Below, piece by piece: positions 1 to 37,047 of a stretch of DNA of 37,047 nucleotides (position 1 is the first letter of the stretch; each line of letters begins with the position of its first letter). The DNA lies in assembly GCA_037139415.1 (NCBI GenBank), contig JBAXGN010000063.1, positions 1 to 37,047 on the forward strand. The letters run 5' to 3'. The notes beneath the pieces were generated by a model. The model had not been told where the DNA came from. It searched no databases and saw only the letters and a list, made by a program, of their open reading frames with translations. The stretch comes from Verrucomicrobiota bacterium (GTDB taxonomy: Bacteria > Verrucomicrobiota > Verrucomicrobiia > Limisphaerales > Fontisphaeraceae). The position numbers and the translations under genes were made by a program.

Positions 1-556
1 TCTTCAAAATACACCGTGCAGGGTACGTCGGGCGTTTCCCGCCCCAGCTTGGCCATCGTCCCAGCCGATCCACTGGTCGCGGGCCTGCAGCCGCCGCGCT
101 AAAGGCCACCACGCCCAACAGTCCTTGCGGACAGCGGATCAGGTAGCGCAGTTGACTCCCGCACAGGCGAGCTCCCAAAGGATGATAGCGCTCCAGCAAC
201 TGCCGGCTTTGCCGGGCCACCTGGCTGTCGCGGTGGCCCACCAACACCAACTCCACCGGCCCCAACTCCCGGAGGGATCCTCCAATCGGTGGCAGTTCCA
301 AAGCCTGGGCTCGTACGCGCGTTGACTTCCTCCGTCCCGCCAGGGGGCTGGCTCGGGCGGGCAACTTGAGCAGACCGCGGCGTTCCAGTTGCTGGATGGC
401 CAAACGAGCCATGCTGGTCTGCCAAGTTCCCGCAGGCCCTCGCCAATCCAGCCATTGGCACAGCTCGCGTGACAGTTGTCGGCGCGATAATCCCTCCCCG
501 CTTGCGTTGAGCCGGGCCATCACATCCGAACTGATTTCGCGCCCACAAATAACCAT
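1..556 (-). pseudogene. DUF4338 (DruA-like) / transposase remnant, frameshifted, cut by window edge
   Basis: Reading leftwards from an ATG at 556, about 160 codons stay open and read as a DUF4338-type protein: MVICGREISSDVMARL, a winged-helix-like stretch SRRQLSRELCQWLDWR, then MARLAIQQLERRGLLKLP and LLERYHPLGARLCGSQLRYL. This domain is found in Druantia protein DruA and in transposase-associated proteins. Near 100-75 the family motif ARDQWIGWD continues only in another frame, and the last 60 bases read best in a third frame (MAKLGRETPDVPCTVYF), which resembles the C-terminal part of IS4-type transposases as I remember them. The gene is therefore probably a decayed mobile-element gene rather than an active defence protein. 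An alternative is a sequencing error near the contig edge. No partner genes of Druantia are visible. Confidence 0.6.
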
Positions 557-935
557 GCCCCAGCTTGTCCTTAAACCACCGGCGGCGTTCAGCACAAAAG
601 TTGTGGGACACGTTCAGCCTCGAGGGAGAGGGCATGAGGAGGGGTGGCCGAAAGCGCCAAAGCCTCAGCCGAAAGTCCCAAAGTCATAGCGGAAATGGCT
701 AAATGGGTCGCGGCAGACCAAAAAAACGCGATTTTTGGCAAAAAACGGATCAAATCCGCTGGGGAAGCGCCAAACCGGTTGGGGGAAGCATTGGCCATAC
801 ACCAGACGCCCGTGCCCCTCGCGACCGACCGTATAAGCTTTCAATCCTTTCGGATTGAGGGAAACCCATCCAGCGCTGGGTTGGGCGGTTACACCTATAT
901 AACATCGCGGGTGATGCAAATAGAACCGCGGGCCA
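557..935. other. Non-coding region with two short hairpins
   Basis: No convincing gene is seen here. Open frames exist on both strands but match nothing I recognise and overlap each other. Two adjacent hairpins stand out: TCAATCC-TTTC-GGATTGA at 841-858 (7-bp perfect arms) and AACCCA-N8-TGGGTT at 863-882. They have the same look as the palindromes inserted in the methyltransferase gene at 32854-32957. The region separates the remnant at the left edge from the 3' end of the respiratory operon, so it may also hold that operon's terminator. Confidence 0.4.
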
Positions 936-1568
936 TCACGGTTTGTCGGCGGGGATTTTCAGCAGTTCCTCCGCCGTCCAAGGTCCGTCGCGAGTGGTTT
1001 CAGCCTGGCGGATTGCCGTCACCCGCGCTGGGGTTACCGCTGGGGCCGCGTTGCCCCAACTCTGGTTGCGCCGGAGATAGGTCAGCAGGGCGGCGATTTC
1101 TTCGTCCTTAAGAAAATCTTTCCACGGCACCATGATGTTATTGAACGTCGCGTCTTTGACCGTGATGGGACCATGCAATCCGTGCAAGACGATGCGTACC
1201 AACCGATCCGGTCCCGGCGCGTTGACCCAATCGGAACCGGCCAGCGGCGGGTACATCGGGGGTTGTCCCAAGCCGGTGTTCTGGTGGCACGGCGAGCAGG
1301 TTTTGACGTAGAGCAGGGCTCCGGTGGCAAGTGCCGGGTCCGCCGCCGGTTTGGGATTGGCCTGGCGCAGTTCTGCCAGCGTGCGGTACGGGGCATAGAC
1401 TTGGGGGCTGAATTCGCCGGCAGTTTGGTAAAGATACCAGGCTGCTGCCAGCAGGCCGGCACCGAGCAGGCCGAACAGCCAGATCGGAACGGTGGCAGCC
1501 CCGGGCGGTTCCGGGCGCGGTACGGCGGGCGGCGGTGGTGGAGTTGCGATGGGCGGTTTGTGCTTCAT
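936..1568 (-). CDS. Membrane-anchored monoheme cytochrome c (CcoP-like position)
   Basis: The product has 210 residues. After a proline-rich cytoplasmic N-terminus (PPPPPAVPRPEPPG) comes one transmembrane helix at about residues 28-48, then a periplasmic cytochrome c domain with a single heme site, CSPCH, near residue 92. A distal Met ligand candidate lies in FNNIMVPWKDFLKDEEI, followed by the usual LLTYLRRNQ helix. The expected role is electron transfer on the periplasmic side of the membrane. It is the last gene of the act operon and its ATG overlaps the stop of the CcoNO-like gene by 4 bases, so the two are translationally coupled. In a cbb3 oxidase this place would be taken by the diheme CcoP; here only one heme site is present. 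Whether it accepts electrons from the ACIII-like subunits is inference. Confidence 0.85.
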   Translation of the reverse strand: MKHKPPIATPPPPPAVPRPEPPGAATVPIWLFGLLGAGLLAAAWYLYQTAGEFSPQVYAPYRTLAELRQANPKPAADPALATGALLYVKTCSPCHQNTGLGQPPMYPPLAGSDWVNAPGPDRLVRIVLHGLHGPITVKDATFNNIMVPWKDFLKDEEIAALLTYLRRNQSWGNAAPAVTPARVTAIRQAETTRDGPWTAEELLKIPADKP

Positions 1569-3793
1569 CGGCTGGGTTGAAAGAGAATGGTGGTATGATC
1601 GTCACCGGCGGTTTTTGGGGTCAGCGGCGCGGCATAGACCGCCGCCTCCGCACGCAAGCTCAACAGGTACGCCGTGAGCGCAAGCGCTCCGGGTTTCGGA
1701 ACCATCTCCTTGCCTTGGCTTAGGCCGCTGCGGGTATCGGGTGGCAGCGCGCTAGCGGACGGCAAGCGGCCGGGCGTCAGTTCCCGCTCCTCGAATAGGA
1801 AACGATAGGACGGCATCAGGGAACCGGGGGAAACCTGGCGGGGATCATACAGATGGCGCAGATGCCATTGGGTGATTTCAGCTTCCGGATTTGGCGTTTG
1901 GCATTTCCACGGGGCGGCGAAACGTTCCGGGCGGCGGTCACCGATACTGGCCAGGTCGGGGCCTAAGCGAATGGTACCGGGAAAGACCAGACTATCGGCG
2001 GCGAAGTCTTGCGCCACCGTGCGCCGGGTTCCCCAGCCGCGCGCCAAATCCGTCGGGGTACCGGCGGGGCGCAGTTGTTGAGTGTGGCACTCGGCGCAGC
2101 CTAATGAACGGTACCATTCCCGGCCTTGTTCGGCCTGGCCCGGACGCGGGAGCGGATAGGTTGGTTCCAAGGCGGTTCGCGCGACCGGTTGCGGCCGCCC
2201 GAGTTGCCATTGCGGCACGAGGATGAGCCCGCCAAAGGACAGTGCGAGTGTGAGCACCGCCGCGAGGCCGGGCAGCCATGCGTGGTTTTGCCATGTGGCG
2301 CGGGGAACGGGTGCTTCCGCCACGGACATGTTCTCAAGAGATTCTGAATGGGTAGCTTCCCGTTCAGGTGTTGGACAGGGCTTCAGGCAGCGGCAGAGGA
2401 GCCAAGTGAAGTTGACGATGAAGGAGAATTGTGCGGTTGCCAAAATGATCCAGCCGGCCAGCACACCCCCGCCCGCGAGGCGCGTTGCGCGCACGACTTG
2501 AATGAACGGTTCTTCGGGTGACGCGGCCAGCACTTGTTGAATGCCGCCCAGCACCAATGCTCCCACCAGTACCGCCGTGCCGAGCAGGGTGCCATACACA
2601 TGCACTTTGGGCATGACATGGCACGGCCATTCGCGTCCCGTCAGGCGCGGGATAAGATAGGCCAGCGCGCCGGTGAGGACCGGCAGGATGAAGCCCGCCA
2701 GGAACAATTGATCGCGGGCGGTGGCAAACCAGGTGTACTCGGTCAGTGCCGCGACTTCGGGCACGTGCAGGATGCCACCCAAAATAAGGGCCACGCACCA
2801 GGAGAAAAAGCCAATGACCATGAGCAGCAGGGAGCGTTCTGAATTCAGTGCGTCCAGGTTGCCTGCCAAAGTTTTAAACAGGCACAGCGCCAGTGCCAGC
2901 ATGGCAGGCAACAGTAACCATTGGCATACGGCGCTGATGGCGGGCAGCCAGCGGGGCAGGGGCAGGCCGGGATGCAGGGCGCAACCCGCACCAAAGAGGG
3001 CAAACAACCAGAAGGCAAATTGCGCGAGCGACGGGTTGTGCAACGGACGGTTCGCCAGTTTTGGAACGAAAAACAGGAGCATGCCCAGGCCGGAGACGCC
3101 CAGCCACAAATGAACCAGGCCGGAACCAAGCCAAGCATGGATTACGGTTTGCATTACGCCCTGCACCGGCTGCCAGAGCAGCAGGGATTGGCTGACCCAC
3201 AGCAGACCGGCAAACCAGCATAACGCGGCCAGCAGATACCATTGTGCCGGGTGAAGCGTGGCGTTCCGGCGGTGCCGAACATTCGCCAACGCGGCGAGGG
3301 TAATGCATAGATGGCCCGCCAGCAACAGGCGCCCGGCCGGGCGGGGCAGGGCAAACCAGGCGAATCCGCTTTGGTCTCCGAATAGAATACCGCCCACGCC
3401 AAGCAGGACTGCCATGTTCCACAACAACCCGCCCGCGAAAAGCCAGCCAGTTCCGCGCCAAGGCATTTGCCCTAGCCGCGCCAGCATCCACAGCATCACC
3501 GCGTAAATGGCCTGCGAGGCAAACCCGTACACCAGCAAGCTCTGGCTGGCTGGCTGCAAACGGCCATACGAAAGGCTGGGCCAGGAGGAGAGGCAATCCG
3601 GACAGACCAATTTCAAGGCGCCCAAGGCGGCCATAACCATCGCTGCTCCGAGCCAACCCGCGGCGCTCCCGGCGAACCACAACGCCGGTCGTCGACAGGA
3701 GGCGTCCAGGACTTCCGGCGAAGCGACAGCGGCCTTGGAACCATCTGGAATGATGGTTGCGGCTGAGCACATGGTTGGGTGCGGATCAGGCAT
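1565..3793 (-). CDS. Fused CcoN-like / CcoO-like protein lacking heme-copper ligands
   Basis: The product has 742 residues. Residues about 40-470 form a 12-13 helix membrane domain that aligns with cbb3 oxidase subunit CcoN (YGRLQP at 76-81, WLGSG at 221-225, FFVPKLANRP at 241-250, AYLIPRLTGRE at 378-388). Residues about 505-742 form an anchored cytochrome c of CcoO type, with CAECH at 566-570 followed by QQLRP and a Met ligand candidate in SLMPSYRFL. By alignment from memory, the low-spin heme ligands are replaced by S83 and Q362, the high-spin heme ligand by R360, and the three copper-B histidines by S224, A272 and L273. An active oxygen site is therefore not possible in the known way. The gene starts 3 bases after actF and overlaps the next cytochrome gene by 4 bases. 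A structural or quinone-binding role in an ACIII-like complex is inference. Confidence 0.85.
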   Translation of the reverse strand: MPDPHPTMCSAATIIPDGSKAAVASPEVLDASCRRPALWFAGSAAGWLGAAMVMAALGALKLVCPDCLSSWPSLSYGRLQPASQSLLVYGFASQAIYAVMLWMLARLGQMPWRGTGWLFAGGLLWNMAVLLGVGGILFGDQSGFAWFALPRPAGRLLLAGHLCITLAALANVRHRRNATLHPAQWYLLAALCWFAGLLWVSQSLLLWQPVQGVMQTVIHAWLGSGLVHLWLGVSGLGMLLFFVPKLANRPLHNPSLAQFAFWLFALFGAGCALHPGLPLPRWLPAISAVCQWLLLPAMLALALCLFKTLAGNLDALNSERSLLLMVIGFFSWCVALILGGILHVPEVAALTEYTWFATARDQLFLAGFILPVLTGALAYLIPRLTGREWPCHVMPKVHVYGTLLGTAVLVGALVLGGIQQVLAASPEEPFIQVVRATRLAGGGVLAGWIILATAQFSFIVNFTWLLCRCLKPCPTPEREATHSESLENMSVAEAPVPRATWQNHAWLPGLAAVLTLALSFGGLILVPQWQLGRPQPVARTALEPTYPLPRPGQAEQGREWYRSLGCAECHTQQLRPAGTPTDLARGWGTRRTVAQDFAADSLVFPGTIRLGPDLASIGDRRPERFAAPWKCQTPNPEAEITQWHLRHLYDPRQVSPGSLMPSYRFLFEERELTPGRLPSASALPPDTRSGLSQGKEMVPKPGALALTAYLLSLRAEAAVYAAPLTPKTAGDDHTTILFQPSR

Positions 3794-3796
3794 GAG

Positions 3797-4999
3797 TCAG
3801 GATGATGATTCGCCGACTGCGGTCAGACGTGGGTCGCGTTGGGGGTAAGGCGCGTGGGCTTTAAACCAAACGATGAACCTGTGCGTCAGGGTGCCGCCAA
3901 TAAAACAGAATGCCGCCAAATCCAGCCAGTGGGGCGTCCAGCCATCGGGGTTGAGCACGGGCTTGATTTGATAGGTCATGTCCAGGTAATGCATAACCCA
4001 GGCCAGCCCGCAAACCGGGAGCATCACCTTCAGGGCGGTCTTGGCGCCGGAACGCAGCAACGCCAGAAACGGCACGAAGAAATGACCAATGAGCAGTGCT
4101 ACCGCCACTGCGAGCCAGGAACCCTGTTCGCGGAGGACGTACCAATGCGCCTCCTCGGGAATGGCGGCGTTCCACGTCAGGAAATACTGGGAATAAACAA
4201 TGTAACCATAGAACAGCGTGAATGTAAAAAAGAGCACGCTAGTGTCATGCAATGTGCCGGGGCGAATCACCGGGCGCAGCGGGCCAATGGCTTGCAGCAT
4301 CACCGCCAGCAAATAGGAGGTGGCGAGCGTCACCCACACGCTTCCGGCAAAGTAATAGACGCCGTACATCGTCGAATAAAAATGGTGATCCAGCGACATC
4401 ATCCAAAAAACGGCGGCAGCGGAAAGGCTCAGGGCGTACAACACGAGGCCACCGGCGGAGGTTCGGCGCATGGTTGTCACGAGGCCGTCGTTACCGGTCT
4501 GGTCCTGTTGCAGCGACCAACGCCGCAAGCTCCACGCCAGCACGGTCCACAGCCCGAATAGCAGGAGTGCGCCCCATCCGAAGACGGCGCGATTCAAGAG
4601 CAGGGCCTTGAAGGATTGCCGTGGATCAGACCTGAACTCGTCATAAACCCATGGATACACGGCGTTCTCGCGGCTGGCGAACCACACGTTCAGGAGAATT
4701 GGCAGGAACAGCAGGCCAAGCACGGGTGCCAGGCAGGCCAGATGTTCCCAAACCCGCCGCAATGGGACCATCCAACGGGCGTTAAAGAGATGTTGCAGCA
4801 TGACCAGGAACAACGCGCCCAGGGTGAGGCTCAGAAAAAACATGAAGGCAGTCAGGTAGGAATAGCCAAACTGCCGGGGTGTCAGCCACGCGCCCGCCAG
4901 GCACCCTATTCCGCCCACCACCATCAGGCAGAGCGGCAGCTTGCGCCACCGGGAGAGAGCCAGTGGCGGCGTGGGGGGATGGGTGGAGTGTTGGGACAT
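3797..4999 (-). CDS. actF: Alternative complex III membrane subunit ActF
   Basis: The product has 400 residues and about ten transmembrane helices. In the family, ActF is a homologue of ActC (NrfD/PsrC fold) that sits in the inner membrane and helps form the quinol side of alternative complex III, which oxidises quinol and reduces a cytochrome c or an oxidase. Family-like stretches seen are SLTLGALFLVMLQHL, MMSLDHHFYSTMYGVYYFAGS, YSQYFLTWNAAIPEE and LRSGAKTALKVMLPVCG. It lies 4 bases after actE and 3 bases before the CcoNO-like gene, in one operon. The short N-terminal cytoplasmic tail MSQHSTHPPTPPLALSRW supports the chosen start. I am confident of the family; the partners of this particular complex are uncertain because actA and actB are absent from the cluster. 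Confidence 0.88.
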   Translation of the reverse strand: MSQHSTHPPTPPLALSRWRKLPLCLMVVGGIGCLAGAWLTPRQFGYSYLTAFMFFLSLTLGALFLVMLQHLFNARWMVPLRRVWEHLACLAPVLGLLFLPILLNVWFASRENAVYPWVYDEFRSDPRQSFKALLLNRAVFGWGALLLFGLWTVLAWSLRRWSLQQDQTGNDGLVTTMRRTSAGGLVLYALSLSAAAVFWMMSLDHHFYSTMYGVYYFAGSVWVTLATSYLLAVMLQAIGPLRPVIRPGTLHDTSVLFFTFTLFYGYIVYSQYFLTWNAAIPEEAHWYVLREQGSWLAVAVALLIGHFFVPFLALLRSGAKTALKVMLPVCGLAWVMHYLDMTYQIKPVLNPDGWTPHWLDLAAFCFIGGTLTHRFIVWFKAHAPYPQRDPRLTAVGESSS

Positions 5000-5003
5000 T
5001 AAG

Positions 5004-5573
5004 TTAATATTTTCCCGCCTGTAACGTCCGCAAATAGGCGATGATTGCCCAGCGATCCAACGGTTCGATTTCCCCCGCGTAGCCGTTCATCAGGTTTTTA
5101 CCGCGCGTGATGGTGTTGAAAATTTCGCCATCGGTCATGGTTACCAAGCGTTTCTCCAGCAGGTTGGCTACGATGGGCATCGCTCCGAGTTTGCGCGAGA
5201 TGCTGTTGCCGTCACCCAGCGGCCCGTGGCAATTGGCGCAAACGATGTTGAACCGTTCCCGTCCGCGCTCCCGCACGGCGGCGGTGACGGGGATCGGATT
5301 CACGGTGACGAAGTTGGTGGTGCCCGTCACGCGCCCGGTATGGAGGGGCAAATCCTGGAACGGTTCGCCTTGCGCGATCGTACCCTCCGGCTGCGGCTGC
5401 GAAGCCCGGCCATCCGGGAAAAAGCCGTTCTGGAATTGGGGTCGCAGCTTGGGCTGCCGCACCATGTCGGGAAACAGTTCAAGGGGCGGTTTGCGCGAAA
5501 AGCCGCCACGCAGCCCGGCAAACGTGGCCACCACCAGCGTCGCAACCAAAAGGGTGAGGAGGACGTATCGCAT
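5004..5573 (-). CDS. actE: Alternative complex III monoheme cytochrome c subunit ActE
   Basis: The product has 189 residues with an N-terminal signal or anchor helix (LLTLLVATLVVATFAG). The mature part begins with the ActE-like region PPLELFPDMVRQPKLRPQ, which resembles the conserved start of ActE proteins. It carries one heme c site, CANCHGPLGDG, near residue 115, with a Met ligand candidate in GKNLMNGYAGEIEPLDRW and the closing helix AIIAYLRTLQ. It should sit on the periplasmic face and carry electrons out of the quinol-oxidising core. It follows actD after a single base and precedes actF by 4 bases. With no pentaheme ActA nearby, this monoheme subunit and the two downstream c-type domains are the only visible electron carriers of the operon. 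Confidence 0.9.
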   Translation of the reverse strand: MRYVLLTLLVATLVVATFAGLRGGFSRKPPLELFPDMVRQPKLRPQFQNGFFPDGRASQPQPEGTIAQGEPFQDLPLHTGRVTGTTNFVTVNPIPVTAAVRERGRERFNIVCANCHGPLGDGNSISRKLGAMPIVANLLEKRLVTMTDGEIFNTITRGKNLMNGYAGEIEPLDRWAIIAYLRTLQAGKY

Positions 5574-5574
5574 G

Positions 5575-6114
5575 TCAGGCCTCCACCCGTTCGATGTGCG
5601 CGCCGCCGGCTTGTTCCAGCAACGCGCGAAGTTCCGCTTCCTCGTATTTAGGATCAGATTCCTCGACCACCAGGAAAAATTTATCGAGCGTGGCCGCTTT
5701 AAAACGAGGATGCTTGAGCAGGGGATGATGCCAGCGTGGGAGGCGGCATCGCCACAACCAGCCGAGGGTGACGCCGAACGCCGCGCACAGCAGCGTCAGT
5801 TCAAAGCTGGGCGGCAAGGCGAAATAAGGGCTGAACAACGGTTTGCCGCCCACCCGCAACGGGTATTGGTGCGCATTCATGTACCAGATCATCAGTTGAC
5901 CAAGCCCAAAGCCGATCACTCCGCCCCAGAATGCCCACCAGGTAATTCGCGCCGTCCTCAAGCCCATGGCGGCGTCCATGCCCTGCACCGGGAACGGCGT
6001 GTGAACATCCCAGCGCCGATAGCCGGCCTCGCGCATCCGTTCCGCTGCGTGAAGGATGGCGGCTGGTGTGTCAAATTCCGCGAGCAGTCCAAACGGTCTG
6101 GGATTGGTGCTCAT
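5575..6114 (-). CDS. actD: Alternative complex III membrane subunit ActD (DUF3341)
   Basis: The product has 179 residues and belongs to the DUF3341 family. The soluble N-terminal part starts with FGLLAEFDTPAAILHAAERM and continues with GYRRWDVHTPFPVQGMDAAM, the typical ActD signature. Two transmembrane helices follow, at about residues 58-80 and 95-120, with a conserved loop YPLRVGGKPLFS between them. A C-terminal tail ends near FLVVEESDPKYEEAE. ActD anchors and stabilises the complex by contacting ActC and ActF and carries no cofactor. Its ATG overlaps the stop of actC by 4 bases (6111-6114), so the two are translationally coupled. Confidence 0.92.
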   Translation of the reverse strand: MSTNPRPFGLLAEFDTPAAILHAAERMREAGYRRWDVHTPFPVQGMDAAMGLRTARITWWAFWGGVIGFGLGQLMIWYMNAHQYPLRVGGKPLFSPYFALPPSFELTLLCAAFGVTLGWLWRCRLPRWHHPLLKHPRFKAATLDKFFLVVEESDPKYEEAELRALLEQAGGAHIERVEA

Positions 6115-7538
6115 GCGTCGTGGTCTCCTTTTCCGTCTGGAAATGGGTTCGCCTGCGGGGTGGTGTTCTTCACGTCGTACATGGCGATCATTGGCAGAAA
6201 CCGCAGGAATAGGAGGAACAACGTCAGGAACAGCCCGATGGTGCCCACGAATGTAAAAACCTCGACCCAGGTCGGCGTAAAATAACCCCAGTTCGCGGGC
6301 AGAAAGTCACGGGCCAGCGAACCGGCAATGATGACCAGCCGTTCGAGCCACATGCCCACATTGATCAATAGCGCCAGCACAAATATCACCCAGACACGCG
6401 CGCGCACCGGCTTGAACCAGAACAATTGCGGCAACCCCACATTGCAAATCAGCATGATCCAAAATGCCCAGGCGTAAGGGCCGGACATGCGTTGCCGGAA
6501 ACAATCCACCTCGTACGGGTTGCCGCCGTACCAAGTAAGGGTGAATTCCATCACATAGGCATACGCCACCAGCAGGCCAGTGCCCAACGTCACCCGGCAC
6601 ATCAAATCCAGATGGCGCTGGGTGATAATGTCCTCCAATTTGCACCACGCGCGCAAGGGGATCAGCAGCGTCAACACCATGGCAAACCCGGAGAAAATGG
6701 CCCCGGCGACAAAGTACGGGGGGAAAAGCGTGGAATGCCAGCCGGGCAACTGGGTGACGGCGAAGTCAAACGACACAATGGAATGTACGGAAATCACCAG
6801 TGGGGTCGAAAGCCCGGCCAGCAACAGGTAGGCTTTTTCATAACTTTGCCAGTGACGGTTCGAGCCGGTCCAGCCCAAGGCCAGCAGTCCGTAGATGAGT
6901 TTGCGGGGCAGGGTGGTGGCCCGGTCGCGCAACGTGGCGAGATCGGGGATCATCCCGGTGTACCAGAACAGGAGCGAGACGATGAAGTAGGTGGTAACCG
7001 CGAACGCATCCCAGACCAGTGGAGATCGGAACTGCGGCCAGATGCTGTTGGCGTTGGGGACCGGCAACAGCCACCACCCAAGCCAGGCGCGTCCTAGGTG
7101 GATCAGCGGATAGATGGCGGCGCAGATCACCGCAAACAGGGTCATGGCCTCGGCAGCGCGGTTGACCGATGCGCGCCATTTCTGCCGCAGTAGGAAGAGA
7201 ATGGCCGAAATCAAGGTGCCCGCGTGCCCAATGCCAATCCAAAACACGAAGTTGGTGATGTCCCAAGCCCAGCCTACCGGGTGATTCAGGCCCCACACGC
7301 CCACGCCGGTGGAGATCAAATAGACGATCATTACGAAGCAAAGCAGGGTTAGCGGGAAACTGATGCCAAAGGCCAGCCACCACCACCCGGGCGTTTTATT
7401 TTCGACCAACCCGGCGATGTGATCGGTGATCCAACCCCAGGAGCGCTGGTTCAATACCAGCGGCGTGCCTGTGCGTTCCCGGAGCGGGGACTCACGGCAC
7501 ACCACAGCGGCGGTTGGATTGACCACGGCCTCAGGCAT
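6111..7538 (-). CDS. actC: Alternative complex III quinol-binding membrane subunit ActC (NrfD-like)
   Basis: The product has 475 residues with about ten transmembrane helices of the NrfD/PsrC type. Family signatures seen are WWWLAFGISFPLTLLCF, the helix containing NFVFWIGIGHAGTLISAIL, SVHSIVSFDFAVTQLPGWH and NVGMWLERLVII. ActC binds quinol and is thought to help couple its oxidation to proton movement. It is the first gene of the operon: the next gene upstream, at 7764, is divergent, and the 225 bases between contain no actA (pentaheme cytochrome) or actB (iron-sulfur/molybdopterin-like) sequence. In the classic arrangement actA and actB come directly before actC. They are either elsewhere in the genome or this is a reduced complex. 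Confidence 0.92.
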   Translation of the reverse strand: MPEAVVNPTAAVVCRESPLRERTGTPLVLNQRSWGWITDHIAGLVENKTPGWWWLAFGISFPLTLLCFVMIVYLISTGVGVWGLNHPVGWAWDITNFVFWIGIGHAGTLISAILFLLRQKWRASVNRAAEAMTLFAVICAAIYPLIHLGRAWLGWWLLPVPNANSIWPQFRSPLVWDAFAVTTYFIVSLLFWYTGMIPDLATLRDRATTLPRKLIYGLLALGWTGSNRHWQSYEKAYLLLAGLSTPLVISVHSIVSFDFAVTQLPGWHSTLFPPYFVAGAIFSGFAMVLTLLIPLRAWCKLEDIITQRHLDLMCRVTLGTGLLVAYAYVMEFTLTWYGGNPYEVDCFRQRMSGPYAWAFWIMLICNVGLPQLFWFKPVRARVWVIFVLALLINVGMWLERLVIIAGSLARDFLPANWGYFTPTWVEVFTFVGTIGLFLTLFLLFLRFLPMIAMYDVKNTTPQANPFPDGKGDHDA

Positions 7539-7763
7539 AGCGGCTTACGTATTCAACGGACGCAATCGTAATCCCCACCAACCGTTTTCGACAACAGCAA
7601 ACGCATCGTAAATACACGAATTTCCATGGCCATAAATGGCGCGCGATTACATTGAACAATAAGGCGTTATGGTTCGTCTGATAATACATGCAAGCCGGTT
7701 TTCCTAAAAAACCGGGATTTCTGGCTTGAAACCAACAATCAGGATAGCTAGGATTAAACAACT

Positions 7764-8519
7764 ATGGCAGCGATAGGCCGATTTCAAAAGGGTGACGAGA
7801 CTTTCTATGCGAAAGTCGTGGATGGAGAGTTGTTTCGATTACAAGGTGACGTGTTTGGCTCTCCGTCGTTTGAGCGCAAGCCATTGTCCCAGAAAGGGAT
7901 AAAAACGCTGGTGCCGGTCACTCCGACCAAGATCATCGCGGTGGGATTGAACTATGCTGACCATGCGCGGGAATCCGGCAAACCGCTGCCCAAAGAACCC
8001 TTGTTCTGGTTCAAAGCCACGACGTCTTTGATTCCGGACGGGGGAAAAATTGAAATACCCTTTGCGCAACACCGCACGGATTTTGAGGCTGAACTGGCCA
8101 TTGTGATAGGTCGAAGAGTGCGCAACGTCGCTCCGGCGGCGGCCGCCCGTTATATTTTCGGTTACACCACGGCCCAGGATATCAGCGACCGCACCATCCA
8201 GAATTCCGAGACGCAATGGTGCCGCTGCAAGTCTTTTGACACGTTTACTCCACTGGGGCCGTATGTGGAGACCAAGATTGATCCGCATGACCTGACCATT
8301 CAACTGTTCCAAAACGGCCAGTTGCGGCAAAATTCAAACACCAGCCAGTTGATCTTCAACTGTTTTGATCTGGTCAGCTTCATTTCCACCAATATGACGC
8401 TCATGCCCGGCGATGTCATCATCACCGGCACACCCAGCGGTGTGGGGCCTATCGAATCCGGTGACCGGCTGGAAGTGCGCATTCAGGGGCTGACGCCTTT
8501 GGTGAACACCGTTAAGTAG
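7764..8519 (+). CDS. Fumarylacetoacetate hydrolase family protein
   Basis: The product has 251 residues. The N-terminal third is a small lead-in domain, followed by the FAH barrel: KIIAVGLNYADHARESG at about residues 57-73, FWFKATTSLIPDG, then the metal-binding region HRTDFEAELAIVIGR (two acidic ligands), TTAQDISDRTIQ, and the C-terminal MTLMPGDVIITGTPSGVGP. The family cleaves carbon-carbon bonds or decarboxylates/hydrates acylpyruvate-like compounds, using Mg or Mn in the cytoplasm. The exact substrate cannot be read from the sequence. It stands alone, divergent from the act operon and convergent with the zinc-finger cluster, 21 bases before that cluster's last stop codon. Confidence 0.9.
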   Translation: MAAIGRFQKGDETFYAKVVDGELFRLQGDVFGSPSFERKPLSQKGIKTLVPVTPTKIIAVGLNYADHARESGKPLPKEPLFWFKATTSLIPDGGKIEIPFAQHRTDFEAELAIVIGRRVRNVAPAAAARYIFGYTTAQDISDRTIQNSETQWCRCKSFDTFTPLGPYVETKIDPHDLTIQLFQNGQLRQNSNTSQLIFNCFDLVSFISTNMTLMPGDVIITGTPSGVGPIESGDRLEVRIQGLTPLVNTVK

Positions 8520-8540
8520 CGGCCTGCAAAAATCTGCGGT

Positions 8541-8855
8541 TCAACCTTTCGTTTTCCACAGGGTCCCCTCGTGGAAGGCGGAGGGTATTTTCATCAGTAA
8601 CACTGCGGCCAGATGGAAAAAAAAACAGATCAACGCCACTCCCACGGCAAATTGCAGCCCTCGCCACAGCAATGGAAATCCGCGCTGCCGGGTTGAAGCG
8701 ACCTGCCCGGTTTTGGCCAGACAGGCAGCACAGATCAGGCGATCATCGTGCTCAGTCACGCATTCTCGACAAAAGTATCGTGCGCATTCCATACAGCGCG
8801 CCACGGCTTCGCGTTCGGCATGATGAAAACAACGTTGTTGGTGCAAGTTGGCCAT
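8541..8855 (-). CDS. Small B-box-type zinc-finger membrane protein
   Basis: The product has 104 residues. The N-terminal half is a B-box-like zinc finger with Cys/His pairs: CFHHAEREAVARC, MECARYFCRECV, then HDDRLICAACL. One transmembrane helix follows (LLWRGLQFAVGVALICFFF). In this type of bacterial protein the zinc finger sits in the cytoplasm next to the membrane; its target is not known. It is the last of four tightly spaced minus-strand genes (gap 15 bases) which share zinc-finger or zinc-ribbon modules and membrane segments, suggesting a common membrane task. Confidence 0.8.
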   Translation of the reverse strand: MANLHQQRCFHHAEREAVARCMECARYFCRECVTEHDDRLICAACLAKTGQVASTRQRGFPLLWRGLQFAVGVALICFFFHLAAVLLMKIPSAFHEGTLWKTKG

Positions 8856-8870
8856 GGGAGGAGGATTACC

Positions 8871-9413
8871 TTACGCAGTCTCCGGCGGCGAGCTGGTCGG
8901 CGTGGTTTGCTCAGGCACCTGGGGAACCACCGGTTCCTGTATAGTCGGTGACGATGGGGCAAAGGGGCCTTGCACCACCTCGATCAGGGGACGCATCCGC
9001 GCGATGAAATCCAACGTCTTGGGCAGGCGTGTCAGGGCGGGTAACCGTTCATATTGAATGGCGGTCTTGATAACACATTCGCAGGTGGGCCCTTGAAAAA
9101 TATGGACGATCAAGCCAGCCAGAAATGCCAGCATGATCACCACCATCAGCCCCATCGCCACCGGTTCATCACGGACCACGATAGCCAGCCCGAGAAAACC
9201 AAGCGCCCCCAACCCGATGAACAGGCTCAGCCAGAATCCACCCCGAGTCCGGCGTGCGACGATGGCCTGGATTTCCTTGTAATAAAAACGTTTGTAAATC
9301 TCCGTGTAGCCATTGGATTGCACGGACAGCAGGTAATGTTCGGCCAGCCATAATTGGTGGTACCCACCCACTCTGGTCCGCAACCGTGTTATTGGTTTGA
9401 AAGAGGCAGGCAT
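8871..9413 (-). CDS. Membrane protein of unknown function in the zinc-finger cluster
   Basis: The product has 180 residues. Residues 1-55 are a soluble module reading like a PH-type or bPH2-like membrane-associated domain (HQLWLAEHYLLSVQSNGYTEIYKRFYYKEIQAI). Two transmembrane helices follow at about 60-78 and 85-105. The rest is a soluble region with two close Cys residues (CECVIKTAIQYERL) and a proline-rich tail. I do not recognise a named family. It lies 3 bases after the zinc-ribbon gene upstream and 15 bases before the B-box gene, so it is almost surely co-transcribed with them. Confidence 0.7.
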   Translation of the reverse strand: MPASFKPITRLRTRVGGYHQLWLAEHYLLSVQSNGYTEIYKRFYYKEIQAIVARRTRGGFWLSLFIGLGALGFLGLAIVVRDEPVAMGLMVVIMLAFLAGLIVHIFQGPTCECVIKTAIQYERLPALTRLPKTLDFIARMRPLIEVVQGPFAPSSPTIQEPVVPQVPEQTTPTSSPPETA

Positions 9414-9416
9414 GGC

Positions 9417-10010
9417 CTAGGATTTGATCATGGAAATCCACAAGAACAGACCAACTCCCTGCCCGATCACCGCCAGGATGGCTCCCAGCACGAATCGGAT
9501 TTTCGTGCGCGGGATAATGCCCAATGGGGATTTCCAATGGCGAATGACATAATACAGCGAGGCGATGGATAAGAAGGGAGACGCCACCCAACAAAACGGC
9601 ATGGCTGAGGCGAGGCCCAAGGCAAAGGCAATACTGTCATACCGCGTTCCCCGGTTCTGCAACTCGGCAATTTTGCCTTTCTTCTGCCCAGTCTCAAGGC
9701 AGTTTGGACAATAATGTTGCCCGTTTAATTCAATCGCGCAGAGCGCGCAAAGGAAGCGCCCACACTTGAGGCACGGCAACTCCGCCCGCTTACCCGGATG
9801 GAAAAAACAACTGGCCTCGCCATCCAGTATCACATTCTGGGCCCTTTCCCCTTTGGCAGGTCCCTGAAACTGGGCGGGAAAGACTGCGACCAATAATTCC
9901 GAATCGCAACCCGGACACAGGTAGGGGCTATCCAGAGTCCATAGCCCCTGCTCGACTGGCACTGGTGTGCGGCAGCGCGGGCAGACTGGTGATTGGACTG
10001 TGACACGCAT
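9417..10010 (-). CDS. Zinc-ribbon / B-box membrane protein
   Basis: With the start at 10010 the product has 197 residues; the open frame runs further upstream but that part overlaps the neighbouring gene and looks unlike protein. The N-terminus has a zinc ribbon (CPRCRTPV ... YLCPGCDSELLVA) at about residues 9-40. A B-box-like finger follows (CFFHPGKRAELPCLKCGRFLCALCAIELNGQHYCPNC), then two or three transmembrane helices. The finger is the same type as in the gene at 8541-8855, so the two may be paralogues. It starts 17 bases after the GYF-domain gene. Function is unknown; membrane-linked regulation or protein binding is inference. Confidence 0.78.
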   Translation of the reverse strand: MRVTVQSPVCPRCRTPVPVEQGLWTLDSPYLCPGCDSELLVAVFPAQFQGPAKGERAQNVILDGEASCFFHPGKRAELPCLKCGRFLCALCAIELNGQHYCPNCLETGQKKGKIAELQNRGTRYDSIAFALGLASAMPFCWVASPFLSIASLYYVIRHWKSPLGIIPRTKIRFVLGAILAVIGQGVGLFLWISMIKS

Positions 10011-10027
10011 GCCTTTGATCCCGGTTA

Positions 10028-11071
10028 CTATCGGGTCTCCTTCAGTCCGAAAATATCCTCGTACGCATACGCCAGACTGGCATAGAAAACCGGCAAAGTG
10101 AACAACAGCCCGACGCAGCAGGCCAGCACGCCCACGCCCGCGACCAACCCACCCAGAAAGCACAAGACCAGCACGCTGCCCCAATGCTGGTTGACCACCG
10201 CGCGGCTAACCCGGATCGCGTCCCAGGCGGAAAGCTCCAAATCCGCAATCAGTGGCATGATGAAGACAAAACAAACCGACAAGTAGATGATCGGGATCAT
10301 CGCCAGGGAAAGCAGGATTACCCCGGGAACCATCCCTTTGTTTCCCATGATCGCAAACAAAATCCCTCCCGGAGCCAGCCACAGGATCAGGAGTAACTTG
10401 GAAAATAGATTCCCGGCTAGCAGTCGGCCAAAGGCAGTTTTGAAGCCTGAAAAGGCATCGGACACCATCGCCGTCTCGCTGCGGATCAGCTTGAGATAAA
10501 AGCAATAGAGTCCACCCAGCATGGGGCCGGTGACAATGAGGCTGACAATCGGTCCCACAATGGGAATGCCCCCGCCGGACATAACCAACATTGCCAACAC
10601 GGTGACGCCAATGCACAACCCGGCATTCCGAACCACCAAGTCCCAACCGCGTCGGATGCATTCCACGGACAGCAGTTCATAATCACGCTGCGCGATCTCC
10701 CGGATGAGATCGTCTGGATTTACCGGTAACGCACGTCTGCCAGCGTGTCCTGAGCCGCTGCCGCCTTCGCGCAACCGTTGGACATAAAGTGGCTTGCAGG
10801 TTCCGCAGACCCAGGATTCGCCAAGCCGGAGCACCTGGTCCGGGGGAAACGCCTGCTTGCACATCGAGCATACCAAACCGCCGCCAGACACGGGTGTTGG
10901 TATTCCAGATGGCGGCGTGACGGGCTTAACCTGGCCGTAAGGCAGCCAAGCAGCCATGCCCGTCTGCCATATCAAGGTTTCGGACGTAATGGCGCCCGAC
11001 TTGAAAAGAGACTCCAACTCAGCGTCTGAGATGGGACCCTGTTGCTGCTGATTGATTGCGTAATACCACAT
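10028..11071 (-). CDS. GYF_2 (DUF4339) domain membrane protein
   Basis: The product has 347 residues. The N-terminus MWYYAINQQQQGPISDAEL to LIWQTGMAAWLPYGQV (residues 1-48) is a GYF_2 domain, a small module thought to bind proline-rich peptides. A two-Cys-pair zinc knuckle follows (CSMCKQAFPPDQV ... WVCGTCKPLYV, about 70-100). The rest is a hydrophobic domain with about five to six helices, containing SDAFSGFKTAFGRLLAGN and ELSAWDAIRVSRAVV, as in membrane proteins of the DUF975/YciC-like kind. It is the first gene of the four-gene minus-strand cluster, so the promoter should lie upstream of 11071. The proline-rich tail of the protein at 8871-9413 could be a ligand for the GYF domain; that is inference. 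Confidence 0.82.
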   Translation of the reverse strand: MWYYAINQQQQGPISDAELESLFKSGAITSETLIWQTGMAAWLPYGQVKPVTPPSGIPTPVSGGGLVCSMCKQAFPPDQVLRLGESWVCGTCKPLYVQRLREGGSGSGHAGRRALPVNPDDLIREIAQRDYELLSVECIRRGWDLVVRNAGLCIGVTVLAMLVMSGGGIPIVGPIVSLIVTGPMLGGLYCFYLKLIRSETAMVSDAFSGFKTAFGRLLAGNLFSKLLLILWLAPGGILFAIMGNKGMVPGVILLSLAMIPIIYLSVCFVFIMPLIADLELSAWDAIRVSRAVVNQHWGSVLVLCFLGGLVAGVGVLACCVGLLFTLPVFYASLAYAYEDIFGLKETR

Positions 11072-11425
11072 TCTGATTATTCTTTCCCGTTGCCCGATGC
11101 GGTTCCCGAAATGTCCACGGCGATGGATCGTTCCGTACCGGGCAGCCGTTAGAATGCCCGTTCAACTCGGAAAAATCAAAATGAAAACGGCCAAATATTT
11201 TGGCGAAGGCCGTTGGGCGGTTGTGCAACCATGCGGTTGCCATTTATCCATGACAAATGCGATTTGGAAATGGCACCCCCGCCTGGTCAACGCCAAACAT
11301 GCGCCAAGCATGACGCTTGGACATGCCAATGATCAATTCATCAGGGGATTAAATTAAGATGCGTTCGTCCTGATTTAGGGCTTGGCAGACGTTAAATGTT
11401 CTGCTAATGTCCTACCCATTGATTT
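11072..11425. promoter_or_regulatory. Divergent intergenic region with a small hairpin
   Basis: This 354-base gap separates the minus-strand zinc-finger cluster from the plus-strand receiver gene and so must hold both promoters. A short hairpin CCAAGC-ATGAC-GCTTGG lies near 11305-11322. An AT-rich stretch (GGATTAAATTAAGATG) near 11345 precedes the receiver gene. A weak 86-codon open frame (11097-11357) resembles nothing I know, and I do not call it a gene. Confidence 0.35.
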
Positions 11426-11923
11426 ATGAGTGTGGCCAATGCAAACTTGCCGGCGCGCGATGCGGTTCTGTTGGTAGAAGACGAACTGGGCGTACGTACC
11501 TTGGTTGGTCTTTATCTATCCAGAGCTAGTCTGAAGGTATTGTCGTGCGGTTCCCCTGCTGAAGCCAGAGAATATTGGAAGACCCATCGGGATCGGATCA
11601 AGTTGGTCCTGACGGATTACAACTTGATGGCGGAGCAAACCGGCAAGGATTTGATTGAGTGCTTTCGTCAGGACTGCGCCACGCTGCCAGCGGTGTTAAT
11701 GAGCGGTTATGTGTCCAACTTGGATATGAGCGACTGGCTGGTGGAAAATCAAGTGCTGTTTCTACCCAAGCCTTTCTCCTATGCGGATTTTTACCGGGTC
11801 CTTCAGCAAGCCGAGTCTGGACCACCTTCTCCCTCGGCTTTGAGCCAAGCTTGGGATGCATTTGTCCATCAGTGCGAACAAATGGAAAGTCTGGTTCCGC
11901 GCTTGAGCCCCGGCTGCTCTTGA
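11426..11923 (+). CDS. Single-domain response regulator (receiver)
   Basis: The product has 165 residues and is only a receiver (REC) domain plus a short C-terminal tail. The acidic pair is in LLVEDE (E18, D19, E20), the phosphorylated aspartate is D64 in VLTDYN, the switch Ser is in VLMSGY and the conserved Lys is in FLPKPF. All catalytic positions are present, so it should be phosphorylated by a histidine kinase, probably an unlinked one. No output domain follows; it may work by protein contact, as a phosphate sink or in a phosphorelay. No kinase gene is nearby. Confidence 0.88.
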   Translation: MSVANANLPARDAVLLVEDELGVRTLVGLYLSRASLKVLSCGSPAEAREYWKTHRDRIKLVLTDYNLMAEQTGKDLIECFRQDCATLPAVLMSGYVSNLDMSDWLVENQVLFLPKPFSYADFYRVLQQAESGPPSPSALSQAWDAFVHQCEQMESLVPRLSPGCS

Positions 11924-11974
11924 CGCAGGTTCAACCCTGCTCCGTGAGTTCAGGCTGTCCGTGTCCGGACGGTT

Positions 11975-12295
11975 TTACGAGGCGTCCAAATCTTCCAGCA
12001 GTTGTTCTGTCTCCGCGAGCGGGCTGGCATGTTTCTGTTGGAGCGCCAGTTGCCGGGCTTGTTCCAAGGCTGCCCGGGCAGCGATTTTGTTCCCAAGGCA
12101 GAGGTGGCATTTGCCAATGAGGATATGCACCGCCATCCAATCTGAACGTTTGTCAATAGCGACCTGAAAATGGGGCAGGGCGTCTGCGTACCGCTCGGCA
12201 TCGAATAGCGCCTTGCCCAAGCTGAATCGCGCCAGTTCGTTGTCGGGTGCCAAGTCCACCATTTTTTGCGCCCGCTCAATTCGGTCATCACTCAT
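11975..12295 (-). CDS. Small TPR-repeat protein
   Basis: The product has 106 residues made of about two to three tetratricopeptide repeats: ERAQKMVDLAPDNELARFSLGKALFDAER, YADALPHFQVAIDKRSDWM, then ILIGKCHLCLGNKIAARAALEQARQLAL. There is no signal peptide or membrane segment, so it is cytoplasmic and likely a protein-protein adaptor. It lies 31 bases after the stop of the SDR gene on the same strand, so they may share a transcript. The partner is unknown. Confidence 0.75.
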   Translation of the reverse strand: MSDDRIERAQKMVDLAPDNELARFSLGKALFDAERYADALPHFQVAIDKRSDWMAVHILIGKCHLCLGNKIAARAALEQARQLALQQKHASPLAETEQLLEDLDAS

Positions 12296-12326
12296 AAATT
12301 CTCAGTGGGTTGTTTGATGGACCAGT

Positions 12327-13049
12327 TTATCTTGGCCGCACCAGGATTTCCTCCACGATCGCGCGGGGCGGCAGATGAATCGCCAGCAGGGCACAGGCGG
12401 CCACATCTTCCGGCTGCAACATTTTGGCCCGCGCTTCAGCGGTGGGCGGGACGGGGCGTTGCTCCAGCAAGGGTGTGTCAATATCTCCCGGCAAAATGGC
12501 GCAGGCCCGCACGCCGTGGCCGCGTTCCTCAGCGTTGATGGATTGGGTCAAACCCACGAGTCCAAACTTGGACATCGAGTAGGCGGGACCCGCCTTCGGA
12601 CTGGCTTGTTTGGCGGCGTCCGAGACAATATTGATGATGGTGCCGGTTTGTCGTTGGCGCATTTGCGGCAGGAACGCTTGCACGCAGTAATAGGCGCCGT
12701 TCAGGTTGGTATCCAGCATGGACTGGTAATCCTCCAGCGTGAGCACTTCCAAACTACGGTACGGCACGTTGGTGCCGGCGGCGTTGATCAATACCTCGAC
12801 TGTGCCAAACGCCGCGAGGATGGCGCGACCGGCCTCGGCCACCGCGTCGGCCCGGCGCAAATCGCACGGGCACACTAGGAATTGGGAGGCGCGGCTACCG
12901 GCGCAATTCACGGTGTCCTGCAACGTTTCTGCCCGGCGTCCGAGGAGTGCCACCTGCCAGCCTTCCACCGCCAGTGCCAAGGCGACGGCACGACCCACGC
13001 CGCTGCCGGCACCCGTGACCACCGCATGTGGTTTGACTTGTTCTGTCAT
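12327..13049 (-). CDS. Short-chain dehydrogenase/reductase (SDR)
   Basis: The product has 240 residues starting at MTEQVKPHAVVTGAG; the open frame extends 12 codons upstream but that part is promoter-like DNA and is also found as a repeat elsewhere. The NAD(P) motif is TGAGSGVG at about residues 12-19, followed by NAAG near 89. The catalytic Ser is in IVSDAA and the YxxxK pair in AYSMSKFG. It is a classical cytoplasmic SDR; the ILPGDIDTPLLEQRP region is also typical. The substrate cannot be told. A TTGACA-like box about 32 bases upstream and a TTAATA-like box close to the ATG suggest a very short or absent leader. Confidence 0.88.
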   Translation of the reverse strand: MTEQVKPHAVVTGAGSGVGRAVALALAVEGWQVALLGRRAETLQDTVNCAGSRASQFLVCPCDLRRADAVAEAGRAILAAFGTVEVLINAAGTNVPYRSLEVLTLEDYQSMLDTNLNGAYYCVQAFLPQMRQRQTGTIINIVSDAAKQASPKAGPAYSMSKFGLVGLTQSINAEERGHGVRACAILPGDIDTPLLEQRPVPPTAEARAKMLQPEDVAACALLAIHLPPRAIVEEILVRPR

Positions 13050-13154
13050 GGCGGTATTAACCCAGACTGTTGCAATGTTTGTCAAACTTCATTTGCGGCT
13101 CGTGGAAAACAAAACGGGGAAAACAAGGCAGGCATAAAAATGGCAGGTAAAAAA
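13031..13154. repeat. Repeat copy A (SDR 5' end plus promoter)
   Basis: This copy runs from GTTTGACTTG (start of the SDR coding region read on the plus strand) through CTGTCATGGCGGTATTAACC, TTGTCAAACTTCATTTGCGG and GGCATAAAAATGGCAGGTAA. It is the functional copy because it is joined to the intact SDR gene. Copy B at 14071 is nearly identical over about 115 bases. Confidence 0.85.
13050..13085 (-). promoter_or_regulatory. Candidate SDR promoter, also duplicated downstream
   Basis: On the minus strand TTGACA (near 13082-13077) is followed after 19 bases by TTAATA, only a few bases before the ATG at 13049. The spacing is a little long for a sigma-70 promoter, so this is tentative. If correct, the mRNA would be nearly leaderless, and no Shine-Dalgarno is visible. 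The same DNA is repeated at 14071-14190 and in part at 14271-14325. Confidence 0.35.
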
Positions 13155-13182
13155 GCGAATCCAATATTTGCTTGAATCCCAG

Positions 13183-13968
13183 TCATCGTATCGTCGTGAA
13201 TGTGATTTGGTGGTGAGTGAGGTTGACCCAATGAATTGCCTTAAGGGGTGTGTGCGCCAGCAGCCGTTGGGCGTGAATGGCGAACGCGTTGTCGTCATCG
13301 GACAAGGCAGTGAGCTTGAAGGCGGCATCCGGTGTAACAAGTCTCATGGGCTGATCACCGAGCAGCCCCGAGGAGCCAGAGACCGGGACAGCGACGTTCA
13401 CTGCCGCCTCGCCGCCGAGGAAAAACGTAAGAGCTTCCTCGTAAAGCGCCAGTTCCAGTCCTGCCCCCCAATCGTGAATGAGCGCCATGAGCAGTTCACG
13501 AAACTTTACTGATCCCGGAGCAGTACTGTCCCACTTAACATCGGTAATGCGCGGGTGACGCAGGTGTATGAGCCGCTGGGAGCAATTCACGAATTCGTGC
13601 TGGACCTTCTCGGGCCGCACGTTGATGAGTTTGGCATGTTCCAAGTCGGCGAGCAGCAGGTAATTGATCGTTTGGCCCCGATGCCGCGGGTGAATGCTCT
13701 CGGAAGTCTTAAACTCGAACAGGCTCCCCGCGCCCACCATTACGTCGAGATGGTAAACCTTGGAGAAATCATCAAAGCTTACGGTGACCGGTGCTTCCAG
13801 CGACACTGCGCTCATCCTGGCGGCGAGTTCTCGTTTGTAAATTCGTTCGTCGAAAAAGCGTCCAAACTCGTTGTGGATTGCGAAGACGTGATCCATTACC
13901 GCAAAAGCAATCGCGGCAAACTCTGTTTGGGAGATGCGCCGGAGGGGAAATGGGTGAAAAACAGGCAT
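13183..13968 (-). CDS. GxxExxY family protein, long form
   Basis: The product has 261 residues. The N-terminal half is the GxxExxY domain (PDDEXK-related): AFAVMDHVFAIHNEFGRFFDERIYKREL carries the G, E and Y of the name, and VYHLDVMVGAGSLFEFKTSE carries the likely nuclease-like acidic and Lys residues, followed by HRGQTINYLLLADL. Usual members have about 125-135 residues, so the C-terminal half (from about residue 135) is an extra region of unknown role. It is a cytoplasmic protein of unknown function, common in accessory DNA. It lies between two copies of a repeat derived from the neighbouring SDR gene, and both ends abut versions of the GGCAGGTAAAAA repeat arm, which points to insertion at this site. 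Confidence 0.8.
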   Translation of the reverse strand: MPVFHPFPLRRISQTEFAAIAFAVMDHVFAIHNEFGRFFDERIYKRELAARMSAVSLEAPVTVSFDDFSKVYHLDVMVGAGSLFEFKTSESIHPRHRGQTINYLLLADLEHAKLINVRPEKVQHEFVNCSQRLIHLRHPRITDVKWDSTAPGSVKFRELLMALIHDWGAGLELALYEEALTFFLGGEAAVNVAVPVSGSSGLLGDQPMRLVTPDAAFKLTALSDDDNAFAIHAQRLLAHTPLKAIHWVNLTHHQITFTTIR

Positions 13969-14015
13969 AAGATTTTATGGAGAAAAAGTTGGCTGGTGAA
14001 AAATGGCCTCACATA

Positions 14016-14040
14016 TTTTACCTGCCATTTTTCTGCCTCA
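14016..14040. repeat. Dispersed TTTTACCTGCC-ATTTTTCTGC element
   Basis: The plus strand reads TTTTACCTGCCATTTTTCTG and continues as CCTCA. A damaged left arm GGCTGGTGAAAAATGG lies at 13991-14006. Related copies are at 14183-14230, 16924-16961 and 25687-25709, and a reverse-strand half at 13142-13154. Confidence 0.75.
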
Positions 14041-14070
14041 GTTCGGCGGTACTGGTGAATACCGTGTGGC

Positions 14071-14190
14071 GTTTGACTTGTGCTGTCATGGCGGTATTAA
14101 CCCAGACTGTTGCAATGTTTGTCAAACTTCATTTGCGGCTCGCGGGAAACAAAACAGGGAAAACAATGAAGGCATAAAAATTGCAGGTAA
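14071..14190. repeat. Repeat copy B (duplicate of SDR 5' end and promoter)
   Basis: The copy matches 13031-13150 with only a few differences (for example GCTGTCATGG against TCTGTCATGG, and CGCGGGAAACAAAACAGGGA against the A copy's CGTGGAAAACAAAACGGGGA). Upstream of it, 14041-14070 is a more diverged copy of further SDR codons. It is not attached to an SDR gene, so it is a leftover duplicate. Confidence 0.85.
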
Positions 14191-14230
14191 AAAATGGCCT
14201 CACATATTTTACCTGCCATTTTTCTGCCTC
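14183..14230. repeat. Hairpin copy of the dispersed element
   Basis: The perfect 10-bp arms GCAGGTAAAA (14183-14192) and TTTTACCTGC (14207-14216) enclose a 14-base loop and are followed by CATTTTTCTGCCTC. The run of T after the stem makes it terminator-like. Confidence 0.7.
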
Positions 14231-14270
14231 AGTTCGGCGGCACCGGTGACTACCGCACGTTGATTATACT

Positions 14271-14325
14271 CTGTCATGGCGGTATTAACCCAGACTGTTC
14301 TAATGGTTGTCAAACTTCATTTGCC
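14271..14325. repeat. Repeat copy C (partial, diverged)
   Basis: CTGTCATGGCGGTATTAACC is followed by CAGACTGTTCTAATGGTTGT and CAAACTTCATTTGC. It is a third, shorter copy of the SDR upstream block. Bases 14231-14270 before it also resemble SDR codons. It ends about 55 bases before the DNA polymerase IV start. Confidence 0.75.
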
Positions 14326-14379
14326 ATCATCCAAAATCCATTTTTTACTTTGGTTCCGTGTTCTGTTATACCGTTCCGC

Positions 14380-15519
14380 GTGTTTCGCGTCATCATGCAT
14401 CTGGACATGGATGCCTTTTACGCATCCGTCGAGCAACGCGATCATCCTGAATTGCGCGGGCTACCGGTTATTGTCGGCAGTCCTCCCACGCAACGCGGGG
14501 TGGTCTGCGCGGCCAGTTATGAGGCGCGTAAGTTCGGCGTGCGCTCCGCCATGCCCAGCATGACCGCCGGACGTCTCTGTCCGCAAGGCGTGTTCATCCG
14601 CCCACGCATGGAGGTGTATCGCGAGGAATCCCGGCAAATCATGTCCATCATGGCGGCGGCCGGGGCGATCATTGAGCCGGTGTCTGTGGATGAAGCCTAT
14701 CTTGATTTTTCCGCCGTCAGTCAGGGGATTGACGTGGATGACAGTTTATCCCGCTCGCTGCCGTTGGCGCGCGAATTAAAGCAAGCGATTCGTCAGAAGC
14801 GCCGGCTGACGGCCAGCATTGGCATCGCCTCGAATAAGCTGCTCGCCAAGTTGGCCAGCGATTTCCAAAAGCCGGATGGCCTGACATTGATCGCCGAGCG
14901 GGACAAGGTCGCCTTCTTGCGCCCGTTACCAGCGCGGGTGTTGTATGGCGTGGGCAAGGTGACGGCAGAAGCCCTCAAGGGTGCGGGGATAAACACAGTA
15001 GGCGATTTGCAGGATTATCGCGGCGACCTGCGGGCCTTGGTGGGTTCATTTGGTCCCACGCTCAAGCAATTCGCTTTCGGCGAGGATAACCGCCCCTTGG
15101 ACCTCAGCGACGAAATCAAGAGCGTCAGCAGCGAAAATACCTTTCTGCGCGATACCGACCACCGACCGACGCTACGGGCTACGCTTAAGGAGCAGGCGGC
15201 GGAAATCGCCCATGAATTGGCGCGGAAACAATTGGCCGCCAAAACGGTGCAGGTGCGGGTACGCTACAGCGATTTCACCACCTTGACCCGCCAATTGACG
15301 CTTGAAGAGCCCCTCACCGAGGCCAAAGATATCTACCGCATGGGGTGTGTGCTGTTGGCGCGCCATGAACTGGTGACCCGCCCGTTGCGGCTCATCGGTC
15401 TCGGCGTCAGCAACCTGATGCCACCGTGCTATCAGTTGGAATTACCGCTGGTCGGTCTAAATAATTCCCCGGGCGGAGTGTCAACGATCAAGAAAACGAG
15501 ATCGCCCCGGGCTGCTTAA
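14380..15519 (+). CDS. dinB: DNA polymerase IV (Y-family)
   Basis: The product has 379 residues if translation starts at the GTG at 14380, which restores the first strand (FRVIMHLDMDAFYASVEQRD); the ATG at 14395 would cut that strand short, and no clear ribosome site decides between them. Palm-domain metal ligands are in HLDMDAFYA and SVDEAYLDFS, and the fingers contain RGVVCAASYEARKFGVRSAMP. The thumb follows with helix-hairpin-helix-like LYGVGKVTAEALKGAG, then the little finger. The C-terminal QLELPL is a sliding-clamp binding motif. The enzyme copies past damaged bases without proofreading. It lies directly after a block of repeats and stands alone. Confidence 0.93.
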   Translation: MFRVIMHLDMDAFYASVEQRDHPELRGLPVIVGSPPTQRGVVCAASYEARKFGVRSAMPSMTAGRLCPQGVFIRPRMEVYREESRQIMSIMAAAGAIIEPVSVDEAYLDFSAVSQGIDVDDSLSRSLPLARELKQAIRQKRRLTASIGIASNKLLAKLASDFQKPDGLTLIAERDKVAFLRPLPARVLYGVGKVTAEALKGAGINTVGDLQDYRGDLRALVGSFGPTLKQFAFGEDNRPLDLSDEIKSVSSENTFLRDTDHRPTLRATLKEQAAEIAHELARKQLAAKTVQVRVRYSDFTTLTRQLTLEEPLTEAKDIYRMGCVLLARHELVTRPLRLIGLGVSNLMPPCYQLELPLVGLNNSPGGVSTIKKTRSPRAA

Positions 15520-15693
15520 ATTGCTAATTCGTCGGAGTGGTCTTCGCTTTGGTCCATGGTTATTTGTATTATGATATTATGAATCTGAGGCATTGTTTTG
15601 GTTGCATACGCAGTTCCGAGCAGGTACAGTGTACTTCGTTCGGCGCTTGTTCAATCAACCAACCAACCACAATCGCCCTGTTTACAAAAAAAT

Positions 15694-16899
15694 ATGATGC
15701 AAACACTCGCTACTGTATTACTTAGGCCCGGTGAAGCTGACCGGGTGATGGCTGGACATCCTTGGATTTACCAGGGCTCCATTCTGCGCATGACCCAAGC
15801 GGCTGCCGATGGGGACATCGTTCAGGTTAAAGACCATCGTCAACGACTATTGGGGATTGGCTTCTACAATTCCAAATCCAAAATCCAGGTGCGCATGCTG
15901 GAGCCGGATCGGGTGGAGATCAATGCTGCCTGGTTTGAGCAGAAAATCCGTCAGGCGCTGGCCTTGCGCAAGCGTCTGATGCCGGGCGCCACTTCCTTCC
16001 GCGTGGTGAATGCCGAGAGTGATTTTCTGAGCGGACTCATTGTGGATTTATACGAGGACGTGCTGGTGCTGCAAACCTCTTCGCTGGGCATGGACCGTCG
16101 CAAACCGTTGATTTTGGATGCGCTGGAGAAAATTTTCAACCCCCGCGCCGTGGTGGAACGCAATGAGATGACCTCGCGCAAGTTTGAAGGGCTGCCGGAT
16201 GCCAATGGGTTGCTGGTCGGTGAGTTGGAGGGTGAAGTTCAGGTGCGGCTCAACAAGCTGACCTTTGCCACCAATCTGTTGAGCGGCCACAAGACCGGCC
16301 TGTATCTGGATCAACAGTCTAATTATGAACTAACCTCGCACTTTGCCCGGGGCGGGCAGGTGCTGGACTGCTTCACCTTCCTGGGTGGTTTTGCGCTGCA
16401 TGCCGCGCGGGCTGGGGCGGCGCATGTTCACGCGTTGGACCAAAGTGCCGACGCTTTGGATGCCGCTACGCGCAATGCCAAGGCGAATGGGTTGGAGCAC
16501 AAATGCACCTTCGAGGCCGCCAATGTCTTTGATTGGCTTAAGGCGAAAACCGTCGCGCGTCCGAATGAGAAGGTTATTCCTCAGTTTGATCTGATCATTC
16601 TTGATCCACCTTCGTTCACCCGCAATCGCGCTTCGGTGCCGGATGCGCTGCGCGGCTACAAGGAAGTCCATCTTCGCGCGTTGAAACTGCTCAAGACGGG
16701 GGGCACGCTGGCGACCTTCTGCTGTTCGCATCATGTGGATGCGCAACTGTTCCAGCAAGTTATTCTGGATGCCGCCTTTGATTGCCACCGGGTATTGCGG
16801 CGCATAACGGCTTTTTCGCAATCGCCCGACCATCCCGTGTTGCCATCCGTTCCCGAGACGGAGTACCTGAAGGGGTTTGCCTTTGAAATTGCGCGCTGA
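15694..16899 (+). CDS. rlmI: RlmI-like 23S rRNA cytosine-C5 methyltransferase
   Basis: The product has 401 residues from the ATG at 15694 (a second ATG follows at once). The N-terminal PUA domain includes RVMAGHPWIYQGSI and GIGFYNSKSKIQVRML. A middle domain contains SGLIVDLYEDVLVLQ, and the SAM-binding Rossmann domain begins at VLDCFTFLGGFALHAARAGA with the catalytic ILDPPSFTRNR near residue 305 and FCCSHHVDA near 345, which carries the catalytic Cys. The family methylates C1962 of 23S rRNA (E. coli numbering). Family assignment is firm; the exact target is by family. An intrinsic-terminator-like hairpin follows 24 bases after the stop. Confidence 0.88.
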   Translation: MMQTLATVLLRPGEADRVMAGHPWIYQGSILRMTQAAADGDIVQVKDHRQRLLGIGFYNSKSKIQVRMLEPDRVEINAAWFEQKIRQALALRKRLMPGATSFRVVNAESDFLSGLIVDLYEDVLVLQTSSLGMDRRKPLILDALEKIFNPRAVVERNEMTSRKFEGLPDANGLLVGELEGEVQVRLNKLTFATNLLSGHKTGLYLDQQSNYELTSHFARGGQVLDCFTFLGGFALHAARAGAAHVHALDQSADALDAATRNAKANGLEHKCTFEAANVFDWLKAKTVARPNEKVIPQFDLIILDPPSFTRNRASVPDALRGYKEVHLRALKLLKTGGTLATFCCSHHVDAQLFQQVILDAAFDCHRVLRRITAFSQSPDHPVLPSVPETEYLKGFAFEIAR

Positions 16900-16923
16900 T
16901 TGAAGTCGGAAATCAAAAAAACA

Positions 16924-16961
16924 GGCAGGTTAAAACGAGTTTAACCTGCCATTTTTCTGCC
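16924..16961 (+). terminator. Terminator-like hairpin, copy of the dispersed element
   Basis: The perfect 11-bp stem GGCAGGTTAAA (16924-16934) and TTTAACCTGCC (16940-16950) has a 5-base loop ACGAG and is followed by ATTTTTCTGCC. It sits 24 bases past the rlmI stop and belongs to the same repeat family as 14183-14230, suggesting the repeat has been recruited as a terminator. Confidence 0.65.
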
Positions 16962-17079
16962 TAAATTTCCGGGGGCGGATTTCTGCCAGAATGGCGGTAA
17001 TGGGTAAACCACCAACTCCTGCTGATTTGATTCAATACAGCAGAATACACAACGTCGCTCCGTTGGTTGCCGACGCCCT

Positions 17080-17505
17080 TTATGCGCCTAGCTCGATGAT
17101 TTTCTTTTTACGTCCTCGCTTGGGCTTTTCCGTGTCCAGTTGGGGCGCTTCCACGGCAGGGGGCGCACCTGCCGGTGGGGGAGCTGGCAAATACAAGTAC
17201 CGGCCACACGTGGCACAGAGTTGGATGTCTTCGCCGCGCCGAACGATGTTCACCGTCCCGACCGGAATGGACGTGTGACATCCGGCGCACACGCCGTTGC
17301 GCACTTCGGCGATGCTGCGTTTGCCTCTTAAGCGCATCCGGTCATGGTGACCGATGATGACCGGCAGAATTTTTGCCCGTAGGGCCTCAATCTGCGCTTT
17401 GAGTTCTGGTTTGGGTTCTTGCTTTGGTTTCAGTTCCGCTATTTCGTCTTCAAGAGTATGGAGCTGCTGCAAAGCTCGTATTGTATCTTCACAAATACTG
17501 CTCAT
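17080..17505 (-). CDS. Coiled-coil zinc-ribbon protein (C4-type)
   Basis: The product has 141 residues from the ATG at 17505 (a TTG 36 bases upstream is possible). The N-terminal half is a helical, coiled-coil region (RALQQLHTLEDEIAELKPK). The C-terminal half has a four-Cys zinc ribbon: VCAGCHTSIP and LCATCGRYLYL, with the conserved MRLRGKRSIAEVRNGVCAGC before it. The family (zf-RING_7 type) is widespread; some members bind nucleic acid or help translation. The tail is rich in Pro, then Lys/Arg (KPKRGRKKK). It is divergent from the methyltransferase-glycosyltransferase gene. Confidence 0.82.
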   Translation of the reverse strand: MSSICEDTIRALQQLHTLEDEIAELKPKQEPKPELKAQIEALRAKILPVIIGHHDRMRLRGKRSIAEVRNGVCAGCHTSIPVGTVNIVRRGEDIQLCATCGRYLYLPAPPPAGAPPAVEAPQLDTEKPKRGRKKKIIELGA

Positions 17506-17679
17506 GGGAGTTAAATTAGATTGATGGCGCGGGTTTATCAATTTATTTCGCTAAACTTTTTTTGGCATTATTGACGCAATATACAATAGTAGCAGGTGAC
17601 AGTATGGTTACATGGTTTCTCCTCAGTTTACGCCGTTTTTTGCTGTCTTTTGCTCATTGTGACGGTAAAATGACATGCC

Positions 17680-19095
17680 ATGACGGATCGGAAAGCGTTT
17701 TATGAAGCGCGGGCGGCGTTCCGCGCCAAGGAAGTCAACCGGCATTACCACCGGTTGCTGAAGGGGTATTATCGTTTTCTTATTCCGCCCGGCGTGCGGG
17801 TACTGGAAGTGGGGTGCGGGTTGGGGGATTTGCTGGCGGCGGTCGAGCCGTCGTGTGGCGTTGGGGTGGATTTCAGCCCCGCCATGATTACTCAAGCCAG
17901 GCAACGGCATCCTTCGCTCCAGTTCGAGGTGGCCGAGGCTTTGGCGGTTCCCACCGGAGAGACGTTTGATTATATCATTCTATCCGATTTGGTGAATGAT
18001 CTGCCGGATGTCCAGTCACTGTTGGAGAAACTGCGCCAGTGCAGCCATTCCAAGACGCGGATCGTGCTTAATTTCTATAATAACGTCTGGCGCCCCATTC
18101 TGGGCCTGGCGGAAGTCCTCAATTTTAAAGCCCCCACGCCATCCCAGAACTGGCTCTCCAGTGATGATTTGAAGAACCTGTTGCACCTCGCTGGTTGGGA
18201 AATCGTGAAGACGGATACCCGTATCCTCTGGCCGGTGTACACCCCCTTATGGGGTGGGTTCATGAACCGGTTCATCGCGCCATTACTGCATTCGCTTTGT
18301 TTGACGGTGTTTATGGTGGCTCGGCCCAAACCGGACGTATCGCGAGATAAACAGTATTCCTGTTCCGTGATTATTCCGGCGCGAAACGAAGCCGGTAACA
18401 TCGAGCCGGCGGTATTGCGGACCCCGGAATTGGGGCAGGGCACCGAGATCATCTTTATTGAAGGTCATTCCAAAGATAACACTTGGGAAGAGATTCACCG
18501 GGTAAAGGCCAAATATCCTCAGCGTAATATCAAGGTGCTTAAACAGCAGAGCAAAGGCAAAGGCGGTGCGGTTCGGGAGGCATTCACGCAGGCCACCGGG
18601 GATTTGTTGTTTATTCTGGACGCGGATCTTACCATGCCGCCCGAGGAGTTGCCGAAATTCTATGAGGTGGCGCGCAGCGGCACGGCGGATTTCGTCAACG
18701 GGGTGCGCTTGGTGTATCCCATGGAGCATGAGGCTATGCGTTTTCTGAACATGGTGGGCAATAAGTTTTTTTCCATGGCGTTCAGTGCGTTGTTGGGACA
18801 ATCCATCAAGGACACCCTGTGCGGCACCAAAGTGATGTTCCGCGCCGACTATGAACTGATCGCGAAGAACCGCGTGTACTTCGGCGATTTTGATCCGTTC
18901 GGTGACTTTGACCTGTTGTTTGGCGCGGCCAAGTTGAACCTGCGCATCCTCGATCTGCCGATCCGTTACCGCGCCCGCACTTATGGCCAGACTCAGATTG
19001 AACGCTGGAAACATGGCTGGTTGTTACTGCGCATGACTTGGTTCGCCGCCCGCCGGTTGAAGTTCATTACCGGCCCACCGGATGCCAGCGGGTAA
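17680..19095 (+). CDS. Methyltransferase-glycosyltransferase (GT2) fusion
   Basis: The product has 471 residues. Residues 1-210 are a class I SAM-dependent methyltransferase, with motif I VLEVGCGLGDLLAAVEP at about 41-57 and FDYIILSDLVNDLPD. Residues about 225-465 are a family 2 glycosyltransferase: SVIIPARNEAGNIEP, FIEGHSKDNTWEEI, the KGKGGAVREAFTQATGD loop, the nucleotide-sugar DAD motif in FILDADLTMPPEELP, and DTLCGTKVMFR. There is no clear membrane anchor. The GT2 part resembles dolichol-phosphate-mannose-synthase-like enzymes, which move a sugar onto a lipid carrier. Such fusions suggest a role in cell-surface glycan or lipid modification. It stands alone, followed by a Tat-exported oxidoreductase. 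Confidence 0.88.
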   Translation: MTDRKAFYEARAAFRAKEVNRHYHRLLKGYYRFLIPPGVRVLEVGCGLGDLLAAVEPSCGVGVDFSPAMITQARQRHPSLQFEVAEALAVPTGETFDYIILSDLVNDLPDVQSLLEKLRQCSHSKTRIVLNFYNNVWRPILGLAEVLNFKAPTPSQNWLSSDDLKNLLHLAGWEIVKTDTRILWPVYTPLWGGFMNRFIAPLLHSLCLTVFMVARPKPDVSRDKQYSCSVIIPARNEAGNIEPAVLRTPELGQGTEIIFIEGHSKDNTWEEIHRVKAKYPQRNIKVLKQQSKGKGGAVREAFTQATGDLLFILDADLTMPPEELPKFYEVARSGTADFVNGVRLVYPMEHEAMRFLNMVGNKFFSMAFSALLGQSIKDTLCGTKVMFRADYELIAKNRVYFGDFDPFGDFDLLFGAAKLNLRILDLPIRYRARTYGQTQIERWKHGWLLLRMTWFAARRLKFITGPPDASG

Positions 19096-19164
19096 TTTCC
19101 CCATTCCATATTAGCTTGAATTATTTCGCCACCGATGTCATCTAAAGACGAATCGTTTAAACGC

Positions 19165-20469
19165 ATGAATACAAATATATCGCTAAATCGCCGGTCTTTC
19201 TTAAAACGCTCGGCTCTGGCAGGGGCCGTATTGAGCGTTCCCACCATCGTCCCGTCCTCCGTGTTCGGGCAGAACGCGCCCAATAGCCGCATCGGCATCG
19301 GGTTGGTTGGCATGGGGTTGATGATGGGTGGCCATCAGGGGAACATGCTGGGGCGTCCCGACACCCAGGTCCTGGCGGTCTGCGATGTGGATCGCTCCAA
19401 ACGCGAAAAGCAAAAGGCCGCGGTCGAGCAGAGTTACGCCAGCAAAAAGGGTGTGGGCACCTATAAAGGATGCGATGCCTATAATGAATACGAGAAAGTC
19501 ATTGCGCGGGACGACATTGACGCCGTGGTGGTGGTGACGCCCGATCATTGGCACGCCATTATTTCCGTGGCCGCCATGCGTGCCGGCAAGGATGTGTATG
19601 TGCAGAAACCGATGACCCTGACTGTGCGCGAAGGGCGGATCATGAGCGATGTGGCCAAGCAGTACGGTCGCATTCTGCAAGTTGGCTCACAACAGCGTTC
19701 CGAACGCGCGTTCCGTAAAGCCTGCGAAATCGTGCGCAATGGTTGGATTGGCAAGGTGCATACCGTCCATACCAGTCTCGGCGAATTTCCTGCGCCGCAG
19801 TCGCTGCCGGAACAACCGATTCCCGAGGGTTTCGACTACGATCGCTGGTTGGGGCCCACGCCGTGGCATCCGTACAACGAAGCGCGGGTAAAAGGCAATT
19901 ACGGCGGCGGTTGGCGCTGCTTTTGGGAGTACGGTTCGCGCAAGAACGGCGACTGGGGCGCTCACCATTTCGACATTATCCAATGGGCGCTGGGCATGGA
20001 CGATTCCGGTCCGGTGGAGTTCATTCCCAAAGGCTATCAAGGGACAGAGTTTCAAACGCACATTTACGCCACCGGCACCAAGGTTTTGCGGACCGATGGC
20101 AAGGTGAAAATGGGCCACATGATTCATTTCATGGGTGAAAAGGGCGAAGTGCTCGTCAGTCGCGGCGACCGGCTCGACACGTTTCCGGAGAATCTCAAGC
20201 CGCAACCGGTGGGGCCCGGCGAGATCAAGCTGTACGAAGTCGCCAGCGGCCACGAAGCCAATTGGGTGGAGTGCATCAAAACGCGCAAAACGCCGATTTG
20301 CACCGCCGAGATCGGGCATCGCACGGCGACCATCTGCCATTTGAGCGGCATCGCCGAACGCCTGGGCCGCCCCATGAAGTGGGACCCGGCCAAGGAAGAA
20401 ATCATCGGCGACGTCGAAGCCAGCCGCTGGCTGGACCGTCCGCGCCGTGCGCCATACGTGCTCATCTAA
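19165..20469 (+). CDS. Tat-exported Gfo/Idh/MocA family oxidoreductase
   Basis: The product has 434 residues from the ATG at 19165; an ATG at 19135 adds ten residues. The N-terminus is a twin-arginine signal (NRRSFLKRSALAGAVLSVP) cut near VFGQNAP. The NAD(P)-binding fold follows (IGIGLVGMGLMMGGHQ, AVCDVDRSKREK), then VVVVTPDHWHAIISVAAMRAG, the QKPMTLTVREGRI motif that carries the catalytic Lys, and the C-terminal WGAHHFDIIQWALG. These enzymes oxidise or reduce sugars and related compounds. Tat export of a folded, cofactor-loaded enzyme is common in Verrucomicrobia and Planctomycetes. The next gene, 41 bases downstream, is an exported HEAT-repeat protein and is probably in the same operon. Confidence 0.9.
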   Translation: MNTNISLNRRSFLKRSALAGAVLSVPTIVPSSVFGQNAPNSRIGIGLVGMGLMMGGHQGNMLGRPDTQVLAVCDVDRSKREKQKAAVEQSYASKKGVGTYKGCDAYNEYEKVIARDDIDAVVVVTPDHWHAIISVAAMRAGKDVYVQKPMTLTVREGRIMSDVAKQYGRILQVGSQQRSERAFRKACEIVRNGWIGKVHTVHTSLGEFPAPQSLPEQPIPEGFDYDRWLGPTPWHPYNEARVKGNYGGGWRCFWEYGSRKNGDWGAHHFDIIQWALGMDDSGPVEFIPKGYQGTEFQTHIYATGTKVLRTDGKVKMGHMIHFMGEKGEVLVSRGDRLDTFPENLKPQPVGPGEIKLYEVASGHEANWVECIKTRKTPICTAEIGHRTATICHLSGIAERLGRPMKWDPAKEEIIGDVEASRWLDRPRRAPYVLI

Positions 20470-20510
20470 TTCGCAACAAACCCTGGCATTCAATGAACCG
20501 GAATAACGCT

Positions 20511-22544
20511 ATGAAGAAACAACTTTTCGCTCTTTTAACCGTCGGCGCGATGGCCACCACCGTCTTTGCCGCTGCGGACGACAAAATCAATAAAATCAAC
20601 GAACTCATCCCCCAGATCGCGGCCGACAAGGTTGAGGATCGCTATGCCCCGCAGATTGAGTTGCAACTGCTCTGTGCGGACGCTTCCAAGCCCGGCGCAG
20701 AGGCAGAACGCGCCACCGTGGCCAAGTACCTGTCCACCAAAGCGGCGGATGCCTCTGTGAAGCAGCCCGCGCGCGTGTGGATTGTACGCCAGTTGGAACG
20801 CATGGGCTCCGCCGAATGCGTCAGCACGCTCGCCACCTTGTTGAAAGACCAGGATGCCGAACTCAAGGAAACCGCCCGGCGCGCGCTGGAGAAGAATCCC
20901 GCGCCCACCGCCAGCGAACCGCTGCGCAATGCGCTGAAGAGCGGCGGCACGCCGGAATGGCAGATTGGCCTGATGCGTTCGCTTGGGGAACGTCGCGACA
21001 CGGAATCCGTGCCGCTGCTCGCTGCCAAATTGAATGATCCCGCCCCGGGAGTGGCTGCGGTTGCCGCCATGAATCTGGGAAATATTGGTGGCGACGCCGC
21101 CGTCCAAGCGCTTACCGCCGCGCTGGATAAAAAGACGACTGGTGCTGCCGATGCGCTGATCCTGGCCGCCAACCAACTTCTCAAGGAAGGCAAGGGCAAC
21201 CAGGCTAAACCGCTGTACGAAACCGTCCTCAAGAGCCAGTCTTCCGCACGCGGTGCGGGTTTGTTCGGCTTGGCACGGGCGGATGCCGCCGGCACGGAGA
21301 AGCGGATCACGGAAGCATTGGCGGGCAACGACGTAAAGCTGCAACAAGCCGTCCTCAGTGCGGCGGTGGTGGTATATGTCGGTAAATTAACGCCCGCCCT
21401 CGCCGCTATGGTACCCACGCTGGCACCGACGATCAAAGGCCAGGTCATCCGTGTGTTGGACGCTTCCGCTGAAAAAACCGTGATTACTGCCACGGCGGAT
21501 GCGGATGAATCAGTGCGCGTTGCGGCACTCGAATCGCTTGGCAAGATTGGAACGGCGAGCGCCGTGCCTGCGCTGCTCAAAGCCTCCGCTGGTGACGCCG
21601 CTGAAGATAAAAAGGCCGCCGAATGGGCGCTGGCGCGCATTGCTGGCGCGGGTGCGCTGCCGGCCATCGAGAAACAAGCGGCGGAAGGCGACGCCAAATT
21701 GCGCGCTGCCGCCATTGGTGCCTTGGCCTCCCAATTCGACAAAGCCGCGTTGCCTGCCGTGTTGAAATACGCAGCGGATACGGATGCCACTGTGAACAAG
21801 GCGGCCTTCACCGCGCTGAAACGCGTGGGTACGGACAACGAGATTGAAGGGTTGGCCAAGCTCGCCATCACGGATAAAAGCGCCAGTGCGGTGGAAGCGT
21901 TGCAAGCCGTGGTGGGCCGTGCGACGGACAAACCCGGCGCGCTCAAGAAACTCAGCGCCATCGCCGCCGGGGCGGATGCCAAAGGGCAGGGGGCCTATCT
22001 GGACATTCTCACCGGTATGGGTGGCAACGAGGCGATGAACGAAGTGGTGAAAGCCACCGATAGCAAAGACGCCGACGTGCGCGACGGAGCCGTCCGCGCC
22101 CTCAGCAAATGGCCGGAATTTGTCGCGACGAAAAAACTGGCGGACATCGCTGCCGATGCCAACGCCTTGCCCAAACATCAAATTCTGGCTGTGCGCGGTA
22201 TCGCCCGCCTCGTGGATTCCTGTGACAAGGAACCCGCCCAAGCCCGCATTGACGCCGCCCTGAACGCCTTCAAGCTGGCCAAGCGGCCGGACGAGAAAAA
22301 GATCGCGCTGGCGGCGCTGGCCACCGTCGCTGATAAAAAATCCGTGACCGCCTTCAAGACCCTGCTGGCGGGCGCGGAACTCAAGGAAAACGTCGGATTG
22401 GCTGCTGCTGCTCTGGCGAACAACCTCATCAAGCCCAACAAAGGCGCGGCCAAGGAACTGGCCACCTCGTTGGTCAAAGCCAGCATCTCGGAGGCTGTGA
22501 ATAAGAAGGCCAACGCGGTGCTGCAAAAGATCGAGGCAAAATAA
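20511..22544 (+). CDS. Exported HEAT-repeat protein
   Basis: The product has 677 residues from the ATG at 20511 (MKKQLFALLTVGAMATTVFA, a normal Sec signal peptide). An ATG at 20493 is possible but gives a poorer signal. The mature protein is an array of HEAT-like helical repeats, for example VWIVRQLERMGSAECVSTLA, VAAVAAMNLGNIGGDAAVQA, VRVAALESLGKIGTASAVPA and VRDGAVRALSKWP. It has no catalytic motif and is rich in Ala and Lys. It should act in the periplasm as a binding scaffold. It probably works with the oxidoreductase upstream, since such pairs are common in these phyla; that is inference. Confidence 0.82.
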   Translation: MKKQLFALLTVGAMATTVFAAADDKINKINELIPQIAADKVEDRYAPQIELQLLCADASKPGAEAERATVAKYLSTKAADASVKQPARVWIVRQLERMGSAECVSTLATLLKDQDAELKETARRALEKNPAPTASEPLRNALKSGGTPEWQIGLMRSLGERRDTESVPLLAAKLNDPAPGVAAVAAMNLGNIGGDAAVQALTAALDKKTTGAADALILAANQLLKEGKGNQAKPLYETVLKSQSSARGAGLFGLARADAAGTEKRITEALAGNDVKLQQAVLSAAVVVYVGKLTPALAAMVPTLAPTIKGQVIRVLDASAEKTVITATADADESVRVAALESLGKIGTASAVPALLKASAGDAAEDKKAAEWALARIAGAGALPAIEKQAAEGDAKLRAAAIGALASQFDKAALPAVLKYAADTDATVNKAAFTALKRVGTDNEIEGLAKLAITDKSASAVEALQAVVGRATDKPGALKKLSAIAAGADAKGQGAYLDILTGMGGNEAMNEVVKATDSKDADVRDGAVRALSKWPEFVATKKLADIAADANALPKHQILAVRGIARLVDSCDKEPAQARIDAALNAFKLAKRPDEKKIALAALATVADKKSVTAFKTLLAGAELKENVGLAAAALANNLIKPNKGAAKELATSLVKASISEAVNKKANAVLQKIEAK

Positions 22545-22693
22545 GCGATTGCCATCCCCCCTCGGGCTGTCAGCGTAGCATCGGTGAGTCGGGAATATAG
22601 TAGCCCGACCACCGGAGCGGGCTTCGTGCCAAGGTATGACGAATCTAAAATCCTGGCATTGCCAACGGCTCGCCAGTCTTTTATCATGCCACG
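22545..22693 (+). other. Intergenic spacer with a weak hairpin
   Basis: A short stem AGCCCG ... CGGGCT lies near 22602-22623 without a clear T run. It may end transcription of the HEAT gene. Nothing else is seen. Confidence 0.3.
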
Positions 22694-23890
22694 ATGAATC
22701 GTTTATTTAAATGGGTCATGCTGGGGATGTGCGCGTCGCTGTTGGCTGGTTCCGTTCTCGCCGAGGAACCGGAAGACCAATATGTGCCAATTTACTTGAT
22801 GATGCAGCAGGCGGAAGAATTGGAGCAGGCGGGCTCCGGCACCACGGCCTTGGTCAAATTCCGGGAGGCCCAGGCGCAACTTGATAAACTGCAAACCGCT
22901 TTCCCCCTGTGGAATGCCAAGCTGGTCAGTTTTCGCCAGCGTTATGTCACAGCCAAGATCAGTTCGCTGGAAAAGCAGTATCCCGGCGTTGGGCTGCCCG
23001 CGGCTTCCACGATCACCAATGCGCCCGTGCCCGTCGCCGTCAATGTTCAGGCGCAGGTGGATGAATTGCGCAACCAATTGCGGCAGGCGCTGGCGGATCG
23101 GGAAATTCTTCAAGGCAAACTGCGCGAGGCGTTATCCGTCCAGCCAGCCGCGTCTGATCCCCGCGAATTGGCCAAAGCGGATGAACAAATCCGCCAGTTG
23201 CAAAAGACGAATGACTTATTGCAGGTGGCATTGACTCAGGAGAAAATGCGCGCTGCCAAAATGGTCGGCACCGAGCAGATCGGGGAATTTCAAAAATCGG
23301 TTGAGGACCTGCGCAAAAAACTGGCCGGGCAGATGGAAATTGCGGACGCCTTGGCAAAGGAGAAAGAGGCGCTCCAAAAACAGGTTCGCGGCAAATCCGG
23401 CGCGGTGGGCAAAACCAACGAGGCCGCGCTTAAATCGCTTCAAAACGAACTGGCCGCGGCCAACCGCCAGCTTGAGTCTCAGGAACGCGCCAATCTGGAA
23501 TTGGCCAAAAAAAACGAGGTACTGAAAAAACAACTGCAAGAACGCCAGACGACCGCGCCGGACGCCAGGGAATTGAAGAAAGCTCAGGACATTTTGGCGG
23601 AAACCCAGCGCAAACTCGAACTTCAAAGCCAGTTGGCCGCGGATTACTTAAAAGAGAAATCCGGCCTGGAAAAACAAGTGCGTGATACCGAATCGCGTTT
23701 GGTGAAGATGGCGGATCCGGATGATCTCAAAGCCGCGCAAAGCGCCCTCGCCGAAACCAAAGCCAAGTTGAAGCGGCAAATTTATCTCGCCGACGAATTC
23801 GCAATGCAAAAGGCCGGCTTGCAGGAAAAACTGACGATCTTGGAAAAGGAAAAAGAGATCCTGCAAAAGAAGGTCAAGAATCAGGATTAA
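22694..23890 (+). CDS. Exported coiled-coil protein
   Basis: The product has 398 residues. The N-terminus is a Sec signal peptide (LFKWVMLGMCASLLAGSVLAEEPED). Residues about 25-90 form a helical, TPR-like region (LMMQQAEELEQAGSGTTALVKFREAQAQLDKLQ). From about residue 115 to the end there are long coiled coils with heptad patterns (VDELRNQLRQALADREILQ, LQNELAAANRQLESQERA, LTILEKEKEILQKKV). No enzyme motif is seen. It would be periplasmic and elongated, perhaps a structural or envelope protein. No named family is recognised. Confidence 0.75.
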   Translation: MNRLFKWVMLGMCASLLAGSVLAEEPEDQYVPIYLMMQQAEELEQAGSGTTALVKFREAQAQLDKLQTAFPLWNAKLVSFRQRYVTAKISSLEKQYPGVGLPAASTITNAPVPVAVNVQAQVDELRNQLRQALADREILQGKLREALSVQPAASDPRELAKADEQIRQLQKTNDLLQVALTQEKMRAAKMVGTEQIGEFQKSVEDLRKKLAGQMEIADALAKEKEALQKQVRGKSGAVGKTNEAALKSLQNELAAANRQLESQERANLELAKKNEVLKKQLQERQTTAPDARELKKAQDILAETQRKLELQSQLAADYLKEKSGLEKQVRDTESRLVKMADPDDLKAAQSALAETKAKLKRQIYLADEFAMQKAGLQEKLTILEKEKEILQKKVKNQD

Positions 23891-23934
23891 TTTTCCCTCG
23901 TTTTACCGTCAACGTGCGCTATGATATGGCTGCC

Positions 23935-25344
23935 ATGAGCAGAACGGTATTGGGAACGCATCAGAAAGCGCTGCAATGTAATTTGGATCCGACCACCTAT
24001 GGTACCTTCGCCGAAATCGGCGCGGGACAGGAGGTGGCACGGTGGTTTTTCATGGTTGGCGGTGCCGCCGGTACCGTGGCCAAGACCATATCCGCCTACG
24101 ATATGGCCTTTAGCGATGCCATTTATGGTGCCTCCGAGCGTTATGTGAGCCGGCAACGGTTGGCCACCATGCTGGACCACGAATATGCGCTGCTGCTCGA
24201 ACGCCTCGACAGCAAGCGCGGCCCGGAGACCAAGTTTTTCGTGTTCGCCGATACCGTTGCGGCCCGGAGTTACAAGGGAACCGGGGAATGCCACGGCTGG
24301 ATGGGTGTCCGGTTTCAACACGCGCCCCGCGCCGAACCCTCGCAGATCATTATTCATGTGCGGATGCTGGATCGCGAGAATGTCTCCCAGCAGGCGGCGC
24401 TGGGAATCATGGGGGTGAACTTGATCTACGGCGCCTGCTATTTCAATCAAGACCCGGAGACCCTGCTGTTGTCCCTCATGGATAATTTGACCTATGAGCG
24501 GGTGGAACTGGACGTGATCAAGTTCAGCGGCCCGGCCTTCCGGCAGGTGGATAACCGGATCATGAGCCTGCACCTGGTGAAGAACTGGTTCACCGAGGCG
24601 GCCATGTTCACCGCCAATGGCGAAGTGGTCCAGGCTTCCGAGGTGTTGTATAAACAGCCGGTGTTGGTCGAGCGCGGCACCTTTCGGCCCGTGACCCGGA
24701 CCACCATGAACATGCTCGAGTGTGCGCAAACGCAGTTCTTGCGGGAACCGGTGGTGCAGGGGCATGAGGTGGTCGTGTTGATGGAAATGACGTTGCGCAG
24801 TTTATCCAAGGAAGGCGGCGTGATTGATCATCGTGATTTCCTGGACCGCGTGGATGTGCTCGGCGCGCTCGGCAAAACGGTACTGATCTCCAATTACCTG
24901 CGCTATTTCAAGCTGGCGGAATACCTTTCCCGCTACACCAAGAACATCACGGCCATCGCCATGGGGGTGCCCAGCTTGGTGGACTTGTTCGAGGAAAAAT
25001 ACTATACGGATACCAAGGGCGGCATTCTCGAAGCCTTGGGCCGGATGTTTCACCACGACCTGAAAGTTTACCTGTATCCCGCTCACAACCCCAAAACCGG
25101 TGAGCTGGTCACCGCGAGCACGTTCCGGGCGGAATCACATTTGCAACATCTGTATGCCTATTTGCGCGATAAAGGCTGCATTACCGATCTTCAGGGCTAC
25201 GACGCCTCCTGCCTCTCCATTTCCTCCCGGGAAGTCCTGCGACTCATCCAGGCGGGCGATCACACTTGGGAAACCATGGTGCCGCCGCTGGTGGCCAAGA
25301 TGGTCAAGGCGCGGAAGTTGTTTGGCTACCGCGTAGCGGGTTGA
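23935..25344 (+). CDS. Conserved protein of unknown function (TVLGTHQKAL family)
   Basis: The product has 469 residues. The start at 23935 (MSRTVLGTHQKAL) is chosen because the family, which I recall from cyanobacteria and other phyla, begins with this segment. Conserved stretches are DPTTYGTFAEIGAGQEVARW, FFMVGGAAGTVAKTISAYDM, FVFADTVAARSYKGTGECHG, RMLDRENVSQQAALGIMGVN and IDHRDFLDRVDVLGALGKTV. There is no signal peptide or membrane segment, so it is likely cytoplasmic. Database names such as TonB-dependent receptor or nicotinate-nucleotide adenylyltransferase are attached to relatives in my memory, but nothing in the sequence supports a receptor. The GAGQEVARWF and GGAAGTVAKT glycine-rich motifs might bind a nucleotide; this is a guess. 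Confidence 0.8.
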   Translation: MSRTVLGTHQKALQCNLDPTTYGTFAEIGAGQEVARWFFMVGGAAGTVAKTISAYDMAFSDAIYGASERYVSRQRLATMLDHEYALLLERLDSKRGPETKFFVFADTVAARSYKGTGECHGWMGVRFQHAPRAEPSQIIIHVRMLDRENVSQQAALGIMGVNLIYGACYFNQDPETLLLSLMDNLTYERVELDVIKFSGPAFRQVDNRIMSLHLVKNWFTEAAMFTANGEVVQASEVLYKQPVLVERGTFRPVTRTTMNMLECAQTQFLREPVVQGHEVVVLMEMTLRSLSKEGGVIDHRDFLDRVDVLGALGKTVLISNYLRYFKLAEYLSRYTKNITAIAMGVPSLVDLFEEKYYTDTKGGILEALGRMFHHDLKVYLYPAHNPKTGELVTASTFRAESHLQHLYAYLRDKGCITDLQGYDASCLSISSREVLRLIQAGDHTWETMVPPLVAKMVKARKLFGYRVAG

Positions 25345-25886
25345 TACTCAAAACAGGCGGCAACCAATAGCTGGCGAAAGGTCAACTGTTTGCGGGGCGC
25401 AAACAGCGCCGAAAAAGGTGCATGAAAGTCAGGTTGGTTTCCCAAGCCCGCCACGAGTCAGACGCCCCGCAGTGCGCTGTTCGCTTCGCGAAAGGCGGTC
25501 GTGGCTGTCACCAATGAGACCTCCATCTCCGAGACTGATCACGCGTGACTTGGTTGTGGGTCTCTCTTTTTACTCGGCCCATCTCTCATTCGTCTCATAA
25601 CTCCCATCCTATGAGATTTGCAATTTTCAATGCCCTATGTCCCAATTTTTTTGCCAGCTAATTTTTCTGCCATGTCCGGCCCCCCATTTTTTACCTGCCA
25701 TTTTTCTGCAAAAATTCCCGGCAATTTGCAATGTCCATCTGGTCAATCAGGTCCATGCGGTTCCCCCTTTATCCTTCCGCCTTCATAATTCTTTTTGGGG
25801 TGTCCGCCGTTGACACTCCCCCTCTGTTATTCTGAAAGCAAAAACCCTCATCGTTCACCAACCTCAAAATTTATTCTATTTGAACC
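25345..25886. other. Intergenic region with hairpin and repeat copies
   Basis: No gene is seen in these 542 bases. A perfect 9-bp stem CTGTTTGCG-GGG-CGCAAACAG lies at 25386-25406, 41 bases after the preceding stop, but has no T run. Further right, copies of the dispersed element occur at 25647-25670 (degenerate) and 25687-25709. This gap separates housekeeping genes from the defence-type operon and may be its insertion boundary. Confidence 0.5.
25687..25709 (+). repeat. Copy of the TTTTACCTGCC-ATTTTTCTGC element
   Basis: TTTTTTACCTGCCATTTTTC followed by TGC matches the core of the copies at 14016 and 14207, with no left arm of the hairpin. It lies about 180 bases before the helicase start, far from the other copies. 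Confidence 0.7.
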
Positions 25887-28800
25887 ATGCGTCACTCTTT
25901 AGTAACCTTGCCTGCAAATATGCCAGGTACGACGTCCAATTCAGGCATCCGTGATAATCATCGCCGGGGAATCGTCGCGGATTTCCTTCGCGCGAAGATT
26001 CGCCAGGACTCATACCTGTCCATCGTTTCCGCTTATTTTACCATTTACGCCTTTGACGCCCTCAAAGATCACCTTAACCAAATCTCCCATCTCGATTTTC
26101 TTTTCGGCGAACCGCGTTTTGTCAGCTCCCTGGACCCTGATCGCACGGAGTCAAAGACCTTCGTGCTGGACTCCTCCGGCCTGAAACTGGCCAATTGCCT
26201 CGCCCAAAAACGCGTTGCTCGCGAATGTGCCGATTGGATTCGCCAGAAGGTGGACATCAAATCCGTCCGGCACACCAGCCTGCTTCATGGCAAGATGTAC
26301 CATATTGCCAATAATGGCGTTCACGAAGCCATCCTCGGCAGTTCCAATTTTACCGTGCGCGGTTTGGGCTTGGGGCAAGCGGACAACAATATCGAACTGA
26401 ACCTCGAAGTGGACAGCAACCGCGACCGGCAGGACCTCAAAACCTGGTTTGATGAACTTTGGAATGACGCGGCATTGGTCGAAGATGTTAAAAAAGACGT
26501 TCTCCTGTACCTGGAACAGCTCTATGTCAACCAGGCCCCGGAGTTCGTCTATTACAAAACCCTGTTCCATATTTTTGAGAATTTCCTGGCCGATCAGGAA
26601 AAGGGCGGCCTCCTCGATCAGGATCTCAAGATTGTTGACACTGGCATCTGGAAAGCCCTCTTTGAGTTCCAGCGCGATGGCGTCAAGGGCGCCATCAATA
26701 AAATTCTCAAACATAATGGCTGCATCCTGGCCGACAGTGTCGGCTTGGGAAAAACCTTTGAGGCTCTGGCCGTCATCAAATACTTCGAACTGCGCAACGA
26801 GCGCGTTCTGGTCCTGTGCCCCAAGAAACTCCGTGAAAACTGGACGGTGTATCGGCAGAACGACGCCCTCAATCCCTTCATTGACGACCGCTTCCGGTTC
26901 GACGTTCTCTCGCATACCGACCTCAGCCGCGAAAGCGGTACCTCTGGCGACATTAACCTGGCAACCTTCAATTGGGGTAATTTCGATTTGGTGGTCATTG
27001 ATGAATCGCACAACTTCCGCAACAACACCCCGGGCCGGCGCGACGAGGATGGCAACCTGATCCGCAAAAGCCGTTACCAGCGGTTGATGGAGGATATTGT
27101 CCAGAGCGGCATCAAAACCAAGGTCCTGCTATTGTCCGCCACGCCGGTCAACAACGATTTGCGCGACCTGCGCAACCAGATTTATTTCCTTACCGAAAAC
27201 CGCGACGATGCCTTTGCGGCATCCATCGGCATTGAGAGCCTGAAGGACACCCTGACCGCCGCCCAGAAAACCTTTTCCCTGTGGTCCAAGAAAAAGTCTG
27301 GCGAGCGCCAGACCAAGGATCTGCTCGAAAAACTCAGTTCCGCCTTTTTCAAGCTGCTGGACGAACTGACCATCGCCCGTTCGCGCAAGCACATCCAGCG
27401 CTACTATAAGGCCAGTCTTGCCCAGTTGGGCGGGTTCCCAGTGCGCCGCAAACCGGAGTCCATTTTTCCCGACATTGATTTACAGCACCGCTTCCTGTCT
27501 TATGACCGGCTTAATAACGAGATCGAGGGCTACAAACTCTCCCTGTTCGCCCCGTCTCGTTACCTGAAAAACGAGTGCGAGTCGCTGCCGTGCTACCAGA
27601 CGCATGCCAACGATCCATTCAAGCAATCCGACCGTGAAAAATTCCTGGTCGGCATGATGAAGGTCAATTTTCTCAAGCGCCTCGAAAGTTCCGTGCATTC
27701 CTTTGAGATCACCATGGAACGCACCATCAAAAAGATTGAGAGTTTGGAGAGCAAAATCCACAATTTTGAAAACGATCCCACCCAGGACCCGGAATCCAAC
27801 GCCCTTGAATTTGACCTGGGCATCCCGGAGGAGGATGAGGATTTGGAGGCCGCCCAGTTGGTCGGCGGCAAATTCAAGTACCATCTCAAGCACCTTGAAT
27901 TGAAAAAATGGTTGAAAGACCTCCAGCGCGATAAAGAGCAACTCAGCTTGCTGCATACTTCTGCCCAGGCCGTCACGGCGGACCGGGACGCCAAGCTCAA
28001 GGAATTGAAGCGGCTGATTGAACGCAAGGTGAAGAACCCCACGACCAACAAACTCGGCGAGCTTAACCAAAAGGTTCTGGTCTTCACCGCCTTTGCCGAC
28101 ACCGCCACGTACCTGTTCGATTCCTTGCAGTCCTGGGCACAGCACCAGCTCCATATTCATATCGCGCTCGTTTCCGGCAGCGGCAATAACCAGACCACGT
28201 TTGGCAAAACCGAGTTCAACCAGGTCCTGACCAATTTTTCCCCCCGTTCCAAAAACCGTGCCAAAATAAAGTCCATGCCCCAGACGGGGGAAATTGATCT
28301 GCTCATTGCCACGGATTGCATCTCCGAGGGCCAAAATCTTCAGGACTGCGATTACCTGGTCAATTACGATATCCATTGGAACCCTGTGCGTATCATTCAG
28401 CGCTTTGGCCGCATAGATCGTATCGGCAGCGTCAATCACGCCGTTCAGTTGGTGAATTTCTGGCCCACCCAGGACCTCGACAAATACGTCAACCTGAAAA
28501 ACCGCGTTGAGGCCCGCATGGCCCTGGTGGATATCGCCGCTACTTTCGAGGACAACATTCTTAATACCGAGGAAATCGAAGAACTCGTTCACGAAGACCT
28601 CCGTTATCGCGACAAACAGCTCTTGCGCCTGCGCGAGGAGGTCCTCGATTTGGAAGACTTTAGCGAAAGCATCGCTCTGAACGAATTCACCCTCGACGAT
28701 TTCCGGATTGAACTAAGCAAATACATTGAAGCCAACCGCCAGCTTCTTCAGGATGCCCCCATGGGCCTGTATGCGGTGGTGCCCCCGCACCCCGAACACC

Positions 28801-29240
28801 AGATCATCGCCCCCGGCGTCATCTATTGCCTGCGGCAGAAAGCATCCCATCAACCATCAACCATTCGCCATCAACAATCCACAGTAAATCCCCTCCAACC
28901 CTACTATCTGGTTTACGTCCGGGACGATGGCACCGTCCGGTTTGGCTTTGCCCAACCCAAGCAGGTCCTTGAGATTTTGCAATTGCTGTGCCGGGATAAA
29001 ACGGTCCCCTACGCCGACCTGTGCAACCTGTTTGACCAGCAAACCCACAACGGCGCGGATATGAGCGCCTACGACCGCTTGTTGCAGCAGGCCGTCGCAT
29101 CCATCGTTGCCACGTTCCGCCGCCGCGTCGCGGCCGGGTTGCAAGGGAGCCGCAATTTCATCATCCCCGATCAAAAAGACCAGGCCAATGACACCGCCGA
29201 TTTTGAACTGGTCACCTGGCTGGTGATCAAGAACCCATGA
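25887..29240 (+). CDS. PLD nuclease-SNF2 helicase fusion (restriction-type)
   Basis: The product has 1117 residues. Residues about 25-190 form a phospholipase-D-like nuclease domain with one HxK motif (LLHGKMYHI near 134-142, then AILGSSNFTVRGL). The SNF2-type helicase follows: Walker A ADSVGLGKTFEAL near 282-294, DESHNF near 372, LLLSATPVNNDLRDL near 413, and QRFGRIDRIGS near 838. The enzyme should use ATP to move along DNA and cut it through the PLD domain. It starts an operon (stop overlaps the next ATG by 4 bases) that ends with an adenine methyltransferase, so the whole fits a restriction or DISARM-like system. An unusual stretch near residues 986-1003 (SHQPSTIRHQQSTVN) looks like inserted repeat DNA. 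Confidence 0.88.
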   Translation: MRHSLVTLPANMPGTTSNSGIRDNHRRGIVADFLRAKIRQDSYLSIVSAYFTIYAFDALKDHLNQISHLDFLFGEPRFVSSLDPDRTESKTFVLDSSGLKLANCLAQKRVARECADWIRQKVDIKSVRHTSLLHGKMYHIANNGVHEAILGSSNFTVRGLGLGQADNNIELNLEVDSNRDRQDLKTWFDELWNDAALVEDVKKDVLLYLEQLYVNQAPEFVYYKTLFHIFENFLADQEKGGLLDQDLKIVDTGIWKALFEFQRDGVKGAINKILKHNGCILADSVGLGKTFEALAVIKYFELRNERVLVLCPKKLRENWTVYRQNDALNPFIDDRFRFDVLSHTDLSRESGTSGDINLATFNWGNFDLVVIDESHNFRNNTPGRRDEDGNLIRKSRYQRLMEDIVQSGIKTKVLLLSATPVNNDLRDLRNQIYFLTENRDDAFAASIGIESLKDTLTAAQKTFSLWSKKKSGERQTKDLLEKLSSAFFKLLDELTIARSRKHIQRYYKASLAQLGGFPVRRKPESIFPDIDLQHRFLSYDRLNNEIEGYKLSLFAPSRYLKNECESLPCYQTHANDPFKQSDREKFLVGMMKVNFLKRLESSVHSFEITMERTIKKIESLESKIHNFENDPTQDPESNALEFDLGIPEEDEDLEAAQLVGGKFKYHLKHLELKKWLKDLQRDKEQLSLLHTSAQAVTADRDAKLKELKRLIERKVKNPTTNKLGELNQKVLVFTAFADTATYLFDSLQSWAQHQLHIHIALVSGSGNNQTTFGKTEFNQVLTNFSPRSKNRAKIKSMPQTGEIDLLIATDCISEGQNLQDCDYLVNYDIHWNPVRIIQRFGRIDRIGSVNHAVQLVNFWPTQDLDKYVNLKNRVEARMALVDIAATFEDNILNTEEIEELVHEDLRYRDKQLLRLREEVLDLEDFSESIALNEFTLDDFRIELSKYIEANRQLLQDAPMGLYAVVPPHPEHQIIAPGVIYCLRQKASHQPSTIRHQQSTVNPLQPYYLVYVRDDGTVRFGFAQPKQVLEILQLLCRDKTVPYADLCNLFDQQTHNGADMSAYDRLLQQAVASIVATFRRRVAAGLQGSRNFIIPDQKDQANDTADFELVTWLVIKNP
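28843..28893 (+). repeat. In-frame low-complexity insert in the helicase
   Basis: The bases CATCAACCATCAACCATTCG then CCATCAACAATCCACAG repeat a CATCAACC-like unit. It encodes SHQPSTIRHQQSTVN between CLRQK and LQPYYLVYVRDDG, which look like neighbouring family positions. Confidence 0.55.
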
Positions 29241-30409
29241 AACGTAAATCCAAAGTCGTCGCCAAAAGCCGCACCACCGGTGAAACAATTGGTGGTGCGG
29301 ACAAAACTCGCGGCACTGCTGAGGGAATCCGCCGCATTCAGAGTACTCGCACCACCGGTGCGACTACTCCGCGGTCTCCGCATGAATCGGCCTTCCATGA
29401 AGTTATAGTCTTGATCCAAAAGGCGCGCCAGCGCGCTTTCCTTGCGGTTAACACCGAGTTGATTGACCTTTACTGGCGCGTGGGTGAGTACATCAGCCGC
29501 AAATTGGAGGCGGCAGCCTGGGGGGATGGCGTTGTGGACCAGCTTGCCCGCTTCATCACCAGCGAGGAGCCAGACCTCAAAGGCTTCACCCGGAGAAACC
29601 TATTCCGGATGAGGCAGTTCCACGATACCTATCGGCACGAAAAGAAACTCTCACCACTGGTGCGACAATTGCCATGGACCCATAACCTCCTGATTCTGAG
29701 CCGCTGCAAACGCCCCGAAGAGCGCGAGTTCTACCTCCGCCTTTGTCTCCGGGAACACTGGGGTAAGCGCGAACTGGAACGTCAGCTTGCGGGCGCCCTC
29801 TTCGAACGCACCATCCTTGCTCCGCCAAAAGTGTCACCACTGGTGACACAATTGCATCCCCAGGCGGGAAATATTTTCAAAGACACCTACCTGCTCGATT
29901 TTCTCGACCTGCCGGAAGTCCATTCCGAGGCCGACTTGCAAAAGGCCCTCGTCGCCAATCTGAAACATTTCCTCCTGGAATTGGGTCGCGATTTCTCCTT
30001 CGTCGGCGAACAATACCTCTTGCAGGTCGGCGGCAAGGATTTCCGCCTCGACCTCCTTTTCTACCACCGCGCCCTCCAATGCCTCGTGGCCTTCGATCTC
30101 AAAATTGACGAGTTCCAGCCCGAGTACCTTGGCAAAATGGAGTTCTATTTAGAGGCGCTCGACCGCGACATCAAAAAGCCGCACGAGCAGCCATCCATCG
30201 GCATCCTGCTTTGCGCCACCAAAGACAATGAGGTGGTGGAATACGCCTTGAGTCGTTCTGCATCTCCGGCGCTGATTGCGGAATACCAGACCGCGCTCCC
30301 TGATAAGCGCCTCCTCAGGCGTAAACTTCACGAGTTCTACCAATTGGCAGCCCCGGCGCTGCCTCAGGGCAGGCTCCCCAGTCCCGGAAAAAAACCTCGC
30401 CACCCATGA
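29237..30409 (+). CDS. DUF1016/YhcG-type PDDEXK nuclease-domain protein
   Basis: The product has 390 residues. After a variable first 50 residues rich in Thr/Arg, the DUF1016 N-terminal domain begins (VIVLIQKARQRAFLAVNTELIDLYWRVGEYIS), then HNLLILSRCKRPEEREFYL and WGKRELERQLAGALFERTI. The C-terminal nuclease domain has DLPEVHSEADLQKALVANLK, GKDFRLDLLFYHRALQCLVAFDLKID (Asp and the xxK of PDDEXK), and PSIGILLCATKDNEVVEYAL. It is probably a DNA nuclease that accompanies restriction genes. It is coupled on both sides by ATGA overlaps. Four 15-bp dyads of the form CACCACYGGTG lie inside the coding sequence. Confidence 0.88.
   Translation: MKRKSKVVAKSRTTGETIGGADKTRGTAEGIRRIQSTRTTGATTPRSPHESAFHEVIVLIQKARQRAFLAVNTELIDLYWRVGEYISRKLEAAAWGDGVVDQLARFITSEEPDLKGFTRRNLFRMRQFHDTYRHEKKLSPLVRQLPWTHNLLILSRCKRPEEREFYLRLCLREHWGKRELERQLAGALFERTILAPPKVSPLVTQLHPQAGNIFKDTYLLDFLDLPEVHSEADLQKALVANLKHFLLELGRDFSFVGEQYLLQVGGKDFRLDLLFYHRALQCLVAFDLKIDEFQPEYLGKMEFYLEALDRDIKKPHEQPSIGILLCATKDNEVVEYALSRSASPALIAEYQTALPDKRLLRRKLHEFYQLAAPALPQGRLPSPGKKPRHP
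29269..29300. repeat. Inverted repeat in nuclease gene
   Basis: The perfect 10-bp arms CCGCACCACC (29269-29278) and GGTGGTGCGG (29291-29300) enclose 12 bases. It is one of four CACCACYGGTG-type dyads in this gene, with others at 29348-29362, 29651-29665 and 29831-29849. Confidence 0.7.
29831..29849. repeat. Perfect dyad in nuclease gene
   Basis: GTGTCACCACTGGTGACAC is a 9-bp-arm dyad with a single central base. It is followed by AATTG, as is the related site at 29651-29665 (TCACCACTGGTGCGA then CAATTG). Confidence 0.7.
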
Positions 30410-30630
30410 ACTTTTCCCTCTCACTCGACCACCTGCGCCGCCGTGCCCCAGAACTGGGCAAAGGGTGGGTACAATTTGAACATACCCTTGCCGCAACCCC
30501 GGAAGAGGCTTCCGCTTTGAAGTCACAACTTGTGACCTCAAAACCTGGGCGGGTGGCAGTCGTTACTCCCTTGATAAAATCTTTCCCCATTCGCGTCTAT
30601 TCGCGTTCATTCGCGGTTAACCTTTTATGA
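30406..30630 (+). CDS. Small coupled ORF of unknown function
   Basis: The product would have 74 residues (MNFSLSLDHLRRRAPELGKG...). The start overlaps the nuclease stop by 4 bases and its own stop overlaps the ORF6N start by 4 bases, which is strong evidence of translation as a bridge. On the other hand, the last 15 residues come from a three-unit repeat (30589-30618), and ASALKSQLVTSKPG resembles a piece of an ORF6N domain, so it may be a decayed relative that keeps the operon coupled. No domain is recognised. Confidence 0.45.
   Translation: MNFSLSLDHLRRRAPELGKGWVQFEHTLAATPEEASALKSQLVTSKPGRVAVVTPLIKSFPIRVYSRSFAVNLL
30522..30536. repeat. 15-bp dyad GTCACAACTTGTGAC
   Basis: The 7-bp arms with one central base are perfect. 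It has the same length and layout as the dyads at 30830-30844 and 30866-30880 in the ORF6N gene. Confidence 0.7.
30589..30620 (+). repeat. Three-unit 10-bp repeat before the ORF6N start
   Basis: The units ATTCGCGTCT, ATTCGCGTTC and ATTCGCGGTT are followed by AA, ending 6 bases before the ATG at 30627. This type of triplet repeat ending in GGTTAA is familiar from gaps between genes in several phyla. Confidence 0.75.
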
Positions 30631-31181
30631 ACCCCCTCCCAGCCAAACCAGCCATCATCGCCGACCTGATCCGCTCCATTCGCGGGCAACGGGTTATTCT
30701 GGATTCCGACCTCGCCCGCCTCTATGGCGTCCCCACCAAGCGCCTGAACGAGCAGTTTCGCCGTAACCAGGAGCGATTCCCGGAGGATTTTGCTTTTCAA
30801 ATAACCGCTGAAGAAGCTGACCTCTTGAGGTCGCAATTTGCGACCTCAAGTTCTCCAGCAGACCGGTCGCAGATTGCGACCGCATTACGCAAGCATGGGG
30901 GGCGTCGCTACCTCCCCTACGCTTTCACCGAACACGGCGCGCTCATGGCGGCCAACATTCTCAACAGCCCCGAGGCCGTAGCCATGAGCATCCATGTCAT
31001 CCGCGCCTTTGTTCAATTCCGTCACGTTCTGGCCACCCATGCCGACCTCGCCCGCAAGTTGGCTTCCTTGGAAAATAAATACGACGCCCAGTTTAAAGTG
31101 GTATTTGATGCCATTCGCGATCTGATGGCGCCACCCAAAAAAATCAAACGCGAAATCGGCTTCCACGCCATCAAAAAATAA
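30627..31181 (+). CDS. ORF6N domain protein
   Basis: The product has 184 residues. The ORF6N domain is clear: IRGQRVILDSDLARLYGVPTKRLNEQ, FRRNQERFPEDFAFQITAEE, then RYLPYAFTEHGALMAANILN, and ends with AMSIHVIRAFVQFRH and a short coiled coil (LARKLASLENKYDAQFK). The family is related to phage antirepressor/KilA-N proteins and binds DNA; its job in bacterial defence regions is not known. Between the two halves of the domain lies an expanded segment, LRSQFATSSSPADRSQIATALRKHG, whose DNA is two palindromes (30824-30850 and 30864-30882). It is coupled to the small ORF upstream and followed 44 bases later by the methyltransferase. Confidence 0.88.
   Translation: MNPLPAKPAIIADLIRSIRGQRVILDSDLARLYGVPTKRLNEQFRRNQERFPEDFAFQITAEEADLLRSQFATSSSPADRSQIATALRKHGGRRYLPYAFTEHGALMAANILNSPEAVAMSIHVIRAFVQFRHVLATHADLARKLASLENKYDAQFKVVFDAIRDLMAPPKKIKREIGFHAIKK
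30824..30850. repeat. 27-bp perfect palindrome in the ORF6N gene
   Basis: The 13-bp arms CTTGAGGTCGCAA and TTGCGACCTCAAG flank one T. The core GTCGCAATTTGCGAC is 15 bp. A second dyad, CGGTCGCAGATTGCGACCG, follows at 30864-30882. Confidence 0.85.
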
Positions 31182-31182
31182 T

Positions 31183-31214
31183 CTTTGTGCCTTTTATGCC
31201 CTTTTGTGATTAAA
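31183..31214 (+). repeat. Degenerate three-unit repeat before the methyltransferase
   Basis: CTTTGTGCC, TTTTATGCC and CTTTTGTGATTAAAT form three similar units ending 11 bases before the ATG. This has the look of the CTTTGTG-type repeats common between genes in many bacteria. Confidence 0.6.
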
Positions 31215-31225
31215 TCACTTTCGAC

Positions 31226-34200
31226 ATGAGCGATCTCCCAACCAAACAATCCATCCAGTCCGCCCTTGCCGGGTTCGCCACCGAGCCCCTCGCCTCGGCT
31301 GCCACGGCCCTGCTTGAGTCCCTGGGTTACCGCAGCGACAAGCGCCTCGCCCTCAAACCCAACTCCGCCGAGGCCTTCACCGCTCAATTTGCCAAGGATA
31401 GGCCGCTCAACCCCGCAACCGCCTTGCTCGCGGACTGGCAGTCCGTGGATTTCCTATTCCAGCTAACGGACGAAGAAGTCCGCGCCGCCGCCGGCGGCAA
31501 CCAGCAATTTCTGTTCGACAGCAAGGGCCAATACAACGGCGCGGCGATGGAGTCTTACCTCTTCTTTGCCATCGCCCTCGAAAAGCCCCACTACACGCGC
31601 ACCGAACTTTCCGGCATCACTCGCGCCGTGAACCACCTGTTCCCCATGCCGGTCATGGTGCTGTTCCGCCATGGCGACACGCTCACGCTCGCCGTCATCA
31701 ATCGCCGATTGCACAAGCTCGACAGTGCCAAGGACGTGCTGGAAAAGGTCACGCTCATCAAGGACATCCGGTTCACGTCACCGCACCGGGCGCACATCGA
31801 AATTCTCGCCGACCTCTCGTTCGACTCGCTGCGTGAACGGCACGACTTTTCCAATTTCGTCACCCTCCACGCCGCGTGGCAGAAGTCACTCGACAGTTCC
31901 GAACTCAACAAGCGCTTCTTTCTCGAAGTCGCCAACTGGTATTTCTGGGCGCTCAGCCATGTCGAGTTTCCCAAGGACGCGCCCAAGCAGGATGGCAAGG
32001 ATCATATCAGCGTCATCCGCTTAATCACCCGGCTCATGTTCGTTTGGTTCATCAAGGAGAAAGGCCTGGTTCCCGACCTCCTTTTCGATGAGCGCAAATT
32101 GCCGCAAATCCTCAGCGGCTTTTCCCCCACCAAGACCAGCGACAAGGAATCCGTTTTTTACCGCGCCATCCTGCAAAACCTTTTCTTTGCCACGCTCAAC
32201 ACCGAGATGGACAAGCGCGGCTGGACCAAGGAGGAACAGAATTTCATGGCGCACAGCCTGTATCGCTTCCGGGAATTGTTTCAAAAGCCCGCCGATGCCC
32301 TCGACCTGTTCAAAAACATCCCGTTCCTCAACGGCGGTTTGTTCGAGTGCCTTGATAAGGACCTCGGTGAAAATGCCAAACCGCGTTACGTCCGCATTGA
32401 CGGCTTCTCCCGCCGCGACGATAGCCAGGCCGTCGCGCCGGATTTTCTTTTCTTCGGCCCGGAACGGGATGTGGATTTGAGCGAAGACTACGGCGACAAA
32501 AAATTCAAGACGGTCAAAGTCCGCGGGCTCATCCACACGTTAAACCATTACAAGTTCACCGTGGCGGAAAACACCCCCATTGAGGAGGAAATCGCCCTCG
32601 ACCCGGAATTGTCCGGCAAAGTGTTCGAAAACTTGCTCGCCGCCTATAACCCGGAAACCGGTGCCACCGCCCGCAAACAAACCGGCTCCTTTTACACCCC
32701 GCGCGAAATCGTCAACTACATGGTGGACGAAGCCCTCATTGCCTACCTCAAAACCAAACTCGAAAATGCCCTGGCTTCCGCACACCCCAGCGGAGTTTTT
32801 CAACCAAGCCCAGCGGCACAAGTCGGAGTTGGCCAGTTGAACACTCCTGCCTCAAACCCCAACGGGGTTTCGCAAGCTAGCCCAGGGTTGCGGAGGGATG
32901 CGGGGCGCTACCCTGGGGAAACAGCCCCCAATATATCCCCCAACCCTGAAGGGGTTGCAGACCAACCAACCCGCCGCCAGCTTGGCCAGTCCGGCTCGGA
33001 CCAACTCTCAACCGAATCCCGCCTCCGCCACCTGTTCGCCTACAACCACGACCCACACCAGTTCACCCCCCAGGAAGTGGTCGCACTCATCGCCGCCATT
33101 GACAGCCTTAAATCCCTCGACCCGGCGGTTGGTTCGGGCGCGTTCCCGATGGGCATCTTGCACAAGCTCGTTTTCATCCTCGGCAAGCTCGACCCCGACA
33201 ACACCAAGTGGCGCGAACGCCAGCGCCAGCGTGCGATTCAACAGACTGCCGAGGCGTTCAAGATCGGCGACAAGGAGGAGCGCCAGCGTCGGTTGGATGA
33301 CATCAACGGCGTGTTCGAGCAAAACGCCTCCGATTATGGCCGCAAGCTCTACCTGATTGAGAATTGCATTTACGGTGTGGACATTCAACCAATAGCCGTC
33401 CAGATCGCCAAAATGCGTTTTTTCATCTCGTTAATCGTGGACCAGAAGATTGACGACTCGCAGCCCAATCGCGGCGTGCGGCCACTGCCAAACCTGGAAA
33501 CCAAGTTCGTCGCGGCCAACACGCTTATTGGCGTGAACCGGCCCGGCCAGCAATTCCTCCGCAACCGCGACATGGACGCCAAGGAAGCCGAACTCCGCCG
33601 GGTGCGCGAGCGCCATTTCCTCGCCACCACTCCGAAACAGAAAGCCAAATGTCGCGAGCAGGACGAGAAACTCCGCACCGCAATTGCCGAGCTGCTTAAA
33701 GGCGACGGCTGGGACAAAGACACCGCCACGAATCTCGCCTCGTGGAATCCTTACGACCAAAACGCTTGGGCTAGGTTCTTCGATGCCGAATGGATGTTCG
33801 GCATTACTGATGGTTTCGATATTGTTATAGGAAATCCTCCTTATGTCCGAATCCAGAACATCGCCGAGAGCGAAGCCGTGCTTCTAAAGCGCTACTATTC
33901 TTCAGCAATCGGAAAGTTTGATATTTATGTGTTGTTCGTTGAAAATGCTTTTCGACTGATCTCCGCGAAAGGGATCATTTGCCTAATCCATCCACATCGC
34001 TTCCTAACCGCAGATTACGGGCGCGGGATCAAAGCGTTCTTGGACAAAGTCCGTGGCCTTCAGTGGGCAATTCTTTTCGGTGTTGATCAAGTTTTCGATG
34101 CGGCCACGACTTACACAGGACTTTTTGCCTACTCAAATGGCAACGTGAGTTTTGGATTCAAACACGCGAACACCACGGAGTTTTATTTAGCGCCGTTCAC

Positions 34201-35131
34201 ACAACGCCCATATTCGGCAAGCGGAAGCCACTGGAATCTTTCGACAGAAAATGCCAGTTCTTCAGATTTGATTGAAAAACTGCGAGGCCAGCCGCGCAAA
34301 TTATCCGACATCTGCATAGGTGTATTTCAAGGAATTGTAACCGTAGGCGACGATATTTTTGTATTCAAAGGCAAGCGGTCTGGAAAAACGTTCGTCGGCT
34401 GGAGCGAGGCTGCGGGTAAGGAGGTCGAATTGGAAGCGGACATTGTGAAACCTTTACTCAAAGGTGAAAACATTCAGCGCTACGAGCCTCTGTCGAGTGA
34501 TATTTGGATTTTCTATCCGCATTACCAAGATGAGTTTGGCAAGACTCGGGCATATTCAGAAAAGGAATTGCGTGCCCGTTTCCCGAAAGCGTTTGATTAT
34601 ATCAAGCCATTCAAAAGCCATCTCACAACGAAGAAAATCCAATACAAGACCAACGCTGACCTTTGGTTCTCGCTTCATCGTTCACGGGAAATGTCGCTCT
34701 TTGAGCAGCCGAAAATCCTAACCCCGCAACTTCAAAATCATCCCAGCTTCACTTTCGATGAGCATCGGTGGTATCCTGATGCTGGCGGTTATTCGCTCAT
34801 CTTGAAAAACGCCACCCAAGATGATTACATGTTTCTATTGGGCGTCATGAATAGTTCGTTGCTCTGGTATTTCATACGAAGCACCAGCAATCCCTACAAC
34901 AACAGTTACTACTATTTCAAAACTAAATACCTCGAACCCTTTTCTTTTCCTGTGGTCGATAAAGACAAGCAGGCACAAATCGCCAAATTGGCCGCAAAGA
35001 TTCACGAATCCAAAATTATACCTAAGCGTGCCGACACGGCCGCCTTGGAGCTTGAGATAAACCAACGTGTTTACGCCCTCTACGGCCTGACGCCTGAGGA
35101 AATCAAAATCGTGGAGGAGACATCAAAATGA
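31226..35131 (+). CDS. Eco57I/PglX-like adenine-N6 DNA methyltransferase (type IIG-like)
   Basis: The product has 1301 residues. An N-terminal region (1-440) has no clear nuclease motif but contains AMESYLFFAIALEK and RLITRLMFVWFIKEKGL, as in large methylases of this class. The methyltransferase begins near ARKQTGSFYTPREIVNYMVD (about 485). The SAM-binding motif is DPAVGSGAFPMGILHKL near 632, and the catalytic NPPY lies in GFDIVIGNPPYVRIQ near 870. From there to the end lies the target-recognition part, closing with a TaqI-like TSNPYNNSYYYFKTKYLEPF segment. It should methylate adenine to mark self DNA. Residues about 518-595 are an in-frame insert of repeat DNA. The last 430 codons are more AT-rich than the first part. 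Confidence 0.9.
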   Translation: MSDLPTKQSIQSALAGFATEPLASAATALLESLGYRSDKRLALKPNSAEAFTAQFAKDRPLNPATALLADWQSVDFLFQLTDEEVRAAAGGNQQFLFDSKGQYNGAAMESYLFFAIALEKPHYTRTELSGITRAVNHLFPMPVMVLFRHGDTLTLAVINRRLHKLDSAKDVLEKVTLIKDIRFTSPHRAHIEILADLSFDSLRERHDFSNFVTLHAAWQKSLDSSELNKRFFLEVANWYFWALSHVEFPKDAPKQDGKDHISVIRLITRLMFVWFIKEKGLVPDLLFDERKLPQILSGFSPTKTSDKESVFYRAILQNLFFATLNTEMDKRGWTKEEQNFMAHSLYRFRELFQKPADALDLFKNIPFLNGGLFECLDKDLGENAKPRYVRIDGFSRRDDSQAVAPDFLFFGPERDVDLSEDYGDKKFKTVKVRGLIHTLNHYKFTVAENTPIEEEIALDPELSGKVFENLLAAYNPETGATARKQTGSFYTPREIVNYMVDEALIAYLKTKLENALASAHPSGVFQPSPAAQVGVGQLNTPASNPNGVSQASPGLRRDAGRYPGETAPNISPNPEGVADQPTRRQLGQSGSDQLSTESRLRHLFAYNHDPHQFTPQEVVALIAAIDSLKSLDPAVGSGAFPMGILHKLVFILGKLDPDNTKWRERQRQRAIQQTAEAFKIGDKEERQRRLDDINGVFEQNASDYGRKLYLIENCIYGVDIQPIAVQIAKMRFFISLIVDQKIDDSQPNRGVRPLPNLETKFVAANTLIGVNRPGQQFLRNRDMDAKEAELRRVRERHFLATTPKQKAKCREQDEKLRTAIAELLKGDGWDKDTATNLASWNPYDQNAWARFFDAEWMFGITDGFDIVIGNPPYVRIQNIAESEAVLLKRYYSSAIGKFDIYVLFVENAFRLISAKGIICLIHPHRFLTADYGRGIKAFLDKVRGLQWAILFGVDQVFDAATTYTGLFAYSNGNVSFGFKHANTTEFYLAPFTQRPYSASGSHWNLSTENASSSDLIEKLRGQPRKLSDICIGVFQGIVTVGDDIFVFKGKRSGKTFVGWSEAAGKEVELEADIVKPLLKGENIQRYEPLSSDIWIFYPHYQDEFGKTRAYSEKELRARFPKAFDYIKPFKSHLTTKKIQYKTNADLWFSLHRSREMSLFEQPKILTPQLQNHPSFTFDEHRWYPDAGGYSLILKNATQDDYMFLLGVMNSSLLWYFIRSTSNPYNNSYYYFKTKYLEPFSFPVVDKDKQAQIAKLAAKIHESKIIPKRADTAALELEINQRVYALYGLTPEEIKIVEETSK
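32780..33010 (+). repeat. In-frame palindrome-rich insert in the methyltransferase
   Basis: The segment encodes low-complexity HPSGVFQPSP / NPNGVSQASP / NPEGVADQPT-type peptides. Its DNA holds three hairpins: AAACCCC-AAC-GGGGTTT (32854-32870), CCCAGGGT-N21-ACCCTGGG (32881-32917) and CAACCC-TGAAG-GGGTTG (32941-32957). These match the style of the intergenic palindromes typical of Verrucomicrobia. Confidence 0.75.
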
Positions 35132-35258
35132 AGCCCGAATCGGAATCATTTCAAACGAGGTGTCGGTATCCTGGTTCCCACGAAAACCCAACAAAGAATC
35201 GGATTTATGGAATTTGTCATTAAACGCTTGGAATTGCTTCAAATGCCCCTGTGATCTT

Positions 35259-36065
35259 ATGCCAATTATTCATCTTTATTGTGATGAACGCGGGCACCTG
35301 CCTTTTGATCGGGAAACCCACCTGGCTTTAGGCGCGTTGCGCGTGCCGCGCGAATGCGTGAAGCCACTGACTCAAAAACTGCGAGCGCAACTTTCCGCCA
35401 TGGGTTGGCCGGCAGGAAGGGAGTTGAAATGGACAAAAGTATCCCCCGCCGGCCTGAAGTTCTATGAATCCGCCCTCGACTTTTTCCTCCGCGAACCGGA
35501 TTTGCGCTTCCGCGCCCTGCTGGCCCCCAAAAGTCTACCCCCTGGCAAACTGCCAAAACCGCCCGCCGCTGAGGCTGAACCCGGCACGCCCGCATGGGAA
35601 GCGTATCATGCGTTATTGGAGCAATCAGCCCCGGCGACGGTGGATTTTCTTCACCGTTACGAAGCCTGGTATTACGACCGGTATTTCGAGTTACTGAGCG
35701 CAACCGTTGCGCCCCCGGCGCACCATGCCATTTATGTGGATGTGAAAGATACGCGGGGTGGCACGCGATTGCAGACCTTGGAAAAACGCCTGGCGGACGC
35801 GCACTGCGATGGGATGCCCGGACGGGTGATTGACTGTGTGCGGCAAATCCGGAGCGAAGAAGTATTGCTGGATCAATTGGTGGACCTGCTATTAGGCTGT
35901 TTGGCATGGACGTATGGCACACCGCAACGGAATGCCGGTCATTTGGCCAGTCCGGCCAAGTCCGCGATGGCCAAACGCCTGCAATCCGCAATCGCAACAC
36001 CGGAGGCTTCCCTTGTTCCCAAGGTGGTCATTGCCCATTCTCCGGAAAGGAGCCCGGCGGCATGA
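35259..36065 (+). CDS. DUF3800 family protein
   Basis: The product has 268 residues, starting at 35259 (MPIIHLYCDERGHLPFDRET); the open frame begins earlier but the DUF3800 domain starts here with the acidic YCDERG motif. Later motifs are ELKWTKVSP, FYESALDFFL, HHAIYVDVKDTRGGTRL and VRQIRSEEVLLDQLVDLLLGCLAW. DUF3800 has an RNase-H-like fold as far as known and is widespread in accessory DNA; its activity is not established. Its stop overlaps the start of the next gene by 4 bases (36062-36065). The gap of 127 bases after the methyltransferase has no clear signal. Confidence 0.85.
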   Translation: MPIIHLYCDERGHLPFDRETHLALGALRVPRECVKPLTQKLRAQLSAMGWPAGRELKWTKVSPAGLKFYESALDFFLREPDLRFRALLAPKSLPPGKLPKPPAAEAEPGTPAWEAYHALLEQSAPATVDFLHRYEAWYYDRYFELLSATVAPPAHHAIYVDVKDTRGGTRLQTLEKRLADAHCDGMPGRVIDCVRQIRSEEVLLDQLVDLLLGCLAWTYGTPQRNAGHLASPAKSAMAKRLQSAIATPEASLVPKVVIAHSPERSPAA

Positions 36066-36571
36066 ATGGTGTGTTGCTGTTCCCCCCACTGCTTCCGAAC
36101 ACGGGAGGGGTTCCAGAGGTTGAACCGCTGGCACACGCCGTTTATCAGGCGGATTTTCCGGCGGGTGGAACTTTGCCCGCCGTTAAAGGTGAGGTGGTGC
36201 AGGTGCGACGTGAGCCGCATCCGGCAAACCCGACGCGCGAATACACCTATTGGCACATGGTTACGGAAGACGATCCCAAGTTTCCCAGAGATGAGTCTAA
36301 ACGGTTGCCGGATTTGGTAAGAGTTTGTGCGATACCAAGGGCGAAAACCTTGTTAGACAACCATACGCACGCCACAGTGAAGCGATGGTGGAACGTGCGT
36401 GCCGGTTTGAAACACCTGTGTATCTGGCATCCGCCGGTTAATTACGTATTGGTGATTAAAGAGCGTTATGAGGGAAATTTTCTGGTCACTTCTTATTGCC
36501 CGGAACCAACACGCAGGCTGGATTTTCACAAAGAGTGGGCCACGGCAAAAAAAGCAGGCCGCACCTTTTAG
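36062..36571 (+). CDS. BECR/Barnase-EndoU-like predicted RNase-type protein
   Basis: The product has 169 residues from the coupled ATG at 36062 (the longer open frame upstream overlaps the DUF3800 gene). The C-terminal half, RVCAIPRAKTLLDNHTH to RWWNVRAGLKHLCIWHPPVNYVLVIKERYEGNFLVTSYCPE, resembles the phage-type Barnase-EndoU-ColicinE5-RelE (BECR) nuclease fold: a conserved His and Trp, then two strands ending in a Thr-Ser/Ala-Tyr motif. Such proteins are usually RNA-cleaving toxins. Coupling to DUF3800 suggests a two-gene unit, with DUF3800 as partner or inhibitor; that is inference. A hairpin at 36557-36582 covers the stop codon. Confidence 0.6.
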   Translation: MNGVLLFPPLLPNTGGVPEVEPLAHAVYQADFPAGGTLPAVKGEVVQVRREPHPANPTREYTYWHMVTEDDPKFPRDESKRLPDLVRVCAIPRAKTLLDNHTHATVKRWWNVRAGLKHLCIWHPPVNYVLVIKERYEGNFLVTSYCPEPTRRLDFHKEWATAKKAGRTF

Positions 36572-36582
36572 CGGGTGCGGCC
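36557..36582 (+). terminator. Hairpin over the stop codon
   Basis: The 9-bp perfect stem GGCCGCACC (36557-36565) and GGTGCGGCC (36574-36582) has loop TTTTAGCG, which contains the TAG stop (36569-36571). No T run follows, so it may not be a classical terminator; the opposite strand has a T run (AAAAAAA at 36547-36553 on plus), so it could end transcription coming from the right. Confidence 0.55.
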
Positions 36583-36658
36583 ATAATGTACTGTTCCACA
36601 CATGGTGGCTGTATCTGAGATCAATAAACACCCATTTCGGACTGGTTGCAACGTCAAA

Positions 36659-36841
36659 ATGAAAGAAAATGAAACCCAATGTTGGTTGGTAAAATTCGCG
36701 CCCTTACGCACCCCGTGGGCGGGAGATCGTGAAGCGCGGGCGGTTCACATTGTGCGGTGTCCGCAGTGCCGCCGCGCGAAAACACCTTTCGGACATGCGC
36801 TTGGGCGACGCGGTTCTTTTTTACCACAGCCATAGCAGCGC
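36659..36841 (+). pseudogene. EVE-domain (PUA-like) protein remnant
   Basis: From ATG 36659 the frame reads MKENETQCWLVKFAPLRTPWA, which matches the start of an EVE domain. The continuation EIVKRGRFTLCGVRSAAARK then HLSDMRLGDAVLFYHSHS lies in the next frame. The change occurs in GGGCGGGAGATC near 36718-36729, where removing one G would restore the frame. After FYHS, the EVE core is lost and simple repeats begin. EVE domains bind modified bases in DNA or RNA and often sit next to restriction genes. Confidence 0.6.
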
Positions 36842-37047
36842 ATTCTTCCGATGCAATAGTTGTTTCCTTTGGTGCGCTCACCCTCTGTGCTGGCATACTC
36901 CTCTTCCGCACTCCGCATTCCGCATTTGATTACTGATCACTGGTCACTGGTCACTCTTCCCCTCCGAATTTATTCCCTCCCGGAGGCAACCGCCTTTTCC
37001 GTTTCCCTGTTAACGTCGCTCCCGTTGGCCATCACGGGCCGGGCGTT
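36842..37047. other. Right-edge non-coding region with short tandem repeats
   Basis: CCGCACTCCGCATTCCGCAT and then CTGATCACTGGTCACTGGTC are simple near-repeats (36907-36956). Nothing else is recognised; the last 90 bases could be the end or start of a gene cut by the edge, but this cannot be told. Confidence 0.4.

Follow-up and report, generated by a model that had tools for sequence, protein, structure and literature searches.

The reverse strand of the window (the whole 37,047-nucleotide stretch of verrucomicrobial DNA analysed here) carries at positions 1565-3793 an intact frame of 742 amino acids that combines a CcoN-like fold with a CcoO part bearing a heme c site. Five of the six histidine ligands of CcoN are gone from this protein and no complete metal site is left. 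In Verrucomicrobiota, a large bacterial group of soils and waters, the homologues assembled here show that CcoN, the oxygen-reducing subunit I of cbb3 oxidase, has lost its cofactor ligands at least twice independently. On balance we favour, with moderate confidence, the reading that a cbb3 oxidase linked to alternative complex III (ACIII) turned more than once into a membrane platform without cofactors that holds the heme wire of CcoO and a cytochrome c on ACIII. The parts of the fusion gene are as follows.

2354-3793, reverse strand: CcoN-like membrane half, residues 1-480, ligand-free (Pfam COX1, phmmer, AlphaFold2 model and fold comparison)
1565-2308, reverse strand: CcoO-like half, its heme c site intact (Pfam FixO, 2e-16)
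2084-2098, reverse strand: CAECH, residues 566-570, the heme c motif (read from the sequence)
1814-1816, reverse strand: Met660, of axial type (97-99% conserved in ligand-free homologues)

The fusion of a CcoN-like subunit to CcoO, which an earlier note had read from the letters of this DNA, was borne out by profile and structure comparisons. Residues 36-435 match Pfam COX1 (5e-25) and residues 514-670 match Pfam FixO/CcoO, and the solved CcoN proteins 9g6b and 3mk7 were the closest solved proteins in phmmer searches, with an aligned span of residues 47-422. In an AlphaFold2 model of the fusion protein, built from 47 alignment rows, the CcoN half had pLDDT values mostly above 90; the CcoO half was poorly placed (residues 480-630, mostly below 60). 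Foldseek returned 9g6b_A and 3mk7_A as the top matches of this model (TM-score 0.89 on the target), and VIA-align matched 441-443 residues at 1.7 Å with Z-scores of 51.2 against 8smr_E and 50.9 against 3mk7_D. On the strength of the predicted model, we regard it as certain that the membrane half has the CcoN fold.

The heme c site of CcoO is intact, again as the note had described it, and its ligands C566, C569, H570 and M660 are each among the residues conserved at 97-99% in ligand-free homologues. Several other ligand-free loci (L008, L005, L013 and others) have CcoO proteins in which an insertion of about 60 residues or more separates the C-terminal part from the heme c motif. Among the loci examined, CcoN and CcoO were fused in the window only; because its nearest relatives have separate ccoN and ccoO genes, the fusion is probably independent. 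The window protein scored 70.5 bits against TIGR00780, the curated ccoN equivalog with a cut-off of 583, but the verrucomicrobial copies that have all six histidines (hereafter six-His copies) themselves reach only about 244, so this cut-off cannot separate the two ligand states.

The positions of the former ligands in the CcoN half were assigned as follows.

3545-3547, reverse strand: S83, at the position of low-spin heme b His1 (alignments with PDB chains and six-His relatives)
3122-3124, reverse strand: S224, at the position of CuB His1 (alignments with PDB chains and six-His relatives)
2990-2992, reverse strand: G268, at the position of the cross-linked active-site Tyr (family column comparison)
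2969-2974, reverse strand: H274-P275; H274 occupies the CuB His2 column, and that of His3 is lost (alignment with six-His relatives)
2708-2716, reverse strand: R360-D361-Q362, with R at the heme b3 His position and Q at the low-spin heme b His2 position (alignments with PDB chains and six-His relatives)

The earlier claim that all heme and copper ligands had been lost thus stands for five of the six and fails for one column. Replacement of ligand histidines by S83, S224, R360 and Q362 was recovered alike in the alignments with PDB chains and with six-His relatives, but A272 and L273, which had been proposed as the equivalents of copper-B ligands, do not hold that place. Compared with close six-His relatives of the same phylum, the CuB loop of the window has a two-residue deletion that puts H274 in the CuB-His2 column, so A272 and L273 are not the ligand equivalents. 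H274 is an isolated retained histidine and the only one in a ligand column; 11 of 56 ligand-free homologues have His in the same column. Histidines at the heme or copper positions, which the earlier note had named as a refutation, were thus limited to this single residue. The column of the cross-linked Tyr holds Y in all of 25 six-His loci, and in the ligand-free homologues it holds mostly G or A, with G in 44 of 56. Misalignment that hides histidines was considered and rejected, because phmmer alignment to PDB chains, the family multiple alignment, the alignment with six-His relatives, profile-profile alignment and fold comparison all agree, except in the CuB2/3 region, where H274 had to be re-assigned.

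Loss of the ligands is accompanied by loss of a gene. Directly upstream of ccoN in six-His loci lies a small FixS/CcoS-like gene (Pfam 3.5e-6 for one copy and 0.0013 for a more diverged copy), which was present in 40 of the 40 six-His loci long enough to show it, two of the 42 being left out of this count since they start at ccoN on a contig edge. It was found in none of 67 ligand-free loci and in none of 21 further ones, and the window gave no match. CcoS is needed for insertion of b-type heme into cbb3 oxidase (PMC10588857), and Rhodobacter capsulatus lacking CcoS makes a cbb3 oxidase that is fully assembled but inactive (PMC5742617). If CcoN has ceased to carry hemes b, joint loss of the heme ligands and the heme-insertion factor would be expected; the assembled, inactive enzyme of the R. 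capsulatus mutant indicates that such an assembly can be stable.

We collected homologues, as the earlier note had advised, and found the ligand loss to be common to the clade. A protein search detected homologues in 52 of 58 genomes of the order. A ligand-free copy was present in 50 of the 58 (one of them, G019, counted from a fragment) and always lay at the corresponding site, preceded by actCDEF and followed by a cytochrome c gene; two genomes, G036 and G037, had a six-His copy only. Genome G040 has both a six-His copy with ccoS (contig C548) and a ligand-free copy with actCDEF (contig C174), so the two can coexist. A scan of GTDB genomes yielded 80 named loci, all from Verrucomicrobiota except one assigned to "Omnitrophota" and two labelled only "bacterium". 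Across the verrucomicrobial loci the ligand states were all-or-none in character: 42 rows had all six histidines, 68 had zero to two and none had three to five, and there were 21 further ligand-free genomes beyond the 68 rows.

With the ligand columns left out of the CcoN tree, the ligand-free copies appeared in three places, namely a large clade A of Limisphaerales and Pedosphaerales that includes the window copy, a pair B from Puniceicoccaceae nested among six-His copies, and a group C from Opitutaceae. A single origin of ligand loss for the whole set was rejected (p-AU 2e-5), as was the joining of clade A with pair B (p ~1e-53). The joining of clade A with group C was not rejected (AU p 0.06), so only a count of at least two independent losses is firm on these trees, and three or more appear likely. 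The tree of ActCDEF from the same loci requires six to seven changes of ligand state. The two trees disagree within Limisphaerales, where that of ActCDEF nests six-His copies among ligand-free ones, hinting at parallel losses or at a swapping of oxidase modules among ACIII operons; given this disagreement, such exchange may have occurred. The window copy itself sits on a long branch, is fused and is without the small subunit described below, and thus may be more derived than its relatives.

The genes around the fusion gene connect it to ACIII.

936-1568, reverse strand: membrane-anchored mono-heme cytochrome c, overlapping the fusion gene by 4 bases (Pfam Cytochrom_C, 1e-11)
3797-4999, reverse strand: ActF of ACIII (position and homologues)
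5004-5573, reverse strand: ActE, mono-heme cytochrome c of ACIII (Pfam and synteny)
5575-6114, reverse strand: ActD of ACIII (Pfam ActD, 9e-60)
6111-7538, reverse strand: ActC (NrfD-like) of ACIII (Pfam NrfD, 2e-22)

The frame indeed lies intact in the middle of a tight operon, with gaps of -4, 1, 4, 3 and -4 bases from actC through the cytochrome c gene, and the link to ACIII that had been suggested for it agrees with actCDEF directly preceding it. The genes actA and actB of the same genome are on another contig, C31 (ActB at 60% identity, ActA pentaheme), so that actA through actF are all present. The locus order in both ligand states is actC-actD-actE-actF-(small one-helix gene)-(ccoS)-ccoN-ccoO-cytochrome c, and the cytochrome c after ccoO has a single CxxCH in 60 of 61 ligand-free loci. 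The small gene between actF and ccoN encodes a single-helix protein of about 125 amino acids that is conserved in ligand-free and six-His loci (L003-L110, L170-L190; for example L035:9585-9971), with the motif VRLPIxxAMExxVxxWKNPxAARSNLxAR and no confident Pfam match. It is present in the other ligand-free loci whose sequence covers that stretch and was not found in the window or its genome, an absence peculiar to the window among the loci examined.

A ligand-free subunit that is kept intact, under selection and beside ACIII genes is probably a structural part of ACIII. In Verrucomicrobiota, an oxygen-reducing cbb3-type module of CcoN, CcoO and cytochrome c has a fixed genetic place after the ACIII genes, and in several lineages, the large clade of the window among them, CcoN lost the ligands of both hemes b and of CuB, the cross-linked Tyr and ccoS. 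Without these, CcoN should no longer be able to reduce oxygen. It retained its fold of 12 helices and, on the periplasmic side, its heme c-bearing partner CcoO. In the scenario that we favour, CcoN would now be a cofactor-free membrane subunit of ACIII. ActABC would oxidise quinol, electrons would pass from ActA/ActE to the heme c of CcoO and the adjacent cytochrome c, and would finally reach a distinct terminal oxidase or another acceptor. The CcoN fold would serve as the anchor and docking platform that positions CcoO and the cytochrome c.

Candidate acceptors of this kind are common in these genomes. A high-scoring canonical heme-copper oxidase is encoded elsewhere in 43 of the 50 ligand-free genomes, mostly an A-family enzyme of about 615 amino acids and often also a canonical CcoNO, and most of the canonical CcoNO copies examined have the HH and HxH motifs. 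Against the platform reading, no heme-copper oxidase that could take the electrons was seen in the window's own assembly (378 contigs, 98% estimated completeness), in which a second COX1, a COX2 and a canonical CcoN were all looked for without success; a heme could also, in principle, be bound through non-conserved residues. CydAB is encoded in this genome and cytochrome bd is the only likely oxidase found there. Among other electron sinks, NosZ and cytochrome c peroxidase were absent from the genome and one weak multiheme nitrite-reductase-like frame was present. The genome's ACIII genes and its cytochrome bd are spread over contigs C63 (the window), C31 and C56, with ACIII split over two of the contigs.

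The chief rivals of the platform reading are slow decay, taken up below, and a role in coupling or docking. In the latter, the cofactor-free CcoN might serve ACIII by conducting ions or by changing conformation, or might provide the surface through which a separate aa3 oxidase docks into an ACIII supercomplex. ACIII already has a cofactor-less relative of a redox subunit in ActF, a homologue of ActC that lacks the quinol site and for which proton half-channels have been proposed (PMC5928083). CcoN has kept its fold and several internal residues, and an A-family oxidase is usual in ligand-free genomes. Nevertheless, the ligand-free set has no new conserved charged or polar motif of its own and no such oxidase was seen in the window's genome, and we regard this alternative as unlikely. 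That CcoN, converted several times independently and with loss of its heme-insertion factor, is a permanent ACIII subunit that aids energy coupling, by ion conduction or conformational change and beyond merely anchoring CcoO, seems to us quite unlikely.

The claim in the earlier note that the gene is kept by selection agrees with the clade-wide conservation and with the substitution rates. The median dN/dS of ligand-free copies was 0.19 over 13 close pairs, compared with 0.10 for six-His copies, and values ranged from 0.09 to 0.33 with one outlier of 0.66, a pair that has a frame break resembling an assembly error. The ratio of CcoN to ActC rates was 3.0 in ligand-free versus 1.6 in six-His copies. 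Ligand-free CcoN is, by these measures of its sequence, relaxed yet still constrained. It is decidedly improbable that ccoN, after another oxidase took over, is a relic in slow decay, a fading pseudogene kept only by its operon position and by CcoO. Such decay would fit the roughly twofold faster evolution of ligand-free CcoN relative to ActC, the free variation of the ligand columns and the different oxidase in 43 of 50 genomes. However, nearly all frames are intact in about 90 loci from about 50 families, dN/dS stays within the above range in all but one pair, the predicted fold is intact, structural residues are invariant (W47, G90, W185, G212, W221, P280, W282 and T308), and ligand loss had at least two origins, each of which was kept. 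A sporadic or decayed pseudogene, the outcome against which the earlier note had asked for homologues to be checked, is rejected on the conservation across the clade, the median dN/dS and the intact frames.

Conserved columns in the ligand-free set are mostly structural and common to the six-His set, and the column comparison found no alternative conserved heme site. It is highly improbable that CcoN has remained a redox protein by binding a heme or metal with a different set of residues. Some members do have His or polar residues in a few ligand columns (H274 of the window among them), and His is frequent in the columns that correspond to residues 63 and 398 of the window protein. However, the columns with frequent His are also His in six-His copies, column 63 is Val in the window, no newly conserved His, Cys, Met or Lys column was found in the ligand-free set, and ccoS is absent.

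Relative to known systems, the window protein resembles the C-family CcoN of cbb3 oxidases (3mk7, 8smr and 9g6b) in its 12-helix fold, sequence homology and adjacent CcoO and cytochrome c, but at about 20% identity it lacks five of the six ligands, the cross-linked Tyr and ccoS. Its closest six-His homologues are verrucomicrobial modules such as those of Geminisphaera colitermitum TAV2 (L084) and Cerasicoccus maritimus (L108), which have the same order of actCDEF, small gene, ccoN, ccoO and cytochrome c but retain all six histidines, the Tyr and ccoS. The bifunctional CcoNO fusion (PRK14485, NF011053) likewise has CcoN and CcoO in one chain; it is, however, a separate canonical family, against which the window protein scores 125.7 with a cut-off of 1080. 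Cofactor-free homologues of redox subunits have precedents, one of them being CydB of bd oxidases, which has another fold and goes back to an ancient duplication, whereas ligand-free CcoN arose repeatedly at an orthologous locus. ActF is another precedent, inside ACIII itself, of a membrane subunit that is homologous to a redox subunit but carries no cofactor (PMC5928083), and it differs from ligand-free CcoN in the same respects: another fold and an ancient duplication as against repeated origin at an orthologous locus.

Oxidase genes often follow ACIII clusters, and in the known ACIII-(c)aa3 supercomplexes electrons pass directly from one complex to the other (PMC5928083, PMC8552683); in a verrucomicrobial methanotroph, genes for aa3 and cbb3 oxidases adjoin those for ACIII (PMC11102522). 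In Rhodothermus marinus and Flavobacterium johnsoniae, which have such supercomplexes, ACIII genes are likewise followed by oxidase genes (PMC5928083, PMC8552683), but there the linked oxidase is active and of the A-family, whereas the linked CcoN of the window is ligand-free.

The earlier note knew of no description of such a protein, and none of a ligand-free CcoN was found in open-access full text, subscription papers and preprints being outside the scope of the search. Fold and complex are both known; their combination and state here have, as far as checked, not been described before. Heme-copper oxidases define aerobic respiration and subunit I serves as its marker gene. Since a whole order carries, within its principal operon for quinol oxidation, a subunit I without heme- and copper-binding residues, inference from COX1/CcoN homology alone would overstate the capacity for oxygen respiration; the ligand-free CcoN is the only COX1 match in the window's genome. 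These loci offer a natural experiment on roles of CcoN besides catalysis and a case in which an enzyme was repeatedly turned into what is probably a structural component. They also open the make-up of ACIII supercomplexes in Verrucomicrobiota to direct tests.

Elsewhere in the window, positions 25887-36065 on the forward strand form a likely defence island: a PLD/SNF2 helicase (HKD and Snf2, 5e-137), a YhcG-type PDDEXK nuclease, an ORF6N protein and a type IIG restriction-methylase.
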